Of a stretch of 64,000 bases of DNA, positions 1 through 64,000 are shown in pieces (position 1 is the first letter of the stretch; each line of letters opens with the position of its first letter). The stretch is from Cymbomonas tetramitiformis. Its lineage: Eukaryota; Chlorophyta; Pyramimonadophyceae; Pyramimonadales; Pyramimonadaceae. The notes beneath the pieces were generated by a model. The model made no database searches, was not told the origin of the DNA, and saw only the letters and a list, made by a program, of their open reading frames with translations. Location of the stretch: positions 1 through 64,000 of the forward strand of contig LGRX02034702.1 in NCBI GenBank assembly GCA_001247695.2, given 5' to 3'. The translations under genes and the position numbers were made by a program.

Positions 1-7
1 TTAACTC

Positions 8-166
8 CTATGCTGGAATCTCCGGCGTTTCCGCGTGTCAAATCGACCGATTTACCCCCCACAAACGCCCATTCGGACCCCTTAGACACCCCCTATCAAG
101 GCATTCGATAGCTCAAAATGTGCCTAACGATGCCAAGAAGAACTTGGTTGCAAGCACGAACACGTA
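8..166. repeat. Dispersed repeat, inverted copy at 18397-18555
   Basis: The first ~160 bases match, on the opposite strand, the stretch at 18397-18555. Shared landmarks are tgctggaatct, tttccgcg, a ggacccctTAGACACCCC block and aagaacttggtt near the far end. The two copies are diverged by roughly a quarter. No coding sense was found. It is an unclassified interspersed repeat and may be the end of an older mobile element. Confidence 0.55.
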
Positions 167-579
167 TGGCTTTCATATGCACCAGGAAGCAACGGTCTAG
201 CCGACCATGCCGTAGAAACTCCAAATGCCATAACAGCATAGGAGTTAAGCATTTGTCCCCTACTCCCGTCCCCCGGTTGCTCCATGCTTTGTCACTGAGC
301 CCTCCATCTTCCCCCCCACCACTCGGGCTGATTCCACCACAAACTCATCCATCAAGCCCGCTCCATCCGCAACATACAGCTGTTGTGAGCGCGCCGCTCT
401 CGCCATGGCCTTACCCTGTTCCGAAATTGCTTCTCACATCCACTGGGATGATGGTGAGAAGACTCACAGCCGGTTGTGTCCGACTCTTAGTCACTCGAGA
501 GTCACTCAGTCACTCAAGAGTCACTTAGCCACTCACCCCTTTGCACGGCTTCAAAGGCCGTGTGCATATAATAGTTGAC

Positions 580-900
580 GGGTGGAGCGTGCACTGCAGC
601 TTGGTTTCCCCTGTGGTTTATTTGACTTTGACTTGCCTTGGCTCGAGCACCAGCATGGATAATTCCATAACGACCTGCACTGTCAGGCTGGCTAGCTACC
701 GGCTGCCCCACATTTTGTGTGCATGCGTCATTTGCACTCTCTCTCGTCCTTCCACCACTCACCCACTTAGACGTCCATGCCTCCGACAGAAAATGATTTT
801 TTGGGGTTCTCGGAGCGAGTGGGGAAGACTCTTGGTGGAGCATGCACTGCAGTTGTTTGGTTTGTGACCTTTAGCTTGCCTGGGCTTGAGCGGCAATGTG
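580..900. repeat. Two degenerate copies of a dispersed repeat
   Basis: A unit beginning ggtggagcgtgcactgcagc and containing ttgcctgggctcgagcacca occurs at about 583-680 and again, diverged, at about 833-900. A third copy lies at 28048-28170. All three are followed by pyrimidine-rich sequence. The copies are non-coding and unclassified. Confidence 0.5.
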
Positions 901-1665
901 GAAATGAGCTCCCAGCGACCCTGCATTTTCGGCTGTGATTCATGTTTGTGATGGGTTTGGTTTGGGATATGTCGAAGCGAACAGTATCTGGTCATGGCCC
1001 CGCCCTGTATGTGAATGCTTCTCAACTCGATTGAGATGATATTGAGAAGACTCATGGCCGGCCCTGGTCTTGGGTGCTCCAACTCCTCTCTCATTGTTCA
1101 CCCCTCTGCACCAGTTGAAAGGCTTCGTACACGCCCCTCTCCACACCCACAACACAAGCCACTATTTGTTCCCACAACCAAGGTATCAGGTGTACAGGTG
1201 CGCAGTCTGACTTATCGGCCTAGAGTCTCAAAGACTCTTGTTCTCCTTGGCCCTTGGCGCTACTCGAGTACCCACTGCCACACTGGCAGACTCGGGAGCA
1301 TGCAGTCGTTGTGGTTGTAGTTGCTAAACAAGGAAGGGCGGCAGGAAGGTCCTAACGGCAGTCAGCAGTTGCGTCACGAGTCTGTCTCTAGGTATCTTGC
1401 GCGCGTGGTGGCTCTCCCCGTTATCCAGCACTTTACCCCCTCCTCTCCCTCCTATCTCTCCCCTCGCTCTCTCCCCTGGCCCGAATATTGCTCTCGACTA
1501 TAGATTCACCGTGCTGCCCGTGCGAGAGACGCACAAAAATACCCCCAGGTTGGGTCCGATACCATCCGTCATTGCGTGGAGCTGTAAATTCACTAAATTG
1601 CTTCCCACCCACTGGGATGATTGTGGGCTGGCAATTGTCGGTGAATTTCAATCTGTTCAGTGAGT

Positions 1666-1984
1666 GTGTTTATCCTTGGACCGACTCCTTTGGCACCCCG
1701 TAGCCACAGGAGACCGGCTGCACTATGTACCCACGCCGGGGATCAAAGGATTCAACACACACTTCGGGACACTCATCCGGATTGTCCGGAGCTCGCTAGT
1801 GAAGAACGGGACCCCCTAAGCTGTGTGTGGCTTACCCTTGGACCGATTCCTTTGGCACCGATTAGCCACGGAAGATCGGCTGCACTATGTACCCTCCCCA
1901 GGGATCAAAGGATTCAACACACACTTCGGGACACTCATCCGGATTGTCCGGAGCTCGCTAGTGAAGAACGGGACCCCCTAAGCC
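1666..1984 (+). repeat. Tandem duplication of a ~158-bp unit
   Basis: Two head-to-tail copies (about 1666-1821 and 1824-1984) each run from a ttatccttggaccgactcc block, through a catccggattgtccggagct block, to gggaccccctaag. The same unit, whole or truncated, recurs at about 9170-9300, 9329-9395, 10118-10270 and 10418-10490. Open frames over it are repeat-derived, not genes. It is part of the repeat family that fills the region up to the host gene. Confidence 0.75.
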
Positions 1985-2459
1985 TTGCTGAGACTACTGA
2001 GGCCCGCTGCCCTTGCACCATTGGCTGACACGCTACTGCTGTGCCGCCGAAGCCGATTCAACCATAACGCCCGCGCTGCCAAAGTTGTGTCTCCACTACG
2101 AACCCTACGCACATGCCCACCTCTCCGCTCCCCAAGCCTCACATGGCCCACTGGATCCCTCTGCGGCTGCCCTACCGGAACGCTGCTGTGCCTCTGAAGC
2201 CGACCCACCTTAAGCCCTGCGCACCCGCCGTCAACCTGTGCTTGCCCCCCTCTACTCCCAGCACCACCACTGTGAGATAGAAGCCCCTGCACTACTGATC
2301 GGCTCGCGAGGTTCCTGCGAACTTGAGCGATGCGCTCCACATCTGAGTCGTGACTGCCACGCTGTGATGTTCCTACTTGGGGTCCCACCCCCACATTTGC
2401 CTGTGCGTCCCGAGCCCTCCCGGTGGCCAATAGTTCACCAACCGGTCGTCACCTTCCCA

Positions 2460-3269
2460 TCAGCTGCTCACGGTTAGTTCCGGCCCGGCCAGCAACCTCG
2501 CCTCGTGGGCGGGGAGGCTCATGGGATGCCGTATGCTGCCGTGCAGCCTGTTGATAGTGGTCATCGCTGCTGGGATGGGCCCCCGGGCTCTGAAGGGCCT
2601 GGCCTGTGTCAACTTCATCTGTGAGCCTCTCCCCCACATCTCCCTCCTCTTCGGCACCAGATCCCACCATGCCTCCCGCGCCCCCAAGAAGACCACCCGC
2701 CTGCTCGCCTCCATCAAACTGGCCACTCCTCCCTCCGCCAAGGCCATGGCTTGCTCTGGTGAGGCCCCATCCCGTTCCCGAGTCCAGACCCCACCCTCTA
2801 GGCCCGGCGATGATAGCTCATCCCACTCCATCCGAATGTCCTCAACGCTCGACGCCGCTCGGGTCAGCCCGCTGGGGCCCGCCTGCGCTCCTCCTGGAAG
2901 ACCCACGGTGCCACCCTCCCGCTGACCCCCCATAGTATGGAGGTGCTCCGCCTTCTGCCGTATATCCTCCATGCTTTCCAAGAGCCTCGATGCCATCATG
3001 CCAGCCTCATCAGCCTCTCCGGAAGCCTGCCCTGACCGCTCATGTTGCGTCCCCTCTGAGCCCCGCGTCCCCAAGCTAGCTCCATCCTGTGTGGCAAAGT
3101 CAGTCTCATCAATCGTTTCCCACGCTCTGTCCATCAGCGCCAACCTCTCTGCCCTCTCTCCTTTAGCCGCTTTTAGGGCTCTGCACCGCACTGAAGCCAT
3201 TCTTCGTCCGCCTTGACACAGACCCACTCCGGATGCCGGTCGAAGGCCGCTTGTACCGTGTGGACACAC
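2460..3269 (-). pseudogene. Retroelement-associated ORF fragment (unrecognised)
   Basis: This is an open minus-strand frame of 269 codons in GC-rich sequence. Its C-terminal third and the following ~170 bases are repeated, diverged, at 27040-27560, including the words NRL(H/Y)GS and a tail with PAH. It lies immediately downstream of, and overlaps in another frame, the broken reverse transcriptase at 3173-3538. I infer it is the distal part or 3' region of the same non-LTR-like element. I recognise no domain, and the first ~20 codons are probably out of frame with the true product. Confidence 0.35.
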
Positions 3270-3538
3270 AGGTCCGCTCCTCCTTCAACCGCCACCCCGA
3301 CTTGGATCGCTCGCAGTCCATCACGCTCATCATCCTGCTGCCGCCCACAAAATCGAGACCTAAAGGACTTCGCACGCTGTCTACAGATGACCTTCACCAC
3401 TAGCTTCCGGAGGACCTCACCACACGCAATGGGCCACACGTTGTTACCAAAATCGCCCTTCAGCAACGCCACTAGCCGAGCACCCGCCAACCATTCGCGT
3501 ACCACCGCTGAGGCCCGACCCGCTGCCAGATGGAAGTA
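3173..3538 (-). pseudogene. Reverse transcriptase, distal half, split by the element at 3537-6928
   Basis: The frame reads ARLVALLKGD, then WPIACGEVLRKLV, then GVAVEGGADLCVHTV, ending at VCVKAD. This is the start of the palm of non-LTR-type reverse transcriptases of the kind known in algae and oomycetes, where a GRLTALRK/GDVLRRLV-like block precedes the first catalytic aspartate. The frame continues the upstream half at 6928-7827: if the inserted element is ignored, the host codons join as AAG then TAC in one frame. Downstream of VCVKAD the homology stops, so the catalytic palm is missing. The gene was dead, or died, independently of the insertion. Confidence 0.7.
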
Positions 3539-4420
3539 CTTCCCAGGAGGATAGATTTCTGAGTTCAAGGTGGTGCTTATGAGCACCATTTTCAACATTC
3601 AACGTTCAACATTCATCAGCTACATTCACACAACAAACTGACAAGACTTCTAGGGAGGTGGTAGGCAGCAACTAGGTTGCAGAAGAGTCGGCCCAACTGC
3701 AGGGTCTTACGATGACCTGCAAGTTCCATACCCCAAGGGAGTGGTGGGTGTGGGGAACTTTTTGAAATTGGTAGACTCGGAGCCCGAAGTTCTTGCAGAA
3801 TGAAGTGCTTTCGGCTGTCGCAGCCTTTCATAACGCCGTCGACAAACCTTTCGCATTCCACCCGAACCGAACAGACACTCCGTGTCTGTCTGTCTACCGT
3901 GACCACTGCGATTCTGGATCGATGACACTGTCATCAATCCAGACAACCAAAGAGTCTCCGACTCAACTGAAGAGTCTCCGACTCAACTAGAGAGTCTCCG
4001 ACTCAACAACCGTCGACCAATCAGAAAACAGGAAAGTCGTACTGCAGAAATCGGGTCTCCGTTCCGAGAAATTCTGTAACTAAAAACTAAACTAAAAACC
4101 CCCGCAAAAAATTCACAGTTCCTCGCCGAGCCTCGGGCGCATTTTTTGTGGGTCAGAAACTTCCTCCCCCGTACTTCCCGAATAATCGAAAAAATAAAAT
4201 TTCTCAGTTATTCACACAAGTACTTCCCAGGAGGATAGATTTCTGAGTTCAAGGTGGTGCTTATAAGCACCATTTTCAAGATTCAACATTCAACATTCAT
4301 CAGCTACATTCACACAACAAACCGACAAGACTTCTAGGGAGGTGGTAGGCAACAACTAGGTTGCAGAAGAGTCAGCCCAACTGCAGGGTCTTACGATGAC
4401 CTGCAAGTTCCATACCCCAA
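3537..4420 (-). repeat. A2-B2-A1 split direct repeat block of the 3537-6928 element
   Basis: A2 covers 3537-3737 and starts tacttcccaggaggatag. B2 covers 3756-4217, starts aactttttgaaattgg and ends attcacac. A1 covers 4221-4420 and repeats A2 almost exactly. B1, the partner of B2, is at 6473-6928. Within B are the tandem words agagtctccgactcaac. The B2/A1 junction ttcacacaagtacttccc represents the circle junction expected for this element class. Confidence 0.85.
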
Positions 4421-4433
4421 ACTGGCTGGGGCT

Positions 4434-5357
4434 TCAGCAACCCAACCTCCGGAGGGGCTTGCTGACAGATGACAATGTCACACTCTTCTCCAACTCTTTT
4501 TCTCTGTCAGCCAGCCTCTTCGGCATCTCCAGCCTCCTCGTCCGACTGAGCTGCTCATATCTCTGATATGCATTGGAGACCCAGTCTCCTTGCAGCTTAA
4601 TGAGGAGATGGTTCACTCCGAGGTTGAATGCCACCGTGGCTCCCCCTCTCCGAAAGCTGTGGCCCGAGTACCCCCTCGGGTCCAAACCAATCCTCTGGAT
4701 CAGCTTCTTCACTTCCGCCACAAACACACGATGTGTCATAGACACGCACTTGCCCCTTGACTTCCACAAGAAAGCCAGGCTCTCCGGCTCAGCCGGCACT
4801 CTCTCAGAGCAGTTCAGCACTGCCTTTCTGGGGCGCAACAAGCCACCAGTTGCCTTCATGGCCACCACATGAGACCTCTCATGAAACTGAATGACTTTAG
4901 AAAAAGTTAGCCTTACCCAGACTGTGCCCAACTTAACCACAAAGTCTTTCCTTCTCAACACCGTTCCTACATTGAAGGACTCAGGCTTGCCTTCACACAC
5001 ATTGTCTTTTCTAAGCAAGCACAACAAGGCAGTCAACATGGCCGCCCACAAGGTGACCATGTTACAATCACCGAAATCCATTACAACATACATTTTAGCT
5101 AGCATAGATAGTGTAATGGCTAGCTTCTGCACTACATTGTTACCCAGCAGTCTCTTCAGTCCTCTCAGAGTCTGTGCTACTCTGTAGCGGTGGCTAACCG
5201 GCACCCAACTCTCTGAGCATTCTAGGAGTAGCCTTCTAATACCAACCGTGTAGGCTTTCAGTGTTGCAACTTTGCAAGTCTTTGACTGGAAGACATAAAA
5301 CATTGCTAGGTAATCATCTGACACCGGAACTACCGGTCCTTCTCCGAAGGTTAGCAT
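4434..5357 (-). CDS. Tyrosine recombinase of a DIRS-group element
   Basis: This is a 307-codon open frame with the catalytic set of tyrosine recombinases. Arg is near residue 116 (LLCLLRKDN), the H-x-x-R box is at 233-236 (SGHSFRRGGAT), Trp is at 259 (GDW) and the candidate nucleophile is Tyr264 or Tyr267 (SNAYQRY). It would cut and join the circular DNA copy at the A/B repeat ends. The first Met lies inside the N-terminal core domain: the frame is open for about 13 codons further upstream, back to a TAG near 5397, and residues like AFVRF precede the Met. The product therefore appears to lack part of its N-terminal arm, or it is translated from a different start. The stop is 13 bases before repeat A1. 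Confidence 0.82.
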   Translation of the reverse strand: MLTFGEGPVVPVSDDYLAMFYVFQSKTCKVATLKAYTVGIRRLLLECSESWVPVSHRYRVAQTLRGLKRLLGNNVVQKLAITLSMLAKMYVVMDFGDCNMVTLWAAMLTALLCLLRKDNVCEGKPESFNVGTVLRRKDFVVKLGTVWVRLTFSKVIQFHERSHVVAMKATGGLLRPRKAVLNCSERVPAEPESLAFLWKSRGKCVSMTHRVFVAEVKKLIQRIGLDPRGYSGHSFRRGGATVAFNLGVNHLLIKLQGDWVSNAYQRYEQLSRTRRLEMPKRLADREKELEKSVTLSSVSKPLRRLGC

Positions 5358-5503
5358 AAATCTGACAAAGGCTCTCTGGCCTGAAGTATGTGCCTACTTT
5401 GTATTCTGGACGTCAGCCACCCTCAGCACTTCCCGCCACTTGGCTCTCAACCAAAGAGTAGGCTCTGCACACTCTGCAGCCCCCCTTCTCCCCCCCGGTT
5501 AGC

Positions 5504-6479
5504 TCACCTGCCAATTCTCAGCCAGGCTTTCCCCTTCGGGGGTTGAGCCGGGCACCTAACCAGCACAACAGGCCATCTTGCCGGGCCACAATCTTTCCTC
5601 CGCCCCCTCACCCCATTGGGTGAGGTAAACACCTCCGACCCTTCAGGCACAAACTCCACCACCTGGAAGAGGCCACAGTCAATAGCTGGCACTACAATCT
5701 CTAGCCAGAACCTCTCTGTGGGCCAGAAGGGCAAGACAAACACCGCCGAAGTCGTCCTCGGGGCCACCCGCTTCTTACTCAAGAAGTGGGTGAGAATCTC
5801 AAACAGCAAGGAGAAAGGAGGGTTGCAATACACATTCAAACCCCTCCACTGCTTACTCAGGCAAGAGTCCACTATGGACCACCAACAGAAACACCGGGAG
5901 TTCGCTCCCATCTTATCACAACAAGCATCCACTGCAAACGGCCCGAACACCCGGGCCTTTTCCCACAACCATTCATTCACCATCCAATCGTCCAGGTCCC
6001 TCGGTGAATCCCTCCGGGACCACTCCCTCAACAACTCGAAGAACCTACCCATCTCACTCCTACTCAGAGCATCAGCAAGGCCGTTCGCCTTGGACGAAAT
6101 CCTCCTAGTCACAATCCTCAGGTCGTGCTTCGGTGTGAGCAACAAAATTTCCTTCAGCAAAGGAATAAAGGTGGCTTTACCCCACAGATTCTCAGTCACA
6201 AGCCGGGCCGACTCATTGTCGCTCCATGACACAATCTTGCAACCCTTCAACAAGTGACCCCACAACTTCAGAAAATCACAAACAGCTCCAGGAAGTTGAA
6301 ATGGCAGGAAGCTTCGTCCCGGAAAGGGCTGAACGGCAGCACCTTCCACTTCCTCACTTCATCCCACTTCACGACAGAGAACCATCTTCCGACGAAGAAA
6401 CCACCCATCCCCCCGTCAACAGCCTCCTCTCTTGCAGCATCAACTGCAAAGAAATCCCGGACCACCGGTCTTAACTTTT
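5504..6479 (-). pseudogene. RNase H plus adenine-methyltransferase-like domain remnant
   Basis: The N-terminal piece (about 6479-6270) has an RNase H start (FFAVDAAREE, then FFVGRW and FNFLELF). A one-base frameshift near 6270 moves into the long frame 6349-5504, which continues with WSDNESARLV and NGLADALSR, completing RNase H. After DLDDW comes a methyltransferase-like domain: FAVDACCDKMG, KQWRGLNVYCNPPFS and FVLPFWP, then VFTSPNG. The NPPF box is the motif IV signature of Dam-type N6-adenine or N4-cytosine methyltransferases, and a methyltransferase domain after RNase H is typical of DIRS-type elements. The RT that should precede it is missing. The domain resembles one at 59880-60370 in a chromovirus. 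Confidence 0.78.
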
Positions 6480-6927
6480 TGAAATTGGTAGACTCGGAGC
6501 CCGAAGTTCTTGCAGAATGAAGTGCTTTCGGCTGTCGCAGCCTTTCATAACGCTGTCGACAAACCTTTCGCATTCCACCCGAACCGAACAGACACTCCGT
6601 GTCTGACTGTCTACCGTGACCACTGCGATTCTGGATCGATGACACTGTCATCAATCCGGACAACCAAAGAGTCTCCGACTCAACTGAAGAGTCTCCGACT
6701 CAACTAGAGAGTCTCCGACTCAACAACCGTCGACCAATCAGAAAACAGGAAAGTCGTACTGTCAAAATTTTCGGAAATCCGTCCCGAGAAATTTTGTAAC
6801 TAAAATAAAAAGACGCAGAAAATTCACAGTTCCTCGCCGAGCCTCGGGCGCATTTTTTGTGGGTCAGAAACTTCCTCCTCCGTACTCTCTGAATAATCGA
6901 AAAAATAAATTTTCTCAATTATTCACA

Positions 6928-7827
6928 CTTGCACACCTCCAATAGTGCATCCCGCCCGCCAGAGACATGGATTGCCCACAGATGCTCCCAGCGCCACTGA
7001 GAGCTGCCCGGCCCCGAGGCTTGTGGTAAGTGACGCATGACACCGTCGAACACCCCCTCATCCAGCTCAAGCGCCTGCGCCTGCAGCTCCCGCCGACGAT
7101 CCTCCCCAACCTCCCGCCTCCTGCCTGTCCCAGCAGGGTGCAGTCGTTCCAGCTTCTGCAACGTCTCTGTCGCCGGCGCTAGCTTGGCCAGCTCCAACCT
7201 CTTCGCTGCCTTTCCCAGCTGCCCGGCCTTTACCAACCGCACTGCATCCCGCAGCACCCGCTCCTCATCTGCCTCGGCCGTAGCTCGTCGATCACCCGGT
7301 GCCTCCGCATGCAGCTCTTCCCAGTCCCCGCGCAGGAAGCAAGCGCAACGCTCCTTGATGACTTGGGCCACCCCCTTCTTCTCCCCCTTTTGGACCGGTT
7401 GGAGAATTAGGCATGGGAGCAAGAAGAAGAGCTTGTAGGCGTCGACGTCCTCCGTGTCCACCCGCATCCTTCGGAGCGCGACCATCGCGCACTCGGTGAA
7501 CAGCCCCCGCATTCTCTTGGGCACCATCAGGGGAGGGTAATCGCTGACTGCACACTCATCGATACTCAGTCCACGCAGCCATGCCCATCCAGCCTCTCCC
7601 AGCCCCTCCGGGTCCCCTTTTAACCCCCCTGCCATGGGCTGCCTCCGAGCTTGCCCCATAGCGCGCTGCCCCCCTCTCCCGCCCTCGCCATCTCCCACCT
7701 GAGCTGGTGCACAACGCTGAACATGGACATCTTGACAACCTCCACCGCGAGCGCTGTGCTGGCGCAGTCCAATCTCAGAAAGGATGAGCCTACAACTCCG
7801 TGCAGGGCACCGCGTCAGTCCCGCCAC
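6928..7827 (-). pseudogene. Reverse transcriptase, proximal half (non-LTR-like element)
   Basis: The frame includes DYPPLMVPKRMRGLF, YKLFFLLPCLILQP, KKGVAQVIKERCACFLRGDW, LVKAGQLGKAAKRL and SGPGSSQWRWEHLWAIH, then runs into LLEVCK at the insertion point. The order of these blocks is that of algal and oomycete retroelement polyproteins in which an A-rich linker precedes a PGPSGWR.EHL-like block at the start of the RT fingers. The part before about residue 85 shows no match I can name. The protein continues at 3538 on the far side of the inserted DIRS-group element. Confidence 0.7.
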
Positions 7828-7829
7828 TG

Positions 7830-9165
7830 ACAGCAGAAGCCCCGATGCGTCAGGGTGGCTCCGACGGAAGTGCTTCGTTAAGGCTCGCCTGCTGCCCCTC
7901 CCTCACTTGCCTCCCGCCTCCTTCCGGCCGCACCAATCCACCTACCCCTCCCAAGGTTCCTCCAAGCGGCCTGATCGCCCCCCCAGCCTCCCCCTCACCC
8001 GCACCATCGGCCTCATGTTCCATCTCTGCGGACCCCGATCCCACCTGATCAAGCAGCCGCCATCCCACAAGCAAGCCCCTCTCCGCCTCCGCGCTCCATC
8101 CATCCACCTCTGCCACCGTGACCTCACCTCCATCGTCCCGCCTGATCAAGTGACCATCATGTTCCCCCAGGCCTCTAGGCTCCCCTTCCAGAAACACCTC
8201 CTCTCTCGCCGGATTTCCATCAAAGTACTCAATCACCACCGCCCTCCTCCCGCGCCCCTCTCCCACCCGCCCCGAACCAATCCCGCCACCCGGCCGCACA
8301 CCTCAACCCGAGTGCCCACTTGAAGCACCCCCACCCCGCCACCGCCGAGCCCCCGCATGCCTCGCCACCGCGCTACTATTTACACCATTTACAATATTTA
8401 CACTGTACACAAGCCCCTCATTCGCCCAATCACTTCCTTCTTCTGAACTCATTGTCATAACGTATTCTGTCGAAGTCACCGCCCAGTGACGCTCACCACC
8501 TGCCACCAAGCCGAAAAACCTAAACTTAAACCGAACCAAGCAACTAACAGCATCTGGAAACTCACTGCCATGAAAATGCGACCGGCTGTGGCCTAAGGAG
8601 TCCTGCCTCTCACCCCAGGGTATTGGGCGGACAGGTGCCATCCCCCTAGCAGACCTCCGTCGTACTTAGTGAACAGCTGGGTAGACCTGGTGGCGCTACT
8701 ATGCCTACCGCGTGGAGGGCTGTCTTTACAGAGATAACCGCGCCCCAAAGGGTCTCCGGTACCCTCAGCCAATGCTACCAGTGAAAAATCCATCCGCTGT
8801 TAGCTCCTCAAAACCATATAAAACACCCCACCCCCAACCCAGCCTGCACAGGCGCAAAATATATACACAACACAAACAACACGAGTGTGCAAAATCCCAA
8901 ACAGGGTTCAGACCGTAGAGAGCAACGGCAAGCGACGACCACCACACTAAGAGTGCGGATCCGTCCTTACGGGCCCGGGTCCGAACCACATCCAACCGGC
9001 ACCACTAGCACACCAAGCCCATCGGAAAATACATTCCACGCAACACAATCAAAACAAACAACACGACACATGCCCGGACCACAAAGGTCCAGCCCCCCCG
9101 GGTCCGCGCCACCGGACCCCCCCACCCCAGCGTGGGCACCCCCGAATCCCGGGGCGCCGGGGTGT
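7830..9165. other. Upstream flank of the RT element; one unrecognised minus-strand ORF
   Basis: An open minus frame of 149 codons (8299-7850) is Gly/Glu/Arg-rich, with words such as AVVIEYFDGNP and VTVAEVDG. It may be the 5' part of the same retroelement, but I recognise no domain. The proline-rich plus-strand frames over it are its shadow. At 8816-8900 the sequence turns AT-richer, with a tataaaac word and aacacaaacaacac runs. No gene is supported between 8640 and 9165. Confidence 0.3.
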
Positions 9166-12100
9166 GTGTATTTATCCTTGGACCGACTCCTTTGGCACCC
9201 CGTAGCCACAGAAGACCGGCTGCACTATGTACCGATGCCGGGGATCAAAGGATTCAACACACACTTCGGGGCACTCATCCGGAATCTCCGGAGCTCACTC
9301 GTGAACTCGCCGGGGTGTGTGTGTGTTTATCCTTGGACTGACTCCTTTGGCACCCTGTAGCCACAGAAGACCGGCTGCACTATGTACCCACGCCGGTGTG
9401 TGTGTGTGTGTGTGTGTGTGTGTCTGCCTCTTTGAGTGCGTCGGGGATTCGTCTACGGCTCGCTTTTTGGGAGTGTCTTGGATTCGTCTGACGCTAGCTC
9501 CCTCTCCGTGTACAGTGCTCATGGTTATTACACATGCCGGGGGACTTGTGTTCTTTGACCTTGATATGAAGTACTGGCGGATCGCTGTGAACGGGGACGA
9601 CCGCCGGGTGGAAGTGGGTTTTGGGAGGCGGTTATCCCCGTGGTGCCATTCTGGCGGGCACTGCCTCTTGGAGAGCTCGGTAGATTCGTCTGTCGTGCTG
9701 CGAGGAGAGGCAGAAGGTGGTGATGTACACTTTCTGTGTTTTCCCTTGAATTTTGTGGGGAGCACTTAGGTGCCCGCATGTTTCCTTTTTTTGACATGGG
9801 GTGTCCATGCTGTGTGGTGTGACTGCATTCATGACATAACCATGGACCAACAGGTCCCATCCATCGACCGGGAGCCACTGGGGGGCATGCCAGCAGGGTC
9901 CGCTTACTCCGTAACCCAGAGACCAACAATTGTTTGGCGACGATCGGTCACATCGTATCATCTTTCCATGCTGCTTTGCATTTGGGTTGGGAATATGTAT
10001 GCGTTTGTGGTATCTTGTCACGGCCCCGCCCTGCTCTTGATTTGCTTTTCACATCCACTGGGATGATGATGGGCTGGCTTTTGTCGGCCGATCTCATGCC
10101 GTTCAGTGTGTGTGTGTTTATCCTTGGACCGACTCCTTTGGCACCCCGTAGCCACAGAAGACCGGCTGCACTATGTACCCACGCCGGGTATCAAAGGATT
10201 CAACACACATTTCGGGACACGCATCCGGAATCTCCGGAGCTCACTCGTGAAGAATGGGACCCCCTAAGCCTTGCTGAGACTACTGAGGCCCACTGCCCTT
10301 GCACCATGGGTACGCTACTGCTGTGCCGCCGAAGCCGATTCAACCATAACACCCGCGCTGCCAAAGCTGTGTCTCCACTACGAAGCCTACGGACATGCCC
10401 ACCGGGGTGTGTGTGTTTATCCTTGGACCGACTCCTTTGGCACCCCGTAGCCACAGAAGACCGGCTGCACTGTGTACCCACGCCGGTGTGTGTGTGTATG
10501 CTTATCCTTGCGACCGGGAGCCACTGGGGGGCATGCCAGCATACTCCGTAACCCAGAGACCAACAATTGTTTGGCGACGATCGGTCACATCGTATCATCT
10601 TTCCATGCTGCTTTGCATTTGGGTTGGGAATATGTATGTGTTTGTGGTATCTTGTCACGGCCCCGCCCTCTTGATTTGCTTCTCACATCCACTGGGATGA
10701 TGGTGGGCTGGCTTTTGCTTGCCGATCTCATGCCGTTCAGTGTATGCTTATCCTTGCGACTCCTTTGGCCGGTGTGTGTGTGTGTAGATTCGTCTGTCGT
10801 GCTGCGAGGAGAGGCAGAAGGTGGTGATGTGCACCTTCTGTGTTTTCCCTTGAATTTTGTGGGGAGCACTTAGGTGCCCGCATGTTTCCTTTTTTTGACA
10901 TGGGGTGTCCATGCTGTGTGGTGTGACTGCATTCATGACATAACCATGGACCAACAGGTCCCATCCATCGACCGGGAGCCACTGGGGGGCATGCCAGCAG
11001 GGTCCGCTTACTCCGTAACCCAGAGACCAACAATTGTTTGGCGACGATCGGTCACATCGTATCATCTTTCCATGCTGCTTTGCATTTGGGTTGGGAATAT
11101 GTATGCGTTTGTGGTATCTTGTCACGGCCCCGCCCTGCTCTTGATTTGCTTTTCACATCCACTGGGATGATGATGGGCTGGCTTTTGTCGGCCGATCTCA
11201 TGCCGTTCATTGTGTGTGCGCGCGTGATCACCATAACAACTATTGTTGTTATGGTGATCGGTCGACCGTCGTAACATCTTTCCATGCTGTTTTGCATCTG
11301 GGTTGGGGATATTTATGCGTTTGTGATATCTTGTCACGGCCCCGCCTTGCTCTTGATTTGCTTATCATATCCGCTGGGATGATGGTGGGATGGCTTTTGT
11401 TGGCCGATCTCATGCCGTTCAGTGTGTGTGTGTGTGTTGGGTCCCAAGTTGTTTGGCGACGATCGGTCACATTGTATCATCTTTCCATGCTGCTTTGCAT
11501 TTGGGTTGGGGATATGTATGTGTTTGTGGTATCTTGTCACGGCCCCGCCTTGCTCTTGATTTGCTTTTCACATCCACTGGGATGATGGTGGACTGGCTTT
11601 TGTCGGCCGATTTCATGCCGTTCCGTGTTGGGTCCCAAGCATCGAACGGGAACCTCTGGGGGGCATGCCAGCAGGGACCGCTTACTTCGTTACCCAGGGA
11701 CCAACAACTATTGTTGTTATGCTGATTGGTCGACCATCGTATCATCTTTCCATGCTGTTTTGCATCTGGGTTGGGGATATTTATACATTTGTGGTATCTT
11801 CGCACGGCCCCGTCCTGCTCTTGATTTGCTTCTCATATCCACTGCGATGATGGTGGGCTGGCTTTTGTTGGCCGATCTCATGCTGTTCAATGTGTTGGGT
11901 CCCATTTCACGCGTCATACGTAAGCTGGGGGACTTACGTGACGGTATCATTGTTCCAGGTCCGAATGGATGGGAATTAGGGCCATCATAACTGACCGGGA
12001 ATACGTCTCACCATAGGGTTGTGGCGTTTTGTTGTTAACGGGGACGGCCACTGTAGTGCTTTGAATGATGGGATGTGGCTGTCCATGTGGTGCCCTTCTG

Positions 12101-13252
12101 ACGGGTATTGCCTCTGTGAGGGCGTCGGGGATTCGTCTGCGGCTCGCTCTATTTATGACTAGTGCCTTAGGGCGTTTTCACCTGTTTGGGGACTGGTGAT
12201 TGCCAGCCACATTATGGGGTACTGGCATCTCGTTGTTAACGGGGACGGTCACTGGAGTGGTTTGGATGATGGGATGTGGCTGTCCCTGTGGTGCCCTTTT
12301 GACGGGTACTGCCTCTTTGAGTGCGTCGGGGATTCGTCTGCGGCTCGCTATGTGGGGGTGTCTTGGACTCGTCTGACGCTTGCTCCCTCTCCGTGTACAG
12401 TGCTCATGGTTAATACACATGCTGGGGGACTCGTGTTTTTTGACTCTGATATGAGGTACTGGCGCATCGCAGTGAACGGGGACGGCCGCCGGTTGGAAGT
12501 GGGTTTTGGGAGGCGGTTGTCCCTGTGGTGCCATTCTGGCAGGCACTGCCTCTTGGAGAGCTTGGTGGATTCGTCGGCCTTTGCTGCAAGGAGAGGCAGA
12601 GGGTGGTGTAGTCCACCTTTTGTGTCTTCCCTTGATTTTTGTGGGGAGCATTGAGGTGCCCGCAATTTTAGACATGGCGTGTCCATGCTATGTGGTGTGA
12701 CTGCATTCATGGCATAAAAATAACCATGGCCCAATGGGTCCCAAGCTTCGACCGTGAACCTCTGGGGGGGCATGCCAGCAGCGTTTGCTTACTCCGTTAC
12801 CCAGGGACCAACAACTATTGTTGTTATGCTGATTGGTCGATCATCATATCATCTTTCCATGCTGTTTTGCATCTGGGTTGGGGATATTTATGCGTTTGTG
12901 GTATCTTGTCACGGACCCGCCCTGCTCTTGATTTGCTTCTCATATCCACTGCGATGATGGTGAGCTGGCTTTTGTTGGCCAATCTCATGCCGTTCATTGT
13001 GTTGGGTCCCATACATCGACCGTGAGCCTCTTGGGGGCATGCCAGCTTACTCCGTAACCCAGGGACCAACAATTATTGTTGGGCGATGATCGGTCACATC
13101 GTATCATCTTTCCATGCTGCTTTGCATCTGGGTTGGGGATATTTATGCGTTTGCGGTATCTTTTCACGGCCTCGCCCTGCTCTTGATTTGCTTCTTATAT
13201 CAACTGGGATGGCGGTGGGCTGGCTTTTGTTGGCGGATCTCATGCTGTTCAG
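9166..13252 (+). repeat. Array of diverged repeat units ending at a host splice acceptor
   Basis: At least eight copies of a ~190-280 bp unit are recognisable, with approximate starts at 9850, 10505, 10960, 11225, 11445, 11640, 12735 and 13010. The unit includes the words atctttccatgctg, tttgtggtatcttgtcacgg, ccactgggatgatggtgggc and ctcatgccgttcagtgtg. Interleaved are units with tcggggattcgtctgcggctcgct and ttaacggggacggcc (9444-9850, 11990-12720) and copies of the 158-bp unit from 1666. Each main unit ends in a pyrimidine-rich ...ttcag, and the last ends exactly where the first certain host exon begins (13253). I infer a long intron or 5' region expanded by duplication. The ORFs here are repeat artefacts. 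Confidence 0.75.
9396..9424. repeat. GT dinucleotide microsatellite
   Basis: About 14 GT units sit inside the repeat array. Shorter GT runs occur at equivalent places in neighbouring units (10489, 10772, 11420), so the microsatellite grew from a GTGTGT stretch that belongs to the repeat unit itself. Confidence 0.85.
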
Positions 13253-15333
13253 TGTGTGTTGGGACAGTGGTGGAGACTTCCTACGTGACCATTAACAACA
13301 TAACAAGTGGCAGCGTGCACGTCAGCACGTCAATTGCGTGGACCTCTGCACACCTCGCCCAGGGCGCATCCCCGAACGCCTTCCTGAGAACAGCCATGGA
13401 CGATCCGCCAAGCATCTTCATCAACAGCTCCCTTCTCAATACGCGACCAGTGCACACAGGCGACATCATGGCCGCTGGCGCCGCCGTGACGGTGCCTGTG
13501 TCGGGCTTCCCGCCGCCTCATGCACCCCCGCCCTCACCCTGCACCACCGCCCCTCCCCCTTGCTACCCGGGGGTGACCTGCGTCGACGCTCTTTCCACGA
13601 CTCGGGGGTTCCTTTGCGGCGGGTGTCCTACAGGGCTTGTTGGAGACGGCACAGTCTGTGAGGATGTGGATGAGTGTGCTGCCAGTGCCGGCGTTGACGC
13701 CCTCCTGGCGTGCGATCCGCTCACCACCTGCACCAATCTGCTGGGCGGGTTCGAGTGTGGTCCTTGCCCTGCGGGCACGAGCGGCTCTGGGGACACGGCA
13801 TGTGTGGATATCGACGGCTGTGCCACGGCGCCCTGCTTCCAAGACACACTCTGCGAGGATGTGGCGTGGCCCGGAGTGGGCGTGGTGTGTGGGCAATGCC
13901 CTGATGGTTATGATGGAGATGGGCGTGTTTGCGAGCCCAAGCAGTGCGAACCTGGGCCGTGCAGCCTTGACCCCTTCGTGCCGTGCACCACCCTACCGGG
14001 GGGAGGGCGGACGTGCGGCCTGTGCCCAGCGGGATATGTGGGTGATGGCGTGGTGTGCGATGACATTGATGAGTGTGAAACAAACAACGGCGGATGCCAC
14101 GCTCTAACCAGCTGCACCAACACGCATGGGGGCCGTCTCTGTGGGGACTGCCCCATCGGATTCACCGGCAGTGGGTACTCCAAATGCTATAACAGCACAC
14201 GGTGTGCGGAGGACTATGGCGGCTGCGACCCGCTGGTTGAGTGCGTGGACACTTCGCAAGGCCCCCGGTGTGGCGCCTGCCCGGCAGGTTACAAGGGGGA
14301 CGGGTACTTGGGCTGTGTGGACATCGACGGTTGCCTGGAGTCCACGTGCTTCCCGGGGGTGCCCTGCGAGGATATCCCGGCGGCGGAGGAGGACGGGATC
14401 CATGGCACCGGGCATCGGTGCGGCGCCTGCCCGACCGGTATGATAGGGGATGGCATTCACTGCACCGATGACATGTGCTTCTGGCTGAACGGCGGGTGCG
14501 ACCCTGGTGTGGCGTGCGTAAACGATGCCGCAGCGCCGGGCGGGCGGATGTGCGGGGCGTGCCCGCCGGGGTACACCGATGAGTTTACTGGCCAGGCCAG
14601 CGAGCAGTGCTTGGATGCAGATGGGTGCCTCGGGGCGCCGTGCCCCGGTGGCCGGATGTGCAGCGACGTGGCTGCGGTGGAGGAGGCAGCATTCGGGGCG
14701 GCATACATGTGCGGGCCCTGCCCCCAAGGCTTCCTGCAGGTCGGAGAGGGGTGCGTGGATGTGGATGAGTGTGCCGTGGACAATGGCGGATGCTGGGTAG
14801 CGCCGGCAGACGATCGTGTCAAGGCGCCCTGCGTGAACTCCCCCGGCGGGTACACCTGCGGGAGCTGCCCCGCTGGGATGCGTGGCTCCGGGGCTGGGAA
14901 GTGCGTGCCAGCCACCACCTGTGCGGTGGAAAATGGGGGCTGCTGGGTGGGTGACGGGGCAGCAACAGGCCTGGCTGCCTCGTGTGAGGACAATGCGTAT
15001 GGGCCGGCCCAGTGCGGGGAGTGTCCATTAGGTTTCGAGGGCAGCGGCGCCTCCAGCTGCGTGGACGCGGACGGGTGCGGGCCGGAGCCGTGCTTCCCTG
15101 GCGTAGCGTGCACGGACGTGCCGGCGCCCGGGGAGGGCTTCACCTGCGGGAGCTGCCCGGAAGGCTTCAGGGGCGACGGGGAAATGTGCACGCTGTGCCG
15201 CCCTCGTGTGAGCATCCAATACACCACTGCGGTGCAGGGAATCGTGAAACGAACAGGGTGGCACCGGGGGGAGCGCGTGATGATTGGCGGCGAGAACCAG
15301 GGCCTTGATCATCCTGCGTGCGTTAATATTGAG
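13253..15333 (+). CDS. Host gene exon: EGF-like repeats
   Basis: The acceptor is after ctgttcag and the donor is GAG|gtgtgc, phase 0. The first ~90 codons (ETSYVTINNITSGSVHV...) form a beta-rich segment of the GSV.V type often found ahead of EGF units in algal proteins. A Pro-rich linker follows. Then come about twelve Cys-rich units of the pattern DVDEC, then TC, then G.CP.G..G.G..C, including calcium-binding-type starts such as VDECAVDNGGC and DIDECETNNGGC. The exon ends with a non-EGF segment (PRVSIQYTTAV...HPACVNIE). The open frame continues past the donor into a solo repeat. The long antisense frames here are shadows of the Cys-rich code. Confidence 0.88.
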
Positions 15334-18300
15334 GTGTGCAGCCTCTTCCCACCCCGGAAGGCCCCCAGCTCACGCTTCCCCTCCACTTCCTTATCTGGTG
15401 TACAGCAGGGGAAGTACTTCCCAGGAGGATAGATTTCCGAGGTCCAGGTGGTGCTCATAAGCACCATTTTTAGCATGCAACATTCAACATTCATCAGCAA
15501 ACATTCACACAACAAACTGACAGGTACTTCTAGGGAGGTGGGAGGCAACAACTAGGTTGCAGAAGAGTCAGCCCAACTGCAGGGTCTTACGATGACCTGC
15601 AAGTTCCATACCCCAAGGGAGTGGTGGGTGTGGGGAACTTTTTGAAATTGGTAGACTCGGAGCCCGAAGTTCTTGCAGAATGAAGTGCTTCCGGCTGTCT
15701 AAGCAATTTCAAACTGCTGTCGACAACCTTTCACATTCCACCCGAACCTAACAGACACTCCGTGTCTGTCCGTCTACTGGGTCGCTCTGCGTCCCACAAC
15801 TTAGACAGCACTCTCCGAGTGCAGTGTCGCAGCTCCGCTGTGACACTGTCATCGATCCAGACAACCAAAGAGTCTCCGACTCAACTGGAGAGTCTCCGAC
15901 TCAAAAACAGTCGACCAATCAGAAACCAGAAAAGTCGTACTGTCAAATTTTTCGGAACTCCGTCCCGAGAAATTCTGTAACTAAAAAAAAAACCGCAAAA
16001 AATTCACAGTTCCTCGCCGAGCCTCGGGCTCATTTTTTGTGGGTCAGAAACTTCCTCCTCCTTACTCTCCGAATAATCGAAAAAATAGATTTTCTCAATT
16101 ACTCACACCTAGAGGCTCGCGACGAGCTGCATCCGTGACGACAAGTGCGAGGAGGCTGCAACGGGATCATTTGCTCGCTGTAGCTGCCGGCCTCTCCCGG
16201 GCTTGGAAGTGGGTGGGTGTGTATTTCCTGTGTTGTTCTTCGTGCATTAGGTGGAGCGACATGTTTTGTGCCCATGCAAGAGCAACGGTGCAGTGTGGAA
16301 AGAGCTTCTGGTGACTCCACACTAGCTGAGCTACCTCCACTTTGTTTGTGCTTGTCCTCAGACCAATTCTCTTGGCTGCACTATGCACCCACACCGGGGA
16401 TGAACGGATTTCTTCGGGAAACTTTGTTTGCTTGTATGCGGGTGTGATACGCGTTTGTGATGGTGCTCCTCTGAGCTCGGTTTTGGATATGTTGAAGTGA
16501 ATGGTCTGATCATGGCCCCCGCCTGTTTGTGAATGCTTCTCACTTCCTCTTGGATGATGATGTGCTGGTGTCTGTTGTCGCTGCTTTGGCTCTTCTCATC
16601 CCATTGCCACCCAGGCACACTACAAAACTTTTTATCGAACATAGCTTTCTGATTACATGCTTTGAGTGTTTGAGAGAACATCTCTTTGTTTTGATATATT
16701 GCTGATTCACAGCCTCACAAGCGCTCTACACTCACCCCCTCCCCTCCCAGCAGTGTCTCCCTTGGCTCTCTCCTTAAGCAAAGGACGCATCTGTATGAAA
16801 TTCCTCGCGTGGGCTGCACACGAGAGGCTGAATGCTTCTCGCATCCACTGTGATGATGGTGGGCTGCAGGCGAGAGGCTGAATGCTTCTCGCATCCACTG
16901 GGATGATGGTAGGCTGCCTTTTGTCGCTGAGCCTCTTGCCGTGCAGGGTGTGGAAGTCACATCATGCCGTGCTTTGGGTACGAAGTGCTGTGTCATTCCA
17001 GTTTCTGATCAAGAATGTGTGTTCTTTGTCCGGAGCAGTCATGCTGTAGGGGGCTTGATGATGCACCGCTGGCGCTCGGTGACGGGGATGCTCCCAGGGA
17101 ATGCGATTCTGGTGGACTGGGGCTTCATCCAGCGGTGCGACTTTCATGTTGGATGATGCGACCAATAAGGCAGACACGCTCACGTTGAACATTCCCAAGG
17201 CGGACCTCCAGGTGGACAAAACCTACACCTTCCAGCTCCGCGCGGCACTCATCAGCAACCCGCAAATTGCGGCAGCGGCTACTGCTGTGACGTTCTATGT
17301 CAAATCCCAACCTCTGGAGTTGGTGCTTCGCGGCGGCGAGGTGCCCCTCCCCCCAACCCGTCTCGCCCTCCCTGCTGTGAGCAATCATATTATCTGTTAT
17401 ATTATATATTGTCTGTATTTGTTGCCCGAGGCTGCCACCAATTTTGAACAGAATCATTCGTGTCACTTTCTGCTTTCCACTTCCACCTTCTTCCCGAAGA
17501 ACTTGCCATGCACCCCCGATGCAGATACGCATCACTCAGGCGCATGCGGCCCGACCTTCAAGACCCATCGCACAAAGGATGGCACGGCGAGCCCATGGAG
17601 CTTATCACGGGCACGGGCGGTTTGGTAGGTGGTCACCGGCGAAGGCTCTCCAATTGTGCTGGATGCCGGGGAGAGCGTGGATCCGGATGGGGAGACCGGC
17701 GACATCCAGTTCACGTGGAACTGCCTTGGGAAGCTTCGTGCCAGCGAGTGCCACTACGTAAATGGCACCAGGTTACCGGCGCGTCTACACGGCCCAGTGG
17801 TGTCCTTGTTCCTCAGCGGTGGATATCCGCCCTTGGAGTACACCTTCGTAGTGGTGGCCAGCAAGGGCAGTCGCAGCTCGTTTCTCTCCACGTCGGTGCG
17901 GGTCCAGATGGGGCGACCGCCAGTGCCACAGATCACCCCAGTACCAGGGCGGATTGCACCTGGGGAGAAGCTGCGTCTGCGCAGTGAGGTCACGACGGCC
18001 GCGGACGGCGCCCTGATGTATGAGTGGTCGGCTGTGGCGGAGCGGAGCACGCACGCGCTGGCGCTTCTCCCTGGCCCAGACGGCACACTTGCATGCGCAG
18101 GCACTCAGCAGCAGAACCTCGTGCTGCGGGAGCACACGCTGGTGGCCGGTGGAACTTACACTTTCCAGCTGGCGGTTCGCGATGTATATGGCGAGGGCTC
18201 AGTCCAGCTGACGGTGCAGGTGAATGAGCCTCCGACGGGAGGATGGGTGCAGGTAACCCTGTCGTCTCCCTGCACCGCCACAGGATGCTCATGTCTTCTT

Positions 18301-21300
18301 GGTTCTTTTTACCTTACGGGTGCTCCTGTTTACTCCTATGCTGTAATGCGATTTAAGTGCTCCACCGAGCTTTCTGCGTTGTGAGGTATATATAAAAAAA
18401 TATGTGTCTTTGGTTGGAAACCAAATTCTTCCTGGCATCGTGGCGCGCAATTTGATTTATCCAATGTCCTGAGACGGGGTGTCTGAGGGGTCCAAATCAG
18501 CGATTATTGGGGATCACATTGATTGATTTGTTCACGCGGTTCCGCGTTAGATTCCAGCAGAGAAGTAAATGCTGCTGATTCTTTCTCAAGCATCAAGCAA
18601 TGTGCTCCAATATTTTCTCTTTGCTGCCTTGATCTATGGCCAACAGGCACACTGCCGTGCATCCATTGAATGCATAGCATGTGTCTGGCTGGCGCTGTCT
18701 AAGCTACCGACTGTCCGTGCAACTGTGACAGAGATTCTGGGCTGGGAGGGTGTGGAAGTACGAAAGATCAGGGCTTAGTTTGTATCTGTTGGAACTCCTG
18801 CTTGTAGTCTGTTACTGGATGTCGGCCCTCTCGGAGGATTCGAATTGTCACTGGTCGATCAGATAGCGCGCACGGCTCAGGTCGACCGGAACAATATTTT
18901 GAAAGGCTCCGATTTCAACATTTCTTTGGTGCCCTCGATCTACTGCCATTTTACCAGAGATTGCGCCTGCCTCAACACTCCTGAGTGTGCCAACACTCCT
19001 GCGTGCGCACACTCAGTGGAGCAAGCCACTCAAAGTACCTGCTGGTGTAAGTTTCTATATGCTAATTTGATTAACTTCAAAGTGATCACAAAGTAGAGAT
19101 CGCCGCAATCCTAGCGCGCTTCCATTCATACTCGTGTAAAGTATTTTTTTACGTGCTGCCAACAGGTCATACTAACAATTACGTTCCTCAGTTGTGCTGC
19201 GTCGATTGCTCGTGCTCCCGCCATTCCCAGTCAACCTCCTTGAATACTGCCAGCTTCACAACATCCTCAGTCAAACTCGAGAATTTTCCAGACAGAACGT
19301 AGCATACTTATTTTATCTTTGGGCTCCATTTCCTTCGTCACCCCGCCGTAGTTCATCTCGTTGATGCCAGCCGTCGCATCAAGGGAAGCCGAGAATTGCC
19401 AGCGGTGAAGCGGAAAAAAATAAAGACCAACAGAAAATCACAAGTAAATAAACGCCACGGATTAGTTACCTGCAAGTGGAACAACGACACCTCAGTAATT
19501 TCAGTAGCACACCGTGCTTCACCAACGGCATGCTCGCAAGATTGCAGAAGTGGACGACGTTCGTGCTCCTGCCTGGCCCGGCGCGGCTGTCGGGTCGATG
19601 TAAGCCCGCACAGCAGCAGACAGCTGTGACCATCCACTCAGGAAGCACAACTTCTGCATCACCACACCCACAGCACGGGAACAGGTCGCAGCCCCCTTCC
19701 AGGTGGTGTGAGCGGAAAAATGCCCTCCCCCTCGGGATGCACACTGCCGACATTGCCCGCCTGCAAGAGCCACTCATTGGCCAGGTCCGTGTCCGTGTCC
19801 GTGTGACTCGTTCCCTCGGCAGCCGCCAGAAGCTGCCCGGCACACCGATTGATGGGGTCCACCCCGGCTCTGCACGGTGTCAGGCCTCATCCCTGCACCA
19901 CGTCCAGAGCTTTAGGAGCTCCCACGGCCGCTCCACTCCCCACCAGTGGAAGGAAAGCTGCCGCTTCTTTCGCTGGTGGTTCTTGCACTTCTCCTGGGTC
20001 AGCACCATCTTTACACCCTCCTCCTCCATGAACGCATTCTCCTGCTGCAGCAACGTGCCCGTGTCCGGCCTGCCGAAGGACAAAATAGTGAGCACCACGT
20101 AGGTGCAAGCCTGCAGCCAAAGCAGCTGATCCCCGTCCTCTGGCTCGAGTGTGAGCTATGCCTCGTGCAACGTGCGTACGTGCTTCGCCAGCAACCACAT
20201 GCGCTCCGTGACCGTGGCCCCCATTGTCTCTGATGCTGCCATCTGCAGCCTCACCATTCCGTTCACACCGCACAGGTCACCCTTTGCAGGGCCGGGCAAG
20301 CCCATGTCCTCATGGTAGTTGTTCATCGCTGAGGAGTACGGCGGCGACAAGGTCGCTCGGATGCCCTTCTGAAGCAGTGCTGCCAATTAAAGACCCACCG
20401 ACTCCTCCAATACCGGGAGCTCTATTCACATTGCCAGCTCTTCCGCAGAGGTAATGTCCACTCGCTCACGGGTGCCACATCGTCGTGCTCTTCAGCCTCC
20501 TGGTGCCGCTCCGTGCGTGTCAGCTTTTCCGAGAGCTGCAGCCACTCCTCAGCGCCGTCATCCTACCGGAAGTGGAGCTACCCCGCGTCCGGAACCTCGA
20601 TCACGATGCCCCCAGACCAAAGTCATCGTCCAGCGGCCAGTTCACCTCCAGCCCTGCACCTTTCGGCGGTGCCTGCTGCGATGCCACCCCTACACTGATC
20701 CCCTTGCACGTACACACTCGGGCGCACCAGGATGCAAATCCTTGCTGGACGGCCCGACCAGCTCAAATCCGCCTGATGATGACCACCTCCTTGGCGATCA
20801 TCTCCAGCTCCCGGACCTACGACTGGCCCAGCCAGTAAGGAGACACCACCGTGCCCCCAGTGTTTTCCTCCCGCAGCTGTGTGCCACTTCGTCCAGAGTC
20901 CCCAGAGCGGGTTGATCCAGTTGTTCTCGCCACCCCAGTCGTACACCAGCGCGTCCACCCTGCGTGAAGATCCCACAGTACCGTGTCAGTTGTGCTGAGA
21001 CCTCCGACTCAAAGCGGTCGACTGTGTGCTCGCCCCAGTTGGTCTGCGCCCGCTCGAACCAACGCCGATTCAGCTTCCAGTCGTCCAAATCGGTGTCCCT
21101 AGAGAGATGGTCTGCCACTTCGTTCGCCTTCCTGTGGATGTAGCTCGCCAGCGACTCGATATCATTGAGGTCCAGCAGTGACCAGAGGCGTTGCATTCTC
21201 CTCATGAGTTCGGGGTTGCGGCTGGTGAACTGGCACCAACATCGCCACCGCTGCCTGGTTGTCGCAGTAGAGCCGCACCACCTTATACGCAGCTCATGAA

Positions 21301-24300
21301 GGAAGACCTGCGGTGTCTTGAAGACCGCTTCGAGCTCCAAGTGCATGATTTGCAAGTGGCGCAGCTCGTCACGCCAGAAACCTCTCGCCTCCAGCTTGAG
21401 GTTGAGTACTACCCCTACGCGAAGAGGGAAGGCTCCGTGTGCATCTTCGCCCGAGTTGGACACCTCCAGATCTTCCACCCGTTCCACCTGCACTGCTCCC
21501 GAAGGTGCTTCCACTGCTCGAGATTGCCAAACGACCGTCTCGTGAGCTTCACCTTCGCCCCCGAACTCCTCTTCTTGGCCAGCACAAAGTAAAGTTCCCG
21601 TAGGTACAGCCGGGCTGCGGGCACTCCCAGGTACACCGACTGACACAGCCCGTTGAAAGCAGCCAGCTTTCGTGCCGGGACCCAGTCGTGCGTCGCTCTG
21701 GAGAAGCTTTGCACAGAAGGTCGGTGGCCTTGGAGATAATCTTGTTGAGCCGTGTCTGCATGACGCGGAAGACGCCCTCTTTCAAGTTCACTGCTAGTCC
21801 CAAGTGCTCCACAACTTGGACTGAAACCACTGCCCCTTCTTCACATTCTGCCGAAGGCCTAAGCGATTTAGCACACGATCCACACGTTGCCGTAGCTCGT
21901 ACGCCTCCTCCTCGTTGCCCGCCACCTGTAAAAAATGGTTCACGTACGGGAAGACTCTTGCTTCATAAGGTCACCGATCCCGTTTATGCTGCCCCCGCAG
22001 CGCGCCATAGTAATTCCCATCATCGTGATTTCATGCTTTCATCGTCATATGAAACCTCCACAGATCCTGACGGTCCCTGATCGCTATCGGTGAAGGTAAC
22101 ACCTCCGCCAGGACCTTCATGAAGTTGACGAAGATCCTTGGTGAGTCATTCCACTTGAAAGGAAGCGCGCTGCACTGGTAGAGCTCGCCTCGGACGTCGA
22201 ACTGCATGAACTTCTGGAAGTCCAAGATGATTCCCACACAGTAGTAACTTGCCTTGAGATCGAAGGGAAAACACCGTTCTGCCTCGCCAGGTGTCGTTTC
22301 TTGAGCTGCAGTTTCTTGAGCGTCTACATCTTGCATCTTGACTCCCGACAGAAGGTGTTGAGCCACCTGAAGTCATACACAATTCGCAACGGATTTGAGC
22401 CTATTTTCAGGGCAATAAAAATACGGGAAACGTACTCGAGTTTGGCTTCACCCACGTTCAATTCTCCATGTGCCGCTTCGTCTCCTCCTCCAGCCAGGTC
22501 TGCTGAGTCGGGGATAGATCCTGCAGCGACACGCTGTGGTCGAACGATGCAGGATGTCCTCGAAGCCAGTCGATCTTCGATCCACGCGAGACCCACTGCA
22601 GAACCTCCGCACTGACGCCCTCCGCGCGCCAAGCTCTCTTCTATGGCTGTAATCTCTCCTGTAGAGTCAGTCGGCTCCTTCCACCCGGCCTCCGCAGCGA
22701 AGGCTGGAACCGGGCAGGATGGTGCCAGGCACATTAATGCCCGGTGTCAGCCACATGCCTAGTTCCGTCTGCGCCCTTTCTACGTCCGTGTCTAGGTTGA
22801 TTTGATTGGGTCCTTGAGGTTGAGCTGCCGGCTCCTTCATGATCACACCGCTCCCATCCCTGGAAACGGCCACCACCACCAGCTGCTCCTTTTGTTGCCT
22901 GCTTCGCGTTTGTGTTCATCACTGCACGTTGCCGACAGCTGTTGAAATACTGGAGCCACTGATTGCAAATCAGTTCTGCAGCAAAGCCGTCAGAGTTGTT
23001 GCAATTCTTCCCCTCCATTGAAGCCAGCTTCGCCTTCAGCGCCTCCGGCCCCCAACCACCCGTTGACTAAATTCGCATACTTGAGGTGAACCTTCTTTTG
23101 TTCTTAAGTATGTGATAGTTTAAGACCGAGGTACAGGCGAGGAGAAATTATGTTCTTCTGACTCTGAGGGGTCTAAACAGCTGAGCAGTAAGTTAAACTA
23201 TCAAAAACAAAAGAAAGATTTAAGTGTCAACACGAATTCAGCTTGAAAAGCAGGGCTGTGAAGAGAACACAGCAGGACAAACAAGTGTACGCTTGAAATT
23301 AAAGTGCAAGGTTCTGAGAAATAGAAAGATGTTCACTTTACAATGTTCATTCTGACGCCTACACTTTCAATTTGACAAGCAAAGAAGCACGGCAAAGCAC
23401 AGGAAGATCGAATCTTCTTTTTGCTTGTCAAATTGAAAGTGTAGGCGTCAGAATGAACATTGCAAAGTTAACATCTTTCTATTTCTCAGAAACCTGCACT
23501 TTAATTTCAAGCGTACACTTGTTTGTCCTGCTGTATTCTCTTCACAGCCCTGCTTTTCAAGCTATATTTGTGTTGACACTATTTTTTTCTTTGATAGTTT
23601 AACTTACTGCTCGGCTGTTTAGACCCCTCAGAGTCAGAAGAACATTATTTCTCCTCACCTGTACCTCGGTGTAGCAACGTCCTCACCAAGTTCAGCTCGG
23701 GTGCTGCTGGACCGACAGATTTGTTTGGGACTGAACCTGCTGCTTCATCATCAGCTTTTGCTTGCTGGTTGTCTGATCCTCCGGCCATCACGTGTGCTTC
23801 CTGAATACCTGATATAATCTACATGAGGGAAAATATGTCGAGAAACTTTTGCGGTGTGCCCATACAGGATAACCAAGAAAATATTTGATAAAGAGCTTTT
23901 GCTTGAAAGTGCAAAAGAACAGAGCTAACTTCATGTCTGTTCAAACTCCTATGTGTAGTCTGTGACTGGATGGCGGTCCTCTCGGAGGGTTCGAGCCGTT
24001 GCCGGTCTCAGACAGGCCGCACAGCTCAGGCCGATTGCAACAGTATTGTGAATCCACTAAAACTTCATCGGTTCCAATTGAACAGAATTCGGGCCTGCAG
24101 TGTGTGAGAATTACTCTAGAGAGGTTTCAGGAATGAACTGAAGATATGCCTGGTGACTGAGACAACTAGATACTCCACATTTCTCATGCGAGAACAATAA
24201 ACACTAGCATAAGAGGCACCGTGCTTTGAATCCCAAACCGAAGTGCCTTGGGGGCACAGGATTCGGCGCACAGGACAAGTGGAGAATGGAGGGGAAACTG

Positions 24301-27300
24301 GTTGGGGGGGGGACCTCTGTTTGATGGTGGGCAAGGAAGCCTGATGGTGGTGGCGGCTGATGCCCGGGTCCTGGCTGGATGCTCAGGTGATCCCAGGCGT
24401 GGGCCTGGCGTACAAGGACATGTTCACCATCGTTTCCCCTGGCTGGGTGGACGTGGACCTCCCGCTGTTGTACACTTTTGAGTGCCATGCAGTTGTGGAT
24501 GAGGCTGCAGCCGCCGTCGTGGTTGTCCTCCGCGACCTCCGCCCCACGCCGGGGCCCTTCGACAAGCCGATGGCGGTGGAGGGGCTACCGGCACACTCAC
24601 ACCGGGTGGTGGTGAAGGTGACGCGTCCCCCCTCTCCACCCCCCAGCCACATCCCTCCGGCCTCATTTCTGGAGACTTTCACTTTGGATGGATAGCCCTT
24701 TCCATCAGTGACCCGTGTGAGTTCACGTGTTGGGCACATTGAAGGGCTGGCCACTGTGCCTTTATATATCGCTTAGGGCATCACACTGCGCTGCCAGGGC
24801 TGCCATCGGGGGCACTTCGGGTTTCCATGATGCTTCGATCGTTGCAGCTAAATCCGACTTTGGGAATGCGTGCAGGTGACGGTGCAGGACAGCTTGAGGG
24901 CGGAGGCCACGTCGGAAACTAACATCACCGCCCTGCCTCCCGCAACTGCTGCCGCGAGGGAGGCGCTGTCTGAGGTCCTCGTTGGCACGTCAGCGCAAGT
25001 ACTGAAGAACGGAGACGTTGATACTGCGCTGGTGATGGTTGATGCCACGTTAGGCCTGCTCAACGTAGCGGCCTTAGCAGAGGATGCCAATGACGGAGGC
25101 GCAGAGAACGCATCCAGGCCGCCAGCTGAAGACTTTGGCCTGACGCCACCGACAGAGGTAGTGCACGAAGCTTATCCCGCAAAGCATTTTTTGGACGGAG
25201 GCCTCACCCCTTAGGAATAAGTTAATCTAATATAGGAAATACTTATCGTATAGACAGAATTGCATAACAGATACTTATCCCGCTGATATCGTTTTCTGAA
25301 TAGAGGAATGGCAGCAGCTTTCATTGCTGCTGCCTTTATAGTTCCGTGTTCCCGCCAGTTACCTACTGGTCGTTAGGAAGTACAAACTCTAGTCACTACA
25401 GTCGACATCGTGACACAGTCCTGTCGACTGTGTCACATAATCCATGATCACTGCCGGCAGACTCTACCGTGCCAGTGGAATACATTCGTGTCTACTGTAT
25501 CAGTGTAAGTTTGTATCACAGAATGACAGATGATAATTGATAGTGCAGAATGACTGGATGACTAGATATCAGGTTTTCCTACCCCTCTAACACAAGCTGC
25601 CATATGGACGGCCCTGGTCGAGCCGTTCCCTAAGAGAGACCCTGGAGCGTTGGCCAAGCGCCACTTCGTGCACATTACCTCGGCCACCTCGTGCGGGTGC
25701 CCAGAGATGACCATCGCCACTTCCTCTAGCATAAGCCGACTGCACTCGCAGGGAAGATGCTGACTGCACTCTCTGCATTGCATTGGACCCTACTGACCCC
25801 ACCCCACTGAGCTGCAGCCCCGCCCTAAGCCTGATCCCAGAGGTTTCGTTGCTCAGCCCGGTTGCTGCTTTTGCTGAGGTGCACGTCTTTTGGATGGGCT
25901 CGGTTTGATGCTGTCGTGTACGGAGTCAAGAGTTGCCAGCTGACGGGACGAAGGTGGGTTTGTTTTGCCTCGGCATTCTACTTGAGATGTGCCCTCGCAG
26001 GTGCTTCTCAGATCCTCAAATCACTGTCAGATTGACAGTTTTGACCCCAAGGTTTAGGCCGGCCGACCGTAATGGAACCTTAGTCCAATGTGTGTTTCTG
26101 CTTTGCGCCGGATGAAGAGAGTGTATGGGGCACATTATTGGCCTATGGGTTTGATTTTCACCAGGCTTGTGTCGCCTCAACTAGGGCCCGGACTGTTCCT
26201 CTGCATGTACGTGCGATGCGGACCTGATGAAAAGTGATCCAATGGCCTGTGCACGAAGCTTTCTGAAAGATGACGGCGCGGGGGCAGCAGCGCAAGAAGA
26301 GGTTGCGGCAGCAGCAGCGCATGGAACTCCTCAGCACGATTGTGGGGGCACACGAGGCCCTAGCGCCCACCAGTGCCACCGTGGAGCGCTTGGCGGCATC
26401 TGTCCGAAGTGTGACGGCGGGAGGGGTAGAGGAGCTGCCCCTCGCTGCCCAGCTGGAGGCGTTAGCGGTGCTGGAGCAGCTGGTGATGGACACCGAGGAG
26501 AACCCACAGGAGGCGACATTCACGCCTCGGGCAGCACAGGCGGCGTGTGAGGGGCTGGCGGAGCTGAACAAGATCCGGAATTCGACACGGGCCTCGCAAG
26601 TCACCCAGCTGATGGCGTCCATGGGGACTTCGATGCTACACGCTGCGGCCGCTGGGGAGATGCCCATGGAGGTGGCGGCTGATGGCCTGGCGCTGAAGGC
26701 ACGGGGCCCACACGCCTTCGACACTCCCCGGATCCTCGGGTTCCATGTGGCTTGTAGGGTATGTGTCTACATGGATGGGTTTAGACTCTGTATTGGTGAC
26801 AGTACTCATGGAAACACACCCGAAAGGCTGCCGCCGTACACTGCTCGGATGATCAAATCATTTATGCTCCCTGTCTGCCTCAGCCTAGTCCCAAGACACC
26901 ACGATCAGCCACCACATGTCCCGAGCTCCACAGTGGTGTTCCAAGGGGCGGAGAATAACATTCTGCATTGCTTCCCTCTGACCATGCACCCTCACTACCA
27001 AACTTTGCCTGCAACCCCCTGCCCCCACCTCCAACTCTACGGCACCGAGGCCCTTGCACCACGAGAAGCCTACGAACTTGAGCGACGTGCTTCACACTTG
27101 CGCCGCCACTGCTGTTCCACTGCTCCTGCTTGGGATCCCACCTGCGCCTGTATGTCCCAAGGCCTACAGGTGGCTGATAGTTCACCAGCCGGTCATCGAC
27201 TTCCCGATCACTGCTCACTATTAGTGTTCCGGCACGGCCAGCAACCTACTACGTGGGCGGGGAAGCTGTTGAGGCGCTGCATGCTGCCGTACAACCTATT

Positions 27301-30300
27301 GTAAGTGGATATCATTGCCGCGATGGACCCTAGGGCTTTGAGGGGCCCGGCATATGTCAACTCCACCCACCTCGGCTCAACTCCCAACCCACTCATCACC
27401 AACACCCTCCCCACCAGCTCCCTCCGTGCCAGCAGCCCCCCCTGAAGAAGCTGAGCCACGCGTCTGCTAGCCCCCATCATATTGGTCACTCCTTCCCCAG
27501 TCAAGGATGTCGCCTGCTCGGGTGAGGGCCCGTGGCCAGGGCCTATGATTTATGCCCAGAGATTAGAGGGCAGCCCTCTCTTCCAAGATATTCACGCCTC
27601 AAACCTCTGCCACCCGAAGGTCCTCCTCCTATTCTCCTGCTGCACAGGGTCCAAACTCTCCAAGAGCCGTGATCCCCTCCTTATTGGCTCTCGTGCCCCA
27701 CCAGAAGACTGCCGCACAGGTTCCAAACTCTCCAAGAGCCGTGATGCTCTCCTTATTGGCTCGCCTGCCCCACTAGAAGACTGCTTGAACTGCAGGTGAT
27801 CCTGTGTGCTCCGACTCTCTCATTCGGACCACCCTGCGGTGCTTCAAAGGCTGAGAGCATGCCGTTAGATGACGGGCACCCAGTCTGAGTCCGGTGCATC
27901 CGCCTCTCTGTACCCGTAACCCGAGCAACTGTCTGTTCCTGAGACCTTCCCCTGAGAGATCAAGCCCACACCCAATTATTGTCAGATGTCCTTGCCGGCG
28001 ACAGCTGTTATACTTTCTGGGGTGCCCACGGCAAGTAAGGGAGACCATGGTCGAGCGAGCACTGCAGCGTGGTCTCCCGTCTGGTTTGAAAGCTTAAGCT
28101 TGCCTGGGCTCGAGCACCAACATGGAGTGTTGGACCTGCGGTGCAAAGCTGGCTAGCTACCAGTTACCCCACTTTTGGTGTGCGTGTGTCTCTTGCTCTC
28201 CTCCTTTCTTCCAGCAATCACCCATTCCCCTCCCACCAGTCTCTCCCCTAGCTTCCTCCCCTTACCTCTGTGATGCTCTTGAATGAACTTTCTTCGTGTG
28301 GCTCGTGCGAGTGTGGCACAGAACGTCCCTCAAGGTCGGGTAGATTCCATCTGGCTGAGTGCAGCTGTAAGTTCTGTTTAAATTGGAGTGCAACAGAATT
28401 TTAGTGGTTTCTTTTGCTCTTCACATCTCATTGCCAACAGGCACACTGCATAGCATTCCATTAAAAATAGCTTTCTTCTTACATGCTTTTAAGTGTGTGA
28501 GAGAAAATCTCTTTTTGGAATGTCTTCTCTAGGCTGATTCACAGCTTCACATGCTTTTTAGGCTGATGCACAGCTTCTAAGGCAAAATGTTTAGAGTCTT
28601 CTGGGTTGGGTGGGTAGGGAAGGCAAAAGAACAGAGCTGCGGATTCCCACGGGCGGAACTCCTAAATACTTTTGGTAATGTACTGTTTGGAGTGCAAGCC
28701 CTCAGATGATTGATCTAACGGCTCAGGAAACACTGATCGATCTACCGGCACAGAAACCTCTAAAATTCCGCAGGCTCCAATTTAACCATCTCTCTGATGC
28801 TCTTCACATCGCATTGCCATGTAACAGAGATCATTAGGCACACTGCTCTGTGCCAGGCTGCCGCTGCTGCTGCTGCCGCCATCTCGGAGTGGTCCACCAG
28901 AAGTACCTCTCCATGTGCCCGTCGGGAACAGCTGCCGGGTCAATGTAGGAGTGGATGGCAGAGGACAGCTGAGACCAGCCGCCCAGGAAGCAGCACTTCT
29001 CAAGCGCCGCGCCCACAGCCCTGGCACAGGTACAAGCCCCCTTGCGGGTGCTGTGGCCAGAGAAATGTCCCCCTTCCGGAGGGACACACCCCAGCTTCCC
29101 CAATGCCAACTGCACCCAGCCATTAGCTTGCGCCGACTGGAGCTTCCCTTGCTCCCACGGCCGCCTCCAGTAGCTGCCCTGCACCTCTGAGCCCGTCACC
29201 GGGCGCTGCCCCCAACAGGCATCCCGCACCTGCTGCCAGCGCTGCAGGAGCTGCGCAAGCCCCGCCACCCCCGCTGCGGGGATGGTGAGCCTCCTCCTGA
29301 GGCGCACGTGCCCCCTGCCTGTCTCCTTGTGGAGAACCACGGAGATGTCATCACCTGTGATGCTGATGTGCTCCCTGCGCATGGAGACGCCCGTCTCCGG
29401 CCGGCCGAAGGTGACGAAGGCAAACACCACGTAGGTGCACGCCCTGAGCAGCTCCGTAGCCGCCCGGCCCACCGGCTCCAGCCCCAGCCCGTACTCATGC
29501 ACCGCCGAGACATGCCTGGCAGGCAGCCAGGTCCGCACCGTCTGCTCTTCAGCCGCGGCTTCAGCCGCCTGCACCTGGAGGCGGGACATGCCCTTCACTG
29601 CTCTGGAGATCGCCCGGCCCTTGGCAGGCCCGGGGAACCCCATGTCCTCGTGGTAGTTGTTGATGGCGGACAGGTAGGGCTGCATGTTGGACGCCTGCAC
29701 CGTGCCCTTGTCCAGCATGTGAGCAATGTACAGCCTCACCGTGGCCCCCGTTGCCGGAAGCCACTGCCTGCTCTCCGCCTCACAGAACGCCATGAAGGCC
29801 CGAGCCTTCGGCCGGTAGTTGCCCACCGTCTTGCCGCCCAATGCTGCCCCCTGCATCTGCACTGCCAGCTCAGTGAGGGAGCTGTCCCCCAGCTCCCCTC
29901 TCCAGCGCTCCTGAAGCGCCGCATCCCAGCCAGCCACCTCCTGCACCGCTGCCAGGAGCACCTCATACCTCTCCTTGCTCATGTCCAGGTCCTCCTTGTC
30001 ACCATCCTCGTAGGCAATGTGGGTTAGGCCGTCCGACCCCGTGTCACCCACGGTGCCGGTGTACCAGGCATCATCCTGGGGCCAATACACCCTCACCTTG
30101 AGTCCTCTCGCCAGCCCCGCCTGCGGAGCCCGCTCGGCCGCCCGCCTCCCCTCCTGCAGGTAATGGCTCACCGGGAGGCGGAGATGCGGAACATGATCCC
30201 GTCCCAGCTTGAGGCCCCGAGCAGCTCGGACCCTCCCAGACGGCTGGGAGTAAAGAGGTCCCTGCCCCGGGGCAAGATTACCACCTCGTCGGCCATGGCC

Positions 30301-33300
30301 TCCAGCTGCTGGAACCACATCTGCCCCGGCCAGTAGGGCGCCACCACCGTGGCGGCGCACTTCTCCTCCCGCAGCTTGTGCGCCACCTCGTCGAGGAGGG
30401 ACCACGGGGGGTTGACCCAATTGACCTCTCCTAGCCAGGAAAAGGCCAAAGAGTCCACGCCCTCGCACCCCGGGTCGTGCCACTGTGCGTAGTAGCGCGG
30501 CAGCTGGGCGGAGAGCTCCGAGGCGAAGCGGTCCACGGTGTGCTGGTGCCATTCCGCTCCGCCCACTGAAACCACCTGCGGTTCAGCCGCCAGTCGTCCA
30601 GGTCCCGGTCCCGAGACAAGCGGTCGGCCCACTCGTTTGCCTCGCTTCTGATGTACCTCGCCTGGAGCTCGATGTCGTTTAAGTCCAGCAGGATCCACAG
30701 GCGCCGCATCCGCCGCATCAGCTCCGGGTTGCGCGACGTGAAGTGCGAGAGCATGGCCACCACCGCCTGGTTGTCGCAGTAGAGGCGCACCACCTTGCCG
30801 GTGAGCTCTCTCAGGAAGGATTGCACCGTTTTGTACACGGCCTCCAGCTCCAGGTGCGTGATGTGGAGGTGCCGTAGCTCGTCAGACCAGAATCCTCTTG
30901 CCGCGTGCTTGAGGTTCAGCACCCCGCCCCATGCGAACAGAGACGCGTCGGTGTGCACCTTCGCTCTCGTGGGGCTGCGCCAGATCTTGCGACCGTTCCA
31001 CCGGCTCTGAGCCGGCAGCCTGAGCCACCACTCGATGTCGCTCCACGCCTGCCGTGTGAGCTTCACCTTCGCGCCCCATCCCCGCCTCGTGGAGAGCACG
31101 AAGTGGAGCTCCCTGAGATACAATCTCGCCGGAGGGACTGCCAGATACACAGACTGGCAGAGCCCCGTGAACGCTGCCAGCTTCCGAGCTGGGAGCCACC
31201 TCCGCTGTCGCGACGCCTCGCTGAGAAGCGCCTTGGACTGCAGGTGAATCTTCTGCAGCCTCGCCGGTGTCACGCGGAACTGTCCCGCCTTGAGGTCCAC
31301 CTCGAGCCCGAGGTGCTCCACCAGCTGCGTCGGCTCCCATTGCCCCTTCTTCTCGTTGCGCGACAATCCGAGTCTCACCAAGACCCGAGATGTCAGCTCG
31401 CGCGCCCTGAGCGCCTCGATCCTGCTGCTTAGCAGCAACAGGAAGTCGTCCATGTAAGGGAGCACCCGCGCCCCCTGCTGATGCTCCTCGCGGCCGCATC
31501 CTCCAGCTCGTCTGCGAACTGCCCAACGTCGTCGCACCTTGCTTCCGCTTTGCAGCTTCCGCACTTCCCGCCGATCCTCCGCGGATCTCGGAGATCGCAG
31601 GCACTCCACGAGCACCTTCATGACCTTGACGAAGATGCGGGGCGAGTCGTTCCAGCCGAAGGGAAGGGCGCCGCACTGGAATAATTCCCCCCGCACGTCG
31701 AACTGCATGTACTCCTGGAAGGCAGGGTCGATCCCCACGACGTGGTAACCGTCCTGGAGGTCGAAGCTGATGCACCAGTCGTTCGGCTTGGCGAGCCGTC
31801 GCAGCTTCTTCAACGTTTCCATCTTGCAGCGGGACTTGACGCAATGCGAGTTCAACCAGCGAAAGTCCATCACTAGACGCCACTTGTTCGTCCCCGGCTT
31901 CGGCACCAGGAACACTCGGGATACATGTCGTCGCCTCCTCGCTCGCACCCATGCACCCGTCTTGAGACACCGCTCGGTCTCTGCGGCCATCCACTCCAGC
32001 TGCGGAGGGGTGGCGTCGCCCAACGACACTCCGTGATCGAAAGGCAAAGGCGCCTTGTCGACCCAGCGCATCCTTGCTCCTTTGCTGATCCACTGCATGA
32101 CCTCGGAATTCGCGCCAGCTGCGCGCCATGCCCCCCTTCTGCTCCGCACCCTTTCCTGCAGGGTGGGCTCTTTCCGTTGGACGCCCCGAGGGGCGGAAGG
32201 CGTCCAACCTTTCCGTGATCGGAAAGTTAGGTCTGGGCTTGGGCGCCTCGCCCAAGCCCTGACCCTTTACCTCCCTTGCCGCTGCCGCGGCCACCTTCAC
32301 CTTTTCCAGCGCCACCGCCCGCTGCGCCTTTGCCTTTGCCTCCTTGACGGTCACCAAAAGCCGAAACTTTGGCGCTGGCCTTGGCGTGCGTGTTCATCAC
32401 GGCCTTCGCCTTCGTGGTGTGGAACTCCTTCAACCACTTCCCGAGCACTGAGTCGCTCACCAGCCCGTCGCTGCCTGCATACACCTTCTCCTCGATGAAG
32501 GCCAACTTCGCCCGCAACGCCTCAGCTCCGCCGTGCGATGTTGCGTCAGACTCCATGCTCGCTCTGAGCTGCAACATGGTGTATCGGTTGTTCAGGAGCG
32601 AAAAAACGCCCTTAAACGTGTTGTGCGCTGCGAAAACACGCTCACTCAATTCCTCCACCGTTGGGGGATCTTTTTCATCTTGACACCAGTCCAAGGTCAC
32701 CTCGGAAAACGCGATCGCATCGTGCATGTACGAAAGCGCAGGGGCAAGCACCAACTGCTCGTAACGCATGGACGAGTTGGTGCGTTTGGAGAGGGCGTCG
32801 TAGGTCTTGTCGTTGTACAGGTCGTACATCTGCGGCATATCAGTCTCCAGTGTCGCAGGTCTCGCAGGGAACGGATTCCCTTCAACGTGTGGGACATACG
32901 GGAGTTTTTTCAATGCCTCCAACTCCGCGTCTCCGCTCTGAGCGGAACCACCAGCCTGCGAAGCGGCTTTCGCTGCCGCCTCCTCCGCGACTTCAACTCT
33001 CGCTGCGAGAGTCTCCATCTGCTTCATCATTGCGCGCTGTTGCTCCAACAGGACTTCCATCCCGGACTTCGCCGCCGGTTGTTCAGCCGCGCCAGAATTG
33101 TTCTCCGACGCGCTTTGCTCACCATCTTGACTCATTGGCGTAAGTCGTCAAGGGTTTAGACTTCCACAGTAACGTTAAAATGTGGGGTAAAAATTTGCAG
33201 TGTGCCGCACTAAGAATTTCTCCGCGAGGAAAATTTCTTGTGAAGTTCTTTTGCGAAGGCAAAAGAACAGAGCTACGGATTCCCACGGGCGGAACTCCTA

Positions 33301-36300
33301 AATACTTTTGGTAATGTACTGTTTGGAGTGCAAGCCCTCAGATGATTGATCTAACGGCTCAGGAAACACTGATCGATCTACCGGCACAGAAACCTCTAAA
33401 ATTCCGCAGGCTCCAATTTAACCATCTCTCTGATGCTCTTGATTAAACTTTCCTCGTGCGGCCCACGCGAGTGTGGCGCAACACGTTCCCCGGGTGTGGA
33501 ATGACTCCATGTATGTGAGTGCACCTGTATGTTCCTGAATTGCTTCTCCACTGGGATGATGGTGGGCTGGCTTTTGTCAGTTGATTTCGTGCCATTCAAT
33601 ATGTGTGGCCATGACGTGTTTTGAAGGCCAAGAGGCAGTGCAGGAACGATGCCCCACCCAGATGTGTGCGTGCACGGGCAGCCCCTGGCAAGCGCTGACG
33701 GTGCACCGTGACAAAGCACTCGGCCAAGAAGGGAACGCTGAGGCGCACTTTTTACCACAAGCATCTGACGGTTGCCCGTTTTTTGTCACAAGCATCTGAC
33801 GGCTGAGAAGGGAACGCTGAGGCGCGCTTTTTGCCACAAGCATCCGCAGGTCGCCCGTTGATTTCCCAGAACCGCCAGTGGATGGAGATGGGGGCTCTGA
33901 GCAGGTCGCTCGCCGCACACTGACGGACCCCGCCTCCGAGCTGTACACCCTTCCCTACGCCACCATAGGTGCTGTGGTTAACTTCCCAGCTGCGCTCGCC
34001 AGCGTGGGCTCTCCACCGGTCTCACCAGGGTGCCAACCCGGCTCCAACGGCACGCTGGCCACATGTGGTGAGGAGGACGCGGCGATGGAGCACACAGCTG
34101 TAGACGGGGTGGAGGTGGATGTGAGAGTTCTGGTGAGCAGAGAGGATCCGCATGGAATTGAGCCGGAGGCGTTCGCGGTGGCCACTTCCGCAATGACAGA
34201 GATCACTCTTAGTGCCGGCGCCGAAGTTCTGCAGGTGGAGTCGCTGTCAGAGGCCATTCTCTTCACCCTTCAGGTTGAGCAAGTACAAGGTCCGCCAGCC
34301 TCACACCCTGTCTCCCCCTCTCCCCCCATCCCCCTTCACCCGCAAGTCCCACCTCACAGGCAAGACCTGCCTCAAATCGAGCTCTGCAGCAAAGCAGAAG
34401 AGCATCGTTCTGCCTTAACTTACGGTTGAGATCTTTGCTGACAGCATGTCTCAGCAGCTGCGACTCTTGGAGATGCTTTCGACATATTTTGTGGAGAGGC
34501 GGCAATAATCAGCATTGGTGGCATCCACCGCCTCCTTTCGAGGCTTCACCTCGTCATCCTTGAGGGTTTATCCCCCCCCCTGGTTTTCACCACGCTTCAC
34601 GGAGGCGTCGCTCCTTCTCTCTGAGGCCTCATTCCCCAACCCCCCCTGTGGCTTCTACCAACCCTCACGAAGGCTTTACCCTTCTCCCTGAGGCCTCAGC
34701 CCCTCCCCCACTCTCCTCCTAAGGCTTTCAACCACCTTTCATTAAGGCTTTACCCCTTCTCCCTGAGGCCCCATCCCCCTTTCTCCCTCGGTTCCTGAGT
34801 TGTTATGCGACATCGCTGTGTCTGGTCCCTCCGCCGCTGCGCGGTCAAGGGAGCCCGAGGGGGGAGGGGACCGGGGTTGTGACAAGCAGGCGCGGAAGGC
34901 ACAGAACGCCAAAGTGGTTCTATATCCGGCACCATGCGCTGCACCTTCTGGAACGCCTCCCTCGGGCTCGGGGCATACTCTTCCCAAGGGTGCACCCAAA
35001 TGCCAAATCCGGCACCAGCGGGGGTCTCGATGTACTGGAGGAGCCGGCGTGTGGATGAGCTGCCGGCTGGCCTGCAGAGTGCGTGGGCTCTGGAGCGGAG
35101 CAACCTGACCCACGAGTGTGAGGAAACCTTCAACGCCACCTGGGAGATTTACTCAGGAGCCGACGCCGGTCTGCGCAAGTACCTGCAGGCGACAGGGTTT
35201 GAAGGGGGCAGTGACGACAGCGGGGCTACCCCCCCGTGCGCACTGGGGCGCCCCTTTAACTCACACGGGTGCTGGTGGAACTGGACGCACCAGGTGCGGC
35301 GGCCCCAATTGTCCGTAGGGTCCCCAACACTGGCATGCATGCCGTCCATGGCCGCGCCCTGAGTGGCGGGTTCTGTTATGTCGCTATGTAGTCACTCTGG
35401 CCTTGCACTTGGTCGGCGCTGCGGATGAAGCCGGGTTCCGAAGGGAAACCGACGGGCCAAAGTGTGCACGAGGCTGAACATCTGAGGGGCCACCTCCCCT
35501 CGTGTTTGTGTGCTGATCAGATTGGAGTCGTCGGTGTTCTGTCAGAGCATCTGCCTCCTGAGGGTCTGATGCTATCCTCCTCAGGTTGCACAGCAGAATC
35601 GACAACACACGAGCCTAGTGGCACCCACACTGGAAGCTGGGGCGGGGTGTGGGGAGCAGATCTTCACGGGACCATCATGCGTCATGGCGGAGGAACTGCA
35701 CTGCTACTGCACCCACATGACAGATTTTCGAGCGGCCCAGGTGTCCGTGGATACACTGGAGCCACCGAAGGTTTTGCACATTCGTGCAAGTCAGCTAAAC
35801 CTCACTCTCAAGGTCTTCCAACCCCTCCCTACCCCTCACCTCTTCCCCCCACACACACACCTTCTTGCCGCTGCCGCCCCGCTTCTCCCACATCACCAAT
35901 GAGAATGCTGAGTTGGCAGTTTCCCGCTTCCTCATCTTCTGACCTTCCCCAGCCACCACGAGCACCTGACAGTGAGGGAAGCTCTCAGGGCCAACATTGA
36001 GCTTTCCAAGTACACAATATACTTGCTGTGGATGACATTGAGGCCACTTCGCCGAGTAGCGGGAAGGGGCGAAAGACACCAGGCTGAAATAGAGCCTGAC
36101 AACGGATCCGCTCATTGAACTTGGGGATCTTTCGAGGCGGTCTTTTGAGGGATGGGGTGAGGCGGGGCGGCAGGACGTGCGGCGGGGTGCTATTTTGGTG
36201 ACTGTTGTGTTCACGCTGATGGCGCTGGCGGTGTACCTGGCATGGGCCTCAGCCGCCATGCATAACCAGCAGCGGCGCAACCTCCTGCGCGAACTCATGA

Positions 36301-39300
36301 AGCGGCACGGCACGGGGCAGTACTCGTTCCACACCATCGGGGGCGCGTGGAGCTGGTCGCTGTTCGAGGAGGACCGCAGTGGCGCCGTGCAGCGCACCAA
36401 CCAGAAAAAAATGAGGAGACGAAGGCAGCTGCGGGCCTATGACATTCAGCAGGCCGCCACGTCTAAGGCAATGCTACGCAATCGGATCGAGAATGTGACG
36501 TCGAACGCAAAGGCCAGGCTCACCAATGATGAGCGCAAAGAACATGAGGAGTTGGTGCACGGGCCCTGGACCAAGGTCATCCCTTGCCTCCGTCTCGGGG
36601 GAGAACCTCGGGGCGCAGAGCTCTCTGCTTTCGACCTCGGTTCTGCAGAGTCTACGGCATCTCCTCCGGCGTGCAGAAGCAGGGAGGTGACGGGTGGTGC
36701 GCGTTGGGTGGGAGGAGGTTGGGGGGGAGGGGGTTGCAGACAGAGAACGAGGATAATCCAGTCCCATACCACCGGAAGGCGGCGGAGTGGAGCATCGATG
36801 AGGCGGCGCTATTGAACGAGGATACTAATAAGGGCGGCAACGACAGCACGGTTGTGGCCGGCTTTGAGGCGTGTTGGCGCGAACCCTTCCCCAGGTACAT
36901 AAAGGAGGAGTGGACGGTCAACGAGACCATACTATCGAAGATGCTGGTCCCAGGCCAACCCACCTCCCTCAGCTCTGCATGTAGGGACGAGGACCAGTTG
37001 CTGCCGAAGTCACGCACTGCTCGTCACCTCCTTATGCAGGTGACGCCTGAGATGGAGATGGAGATGGAGATGGGCAGCGTGAGCGGGGCCAGCTCCGATG
37101 CATTGACGGGCCATAAGGAGAGGAGACGGGGGAAACCGCGCAGAAAGCAGCGCAAGAAGTCGAGCGATGGGCAGGAATCCGATGTAGGTGGGGATAGGGC
37201 CCAGGGACGTCACAGATGGCGGCAGAAAGAGGCCCCGGCGGCGCCTAAGGAGCAGAATGCGGTGTGCACGGAGGGCGACACTGCGGGCCTTGTGCCAGGC
37301 ACAACGGCGTGGACCTCGGAGATGGCGGCATCACCAACAAACACGGGCATTGCAGCGCAACAGGGGACTGGGGGACCAGTGGCTGAAGCGCTGCTGCCGC
37401 ACGACGAGGCTGTGGTGGTGCCAGATGTTGAGCCGATCTCGGCAGGGTCCAAAACCGTCCGCAACCTGCAGCTTGAGACCGGGGCGCCTCTGCAAGGCGA
37501 GGTGGCAATGGAAGACTTGCCGAATGACAGCCATGATAACAGGCATGCTCTGCTGCGTAAGGAAGGAGCTGCATCCAAGGGCTCGAGGTGTGCGCACTGA
37601 GCGTGACCCTTCACCCTGGGTAGCAGCGGCGGAGCAGCATCTGCGTGACGCGTGCGCTGCATCTATGCATTTGGAAGGTTAGTGAGGCTCGGGTGTCTCG
37701 CATTCAGGTTTCCTGTTGGTAGCAGTCACGTGCCCGTAGGAATCGACACACCTTCGCCTGCAGATCCGATGGCGCTCTTGCCTGAGTCCTCAGTGAGGTG
37801 GGAGGGGCCTCGCAGCTATCACCCGCGGCGGTTGTTCCGGAATGTCTTCGATGTTGAGGTGAATGATTTGCTGACCCATAAGCCAAAACCTTCGGCACCA
37901 ACGAGCCCCTTGAAGTTTTCGAACCTGAGCTCCCCCACCGTCAAGCTACAGGCGCCGGCCGAGCACAGCCGGGGCACCAGCATTTGAGCCAGAAACATAA
38001 TTGGTCATCGTGGAAGCGCCCGAGCAAAGTGGGGACCTCGTTGGCTTTGGTCAGATGGACCCTGCTAGCATTCGCATTCCGGCCTTCCAGTCAAAGGTCG
38101 CCCACCTCCCTGCCCCATCCCCCAGCCCCGCAGCCAGCCCTGCAACCTCACGCGGCCCTCTATTCCCGCACTCTGACCGCAGCAATTGACTGAGCCCGAG
38201 TCTATACACCGTAATCAACTGAGCCTGAATGGATGTGTTGCCAGCTGAGCCGGAGCTGGGCTCCAGACACCCACCCACCCCTTATGCGTCCTTGCCGTGC
38301 AGTCACCATAACGCTTGATGCTCTGTATAGTTTCTATTCCATAGTAAACGTAATCACATAGTAGAGATCTTCATAATCCTAGCTTACTTCAATTCATACC
38401 AGTGAGCAGTAATTTTCAACGTGCTACCAACCACAATTTTTGGCACAGGTCATACAAAGTAGCTATGATCCTTCTTTGTGCCTGCCGCCAAAGCGCTGCT
38501 GTGTCGATTGCGCGCCCCTTCGTAGATCCCAAGTAGACCTCCCCGAATACCGCCAGCTGCACAGCATTCTCAGTCAAACTTGATAAAATTCCAGAAAACG
38601 TAGCATACTTACTTCATTTTTGTGCCCCAATTCCTTCTTCACCTTGCAAGGGTGTGCGGCAGGTGGAGGAGAACAACGACGAGCAGCAGATGGCATGGCT
38701 GAAGCAGTTCGTGGACTTATACAGCAAGGGCATCCAGGATATTCCCAGCATGAAGCAGGCGCCGTACGCCGAGGTGCGCGATGTGGAGAGCAGCATCGAG
38801 CCAGAGGCAGTTGGTGCAACGAACGTTGCCAATGATAAGCCTTCAACGAGCCTCCGGCCTGCCTCAAGCCCCGATGTCGCAGGGGTTGCGACCGCAGCGT
38901 TCAGGAGGGTTCAGAGGGTGGTGACCTTTGCGCGGAGGGCATCTGCTGAACGGATGATAGGCGACATTGGGGGCAGTGCGCCAGCTCCAGCCTCTGCTGG
39001 CAGTGCGGGCGACAGCGGCGAGCCCAACACGTTCCTCGCAGGAATGGCGGCGCATATTGCACAGGAGGAGGCGGAGGAGGAGGAGCGGAGGAGGCATAGG
39101 AGGCGGACGCTCACTCGATTCCGCAAGGCCGGCAGGTCGGTTTACGCGGCGCGGCGGTTCCGTAAGATGCCGAAGCTCTTCGACACCCTGCCAAAGCCAT
39201 TACAAAAATTTGTGCGGAGAATGGGTTGGACATCATTTCTCCATGGCGATATGAAAGCACCACGACCCCGTCCCAAAGTGGACCATCCCCGGATGCAGCG

Positions 39301-42300
39301 GCTGCGCATCCGTTTACGGGTGAGTTTCTCTTTGCTAGCGAGACCATGTCCGCTGTCGGACCAGATCCAAGATCAATCGGTTGGTCCAGAGGAGCCTGTG
39401 AAATATCTGTCGATACGAACTGGGCATCAGTGAGTGTAGCTTCGATCACATCTGTTCCCCTCGACTGCACCAGGGCTCAGGCCTGGGGAGGAGATTTGGG
39501 CCGTCCAGATCAAGGCAGGGAGGATCATCGGTGCTACGGGACGGTGGCCTTGCATGGAGCTGGGGCTTTCGCTCAGGCCAAATTCCTTCTGCTTCTCGAG
39601 GCGCCACGGATCAAGACCTCTGCCGGCTCTTCTTATGTGCCCAATCATCATGGCCCGTTGCCTTGACCCTCCGCCTGGGATTCTTGCTGCGGCTTACAGT
39701 GGAAAGGGGGTTGGAGCGTGGAGGATGGTCACGGATGGCAGTCGGTTGGCGTCATCATCGGGCTCTACCAAGAAAAGCAGGACCTGAAGCACTCCCATCA
39801 TCTATGCAGTCTGCTTGGTCTCAGTCTGACTTCCATGCAGCTGCGGGTGCCGATTCAGGCGCTTCGCCGTATGGTAATCTGCGTAACCCTTCCCAAGCTG
39901 TTCCTCTTCTATGCACCACTCCCTGCCATCCACAGCCATCCCCTACATACGCTCAAACGCCTCGCCGCGTCAGTGCACGTGCCACGCATCCGTCAGGGAA
40001 ATAGCAACACTGGGAAAGGATGGACCCGTTGGCAAATGTGAGTTGGGGCTTATGCAGACGGAAGCGAAGATCGGCGCCACGGGACAGCCCTCCCAGCAGA
40101 GGAGACCTAATTTTTTCTTCGAGCCCGGCTCCGATTACGTATCCAAGGCCAACAACACGGTGCAAGGCTATGACATAAGCAGAAAGAAGTTCCTCGTAGT
40201 CCGCCCCCACCTCCGCCATGCAGCTTATGCCACAGCCGGGAAGTTGCGCATGCACTGAGAGCAGGATTGGGAAGAAGCAGTCACGCCAGGGGGTGGCACG
40301 TTAACTTCCATTCACTCGCTGGGAAGGTCACGGCTGTAGCACTCCAAGCATCCAAGCACAGGATTGCGTGGCTCCGTGCCGGGAGGGGTGGGGGGATTGA
40401 GGCTCATCCTGCACAAGGGCCCTCGAGGTCCGGCTTGCAAAATGACTGAGATTGAGGCTCATCCTGCACAAGGGCCCTCGAGGTCCGGCTTGCAAAATGA
40501 CCTGCCCATGTGCAGCTGGGCAAGCGCCTGCGTTGGCGCCTGCTCATATCATTCCGCAGCCAAATGGTTGAACCTGACCAGTCGTATTTATTCCGCAGCC
40601 AAATGGTTGAACCTGACCAGTCGTATTCATTCCGCAGCCAAATGGTTGAACCTGACCAGTCGTATTCATTCCGCAGCCAAATGGTTGAACCTGACCAGTC
40701 GTATTCATTCCGCAGCCAAATGGTTGAACCTGACCAGTCGTAATCATTCCGCAGCCAAATGGTTGAATTTGACCGCTCTGACGTGGAGATAGACAGAGTT
40801 GGCCACCCAGGCAAAGGGGGCCCAGATGGGGCAGCCTTGTGACCTCTGAGCAAGGGGTTATTGGCCCAAAGAAATGACATCTCCGGGTGAACAGGGAGAC
40901 AGTGGAGCCTTGGATTTCTGTAGAGCCAAGAGCATACCTCTCCCTCTCCCTCTTCCCCCCCCCTCTCTGTTTCATTTCTTCTGGCGGAAGCTCCAGATTC
41001 GTTCTCGGAATGGCCAAGTTGTAAGTCAAGCTCAATCAAGGGACACATCGTCAGGGTGCCGCCCATATCAAGGATAGGAAGTGGGTTTGAGGCGCGTCAT
41101 GAGTTCAGCCGAAATCATTTTTTTCTCTCACCTTTCATCTTCAAGGTGGAATCTCGTTTTGTAATAGAAGCAAACATTACTGCCGCTTAGCACTCGAAGA
41201 GGCTCCCATGCCTGGGCAGGCCTAGGGAGGAAGAGATGCCGAATAGCCATATCCAAGGCAGCCATTCACATGCCGAGGAGAGTGATGGGGAGATTTTCTG
41301 GCGGTGTTGAGGGCTCGCCCTGACAGAGGAAGAAGGAGCCATTAGAGCGAATGATCGGGACGGCAGTGGTGATTGCCTACCTTGAAGTGACTCGCGTAGT
41401 GAAGGAAGAGACGGTTTGCCACAGCACGCAATCCCCCTCTCGCTTTCTTGAGATGACGAGCCCTCATCGATATCTCCATTCACCCCTCCTCCCTCTGGTT
41501 ATTTGTCCGACCATGCAATGCTGCCTAGCTGAATCTGGAGTCTGGGCCGGCCAGACTGGACGATGCCTAAGGCTGCCACTTCTTGCAGCTGAAGTGTTTG
41601 GAGTATGCGGCTATGCATCTGCTTTGCTCACTCCTGGCCTCTATTCACCCCAGGAGGGATGCTAGGAGTTGCAGTTGTTCTTTACATGATGAATGCCCAA
41701 ACTCGCCGTGGTTGGTGTTTGTGTTATTGGCCCCGAGATCGAGTCCCAAACTCCGATGACAACGTCGCACAGCGCAAGTGAACTCAGCTTCGGTTTTCGG
41801 GACAGTCACAACATTTGCGACGCGCACGTCCTGTGCACCATTTTGTGTCTGGAAATGATCCGAGCAGGGCGCATGCATGTCCTTTTTCTTTTGATCTTGG
41901 GCAGGCACCTGTCAATTGCATCAGACGGTCTATCTTCGCGTTTGAACGGGCGGAAGGCACGGATCGGGAGACAGCTGGCAGCCGAGGTGAAGAGGCTGGC
42001 CCAGGTCGATTGGGAGATCGAGGGACAGACGTTCAAATGGTACCTCGACGTATTCCGGACGATGGTGGGCACAATCCACCGCCGCACAGGCTGGTTCTAC
42101 CGCTGCATCATATGGAACCTCATTTTCCTGCAGAACCACGACGGCTCCTTCTCCCTGTCACCAGCCCTCGCGACAGCCCTCGCCGCTGGTGACACCACCG
42201 ACATCATCAACTCGGACCCGACGGGTATACCAGCGACCCTCCCTCCATCCGCGCATACACACACCTCCTCGCCCCTCTGCTCTCGCAGCCCCCCTCTCTC

Positions 42301-45300
42301 CTGACCGACCTCACCCCGTACAGCCACGACGAGCCTCCAACTTCCGCGCAGATAATCACTTTTAAGGCATTGTGGGGTGCTCGGGCAGACCGAGTTATAG
42401 CACAGCCCTCATGTCTGCAGCTGACACTGAGCGCTGCGCAGATATTTACGGAGGGAGAAGCGCCGTGGATTGACAAATGAGGCGCAATTTGGAAGGCAGA
42501 GGGAGGCCATGATTCCGGGAGCGTGGCGAAGTGCAGGTCACTTGCGGACAGGCGACATGGAGGACTCCACCCCAGACTGTCTCTTCGCCATGTGCAACTC
42601 AGGCACACCCACCTCACCACGCCCAATCTGCCACTCAATGTGTACACCTCAACAGAAGGAGTGTCTAGAGCAGGGACCCGCTCAGAGAGGATGCCGCCGT
42701 CTGCTTGCGGATGCGCTGCCCATGGGTTGTGCCATGACTGACGGCGGACTGAGAAAGTAGGGAGTGCGGGCGCAGAGGAGGATGCATACACCCTTTGGGC
42801 AACGTTGTGCGTAGTGGCGCGACTGAAGACCCTCCCATTTGGATGGGTTATCAACCCACTTGAGCCTCCCCACAGTCGAAAAACCATGGCGAGTATTGCA
42901 ATTCAGTACACCAAGCACGCCTTTCGTGAGGTGCGCAGCCCTCTTGTCGGGACCTCCCAAGGGGGGGCTGGAGAGGGTGGAAGATCTTTGTCGGCTAAGC
43001 CTCCCAGGGCAGGGCAGACTGCACGGGCCCGCCTCATAAGGGTTGCTCCGAATCTCTCTGAGATGTGGTGCCCCCCCCCTCTCCCACTGTGCGCCTGCCA
43101 GGCGAGGCTGAGCGCCCAGTCCATCGCAGAAGTGAAGCAGGCTGCTGCGGACGCGGTGGCGAAGTGGACGCACGAGCGCACCGAAGTGATAAAGACGCTC
43201 CAGTGGTGCGTGGAAGCGCAGCAGTCCTACGTGGCAACTGCTCCCCTGCATACGATGGAGCCCCCCCTCACAGCCTGGGAACGCCGTGATGAAGCCCTTC
43301 AGTACCTCAAGGTGCGCGGCGCTCCGAAGCCTGGTGGCGCACTGAGCATCTAAGAGATAAGACCTCGATCTGCGCCTACGAGATATGCACGGCTCCGATG
43401 CATCCTTCTCCGGACGCCCTCCGGCGTAATCAGGGAATTCGGTGCCACCCTGAAGGCTGTCCCCAATTTCTTTTCTCCAGAAGGCAGCTACCTGCCCCCC
43501 TTGTTCCCTTGGATACAACAAGCAGTGCTCCATCTGCATGTCCATTCCTTAACGCAACAAGTAATCTCTGGGTTTCTTGCCCTGATTGGCCGCCTCCTTT
43601 CCTTGCAAGGACAGTCCACTCTCGCGGAGCGTGCTCCATTCTTGCGTTGCCTGCGAAGGATGTGGTGGGTGTCGCTGGATGGCGCCATCAGAAGCTGTCG
43701 GGAGCGGGAACAGGCACTGTTTCTGAAATCGATGAGAGGTCACTCATGGATTCGCATTGCAATGGTTGGGAAATCCGAACCCTTCACTCGAGCCCAGCGT
43801 ATCCTAACCGAGTTCACCACCATTCTCTTGATGCTCACTGCATGCTTCGGCTTCTTCTACTCGAAGGCGAGTGCCCTTCTCAAAGACCCTCAGAAGCCCT
43901 TTTCAAAGCCGTTGCGAGGCCCTTCTCAATGCCCCTCAGAGGCCCTTTGCACGCCCGGCTCAAGGCCCTTCTAGAAGCTTTTTTCCCCAGCTGCAGCTGC
44001 AGCTGCCACTTGTTGATTTATTTATCAGACCTCGCCAGCGAGTACCCCATCCTTGCCCCCTTGACGGCTTGCAATTCTAGCTGGCCGACTTGTGCACACC
44101 CCTGCCGCATCATCCTCCAGTCGCCTCCCATCCATGCTGTTGCGCACCTTGCTTAACTTGCCCTGCCCTTAGCTCATAGGGTGTGGCTGGCTGGCTGTGG
44201 CTGTGCCTTAGCCCATAGTGTGCAATGGGCTGGCTGTGGCTGTGCCTTAGCTTGGTTGCGCCTACAAGGCCGTGTGCAGTAATGTCAGCAACGGTGATTG
44301 CGCTTCTTGCTGGGCAGAACAAAACCTCATGTGGAAGCCAGGGCTATCAGTGGAGTGACTCCGGCACCACAGAAGTGCCCCTCCGAGGAAGTCCATGTTC
44401 GACCACCGTGAAGAGTTTCAGCTGTTCATTTTTCAGTCTCCTTCGGCATTTGCTCTTAAGATGCTTTGCGAGTCCTGTCTTCTCCACAGAGGATGGATGT
44501 GCCAGCTCTTCTGCAATCCACATGCGACCCATCGTCACTTGGCCACGGTGCCTCTATCCGTGTTACTCTCCACCAGATCTGCCGCCCAGACCAGCCGTTC
44601 ACGGCCCGTGGTTTCTGGCATCTAAGCCGGTGTGCACTGAGGGTGGGAGCATGAGGGACTCTGGAGCCGGGTGCAGGCGTCCATGTGCTGTGGGGAGTTC
44701 AGGCAGATGGTGTGTAACGGCGAGACCGATCTCAACGATGTATGTGAGGAGAAGTGCATAGATCTGATGGAGGGCGAGCCCTTCGCTTGCGTCGACTTCC
44801 ACTGTCCGCCGCACGAGGTGTACCTCCCTGAGGGCTACCAGTGCACCGCATTCCCACAGGTGCTGCTCCCTCCCCCTTCCCGCTCCCTCCCCTCCCCTCT
44901 CTGCGCTCCCTCCCCCTCTTCCTCTGCGCGCTCCTCCCCCTCCCCTCCGCCTCCCCATCCACGCTCCTTCCCCCACCCCCTGTGCGCTCCCCACCCCTGC
45001 GCGCTTCCTCCCCCTCCTCTCGAGCGTGTTCCTTTCTCACCCTGGACACACGCTTTCTGTGGCACCCATGTGATCTGCAAGCAAGCCGGCAGGAGCCTCA
45101 ACATCTGTGCCCATGAGCCCCGCCCGCGACTCCCCTGCCTCCCCCAGCGCAGGCACTGGCCTTTTGGTGTCGAGAAAGAGCCTCCATTTGAGGACGTAGT
45201 CCACCGCTTCTGTCAGCACTTCTGTGCTGATCACCGGATTTCAATTATCTGAGTTGGGCAGATGCTCTTCGGGGCTGCGTTGAACGGCGGCGGCCACAGA

Positions 45301-48300
45301 ATACGAGGACTCACAAGCTGTGGATGGCACTGTATGTCCTGCTGATCGTGACGCCCATTCGATTGTTCTTCGGTGTACTCTTCCGTTCCGGAGGCATATA
45401 TCGAGTATGCGCACTGCCCCCGCCCCTCCATGCACCACCCTCTACCCCCTTCGACAACCCCCACCCGCCATATACAAACTTTACGAATAGTTCTTGTCTC
45501 TTGCGTGCTGGAATGCCTGCTATCATATATGTGATATGCAAGGAAGTGCTCTTTCTGCTGGTTGTCATGCAAGCCGCGAATACATGCGCATACGAAGTAC
45601 AGTCATCGAACAGCGTCATCACGTCGATTACTGGCAATGCATTTGGCCCACCCGGCATGCTGAGGGTGGGGCCAGGTACCCGAACACTGGGATACGGGGC
45701 TCGGGAAGAAGGTAAGCAAGTATATGGGCAACGGCTTCGTGATGCTCCTCGAGCGCGGCATCTTCATCTTCTACACATTGATTTTTGACCAGCAACGCCT
45801 CAGTCGCGCCATTTCCTACTACCTGCAACCACTCCTGGTCCTCCTTGATCAGATACCGCTGCTGCTTGCTAAGCTCATGCGCCCGCTCGTCAAAGGATGC
45901 CGTCTACTTTACGCCATCGCATGGCTCCTCTTTAAAATCTGGTGTGCCTCGTCTCACCCTCCTGGACCTTCATCGTACAAGACGAGCGGGTCTCTGCCCA
46001 ATCACAGCCTATGCTTCTGTGCCAGTCGGGTGCCGCTTTCTTGGACTGGCTGCGCCCGAGGCGCCAGGTCATGCAGCAAGCGGGGGAGCAGGTGGTACAC
46101 ACAATCTCGGGCATCTCATGCACTCGTAGCGGATGATCTGGCCTCGATCTGGCGGCGGTTGTCCAGGGTGATGAAGACAGAGCCGCGCAAAGCATTGCAA
46201 GATCTCGAGCTGAAGTGGTACTTGAACGAGGACCGCCTTCTACGTCAGGTGCGCTAGAACCCCTTCTATGCCGGGGAGCTGCACCTCCTTCGCATCCTCT
46301 ACCACTGGTGCAGAAGATCTCTTAGCTGTTCCGACCAATACCTGGTATCTCAGGAAGGTAGTGCTCTCCCGAGAGGACCGATTTCTGGTGAGATGGGCGG
46401 TGCTCATGAGCACCTTTGTTTTCACTTTAGACTTCAAGGAGTTCTAAGAAGGTGGTTTGCGACCGGGGTTGCTGAAGAGTCAGCCCAACTGCAGGGCCTC
46501 ACGGGCACCTGCAAGTTCCTTCCTACCAGGCGGGCGGGTGGGGGGAATTCTTTGAAGTGATGGACTCGGAGCCTGAAGTTCTCGCAGAATGAAGTGAAAC
46601 AACCGTTGCAGCTTATCCAAAAAAGCTGTGACTGTCCTTTCTTCTTCACAGGCCAAGGGACGCTGCAGCTTGGAAGGCCTTCAGTGTCGCTTTGTGCCAA
46701 CTCCGAGCATCTGTGTCTTAGCTCCGCTATGGCACACTGACCAATCAAACAAGCGAGTGTCTCTGACTGAAACTCGTCTGGTTCCAATCAAAGCACAGGA
46801 AAGTCGAACTGGCGGATTCCTCTCCGTGCTGCTTTGAGAAATCCCCCCGTGAAAAATCCACCACAAATTTGCAGCCCCTCGTCGAACGTCGGGCTCGATT
46901 TTTGGGGGCCAGAAATTCATCCCCCATACTTCGGAAATTGTTTTAAATCATTTCCCCAATTATTTGCACGTGCTGCCGCTGCCTTGAATTGTGTCAAATA
47001 AGCAGATCTCATCTTCTCACAGTCCGCACCTGAAGCCGGTACTGGAATGCAGCTTGAATACGGACCTCGATAAGGCAAAATCTCAATCTCGATCCGATCA
47101 CTCTAAACATATGGCTCAATCTTAATCGTTCAGCAATAAGGATCACCCTAATTCCTTGCTGGCGCCGCCTCTTAATTCAAGGATAGCCCTGGTCCAGCTC
47201 GGTTGCATCGCAGGGCAAGTTCCTAGTGCACAGCACTGGATGGCTTAAACTTCGCCTCAGCTTGCGCTCGTCGTACTTGCCGAGAGTACACCCCGGCATA
47301 ATATGAGAACGCAGGCTTTAAGAAGCTAGCCGCCACATTGGGCGCCACCAGCTGTTTAAACCGCTGGGGGACGACTATTCTAAATTATGAGCTTGATTTA
47401 AGAAGCAAGCTGCTCGCTATTTCTAGCCTATCTTCCCAAAGACCACCGCTCGTTGCAATTCACAGTCCAGCCTGGTGTATAGCAATGCCACGCCACATTC
47501 GAAAGCCTTTGCTTACTTTTCCTGCACTGTCGAGTGCAGAGATTCCCCTGATAGCAAAGAGCCAATGATCAATGACCACCGTCAGATTCGTTCTGTACTG
47601 ATCCACCGTGCTGAATGGCACTATGACTTGGTGGCAACGTACAGTTCTTTGGGCGACCATTGATGTGACCAGTGGTGGAGATCGCACAGCGAGGGATGGG
47701 GTTGCCCAACATAGAGATGGGTTGACCAACATAGGAGATCATATAGCACCCATCAACCCCACGGGAAACCCTCAGGCGCACATCACAAGCATGAAGACGA
47801 TAGCAATGATGACTCTGATGACAATGGAGACTGGAGGGCACCGTCGGCGCAGGGACAAGGAGCGAATGTCCTCCAGCAGGTGCGCCATGAGATGGACAGC
47901 CTGGTCACGCAACTCGCCTACCTGCTGCTGTTGGCAGCTTGGGCTGCCGTCATTTTTGTGTTGCTGGTGTACGGCTCGCTGATCCGCGACTCAATGGGCT
48001 CCCACACCGAGACAGATGTCATCCAGGTGATCAATGCTCGTACAAGGCTCTCACTCGTCTGCAGATGCAGCTGAGTTTGTATGATACAGTCTCCCAAACT
48101 TGCTTCCCTCGCAATATAGATATTCGTCATTCAGTTTTCCGCTTCAGGTATGGCCAACAGTTAGTTTGAATTGAGCATTCATACGACCGTTATCGGACCG
48201 ATTTTGGGGGTACTTATGAAATACACCAATGCCATCATCCCCAGCTCCGTAATTGCGATTCGCCCATTGTAGCAGACTCCAAATCAAAGCCCACCCTGAT

Positions 48301-49165
48301 GACTCCTGAGCCGAGAGCATATATTCCCAACCCCGCAGATGTGTGCTGAAATCGTTGATCCACGGTGTGGATGCTTGCTGAGATTGATGTTCCATAGCCA
48401 CATGGTGCCAACGAAATCGGTCCAAGGATAAGGCCATCGACATGCACGTTCGCTTCCAAAAGTTCTTCACTATTCGACTCGGGTTGAAAAACGCACATTG
48501 TGCATTCGGCTTCCTTGTGGCTTCCTCGAGGCTTCCCCAGGGCCCAAACTGTGGACAAGTTTGCGAAGGGACTCTGTGACAGTGCACGCAGCACCTGTTT
48601 GAGTTCTGAACACCTAAAAAGACCTCATGCCACTATGTGCCAGACCACAAAGCACGTGTATACATGGGTCACAGTTATGTTAGAAAGCACACCTTTGCTG
48701 CTGCATCGGTGGCCGGGCAGCCTTGCCTGCGATGTGCATCACACTTGCCATCTTGCGTATATGACAGTGTTTAAGTTTTGGCTAGGCCCCACAGTGCTGT
48801 GACCTTTTATTGCAATCTTTCGTTGGCAAGAGATTGCTAAGACTGGTGCCAGTAGAAGATGACCCATCTGCTGGGAATTACTGCGCTCGGGATGAGGTTG
48901 AATGAACAAGATGGGGATTGGAGATCTGCTGCGGCAGGCATGGCTGCTCGCTCTTCTGGCCGATGTGCTGGTATTGCAAGTGCTGAAGAGTATGACCATC
49001 AAGACAGGGTTCCGAGCGGTCATGCTGTGGATCCAACCACAAGGATCAGAAGAGGAACGGCTTGCGCTATGGTTTGAGGAATACATGAATGCCAAGCTTC
49101 CGTCTGCATACACCTCTCGGATGTCAGACGATGAACAAGAGGATGCTGACTTTGAAGAGCCTTGA
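13253..49165 (+). CDS. Giant host gene: EGF-REJ-GPS multi-membrane-span (polycystin-like) protein
   Basis: About 20 plus-strand exons over 36 kb give one coherent product. It has an N-terminal beta-rich domain and about a dozen EGF-like units in one long exon, then a REJ-type region over four exons, a GPS autoproteolysis motif (CTFWN...GC, then CYCTHMTDF) and a first membrane span. Long charged cytoplasmic linkers, further hydrophobic segments and an acidic C terminus (DDEQEDADFEEP, stop) follow. This domain order is that of polycystin-1-like and related large algal receptor/channel proteins of the plasma or flagellar membrane. Most exon joins are phase 0 with GT-AG ends, but a few phases do not close, so some exons are missed or frameshifted. 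The true 5' end may lie upstream, in or before the repeat array. Introns contain mobile elements, all coded on the opposite strand. Confidence 0.75.
15415..16108 (-). mobile_element. Solo A-B terminal repeat of the DIRS-group family seen at 3537
   Basis: From tacttcccaggagg to actcacac this 694-bp block is colinear with A2-B2 at 3537-4217, diverged by about one tenth, including the aactttttgaaattgg junction and the agagtctccgactcaa words. Recombination between the two B copies of a full split-repeat element would leave exactly one B-A unit, the counterpart of a solo LTR. It lies in the first intron after the EGF exon. Confidence 0.82.
16600..16740 (-). repeat. Remnant of a DIRS-group B repeat
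   Basis: The stretch cattgccacccaggcacact, then tagctttctgattacatgctt, agagaacatctctttg and gctgattcacagcctcac matches B2 of the element at 28430-28560. It is followed by a short duplicated block, gaggctgaatgcttctcgcatccactg (about 16825 and 16880), that belongs to the intronic repeat family. Confidence 0.55.
16947..17340 (+). CDS. Host gene exon: start of REJ-type region (contains a frameshift)
   Basis: The acceptor gccgtgcag is followed in phase 0 by GVEVTSC, joining the preceding exon in frame. The first frame runs to HRWRSVTG...GNAILV. A +1 shift near 17110 is then needed to reach TGASSSGATFMLDDATNKAD and DKTYTFQLRAAL, the latter typical of the tYtF strand of REJ/PKD-like domains. The exon ends GGCGAG|gtgccc. 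One extra base (ctggtggactgg) explains the shift. It is either a real lesion or a base-calling error. Confidence 0.72.
17592..18252 (+). CDS. Host gene exon: REJ-type region
   Basis: The exon codes VVTGEGSPIVLDAGESVDPDG, IQFTWNC, GGTYTFQLAVRD and VNEPPTGGWVQ, then donor cag|gtaacc in phase 0. The LDA..S.DPDG, TF.W.C and NEPPTGG words are the core of the REJ (receptor for egg jelly) module of polycystins. The start is less certain: PMELITGTGG immediately upstream is in another frame, so a single-base shift near 17627 or a different acceptor is required. The last codon joins smoothly to the exon at 24387, giving GGWVQ-VIPG. Confidence 0.8.
19089..19345. repeat. Dispersed repeat shared with 38352-38645
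   Basis: Sequence from gtagagatc.cc.caatcctagc through caacaggtcata, gctg.gtcgattg, ctcagtcaaactcgag and cgtagcatactta to ttccttcgtcacc is repeated at 38352-38645. Here it lies just beyond the recombinase stop. There it abuts a host splice acceptor. It is probably the B1-side untranslated end of this element family. Confidence 0.6.
19350..20400 (-). pseudogene. Tyrosine recombinase remnant
   Basis: Pieces in several frames match the intact recombinase: NNYHEDMGLPGPAKG, FGRPDTG, then FSAHTTWKGA...CFLSGWSQLSAAVRAYIDPTA. Compared with the intact copy, the H-S-T-R box has become H-T-T-W, losing the second catalytic Arg, so it would be inactive even without the frameshifts. No Tudor-like segment could be traced. 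Confidence 0.75.
20620..22740 (-). pseudogene. RT-RNase H-methyltransferase-like remnant
   Basis: In coding order: VYDFRWLNTFC (22400), FQKFMQFDVRGELYQCSALPF, WNDSPRIFV (22150), LAAFNGLCQSVYLGVPAARL (21600), LRHLQIMHLELEAVFKT, NEVADHLSRD, NWGEHTVDRFESE (21000) and NNWINPLW. Each aligns with the intact copy at 30168-32149, but frames change repeatedly and the RT YMDD region is lost. WFERAQTNWGEHTVDRF is useful because it shows the RNase H to methyltransferase join in one frame, which is broken by one base in the intact element. Confidence 0.75.
22734..23790 (-). pseudogene. Gag remnant split by a foldback insertion
   Basis: The C-terminal part (GPEALKAKLASMEGK, SDGFAAELI, AVMNTNAKQATK) at 23075-22734 matches the intact gag (AEALRAKLAFIEEK, SDGLVSDSV, AVMNTHAKASAK). 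A Met-initiated stretch at about 23787-23672 (MAGGSDNQQAKADDEAAGS) looks like the gag N terminus. Between them sits the inverted repeat 23125-23670, and the middle of gag is missing. Confidence 0.55.
23125..23670. repeat. Foldback element: 250-bp inverted repeat with 36-bp loop
   Basis: The left arm 23125-23383 pairs with the right arm 23420-23670 over almost its whole length with a few small differences. The outer ends are accgaggtacaggcgaggag and ctcctcacctgtacctcggt. The inner ends are tttgacaagcaaa and tttgcttgtcaaa. No coding sense was found. Transcription through it would give a long double-stranded RNA hairpin. It interrupts the gag of a degraded element, so it is younger than that element or arose by inverted duplication. 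Confidence 0.88.
24387..24617 (+). CDS. Host gene exon: REJ-type region
   Basis: The acceptor is gatgctcag and the donor is AAG|gtgacg, both phase 0. Residues VIPGVGLAYKD, FTIVSPGW and DLPLLYTFEC form the G.A..D.F...S.GW.D.D.PL.Y.F core that ends a REJ module. It continues the preceding exon directly despite 6.1 kb of intron. Confidence 0.85.
24876..25157 (+). CDS. Host gene exon: end of REJ region / GAIN-like start
   Basis: The acceptor gcgtgcag is followed by VTVQDSLRAEATSETNITAL, then a helical, Ala-rich stretch (ATAAAREALSEVLVG, VLKNGDVDTALVMVDATLGL). The donor is ACAGAG|gtagtg in phase 0. The helical stretch with NGD..A typically links REJ to the GAIN domain before a GPS motif. The frame stays open to 25214, but the host homology ends near the donor. 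Confidence 0.75.
25158..26269 (+). other. Intron without recognised element
   Basis: The sequence is mixed, with two small hairpins: ggcagcag...ctgctgcc at 25306-25330, and a gtcgacatcgtgacacag/ctgtcgactgtgtcac pair near 25400-25435. It has no coding potential that fits the gene. The intron ends ttctgaaag before the next exon. Confidence 0.5.
26270..26758 (+). CDS. Host gene exon: helical GAIN-like region
   Basis: The acceptor is ctgaaag, phase 0, and the donor is AGG|gtatgt. The 163 codons include a basic start (RGQQRKKRLRQQQRMELL), then VGAHEALAPTSATVERLAA and AQLEALAVLEQLV, then AQAACEGLAELNKIRNST and LMASMGTSMLHAAAAGEMPM. The product is all-helical, as in the first GAIN subdomain. The large frame continues to 27304 by chance through repeat sequence. 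Confidence 0.72.
26759..28429. other. Intron segment with dispersed and tandem repeats
   Basis: 27040-27560 is a diverged copy of 2290-2870 (cgaacttgagcga.gtgct..ac, tcaccagccggtcatcgactt, ggcacggccagcaacct), carrying the minus-strand ORF tail described at 2460. 27645-27785 is a 71-bp head-to-tail duplication (ccaaactctccaagagccgtgat). 28048-28170 repeats 583-680. The tail of this stretch ends ttttgctctt, the left boundary of the next element. Confidence 0.6.
28619..28804 (-). repeat. Terminal repeat A2 (partner A1 at 33255-33440)
   Basis: It runs from gaaggcaaaagaacagagct to tctctgatgctctt and is repeated at 33255-33440 with two or three differences, so insertion was recent. A weaker match exists at 23923-24075 and at 49560-49720 in decayed relatives. 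Confidence 0.9.
28834..30171 (-). CDS. Tudor-like domain plus tyrosine recombinase
   Basis: The open frame extends up to 30552, but upstream of about 30171 it is the shadow of the methyltransferase domain. The likely product starts near the GTG at 30171, which overlaps the preceding stop as GTGA, suggesting reinitiation or a -1 shift; no ATG precedes the first domain. A Tudor/Agenet-like module (30108-29956) reads GLKVRVYWPQDDAWYTG, then HIAYEDGDKEDLD: the V.VYW..D..WY.G.V core and Y.DGD.E.L end. Next comes the recombinase: GNYRPKARAFMAFC, NNYHEDMGFPGPAKG, Arg in TFGRPETG, the H-S-T-R box (GHSTRKGA), GGWSQ and the nucleophile Tyr in HSYIDP. All catalytic residues are present. It would integrate the circular DNA. 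The Tudor-like part could bind methylated lysine or arginine in chromatin proteins. Confidence 0.85.
   Translation of the reverse strand: MSHYLQEGRRAAERAPQAGLARGLKVRVYWPQDDAWYTGTVGDTGSDGLTHIAYEDGDKEDLDMSKERYEVLLAAVQEVAGWDAALQERWRGELGDSSLTELAVQMQGAALGGKTVGNYRPKARAFMAFCEAESRQWLPATGATVRLYIAHMLDKGTVQASNMQPYLSAINNYHEDMGFPGPAKGRAISRAVKGMSRLQVQAAEAAAEEQTVRTWLPARHVSAVHEYGLGLEPVGRAATELLRACTYVVFAFVTFGRPETGVSMRREHISITGDDISVVLHKETGRGHVRLRRRLTIPAAGVAGLAQLLQRWQQVRDACWGQRPVTGSEVQGSYWRRPWEQGKLQSAQANGWVQLALGKLGCVPPEGGHFSGHSTRKGACTCARAVGAALEKCCFLGGWSQLSSAIHSYIDPAAVPDGHMERYFWWTTPRWRQQQQRQPGTEQCA
30168..30562 (-). CDS. Methyltransferase-like domain of the DIRS-group element
   Basis: The frame reads HTVDRFASELSAQL, then VDSLAFSWLGEVNWVNPPW, VVAPYWPGQMWFQQ and DLFTPSR. 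This is the usual C-terminal domain of DIRS-type pol, related to Dam-like methyltransferases; NPPW stands in the place of the NPPY/F box. The N-terminal glycine loop is not evident, so activity is doubtful. It should be fused to RNase H but is put out of frame by one missing base near 30560 (compare NWGEHTVDRF in the relative at 21000). It stops at 30168, overlapping the recombinase frame. Confidence 0.72.
30563..32149 (-). CDS. Reverse transcriptase-RNase H
   Basis: RT blocks are present in order: VFLVPKPGTNKWRLVMDFRWLN (about residues 79-100), ISFDLQDGYHVVGI with the first catalytic Asp, ALPFGWNDSP, and the active site YMDD at about 232. A basic insert lies between RT blocks. RNase H follows with Asp in VHTDASLFAWGG (~401), Glu in THLELEAVY (~435), Asp in YCDNQAVV (~459) and Asp in NEWADRLSRD (~509). 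All catalytic residues are kept. It copies the element RNA. The frame runs on to 30431 only as nonsense after the shift near 30560. The first ATG overlaps the end region of gag by frame but not by coordinates (78-base gap). Confidence 0.88.
32227..33135 (-). CDS. Gag-like protein
   Basis: This is a 302-codon frame from ATG at 33135. It has an acidic/Gln-Ala N terminus, a coiled coil at about 25-60 (LLEQQRAMMKQMETLAARVE), a conserved-looking middle (LEALKKLPYVPHVEGNPFPA, RYEQLVLAPALSYMHDAI, FSLLNNRYTML) and a basic Gly/Lys-rich tail from about 255 that could bind nucleic acid. No zinc knuckle is visible, as is usual for DIRS-type gag. The leader between 33136 and A1 (33255) contains no other ORF. 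Confidence 0.75.
   Translation of the reverse strand: MSQDGEQSASENNSGAAEQPAAKSGMEVLLEQQRAMMKQMETLAARVEVAEEAAAKAASQAGGSAQSGDAELEALKKLPYVPHVEGNPFPARPATLETDMPQMYDLYNDKTYDALSKRTNSSMRYEQLVLAPALSYMHDAIAFSEVTLDWCQDEKDPPTVEELSERVFAAHNTFKGVFSLLNNRYTMLQLRASMESDATSHGGAEALRAKLAFIEEKVYAGSDGLVSDSVLGKWLKEFHTTKAKAVMNTHAKASAKVSAFGDRQGGKGKGAAGGGAGKGEGGRGSGKGGKGSGLGRGAQAQT
33441..33869 (+). other. Intron end with intronic repeat and a small tandem duplication
   Basis: It contains another copy of ccactgggatgatggtgggc (33547) and a duplicated block gagaagggaacgctgaggcgc...ttttt.ccacaagcatc (33728 and 33803). It ends ttgatttcccag before the next exon. Confidence 0.55.
33870..34273 (+). CDS. Host gene exon: GAIN domain
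   Basis: The acceptor is gatttcccag and the donor is CTTCAG|gttgag, phase 0 at the 3' side. It codes EPPVDGDGGSEQ, VVNFPAALASV, VDVRVLVSREDPHGIEPEAF and EITLSAGAEVL: beta-strand-rich sequence expected of the second GAIN subdomain. The start phase does not match the end of the exon at 26758, so at least one small exon is probably missed between them. Confidence 0.7.
34905..35293 (+). CDS. Host gene exon: GPS motif, first half
   Basis: MRCTFWNASLGLG and SSQGC give the C.FWN...GC half of a GPS autoproteolysis motif. The exon continues with an insert rich in W, N and C (NLTHECEETFNATWEIY, GCWWNWTHQ) containing several N-glycosylation sequons. The donor is CAG|gtgcgg, phase 0. The acceptor is uncertain; cacag at 34904 is one of several candidates and none closes the phase. 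Confidence 0.68.
35660..35812 (+). CDS. Host gene exon: GPS motif, second half
   Basis: The acceptor ggagcag joins in phase 0. LHCYCTHMTDF is the C.C.H.T.F signature that ends a GPS motif, where self-cleavage in adhesion-type receptors and polycystins occurs just before the Thr. The frame continues to NLTLK|gtcttc. An earlier donor at 35740 is also possible. Confidence 0.75.
36093..36575 (+). CDS. Host gene exon: first membrane span after GPS
   Basis: An in-frame TAG just upstream (36090-36092) supplies the AG acceptor, and the exon starts SLTTDPLIEL, phase 0. A strong membrane helix (AILVTVVFTLMALAVYLAWASAA) is followed by a basic cytoplasmic stretch (HNQQRRNLLRELMKRHG, KKMRRRRQLRAYDI). The donor AAG|gtcatc is weak. 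Confidence 0.72.
36740..37556 (+). CDS. Host gene exon: cytoplasmic linker
   Basis: The acceptor ggttgcag, phase 0, leads to TENEDNPVPYHRKAAEW, WREPFPRYIKEEW and ARHLLMQ. A low-complexity part follows: a Met-Glu repeat (EMEMEMEM), a basic cluster (KERRRGKPRRKQRKK) and an Ala/Gly-rich tail. The donor CTGC|gtaagg fits the consensus and leaves phase 1, which the next exon matches. A shorter exon ending at 37038 cannot be excluded. Confidence 0.6.
37764..37858 (+). CDS. Host gene exon: cytoplasmic linker
   Basis: The acceptor cgcctgcag and phase 1 match the previous donor. It reads HPMALLPESSVRWEGP, then RRLFRNVFDVE with donor GAG|gtgaat. The frame remains open to 37987 (KPKPSAPTSPLKF), so the 3' limit is uncertain. 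Confidence 0.5.
38352..38645. repeat. Dispersed repeat (second copy of 19089-19345)
   Basis: It is colinear with 19089-19345 and ends just before the splice acceptor of the next exon, so a mobile-element end may supply or crowd the 3' splice region here. Confidence 0.6.
38651..39319 (+). CDS. Host gene exon: long basic cytoplasmic segment
   Basis: The acceptor is ccttgcaag, phase 0, and the donor is CGG|gtgagt. The 223 codons include VEENNDEQQMAWLKQFVDLY, VATAAFRRVQRVVTFARRAS, a Ser/Gly-rich stretch, EEAEEEERRRHRRRTLTRF and KLFDTLPKPLQKFVRRMGW. Charged amphipathic helices suggest a regulatory cytoplasmic domain. I recognise no named fold. Confidence 0.7.
40397..40504 (+). repeat. 54-bp tandem duplication
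   Basis: Two near-identical head-to-tail copies of gattgaggctcatcctgcac...gaggtccggcttgcaaaatgac occur. Confidence 0.85.
40549..40780 (+). repeat. Minisatellite, six copies of a 39-bp unit
   Basis: The unit is cattccgcagccaaatggttgaacctgaccagtcgtatt, with the last copies drifting. The length is a multiple of three, so open frames repeat a 13-residue peptide on both strands, but no splice context supports translation. Confidence 0.92.
41905..42224 (+). CDS. Host gene exon: pore-proximal/membrane region
   Basis: The acceptor is ttgggcag and the donor is ACGG|gtatac. It codes RLNGRKARIGRQLAAEVKRL, VDWEIEGQTFKWYLDVF, RRTGWFYRCIIWNLIFLQ and DGSFSLSPALATALAAG. The W.YRC.IW.L..LQ..DGSFSLS.ALA..LAAG string recurs in large algal polycystin-like proteins, where it follows the cytoplasmic linker. 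A following piece at 42324-42470 (SAQIITFKALWG) may be the next exon, but its phase does not fit. Confidence 0.75.
42225..43101 (+). other. Intron, possible small exon near 42324
   Basis: After cgtacag, a plus frame of about 48 codons ends in TGA at 42477. The rest has no supported exon. Open frames on the minus strand (42207-43545) show no domain and are treated as chance. Confidence 0.4.
43102..43311 (+). CDS. Host gene exon: helical segment
   Basis: The acceptor is gcctgccag and the donor is CTCAAG|gtgcgc; the exon is exactly 70 codons, phase 0 on both sides. ARLSAQSIAEVKQAAADAVAKW, then TLQWCVEAQQSYV and WERRDEALQYLK make a long amphipathic helix region. Confidence 0.75.
43615..43866 (+). 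CDS. Host gene exon: FTRAQR membrane segment, GC donor
   Basis: It reads STLAERAPFLRCLRRMWWVS, HSWIRIAMVGKSEPFTRAQR, then a membrane helix (ILTEFTTILLMLTACFGFF) and YSK. HSWL...P...FTR.QR followed by a hydrophobic helix is typical of these polycystin-like channels. The 3' end is AAG|gcgagt: only a GC donor keeps the phase to the next exon (YSK-ASMCC). The acceptor ggacag is assumed from the phase. A longer exon start upstream is possible. Confidence 0.7.
43867..44676 (+). other. Probable GC-AG intron
   Basis: It starts gcgagt after AAG and ends gagccgggtgcag. It has short direct repeats near the start (cctcagaggcccttt-like) and a duplicated ggctggctgtggctgtgcctta at 44186 and 44228. No gene was recognised inside. 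Confidence 0.5.
44677..44859 (+). CDS. Host gene exon: Cys-rich loop
   Basis: It is exactly 61 codons, phase 0 on both sides. It reads ASMCCGEFRQMVCNGETDL, CEEKCIDLMEGEPFACVDF and HCPPHEVYLPEGYQC, donor CAG|gtgctg. Eight cysteines suggest an extracellular disulfide-bonded loop between membrane spans. The polypyrimidine tract at 44860-45010 begins the next intron. Confidence 0.72.
45262..45404 (+). CDS. Host gene exon: membrane span
   Basis: A hydrophobic helix (LWMALYVLLIVTPIRLFFGV) is followed by LFRSGGIYR and donor CGA|gtatgc. The P.RLF..VLF pattern is usual in this protein family. The acceptor gttgggcag does not close the phase with the previous exon, so the 5' part (MLFGAALN in another frame) suggests a small frameshift or a missed exon. 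Confidence 0.55.
45712..45945 (+). CDS. Possible host exon: hydrophobic segment
   Basis: This is a plus frame with MLLERGIFIFYTLIF, a central helix (ISYYLQPLLVLLDQIPLLLAK) and LLYAIAWLLFKIW. It fits a channel protein, but the splice sites are unclear: gtaagc at 45713 looks like a donor for an upstream exon instead. It is included as a candidate only. Confidence 0.35.
46087..46248 (+). CDS. Host gene exon: cytoplasmic helix
   Basis: The frame codes LASIWRRLSRVMKTEPRKAL, then QDLELKWYLNEDRLLRQ, with donor CGTCAG|gtgcgc, phase 0. The acceptor is not certain. A stop follows the donor at once (gtgcgctag), which supports the exon end. Confidence 0.55.
46378..46975 (-). mobile_element. Old, diverged solo A-B repeat of the 3537-type family
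   Basis: Landmarks in order are gatttctggtgag, gtgctcatgagcacc, gaagagtcagcccaactgcagggc, acctgcaagttcc, ttctttgaagtgatggactcgga, gaagttctcgcagaatgaagtg and attatttgcac. They are colinear with 15415-16108 but diverged by about one quarter. It lies in a host intron. Confidence 0.75.
46976..47849 (+). other. Intron; nothing recognised
   Basis: The sequence is mixed, with a short direct repeat cccaacatagagatgggttg / accaacataggagatc near 47702-47730. No exon or element could be supported. Confidence 0.4.
47850..48026 (+). CDS. Host gene exon: membrane span
   Basis: It reads GQGANVLQQVRHEMDSLVTQ, then a strong helix (LAYLLLLAAWAAVIFVLLVY) and GSLIRDSMGSHTETDVIQ, with donor CAG|gtgatc, phase 0. 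The order helix, then VYG.LI....G is found in the channel part of related algal proteins. The 5' limit is approximate (gtcctccag at 47878 is an alternative acceptor). Confidence 0.68.
48911..49165 (+). CDS. Host gene terminal exon
   Basis: The acceptor is tgaacaag; an in-frame TGA just upstream rules out read-through. It starts MGIGDLLRQA in phase 0 after the previous exon. A hydrophobic helix (AWLLALLADVLVLQVLKSM) is followed by MLWIQPQGSEEERLALWF and an acidic tail (SDDEQEDADFEEP), then TGA at 49163-49165. This is the C terminus of the giant gene. Confidence 0.72.
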   Translation: MGIGDLLRQAWLLALLADVLVLQVLKSMTIKTGFRAVMLWIQPQGSEEERLALWFEEYMNAKLPSAYTSRMSDDEQEDADFEEP

Positions 49166-49205
49166 TCGCGCATCAATGAAATATGAAAACGGTCTTTCGG
49201 CAAAT

Positions 49206-49211
49206 AATAAA
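49206..49211 (+). promoter_or_regulatory. Possible polyadenylation signal
   Basis: AATAAA lies 41 bases after the host gene stop in AT-rich sequence. Position fits, but the hexamer is common and green algae often use other signals, so this is only a candidate. Confidence 0.3.
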
Positions 49212-49349
49212 AGGGGAGGAAGAGGAACTACACCCTCTGCTTTGGCAAACAAGATCAAAGAGGAGGAAGGATAGGTGAATTACTTGTGCACTTTATCAAA
49301 ATTGTATCGGGCATTGCTTGTATCAATAGTATATCAATATTATTTGCAT

Positions 49350-49870
49350 TTTACATGTTATCGCCAACAGACACATTGCATAGCATTTCTTTTTTTCAAA
49401 AAAATACATATTTGTATGCGTCTCAGAGAAAATCTCTTCCTACAATGCTTTTACTCAGATGATTCATCGATTCACGTGCGGTCCAGTCTTATACATAGCT
49501 CCTAAAGCAGACTGTTTGGAGTCTTCTTCTAAAGCAAACTGTTTTGTTAGTAGGAGAGGCAAAAGAAGCGAGCTGATTCCTCGGGCGAAACTCCATAGGA
49601 CTGCGGTGTGCAAGCCTTCCTGTCTAGATCGGGACCAATATCTTCGGGTTGAAAAATCCTGTTCAATCTACTCGTGCGGAAACTTCTAAAATCCCGCAGG
49701 CTCCTGTTCAATCAGGTGTAAATAAGCTGGCATCGCATTGTCATGGCATAGCGATTCCCAGGCTCACTGCCCGCCACATTGGAGTGATCCGACCAAAATA
49801 GCTCTCCATATATGCCCGTTGAGGTTGCTTCTTGTTTGTCGGGTCAATGGTTTATGAATGAGATGCCCAC
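49350..49870 (-). mobile_element. Remnant of a DIRS-group element end
   Basis: It matches the left end of the intact element: B2 words (gccaacagacacattgcatagcatt, agagaaaatctctt), A2 words (ggcaaaagaagcgagct, cctctaaaatcccgcaggctc-like) and then the recombinase C-terminal region (gcccgttgaggttgcttcttgt..gtcgggtcaatg). It is heavily decayed, with no ORF. It lies just downstream of the host gene. Confidence 0.7.
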
Positions 49871-49979
49871 AAGATGTTAGGAATGTATCCTAAAGTGCGG
49901 ACTAGTGGAGGACATAACCTAAGTTACGGATACCGTTCTCGGAATCTTAAACTCGAAGAACAGCTCATGAGTACACCGC

Positions 49980-51190
49980 GAAATTTTCGTCGCGGTTGCG
50001 GGACGCACGCCAGCGGTTCAAGATGGCGCAACAGCGACAGTGAGAACGGTTTGGCGAACGCCACACGCAGCGCCGGTATGCAGTAGGCGATATGGTGTCC
50101 ACCGATGTCAGCAAGCATTTGACAGAGAAAGTGATGAATCGCTCGCCATGTGCAGGAAGCTGAGCAAGACGTGGCATGCCCCGTTCCAGTGGTGGAGCGA
50201 ATTTTCAGTGAGGCACATCAGATGGAACTCGGACGCCGAGGCTGCCAAAGGAGCACCGCGGTGGCGCAGGTTGAAGGTCCCACCCCACAGGCGCATCCAT
50301 GATGCCTTCGCGCAGCACAGATTGGAGCCCTGTGCCCGTATATATGTCAGTCAGGCTTCTTTTGCAGAATATGACTCACTCGCGGCGGGTACCAGAGGCA
50401 GTGGTAGTAGACGGATAGAACGAGGTGCACTCGTATTAATCACATGTGACGTTGGCGCGTAGAGTGCGTGTGGTTCGTGGAAAATGAGGTAAAAGAGTGG
50501 ATGGTGAGTAGGACCGGATTCTTCAAAGTTCATTACCAGTAGAGGACCAGGAATACAGTGGGATGTGGAGCACTCCTCCAGCACTTGACAGATTATTGAA
50601 GCGGCCCGATTATGCATATGGTATCGAAGGTTCGTGCTGAGGCAGTGAGATGCAGAGAGCAACGAGGGTGGCATGCAGCACAAACAAGATCATTATTCGT
50701 TGAGCTGATCATCCTGAACCTCTGCGATGAACTGACTTTGAACGCTAGATTGCCATCCACCTATCCTGTAAGCATGCCGAGGTCCTGGAAGATGAGAGTC
50801 TGGTTTTAGTCATAGAATTGTGAGCAGATTGACGTTCCGGAAGTCACCACGCCTCGCATCGTGTTAGTGTTGTTCAGCGGTACAGGTTGAGTGGAGCCGG
50901 AATTGTGCGTTGTTTTCCTGTTTCAGTCACTGTTACTTTTGACGCTATGGCGGCCTAGCAGCCCACATATGTAGCAGACATCCTGCAGTGGTACTACCAC
51001 CAATATTTGCCTTGCCGCGTTCCCTTCAATTTGAGACCCTCCAGTCTTCCATGTATCTACCATGCGTTTTGGGCAAAGTGGGGCCATATGCCTGGGCAAT
51101 GTTATCAATAAATTGGGAGGCCAATATGAGTTGCGGTACAAGGAGTTCCTCCAGTTCATCCATTTGGGAGAAATATCAATATGAAAATAT
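49980..51190 (+). pseudogene. Decayed chromovirus: integrase tail followed by C5-methyltransferase fragment
   Basis: At 49997-50100 the frame ARQRFKMAQQRQ.ERFGERH, then YAVGDMVSTDVSKHL, parallels VNLQMAQQRMMEQFDARH and VNDQVWVDGQHL of the better element at 62600. At 50165-50345 KLSKTWHAPFQ and LKVPPHRRIHDAFAQHRLEP match LRHGPLRV and LELPVHWKVHDVFTADRLTP. At 50862-51000 VLVLFSGTG, then DILQWYYHQY, match ILVLFCGTGS and DILHWNYKLY of the C5-methyltransferase at 63336. Stops and shifts are frequent. The same domain order in a second, independent copy supports a real fusion family. Confidence 0.72.
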
Positions 51191-51199
51191 GTGAATAAT

Positions 51200-53580
51200 T
51201 ATTGAACCTTGCACAAGTGAATGAAATGAAGTGGAAACGTGAAATGGAGGTTGTGATTATGCATCCTTAACAGTGCACGCGCTCACGTGAAATTAAAATC
51301 AGACATGCAAAATATGCTATATTCGGGACATCGGGTCCTCGAGTAATATGTAAAATGCGCGGAATACATTCCATTCAAAAGTGTGGAATTCCACGGAATT
51401 TATTGTGTACCCTTTCTCGGTCTCTTTCGGATGTGTTTCTGGTTATTTGTCGATTTTACTATTATATTCTCGATGGTTTCTTTGATTGTTTGGCACATTT
51501 TTATTCAGCATTATATCAACGATTGGGGCATCCATGTAGTAAATCGTGTTTGCTATACGGTCGTCTTCTGCCCCATCATAGTATACAATTTGCACGCGAT
51601 GTCCTGATGGAATTAACAGCTGATAACCGCGCCACCGATTGTTTTACCGTGCCACTGTGCTAAGAAGCACAAGCGATAGATACGCAAATAGAAAAAGCGG
51701 GAAAACACGATAAATGCGAAAAGCTAGATAAAAGGTAGGGAAATGGCTAAGTATAATTGTGCAGTACTCAGTACAAAGTACAGTAGGACCGAACTGTGGA
51801 TGATATAACATGTGAGGTACTGTTAATACTAGTACTCTGTAGTATGTATAGCGTGCATCTATATGAGCAGGGTTAACAACACAACCGAAGATGTAATCGT
51901 TCGGACAGATTGTTTTCAGAGTTGCAGATCCGAAAAGAGAGTTTTACTGCGTCAAAAGTATACGAGCATATAATCAATATTGAAAGCCTCGCTTAGATTG
52001 TGAAATATGCATTTACTGACTGAGAGTTGATATGAACTAGAGAGAGAGAGAGATTATTATGAACTTGAAGAGTAGTAAAGAAAGAACGAGAGTGGTCTCC
52101 CACAAAATGGTATTCAGTTCGGTAACGACCTTTGATTGAGCGTTTCCACGTGCGCTAGTTTGTTATTTCCGATGAGTTTCGCGGAGTTCAATGCCGTGCT
52201 CGTCGACTTGCCCATCCGCCCCTTGCTCTCTTGGGTTGTCTCCGTTTCTTTATGTCTGCGTTTCGGTTTGTCGCGTTCTTGTTCTATCGGCGCAATGGCG
52301 AGTGGCTTGGGGGTAACGCGTGCGTTGGGTGGATCTCGTGCAGGCTGTGCCAGGGGGCACGACGTAGCTGAGACCCCCTCACGATAAGGGGTGTCTGAAT
52401 GCCTGAAATTGATATCAGGGGACTATTGGGAGAAATAGTAAGGGAATGTGACATTCATCTGAGCGAACAGTTAGGGGAAATAATATGCGAGCTCAGGGTG
52501 GTGAATAAAGAGAGATCACCGAGTTGGTCTCTCAGACTTGGACAGCAGAAAATGATAACTCTTGCTGTCTGGGTTTATGTGAACAGAAAGATATTCTGAA
52601 AGTATATAAGATCCGATCATATTGCATACTGGATAATAGATAACTCCTGGGAATACTGCTGGGACAATTTGGGATCTTGAGCGTCTTTTTAGCTCGCTCT
52701 CGCTCGCTTTGCGTGCTTACATGCGCACTTTGGACCTGTGGCAAACTGCTTTCAGCTTTCGTTGCGGCGTTCTGATATGTTTTTCTCGTGCGTTTCGGTT
52801 GTTCTGGCGACTTGACGGGTTAGCGTCCTTGAGGCGGGACCGTTTTGGTCGTTAGTTGTACCGGTTGCGCTCGTTTTTTACTCTGCATTACGCGTTTCCT
52901 GGCACATATTGGGGAGAGAATGGCTTATACCAAACTTTGCGCAATTTTTATAGGATATTTACAACCTTTCCAACTTGTATCAGCGCTCAGTGTGGTCACT
53001 AACAGCCTTTTAATATGTGCTTAATAATCTTGACTTTTTGAGCCAAAACCCTGAGTTCAAGGTAGGTCTTGATCTTACTCATCAGCTTCAATATTTGGGC
53101 TCCTGGACGATAATTTTACTTTAGTGTGATTAGTATGGATATTTTGACCGGTTGGTTTCAGTTCTTGAGCCTTGGAGAACCCTCAAAGCTGTTTTGGCTG
53201 CTTAATTTGACTTCAAGACAGCAAAATTAGACCTTTTGGACTTTCATCAAGCTGGCAAATATCGATCTTTGGGCTGTATCCTGCGTTACCTTTCAGATAT
53301 GGATAGTACTCGACAGTTTTCATCGATATTTAGCGCTATGGGACTCACTGAGAGCTATCTGGATACTTCTGGTTTCAGCATCTTGAACCCAGCCCATACT
53401 TAGGCACTTCAAAACTGTGTCGCGGAGCCCTGGCAAAATTTTGAGAAAATGGACATAAGTGCGACCAAAGACTGTTTCAACCATGTCTGAGGGACCCCTT
53501 CAACATTCTTTCAACTCCAAAAGTGACTCTGACCACCTCAGCTACAGCCAGCGAGTGTACAGCGCCAACAGCCACTTTCT
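51200..53580. other. AT-rich intergenic region, no gene recognised
   Basis: The base composition is clearly AT-richer than the host exons. Open frames (51383-51607 hydrophobic, 52136-52387) lack recognisable domains. A short GA run is at 52042-52054. 52900-53580 is unique-looking sequence without coding sense in any frame. Confidence 0.5.
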
Positions 53581-53583
53581 GGA

Positions 53584-53735
53584 CTCCTTAAAATGAGATG
53601 TCTACACCCGATGTGTAACGTTTAGGCCTGTCTGTCCCTGATGTAGATTAAAATCAAATGTCGGCCCCCGATGTGGATTAAAATGAGATGTCTGCCCCCG
53701 ATGCATGTGGGTTAAAATGAAGTGTCTGCCCCCGA
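53584..53735 (+). repeat. Short tandem repeat, 31-38 bp units
   Basis: Four or five diverged units of ttaaaatgagatgtctgcccccgatgt(g/a)ga occur in succession. Confidence 0.8.
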
Positions 53736-53756
53736 TGTAGACGTATTCCTATATTC

Positions 53757-53783
53757 ATTGTATATATATATATATATATATAT
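53757..53783. repeat. TA microsatellite
   Basis: About 13 TA units follow the tandem repeat at 53584-53735. Confidence 0.9.
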
Positions 53784-53989
53784 CCTCTGACCCAATATCG
53801 CACTTCACGTGACGCCTCCTTGATCGTTGGGACCAACTTGGCGAAGAGCACAGCCGCATTTGGCCTCGTTCCCGCCGAAACGGGCGTGCTTCTCTGGAAA
53901 ACATTGTCGGATAACGTGCTTTGCCACGGACTCGTCGAAACGGTATCGTGCCAAAGTGTTCACCGTAGCCACGAAAACGGGATATGAGT

Positions 53990-56187
53990 GGAGACCCCAC
54001 GTATTTTGTGCGTCCACCCCACGCGTGTGTATTTTGTGTGTCCGCCCCACACGTGGGGTGTTATGACGTAATACAAATCACATCCGATGCGCATCGATCG
54101 GTTTATGACTGGTCGATCGGTACATAACATTCGATTGCACGACACAACCATTCTAGTTATAATCAAAGACTAATACTTGAGCCTTGTTCATTTTTGCACA
54201 GATTTGTAACCATGTTGCATGTGGATTATGAAAACATTTTTTTTCAACGTTCGTAACTCACATAGATATATTATTTAGACTCCTAGGAATTGTTTGGGCT
54301 CTTGATTGTGCCATCCGTGGCCGCATCAGCTCAGTTTGCAGTCGCGACTGCGAGCTAAGCTGATAAACCCTTATCACTTTCATGCACAACGGATGAAATC
54401 TCAAACAGCGGCGGGGTTCTCGTGCGTTCTAGCGCACGAGACTTGGCACAAATATTTCTAACAGCAATATTGGTGCACCCTCAAACGCACAACCTCTGAT
54501 GTAAGCTATGCGCAATACGCATGCTGCACATCATGAGGCAGGTTTGGGTTTGGGTTTGCATGTGCCCAAACCCAAACATGCCAATGAAACAGCAAAGGAC
54601 TTCCGGCGAGTTCCAGCGCACGTAACTTTGCAAAATATAGTTCTAAGAAGTATATATTTCATATTTCTGAAGTGCAAGGTTTGCGATAGCCTGTGCGCGA
54701 AGTTAACATACTATTTCTTTGACCCAGATTTACGAGTTTGAATATCACGCTAAAATCTGTGTCAAAGAAATAGTTATACCATTTTGCGCACAGACTTTCT
54801 TAGACCTTGTGCTGCGAACACGTCAAAGATGCATATCTTGTCAATATTTCTACGCAGTTGCGTGCGCTAGAACGCACGGGAAGCCATTTGCTGTTTAGCA
54901 TGAATTGGGTTTGGAAACATTCGAACCCAAGCCCAATAGATCTGCCAAAGAAATAAATTGATAGTTTTGCCAACAAGTTATCTCAGGCCTTGGCCTTCTG
55001 AGAAATGAAAGATATATATCTTATAAATATTTGTGCATAGTTTCGCGCGCTATAACGCACGGGAAGTATTTTTCAGTTTGGCATGTATTGGGTTTGGGTA
55101 CACTCGAACCCAAACCCAATAAATCTGCCAAAGAAATAATTTGATGGCTTCGTGCACAAGGCTTTTGAGACCTTGGGATTTTGGCGACTAAGAAATATAT
55201 ATATCTTAATAGTACTTTTGCAAAGTTACGTGCGCTGGAACTCGCCGGAAGTCCTTCGCTCGCTGTTTGGCATGTTTGGGTTTGGGTACATGCAAACCAA
55301 ACCCAAACCTGCCTCATGATGTGCAGCACGCGTTTTGCGCATAGCTTACATCAGAGGTTGTGCGTTTGAGGGTGCACCAATATTGTTGTTAGCAATATTT
55401 GTGTTAAGTCTCGTGCGCTAGAACGCACGAGAACCCCTCCGCTGTTTGAGTTTGTATGCGATGTGCATGGAAGTGATAAGAGCCTATCAGCTTAGCTCGC
55501 AGTCGCGACTGCAAATAAACTGAGCTGATGCGACCACGGATCGGCTCAATCAAGAGCTTAAAAAATTCCTAGGAGTCTAAATAAGATATCTATGTGCGTT
55601 ACGAACGTTGAAAAAACGTTTTCCTAATCTAATTTACTCGCAAACAGTGTGGGGTATAGATGCAGTGAAGCCTTAAACGGTTTTCACATACTCAAAGGCG
55701 CTTCCGAAAGCACACTACGTCCGCCGGATCGAAAAACGGACGGCGCTAGGCGATTTCAAGGTATGGTTTACTGGAGGTCGACATTAGCATAAAAAAATGC
55801 AGATCTAGATCTCGAGATATATGTGTTTTTAGTTGGTGCTTAAGTATGGTTAAGTATGGGAGATTGCGGAACGGTATCGACCATAACTTCTGCATGCCTT
55901 AACCACTTGACTCCCCGAAGTGCATACTATGTTTAGATAGGTTCAGCCAACCTATTTATCAAATAAAAATATTTGAAAATTTTTATGCTAATGTTGACCT
56001 CCAGTAAACCATACCTTGATTTGCTCGCTCCTGCGGCATTCGTCGTGCACAGGTCGTGCATCATCTTCGCTCGGACAGGAACCGATATTACATAATACAA
56101 TTATTGTATTATACCCCACGTGTGGGGCGGACACACAAAATATACACGCGTGGGGTGGACACACAAAATACGCGGGGTTTCCACACG
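53990..56187. repeat. Large composite inverted repeat with internal ~190-bp satellite units
   Basis: The outer arms 53990-54072 and 56100-56187 are reverse complements (ccccacacgtggggt, acccca(c)gcgtgt, ttttgtgtgtcc). The inner arms 54225-54720 and 55180-55635 are also reverse complements over hundreds of bases (caacgttcg, ctcctaggaattgtt, gcagtcgcgactg, cgtgcg.tctagcgcacga, aggtttgggtttgggt). Between the inner arms, ~190-bp units with tgggtttgggtacactcgaac and ctgccaaagaaataa repeat head to tail. The whole could fold into a very long cruciform. There are no convincing ORFs. Confidence 0.78.
55757..56018. mobile_element. Small non-autonomous TIR element (262 bp)
   Basis: Terminal inverted repeats of about 39 bp (caaggtatggtttactggag and its complement at 55999-56018) have one mismatch. 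GATTT occurs at both outer edges, allowing a 5-bp duplication with one ambiguous base. The interior is AT-rich, with no ORF. It sits inside the larger inverted repeat 53990-56187. Confidence 0.7.
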
Positions 56188-56499
56188 GCACCCCACGAAA
56201 ACCGCTGTCGTAGAATTTGCCACCGGTGCAGCCGTCGCAACCGGTGTGTTGGGTGTGAGCGCATGCCGCGTCGCAACACCGTCGAAAATTGTCGCTAATG
56301 AGCGCCGTCGAGGCGCCGTACTTGCTGTCGACGTCTAGTAGCAACCATGATAAAAAGAGACGATCGAGGTGGTGTGAGGGAAATTGTGGACGGAAATCGA
56401 GCTACGGTGGCGGCCACATGTCAAGACGGGTCGTCGAGGAATGTCGGAGAACTGAAGGCGTCAAGTCGTGCACTGCTTCATGTGGGATTTAATAGCTAC

Positions 56500-56610
56500 A
56501 GTGTAATGTAGCTCACACTGCTACATCACACTGCTACAGTATAATGTAGCACTACACTACACTACACTATAGTGTAGTGCTTATCACTCACGGAGCAGTG
56601 ATAAGCTGCA
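56500..56610. repeat. Cluster of palindromes
   Basis: Short inverted words gctacagt.taatgtagc occur twice, followed by the perfect 20-base palindrome cactacactatagtgtagtg. Overlapping its end is gcttatcact-(8 bases)-agtgataagc, a perfect 10-bp stem. The cluster can form several alternative hairpins. Confidence 0.8.
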
Positions 56611-57718
56611 CTATCGTTGGGTTAGCTTAGATCAGTTGCGTCGTATACACACCGCATTTCCTTGGTGTGGAAATGCGCCTAGGTACCACAGCTCCGCATG
56701 ATTGTGTCCAATCAACCAAACGTCCGCAGCCAGGCCATACCGCCCGCACGCTCAACTCCTAGCGGAACCCCTCACTCCATCCCAAGCGTCGTCGTTTAGC
56801 CAATGTCCGCAGTGTCTGAAAAAAGAATGCGTGGGTCCAAACCTGTTAGATATGACACTTAGACAAAAGACAATGATACACCTACAAAGGCAGTTTCTCA
56901 GAATGGTGATAGAATAAGTTCAGTTGCCCGTTAAGTGGCAACACGGGTTTAGGGTTCAGGCCTGGTGACGGTCACACACCCTACTATAGGAAGTGACAGG
57001 TGACATATTGGTGTGTCACAGTGCTACTTCCAACAATGATGTCCGCCACCACCCTCGATCCGCTGGCCACCGACGACGAGGACATTGCACCGCCGCAGCC
57101 TCCGCTTAGGCCTGGTTGTGGTAGGCCTATCCCTGGTTTTGGCTGATCCCTACTCACCAGCTCGATGGTGTGTGCACGTTTTGCGATTTGTGCCACGGCC
57201 GCCCCACTCACCGCGCCACAGGCTTTGGTGGTGCTGGTGAGGGCACATGCACGGCCCCACCGGTCGGTGGTGCCGCAACGGGACGTTACATTGGTTCCGT
57301 GGAACCATCCTTGACCTCCACGTCACCTTTCAATCGACGATCGGGGTTTGGGTACTCCGTCATTTTCTCCCACGCAAGATTATTTGCAGGGTTTGTCGCG
57401 GCATGCCGCCCCGCCACCGGGCTCTACGGTCGGTGGTGTGCTGTCAGACATTGCCGGTGCAGTTTCGGGGGACCATCTGGTACCTCTTGCTCATTCATTG
57501 ACCCCGTGGACTTCTTCAATGACTACTTCAACATCGACGGCTTCGCCATTTTCTTTGGCACATGAACATGAAGCCGGGCAAGGGGGCAACCTTTCATCCA
57601 AATGGACCTCTGTTGTGGCACCGGCTCTCCCGGGCATTTCATAGTCTCACTAATATCAGCGCAGTGGAAGCGTGGTGGGCCCATAACCTCATAGTCTCAC
57701 TAATATCAAAGCAGGCTC
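56611..57718 (+). other. Region upstream of the chromovirus RT; gag not identified
   Basis: A short Met-started frame at 57041 (MSATTLDPLATDDEDI) and a Cys-rich word (CTFCDLCHGRPTH, 57173) could be gag debris. No aspartic protease motif, primer-binding site or LTR could be recognised. 56989-57030 contains a short inverted pair (ggaagtgacaggtgac / gtgtcacagtgctacttcc). Confidence 0.35.
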
Positions 57719-57739
57719 GTGGACCGCGACCACAAATCG

Positions 57740-58690
57740 CCGCTGCGCGTGGACCCCGAGTACCGTGATGGCGCACGACATAAGAGGTGCTACAAGCTGC
57801 CCATGGAGGAGTTGCGACAACTTCGTGGACAACTGGACGAACTCTTGGCGAAGGGATACACGCGTCCCTCGTCTTCACCTTGGGGCAGTCCAGTCTTGAT
57901 GGTGCCCAAGCCCTCGAACGCTAAGAAGGAGCTACGGCTAGTGATTGATTACCGCCAGATCAATGAGACAGGGCACAAATCTTCCTAGAATGACTCTCGG
58001 CCCGGAATCAAGAAAAAGACGTGTTTTTGCTAATTTTCAAATGTTTTCCATACTTAAATCGATGAAAAATCGACCGGCCCGCTTTCGGCCCGGAGCTCCT
58101 TTTGGGCGCTGCTCTCGGCCCCGGGCCGGCCAATCCCCATAAGATATGTTCCCTGCAATGATATCGCCGTAAAGGACCGTTATCCTCTTCCCGATATGCA
58201 GTCTCTCATTGATGATCTGCAGGGAGCGACTATCTTCTCCACCGCGGACGCTCTGTGGGGATTCTGGCAGGTACCCATGGAGGAGGACGCAATGACCACG
58301 CCGTTCGGAGCTTATGAATGGCTGGTTATGCCCATGGGGTTGTCGAACAGTCCTTCTTGCTGGCAACGTATGATGCAGAGCTACCTGGAACACCTCTCAT
58401 TCGTGAGGGTGTTTGTCGACGACATCATGATCTTCAGCAAGAATCCAACTGAACACCTCGGTCATTTGAAGCAGGTGCTGGAGGTCTGTCGTCAGAACAA
58501 GGTCCGGCTGAAGGAATCGAAGCTGCGGTGCTTCAAGCGCTCTGCACGGTTCCTCGGGCACGTCATTGATCGTGAAGGATGCCGACCCCAGCAGGACAAG
58601 ATCGCAGCGGTGAGGGATTAGCCCAAGCTGGAAACTGTCAAACATGTGCGACAGTTCCTGGGTCTGGCCGGTTTCTACCGCCGGTACAAT
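57740..58690 (+). pseudogene. Chromovirus reverse transcriptase domain
   Basis: It contains YKLPMEELRQLRGQLDELLA, SPWGSPVLMVPKP and LRLVIDYRQIN, then, after the MITE, VKDRYPLPDMQSLID, FSTADALWGFWQVPM, YEWLVMPMGLSNSP, the active site FVDDIMIFSK and ARFLGHVID. All catalytic residues are present. After IAAVRD a TAG replaces the expected Trp, then PKLETVKHVRQFLGLAGFYRR follows in frame before a shift. Confidence 0.88.
57969..58155. mobile_element. hAT-like MITE (187 bp) inside the RT domain
   Basis: The ends are cagggcacaaatctt and aagatatgttccctg, imperfect inverted repeats beginning CAGGG. The flanks are caatgaga (57961-57968) and caatgata (58156-58163), an 8-bp duplication with one difference. 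Ignoring the insert gives an uninterrupted RT frame across ATC AAT GAG ATC GCC GTA AAG. CA(A/G)GG ends with an 8-bp duplication are typical of hAT transposons. The interior has a GC-rich stretch of ggcccg words. Confidence 0.85.
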
Positions 58691-58699
58691 CATCCAGGG

Positions 58700-59265
58700 G
58701 TTCTCCGATCTGGCTCACCCATTGACCAAGCTGACGAAGAACTTAGTGCCCTGGGAGTGGGGCCCAGAGCAGGAGCGGGCGTTCGAGCGGTTGAGGACGG
58801 TGCTGACCACAGCCCCTACGTTGATCCTTCCAGATCAGAAGGCAGCTCATGATGGCACCAGCCCATTCGTCGTACAGACGGACGCTAGTGCGGTAGCACT
58901 GGCTGGGGTACTGATGCAGGACCTGGGGAAGGGCCTGCAGCCGATAGCCTTCGAGAGCAAGCAGTTCTCATCAGCAGAGCAAAACTACCATGCCGGGGAA
59001 CGGGAGTTAGCAGCGATTCATCGCTGCACGACTCAAACGTGGAGGCATTACCTTATCTTCACGGAGTTCCGCGACTCATGGGAGACCACGCGCCGCTGAA
59101 GTGGCTCTTCGCACCAGGCCGGGAACTCAGCAGGCGACAAGCGAGGTGGTACGAGGACCTGGTGGAGGTGGGCGTGCATGCGATGGAGCACGTGCCAGGG
59201 CGCACGCTGGTGGTGCCGGACGCGGCCTCTTGCCGACCAGACTATGTGCAAACCTCAGCAATAGA
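58700..59265 (+). pseudogene. Chromovirus RNase H domain
   Basis: FSDLAHPLTKLTK and WGPEQERAFERL are followed by VQTDASAVALAGVLMQD, LQPIAFESKQFSSAEQNYHA and GERELAAIH. After a shift near 59070 come GDHAPLKWLFA and RRQARWYEDLVE. These are the expected connection and RNase H blocks of Ty3/gypsy pol, with catalytic Asp and Glu kept. Confidence 0.85.
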
Positions 59266-59880
59266 GGGGCTCAAGGAGGCAGGATACGTGGACCTGAGCA
59301 CCGACCAGCCAGTGTCAGCTGAGGACGGAAGGCGAGCAGCAGGTGCCAAGGGGAAACCAGCGGAAGTACCCAAGGCCAAGGCTGAGGTGAATGCAGCGGT
59401 GGAAGAGAAGAAGGAGGAGAAGGAGGACCCTAGCTCTCCCTCGGATGCGGGGTTCAGCTCATCAGATGAGGAGGACGAGGAACACCCACCAGTGAGCCCT
59501 CCAGTGGTGACAGGGAAGCTGACGCAGCTCAATAATGGACTGTGGTGGGCGGAGACCCCCGACCTGTGGCGCGACGCTATGGACACAGTAGCCACGATGG
59601 CGGCGGCTTCTGTCTTCGCGGACGTAACTACTAGAGCGCGGCGAGCGGTAACAGCAGAGCAATTAGCAACAGGTGATGACTCAGCGTCTCCCTTGGATGC
59701 AGAAGCCGTCTTGTCAGAGACACCCCCAGCAGCACAGCCGCCCGCGACAGTGGCCCAGAAGCCAGCAGCAGAGCAGCAGCAGCCATCAGCAGCAGCGCAG
59801 CAGCAACCAGCAGCAGCAGCCGAACAACCGCCAGCGACAGCAGCAGAGCGGCAGCAATCAAGTCCAAGGATCCGACCCGG
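59266..59880 (+). CDS. Low-complexity linker between RNase H and methyltransferase-like domain
   Basis: It is in frame with the RNase H end. It is an acidic/Lys-rich stretch (EEKKEEKEDPSSPSD, SSSDEEDEEHPP), a middle with LNNGLWWAETPDLWRD, and a Gln/Ala/Pro-rich run (PAAEQQQPSAAAQQQPAA). It is disordered by composition. The long antisense Ser/Ala frame here is its shadow. Confidence 0.6.
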
Positions 59881-60370
59881 AGGACCGCTGGTGGACAAGC
59901 AGGATTGGAAGTTGATCTCATCGGAGTTCGCTAGGCTGCAGAGCAAGTACTCTAGAGCACTGGGAGGACCGTTCCAGGTGGATGCGTGCTGTGACGCTAT
60001 CGGCCAGAATCGACAGGTGAGCACATTCTGGACTGATTGCTTGAACGAGCAATGGAGGGGCCGTATCGTCTGGTGCAACCCCCCCTTCTCAGACCCCAAC
60101 GCGAGCATTGAGGACATTCTGCGACACTACGCATCTGAGGCGAAGCAGGACCCGTGCCACACAGCCGCCTTGTTCTTATTGCCGACTTCCCTCATGCGAG
60201 TTGGCGACCGTTGCTACGCGAGTTTGGCCTGGAGATCGTGGAGGTCATTCCAAGGGTGAACGAGCATGGTGAGCCCAACAGACTGTTTACCTCACCTGGA
60301 GAGGAGAGGGGTCACCGCTCGGCTCTGCAGGAACTGCCAGTCCCATGGCCAGTGCTAGTAGTAATAGCCA
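59880..60370 (+). pseudogene. Adenine-methyltransferase-like (NPPF) domain within chromovirus pol
   Basis: It reads FQVDACCDAIGQNRQVSTFW, EQWRGRIVWCNPPFSD and ALFLLP; then, after a one-base shift near 60190, FPHASWRPLLREF, VIPRVNEHGE, RLFTSPGEERG and WPVLVVIARP. The VDACCD start, QWRG...CNPPF box and later FTSP word match the DIRS-group element at 5504-6349 in the same order and spacing. NPPF is the motif IV of Dam-type amino-methyltransferases. I know this domain from DIRS-type elements, not from chromoviruses. Confidence 0.8.
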
Positions 60371-60639
60371 GGCCACAGAAGCCACCCAGCAAGCTGGCCC
60401 CACGCGAGAGACCCACAGCGCAACCAGCAGTCACGCTCTCCGGAGCAGCAGCGAAGGTCAGAGATAAGTCGGGGACAGTGGAGCCAGGGGTGTTCTTGCG
60501 GGCGCTGAGAGCTGAGCACAGACGCAGCGAATATCTCAGAACCCTGAAGCAGGAGTTGCTAAACACCCAGCATCATCATCGCACAGAGCATTTCCGGCTG
60601 GTAAGCGACATCATCTGGAGAGTGGCTGCGAAGGGCGCT

Positions 60640-62640
60640 ATCAGGTCGTACTGGCGCCGGACTCGCCCTTGCGGGAGCTAGTGTTGAGAGAGGCTCACGA
60701 AGCACCGTCCGCAGGCCACACCGGCAGGGATAAGACGCTGGAGCGGGTCCGAAGACGCTTCTGGTGGCCGCGAATGGACCTAGATGTAGCAGAATGGGTG
60801 AAGACGTGCGTGACGTGTCAGCAGACCCAGCCGCGGCAGGGGTATCCCATGGGACTGTTGCAACCGCAGCGAGTGCCTAGCAGACTCTGGGAGGTGGTCA
60901 GCATCGACTTCGTAACCGGGCTTCCGATGACTCAGCGAGGAGTGAACGCCTTCACCACCTTCACCTGCAAGCTGAGCAAGATGGTACATGTGGTGCCAAT
61001 GACCTACAACGGCAGCTCAGCAGAAGTGGTGGTAAGATTGTTCATGGACGCAGTATGGCGATTACACGGAGCCCCCATGAATGGCTACTGCCCGGTGGTA
61101 TGGTACTGTCACAAGTACCAAAATGTATGCTTTATTATGGGCACTAGATGGGGTGTATGAGTCCCATGAAGGTTTTGAAAAATCATCTAGGACCCTTTTG
61201 AATTGTTATTGATGCTGAAATGTACTCTCGTGAACTTTAGGTATGTGTATGTGCGGTGTGCTTTTGGGGGGTGTAACGCCATAAAATTAATTAAATTTTC
61301 TGGTACTGTCACAAGTACCAAGCGCGCGGTGACTTAAAAGGGCACGCTATGTGGCGTTGTGGCCACGAGGTGGCATGCATGATGTCAAATTTCATTATTG
61401 GGATGTATCCTAAGTGGTCGTCATGCGTTGTGCCATTTGAACGTCTTTAACGCCAGTATTGGGATTCGATAACACCCAAGGGTGTGATAAAATGGCCTCT
61501 CGGCATTTTTTGTAGTAATATCGGGAGCGGTTTCGTACTTAAGTTCCATGTGCAGAGTCCAAGTACGGCAACTTCTCATGCATGTAAAGGTCTTGAAAAA
61601 TCGATATATGGGTTTACTTTTGATGTCATAAACGCTGGTGAGGCGATCCGACGTTATAATATACTTATTTCGTAGCTTTAGTGCCACGACTAGGCTCCAA
61701 AATCGACGATAGCCCTCATACTTAAGGAATCTTGAGTAGGACCATTTGGTGGAGATGGGATGTTTAGCATGTCGCAGTTTCAGCGACGGGCAGTATGCCA
61801 ACTGCCCCATGCTCACATCCATCATTGACCATGTTATACAGCTTCAATTTGAGCCATCGCTGGGTTGAATAGAATCCCAAGTCTGTTCAAAAGGAAATCC
61901 GAAAGTAGCGCCATGATTTCGAAGACAAATGAGACACCATTGTGTAACACAAAACTCCACCTTGTTGGCAATATGCATCCACTGGGAGGGCTACACGTAA
62001 CCTATGGACCAATGGGGCATAATACAACTCAGTTTGGGTCGTTAAGATAATGGTATATCATGGATATCACCATCAGGATGGAGGAGGACATCAAAAAAAA
62101 TTCTAGCGTTTTGGTACTTGTGATAGTACCAGATTCGATTCTGGTACTATGACTAGTACCACTGGGCAGTAGCCATGAAGATAGTGTGTGACCGAGACCC
62201 CCGCTTTCGCGACACCATGACTCAGGAGTTTATGCGACTGATGGGCGTCAAGGTAGCTAGCACCACTCCCTATCACCCTCAGAGCGACGGGCAAGCGGAA
62301 CGCAGCAACCACACCGTGGAGCGCATGCTGCGCTGCTATGTCGCTGAGAACCAAGAGGACTGGGACCTCTGGGTGACACCTGTGGAGTACGCGATCAATG
62401 ACTCCACGTCAGCGGCGACTGGATTCTCTCCCTTTGAGTTGGTGTACGGACACGCTCCAGCGACGCAGCTGGACTTCTTCATGGACGCAGCTTTGGAAGG
62501 CGGGTCAAGACGAAGAAAAGGTGGGCGAGTAGCTGCGGACAAGAGAGGGACTGCGCACGAGCTGGCCAAGCAGTTTGCGCGGCAACTACAGGCAGCGCGG
62601 GTGAACCTGCAGATGGCCCAGCAGCGCATGATGGAGCAGT
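60640..62640 (+). pseudogene. Chromovirus integrase, split by a DNA transposon
   Basis: The zinc-binding HHCC domain is EAHEAPSAGHTGRDKT...FWWPRM...CVTCQQTQ. The core starts VVSIDFVTGLPMTQRG with the first catalytic Asp. After the insert at 61082-62174 the core resumes in frame with KIVCDRDPRF (second Asp) and STTPYHPQSDGQAERSN with the Glu in QAERSN. It continues LRCYVAENQEDWD, FSPFELVYGHAP and QLQAARVNLQMAQQR. All catalytic residues are present once the insertion is ignored. Confidence 0.88.
61082..62174. mobile_element. 1.1-kb non-autonomous DNA transposon in the integrase domain
   Basis: It is flanked by ATGAA at 61077-61081 and 62175-62179. Terminal inverted repeats are tggctactgcccggtggta and its near complement taccactgggcagtagcc. 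Subterminal palindromic words ggtact(..)agtacc occur at 61104, 61302, 62112 and 62142. There is no long ORF and no transposase, so it is non-autonomous. Ignoring it rejoins the integrase frame (CCC ATG AAG ATA). The superfamily is not assigned; a 5-bp duplication is unusual for common families. Confidence 0.85.
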
Positions 62641-62984
62641 TTGACGCGCGACACCGGCTGCAGCACATTAATTAAGGTGAATGATCAGGTATGGGTGGAT
62701 GGCCAGCACCTGACTCTGCCTGGAGATCGGGGGTTGAAGCCGAAGCTGCGCAAGCTCAGGCACGGCCCCCTACGCGTAATAGAATGTCTGTACAGCGACA
62801 GGCAGCAAGAGCTGCCAGAGCAGGACCATGGAGCTCCGTCAGCGTACAGGTTAGAGCTGCCCGTGCATTGGAAGGTGCACGACGTGTTCACAGCGGATCG
62901 GCTCACCCCAGTTCAGTCGGGAGCTAAGCACTTCGTGAGCAGGCAAGAGGAAATGGCACCGCCACCGGTCTTGGTAGAGGGTCA
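62641..62984 (+). pseudogene. Chromovirus integrase C-terminal beta-barrel region
   Basis: VNDQVWVDGQHLTLPG, LKPKLRKLRHGPLRVIE and YRLELPVHWKVHDVFTADRL are the GPY/F-like integrase tail of Ty3/gypsy elements. A TAA at 62673-62675 and a small shift separate it from the preceding part. A decayed relative is at 50050-50345. Confidence 0.8.
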
Positions 62985-63140
62985 GAGGGAGCGTGAGGTG
63001 GAACGCATCATCAGCACTCGCTTCAGGAAGGTGGGAAGGCTGGCGGGACAGTGCAGGAGTGGCTAACTAAATGGAAAGGGCTGCCGCATAGTCACAGCCA
63101 GTGGTGAACCAGAGAGGACTTGGAAGGTCGAGGGGACAGG
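62985..63140 (+). pseudogene. Chromodomain, frameshifted
   Basis: REREVERIISTRFRK is followed, after a shift near 63045, by VQEWLTKWKGLPHSHSQW, a TGA in the place of the second Trp, and TREDLE. V(E/A).I...R......YLVKWKG....WE is the chromodomain pattern, so this element belongs to the chromoviruses, which use such domains to target methylated histone H3. Confidence 0.78.
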
Positions 63141-63335
63141 CTGGAACCAGTGAGAGTCTTCGAAGCTGAGGAGGAAAGGATGAAGAGGGCTCCAGAGAAA
63201 AGGCGAAGGGAGACTCACAAGGGTCAGGAGGAACAGAGGGCACAGTTGATGGCAATGGGACCTCCGACCCCGACAGTCCACAGCAGTAGCCAGAGCCGAG
63301 CTTACCAGCCTCACCTCTCGAGAGTGCAGCACCCA

Positions 63336-64000
63336 GTTAGAATTTTGGTGCTGTTCTGCGGTACCGGCTCAGTGGAGCAGCAGTTCCAACGTCAGTTCAG
63401 GGACTGCGAGGTAGTAACAGTGGACATCCTGCCAAAGTGGCAAGCCACGTGCACGGAGGACATCCTTCACTGGAACTACAAGCTCTACCCACGACATCAT
63501 TTCGACGTCATCTGGGCCAGCCCCCCCTGCAAGGAGTACAGCAAGGCGAAGACACTGGGGGCTCCAGATCTGAAGCTGGCGGACAGGCGCGTGCGGCGTA
63601 CCAGGGAGATCATCGAGTTTTACGACCCTGCGTATTTCTTCATAGAAAACCCCGCTGGCGACGCGCTGCGAGGGTTGCACACGCGCCCCGTGATGAAAGG
63701 TCTGCCAGAGCCGCTGTTGACCACCTATTGTAAGTATGGCACACCATACATGAAGCCAACTCACATATGGACAAATGCAGCGCCTTCGGTACCCTTGTTG
63801 CTGTGCACCCACCCGACTCCCTGCCCTGCGCGAGCAATGCTAGGGAGGCACGAGAACACTGCCCAGGGGGGCATCTCCTCGCACGGCCAACACCCGCGGT
63901 ATGGGTTCAGCCCAGGCGGTATATGCGATACCTCGTGCGTTGCTGCACCACCTGTTTTGCGAGCTGAAGCTGAACGAGCGCATGAAGGAGGAGAGCGCGC
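63336..64000 (+). CDS. Cytosine-C5 DNA methyltransferase domain fused to chromovirus pol (partial)
   Basis: After a charged linker (EAEEERMKRAPEKRRRE) the frame reads ILVLFCGTGSVEQQF (motif I, SAM binding), VVTVDILPKW, DILHWNY, HFDVIWASPPCKEYSKAK (motif IV with the catalytic Cys in PPC) and YFFIENPAG (motif VI, ENP). LLTTYCKYGTPYMKPTHIWTN, a block near the target-recognition part in viral and algal C5-methyltransferases, follows. A one-base shift near 63916 precedes a plausible C-terminal AVYAIPRALLHHLF. No stop before the window edge. Catalytic motifs I, IV and VI are intact. I infer methylation of the element's own or host DNA. Confidence 0.85.

What the first reader, a model, noticed from the sequence alone, without database searches (positions are those of the whole stretch)
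57719..64000. Chromovirus carrying both an adenine-type and a cytosine-C5 methyltransferase domain
Seen: pol order RT, RNase H, NPPF methyltransferase-like domain, integrase, chromodomain, then a C5-methyltransferase with motifs I (FCGTGS), IV (PPC) and VI (ENP). Known: C5-methyltransferases have been captured by some eukaryotic retrotransposons, and NPP(Y/F) methyltransferase domains are known from DIRS elements. A chromovirus with both, plus a chromodomain, I do not know to be described. Inference: the element may write DNA methylation at its own copies or target chromatin, joining a reader (chromodomain) and two writers in one polyprotein.
Basis: partly seen in the sequence, partly recalled or inferred. 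Interest (0 to 1): 0.93.

Follow-up and report, generated by a model that had tools for sequence, protein, structure and literature searches.

The report
Retrotransposon with two methyltransferases and chromodomain
The window ends in a decayed copy of a large jumping gene, very likely of the marine green alga Cymbomonas, whose protein joins the usual copy-and-paste enzymes to two domains that resemble methyltransferases and to a chromodomain, and young copies with unbroken reading frames elsewhere in the same genome show that this is one real element and not a pile-up of neighbours.

Summary
Confirmed and extended. The feature at 57,714-64,000 is a 5'-truncated, frameshifted copy of a Ty3/Gypsy-type LTR retrotransposon, very likely of Cymbomonas tetramitiformis; its 3' LTR lies past the window (contig 64,357-65,094). 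Elsewhere in the genome, 8 of 8 fetched long-frame copies hold one frame of 2488-2489 codons with RT, RNase H, Dam-like (PF05869), integrase, chromodomain and C5-methyltransferase in order; protease and SH3 were seen in the one copy profiled. LTRs (about 637 nt) are 99.7-100% identical within a copy, with 5-bp target duplications, in 5 of 5 copies followed. A second subfamily (8 of 8 fetched long-frame copies) and one 1257-codon frame on a foreign contig keep RNase H-Dam-integrase-chromodomain-C5. Between subfamilies both methyltransferase domains show few amino-acid changes at near-saturated synonymous sites. Model folds are methyltransferases: C5 like DNMT3/M.HhaI, Dam-like closest to PCIF1. 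Retrotransposons with either domain are known; both in one chromodomain pol I did not find in ten searches. Best mechanism (inferred): it methylates its own cDNA or the insertion site. No clear 5mC footprint was seen, the chromodomain cage looks incomplete, and activity is untested. New variant of a known kind.

The parts
57714..64000 (+). Part of a decayed copy of the Ty3/Gypsy-type element (subfamily A), 5'-truncated at 57,714; continues beyond the window to contig base 65,094
   Evidence: blastn of pieces of L113 against window and L139, 85-95% identity
57901..58585 (+). Reverse transcriptase, interrupted by a ~187-bp insert at about 57,969-58,155
   Evidence: RVT_1 6.8e-24 for the part after the insert; limits mapped from L113
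58770..59175 (+). RNase H, with a frame change near 59,072
   Evidence: RT_RNaseH_2 4.8e-26, RT_RNaseH 1.8e-19
59894..60381 (+). Dam-like (N6-adenine type) methyltransferase domain with DACCD and NPPF motifs; frame change near 60,150-60,184
   Evidence: PF05869 1e-6; tblastn of P0122/P0134 in frame 2 then frame 1; motif list
60669..61081 (+). Integrase zinc-binding domain and first part of the catalytic core
   Evidence: PF17921 8.2e-24; P0034 match to 61,091
61081..62176 (.). Insert with 20-nt terminal inverted repeats that splits the integrase; a 5-nt overlap of flanking element sequence fits a target duplication
   Evidence: pair I4; query 388-392 on both sides
62175..62675 (+). Rest of the integrase core; a frame change near 62,671 leads to a stop at 62,675
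   Evidence: P0034 95.8%, P0006 94%
62676..62990 (+). Integrase C-terminal SH3-like part
   Evidence: SH3_Tf2-1 3.1e-5, below cut-off; P0034
62995..63131 (+). Chromodomain, split by a frame change (63,030-63,048) and a stop (63,105)
   Evidence: position of PF00385 in P0034 mapped by tblastn
63336..64000 (+). C5-cytosine methyltransferase domain: motif I CGTGS, IV SPPC, VI ENP; frame change near 63,881, C-terminal motif in the other frame; runs past the window end
   Evidence: PF00145 3.3e-5; alignment A1

Best explanation
It is a decayed copy of a young, high-copy Ty3/Gypsy-type LTR retrotransposon, very likely of the alga Cymbomonas, whose single pol frame carries, besides protease, RT, RNase H, integrase and chromodomain, a Dam-like methyltransferase domain between RNase H and integrase and a C5-cytosine methyltransferase domain after the chromodomain (shown from sequence). 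The most likely way it works (inferred): the polyprotein yields two SAM-dependent methyltransferases that travel with the particle and integrase and methylate the element's own double-stranded cDNA and/or the DNA at the insertion site, so that new copies arrive already marked. The C5 domain, fused directly behind the chromodomain at the end of integrase, is best placed to act at the target.
Confidence: 0.45

Rival explanations
1. The Dam-like domain is an RNA methyltransferase: it modifies adenosine in the element's own transcript (cap-adjacent or internal), aiding stability or packaging, while only the C5 domain acts on DNA.
Against: Sequence profile and phage hits point to the DNA enzyme family PF05869 (the phage hits are weak, E 6e-3). 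Fold alone does not tell DNA from RNA.
Confidence: 0.2
2. Both methyltransferases protect the element's cDNA from nucleases, either host ones or those of infecting giant viruses, much as modification protects DNA in restriction-modification; the mark is a shield and not a chromatin signal.
For: Chloroviruses are recalled to encode site-specific endonucleases and to carry both 6mA and 5mC; a giant Algavirales virus and polinton-like viruses are reported in this alga's genome (PMC10675990, abstract and passages). Two writers for two bases fit a need to block several cutters. PMC6338049 (passages) speculates on antiviral roles of transposon methylases.
Against: No nuclease or target motif was tested here; particle-enclosed cDNA may be little exposed.
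Confidence: 0.2
3. The two domains are non-catalytic leftovers kept as structural or nucleic-acid-binding parts of the polyprotein.
For: Many DIRS-type domains are recalled to have lost the catalytic asparagine; P0139, P0146 and P0151 here deviate strongly at motif IV.
Against: NPP[FY] stands in 21 of 25 Dam cores; the Cys of PPC and the Glu-Asn of ENP are invariant in the 34 rows of A1; few amino-acid changes in both domains.
Confidence: 0.1
4. Chance neighbours: unrelated insertions lying side by side make a false fusion.
For: The window copy is full of inserts and frame changes.
Against: Uninterrupted frames with the same order in 8 of 8 copies of subfamily A and on one foreign contig, and the same order in 8 of 8 of subfamily B; 16 of the first 120 protein hits join the element chromodomain and C5 sequence.
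Confidence: 0.01

Closest known systems
KnitGypsy-Dnmt3 of Klebsormidium nitens (de Mendoza et al. 2018, PMC5890265; passages)
   Same: A green-lineage Gypsy pol frame with a C5-methyltransferase domain under purifying selection.
   Different: That domain is reported to be of Dnmt3 descent; the main text has no occurrence of 'chromodomain', and the passages seen name adenine methyltransferases only for DIRS. Here the C5 domain is of a ~200-aa type with relatives in phages, sits behind a chromodomain, and is joined by a Dam-like domain.
DIRS retrotransposons with a Dam-like (PF05869) MT domain (PMC3783388, passages; PMC6338049, passages)
   Same: Dam-like domain in pol next to RT and RNase H; a DIRS-like relative with a related Dam domain lies in this same window (minus strand 4,434-6,349).
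   Different: DIRS use a tyrosine recombinase and no DDE integrase; this element has DDE integrase, LTRs and 5-bp duplications.
[quoted passage not shown]
   Same: The review states that such elements occur in several groups, green algae among them.
   Different: In the passage seen it credits Dam to DIRS and C5 enzymes to Ty3/Gypsy and DIRS; it describes no single element with both.
Chlamyvir-related chromoviruses of Cymbomonas (PMC10675990, passages)
   Same: Chromodomain-bearing Ty3/Gypsy pol in the same alga.
   Different: The paper's main text has no occurrence of 'methyltransferase'.
Orchid Ty3/Gypsy elements with an m6A RNA demethylase domain (PMC9289625; title and start of abstract in a listing)
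   Same: Capture of a nucleic-acid-modifying enzyme by Ty3/Gypsy.
   Different: An eraser and not a writer.

Membership tests
Ty3/Gypsy LTR retrotransposon | pol order protease-RT-RNase H-integrase | tested here: met
   protease in L113; RT, RH, IN order in 8 of 8 long-frame copies
Ty3/Gypsy LTR retrotransposon | Two LTRs with TG..CA ends and short target duplications | tested here: met
   about 637-nt LTRs, 5-bp duplications read by eye in 5 of 5 copies followed
Ty3/Gypsy LTR retrotransposon | Place in an RT tree with reference elements | not tested
   only RVT_1 and RT_RNaseH profiles were used
Chromovirus | Chromodomain at the C-terminal end of integrase | tested here: met
   PF00385 2.5e-8 in L113, 9.3e-6 in L081
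Chromovirus | RT/IN phylogeny inside the chromovirus clade | not tested
   PMC12477816 (passage) reports chromodomain Gypsy lineages that are not chromoviruses
C5-cytosine methyltransferase | Motifs I, IV (PPC), VI (ENP) and the class fold | tested here: met
Dnmt3-derived retrotransposon DNMT | Dnmt3 descent of the domain | tested here: inconclusive
   Structure nearest DNMT3 at about 14% identity, sequence profile nearest Dnmt2 chains, no Dnmt3 in the tree
PF05869 Dam-like methyltransferase | Profile match above cut-off and (N/D)PP(Y/F) | tested here: met
   29.0 v 28.1 bits in the window, 30.6 in L113, but 27.5 in L081; NPPF
PF05869 Dam-like methyltransferase | N6-adenine methylation of DNA | not testable with these tools
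   needs an assay
DIRS retrotransposon | Tyrosine recombinase in place of DDE integrase | tested here: not met
   H2C2 and rve present, LTRs and 5-bp duplications

The most novel reading that the evidence does not exclude
A retrotransposon that writes two kinds of DNA mark (5mC and 6mA) on its own cDNA and landing site, with the writers tied to integrase and chromodomain, so that every new copy is born with its own epigenetic state or disguised as modified viral DNA; the trick is old and shared by elements of more than one marine protist.
Probability: 0.25. Interest if true: 0.9.

Novelty: new variant of a known kind. Interest (0 to 1): 0.7.

Why it matters
Single captures of a C5 or a Dam-like methyltransferase by retrotransposons are known, and why selfish elements should carry the kind of enzyme that usually silences them is an open question. 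A young, high-copy element with near-identical LTRs, long open frames and both enzyme domains, in an alga that has been sequenced by nanopore (PMC10675990, abstract), makes that question directly testable: compare 5mC and 6mA on young copies, old copies and flanks.

Tried and rejected
Chance fusion of neighbours: rejected. Relatives in viral contigs: the single C5 protein and the Dam alignment A2 gave none; A1 gave 588 relatives, of which the best 80 were kept, at 29-37% identity; in the 26 used in the tree the matched stretch is 195-254 aa; their gene neighbours were not studied. Direct bacterial source: the genome-contig scan gave 12 relatives, 11 at 28-39% identity and L081 at 43%, whose frame is a retroelement on what I take to be a misbinned contig. 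Origin of the Dam domain from DIRS or the reverse: the tree of 22 rows is too weakly supported to say. 5mC footprint: no clear signal; CpG o/e is 0.70 in the L113 pol frame, 0.77 in the window element, 0.74 in window 1-53,000, but 0.45 in the short LTR. LTRs were not seen in the 10-kb stretches or the 3-kb upstream pieces and were found further upstream. Other copies: of 10 one-kb stretches where Dam should lie (10 of the 19 top rows other than the window), 5 matched Dam as protein, 1 more as DNA only, and 4 held no match to the Dam, RNase H or integrase pieces. Not done: a third subfamily (P0013, P0133 queries) because the genome search did not complete; RT phylogeny. The Dam profile found no PDB chain by sequence up to E 1.
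Full report
What is there. Pfam on the separate frames of 57,719-64,000 finds RT, RNase H, a Dam-like methyltransferase (PF05869, 29.0 bits against a cut-off of 28.1), the integrase zinc-binding domain and a C5-methyltransferase (PF00145, 23.9 bits against 22), with a weak SH3_Tf2-1 before the chromodomain. The chromodomain is broken here by a frame change and a stop; P0034 maps it to about 62,995-63,131.

Where it is from. The relatives in the protein search that bear an organism name are Cymbomonas tetramitiformis, at up to 85% identity over part of the query and 78-79% over 70% of it (249 hits, 120 listed). The window is bases 1-64,000 of contig C24580 (116,668 bases) of an assembly of 851,713,466 bases in 25,745 contigs. 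The published Cymbomonas assembly has 914.3 Mb, 35,945 scaffolds and 15.3% LTR elements (PMC10675990, passages). The species is very likely and not proven.

State of the window copy. Compared with L113 it starts abruptly at 57,714, has an insert in RT (57,969-58,155) and a ~1.1-kb insert with 20-nt inverted ends in the integrase (61,081-62,176), stops and frame changes, and ends in a 3' LTR at contig 64,357-65,094, 85-91% identical to the LTR of L113. It is a fossil.

Long-frame copies. A search of the genome with the C5 frame scored 134 of 8195 candidates (a lower bound by the tool's own words); 24 of the 134 rows show open frames of 2485-2490 codons, 23 of them without a stop inside the match (counted by hand). 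I fetched eight long-frame copies: 8 of 8 hold one frame of 2488 or 2489 codons with RT, RNase H, Dam, integrase, chromodomain, C5 at the same places. Six in-frame pieces of one copy, L113, give protease 4.2e-9, RVT_1 2e-33, RT_RNaseH 6.5e-28, Dam 3.3e-7, H2C2 3e-20, rve 1.9e-8, Chromo 2.5e-8 and DNA_methylase 5.5e-5. In five copies followed further upstream, LTRs of about 637 nt (TGTACTAGGG...CAACCGAACA) are 99.7-100% identical within a copy, and 5 of 5 have a 5-bp duplication, read by eye. The distance from LTR start to LTR end is 14.77-14.81 kb in four copies and 15.6 kb in one. Between the 5' LTR and pol lies a stretch with repeats and another long frame, open through the whole 3.1-kb piece (1033 codons) in two of these five copies and 555-845 codons in the other three; the pieces of it scanned (L123, L140) gave only one weak Pfam match below its cut-off. 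It is presumably gag.

A second subfamily. A search with P0122 scored 117 of 7393 candidates, 15 with frames of 2552-2577 codons (counted by hand). 8 of 8 fetched stretches, chosen for frames of 2563 codons, hold Dam, integrase, chromodomain and C5. Between L113 and L131 synonymous differences are near saturation and amino-acid-changing ones few: Dam pS 0.83, pN 0.13; C5 0.78, 0.13; chromodomain 0.69, 0.07; integrase 0.72, 0.04; nine A-B pairs give mean dN 0.145 for Dam and 0.142 for C5. Window copy against three A copies: C5 pS 0.24-0.25, pN 0.017-0.019; Dam pS 0.20, pN 0.009. Within subfamily A, 28 pairs: Dam mean pS 0.0042, pN 0; C5 0.0178, 0.0008; RT 0.0147, 0.0013; integrase 0.0151, 0.0012. 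Both methyltransferase domains look kept by selection.

Copies without the pair. In 10 of the 19 top rows other than the window I looked at the one kb where Dam should lie: 5 matched as protein, 1 more as DNA only, 4 not at all, nor did RNase H or integrase pieces match there. I read the four as truncated or rearranged copies; this was not followed.

Beyond this alga. L081, a contig filed under a bacterial MAG named TMED86 (recalled to be a Mediterranean Tara Oceans set), holds 1257 codons without a stop: end of RNase H, Dam (27.5 bits, just under the cut-off of 28.1; VWCNPPY), H2C2, rve, SH3, Chromo, and a C5 domain 43% identical to P0002. Pfam did not list PF00145 for this frame at E 0.01; the C5 call rests on tblastn and on the motifs SGTGS, SPPC, ENP. 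I read it as a misbinned eukaryotic contig; its host is unknown. Of the first 120 C5 relatives, 16 match a chromodomain profile that I built from seven of these same proteins; Pfam's own precomputed label PF00385 stands on only part of them. In a tree of 130 rows (104 of 120 proteins, 26 of 77 viral-locus enzymes) the 13 chromodomain-fused rows and the 4 rows labelled Cymbomonas lie in one clade of 33 rows (SH-aLRT 98; quick method, no bootstrap). The other 16 rows of that clade show no chromodomain in the sequence held, some perhaps because the frame is cut, some (such as P0062, P0071) apparently free-standing; 25 of the 26 IMG/VR rows lie far off in one group and the last outside this clade too. 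This fits one capture of a small free-standing enzyme and does not prove it. Dam-like domains linked to RNase H or integrase occur in further proteins (P0127, P0130, P0134, P0140, P0150), and P0139 (gene model with Dam and chromodomain) and P0020 (chromodomain and C5) are 84% identical over 68 shared residues, so a further subfamily probably also has both.

How it may work. Shown: one polyprotein frame with both domains, few amino-acid changes in both, recent insertions. Inferred: methylation of cDNA or target site. The Cymbomonas chromodomain keeps one tryptophan of the aromatic cage, but the places of HP1 Tyr24 and of the third aromatic look like Arg and Leu (recalled HP1 alignment, by eye; L081 has His and Phe there), so methyl-lysine reading is doubtful. 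A trace of 5mC was looked for: in 19 copies against L113 transitions are 3.35% at CG, 2.73% at CHG, 2.41% at CHH and 4.59% at A/T; in the window copy 6.5, 2.6, 4.3 and 7.7%; CpG o/e is 0.70 in the pol frame and 0.74 in window 1-53,000, but 0.45 in the LTR. No clear sign, apart perhaps from the LTR, which is short.

What is known. C5 enzymes in Symbiodinium LINE and DIRS and in Klebsormidium Gypsy (PMC5890265, passages); Dam in DIRS (PMC3783388, passages; PMC6338049, passages); a review sentence that groups DAM- and DCM-encoding Ty3/Gypsy and DIRS elements, green algae included (PMC6338049); chromodomain Gypsy in Cymbomonas (PMC10675990, passages). In the listings of ten full-text searches (one search listed 12 of 61) and in passages of six papers I saw no description of both methyltransferases in one LTR pol; the library lacks most subscription journals and preprints.

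Verdict. New variant of a known kind.

Noticed in passing
window 4434-6349, minus strand: A second retroelement: a frame with an RNase-H-like start (by eye) and a Dam domain (PF05869 3.4e-7, NPPF), followed by a frame with HSFRRGGAT...GDW...Y that looks by recalled motif like a DIRS tyrosine recombinase (no Pfam match for it). Its Dam domain is a relative of the one in the finding.
   Followed up: partly
window 49954-50665, plus strand: A decayed integrase C-terminal part and chromodomain, nearest to P0139/P0020; the C5 queries gave no match behind it.
   Followed up: partly
L113 4401-4727 against L131 7-336: The RNase H part differs little between subfamilies A and B (pS 0.34, no amino-acid change) while the other four domains compared are near saturation: a sign of recombination between subfamilies.
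   Followed up: no
L081 4187-6724: Behind the two-methyltransferase frame lies an 846-codon frame, open at the locus end, with a weak otubain-like match below its cut-off (PF10275, E 0.005).
   Followed up: no
P0151: A Dam-like domain (motif NSPW) directly upstream of a retroviral-type aspartic protease: the domain sits elsewhere in the polyprotein of another lineage.
   Followed up: no
window 54224-55629: Two arms of about 510 nt, 86.5% alike in inverted orientation: a foldback element, with weaker direct repeats inside.
   Followed up: no
window 23125-23670: A stretch of ~550 nt that matches its own reverse complement at 88.5%.
   Followed up: no
pieces L123-L130 and L113, L114, L120: Internal repeats between 5' LTR and pol (alternative alignments shifted by about 100-120 nt), and a 48-nt tandem repeat just 3' of pol whose number differs between near-identical copies.
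   Followed up: partly
window 13114-15432, plus strand: 772-aa frame with several EGF-like domains, probably a host gene.
   Followed up: no
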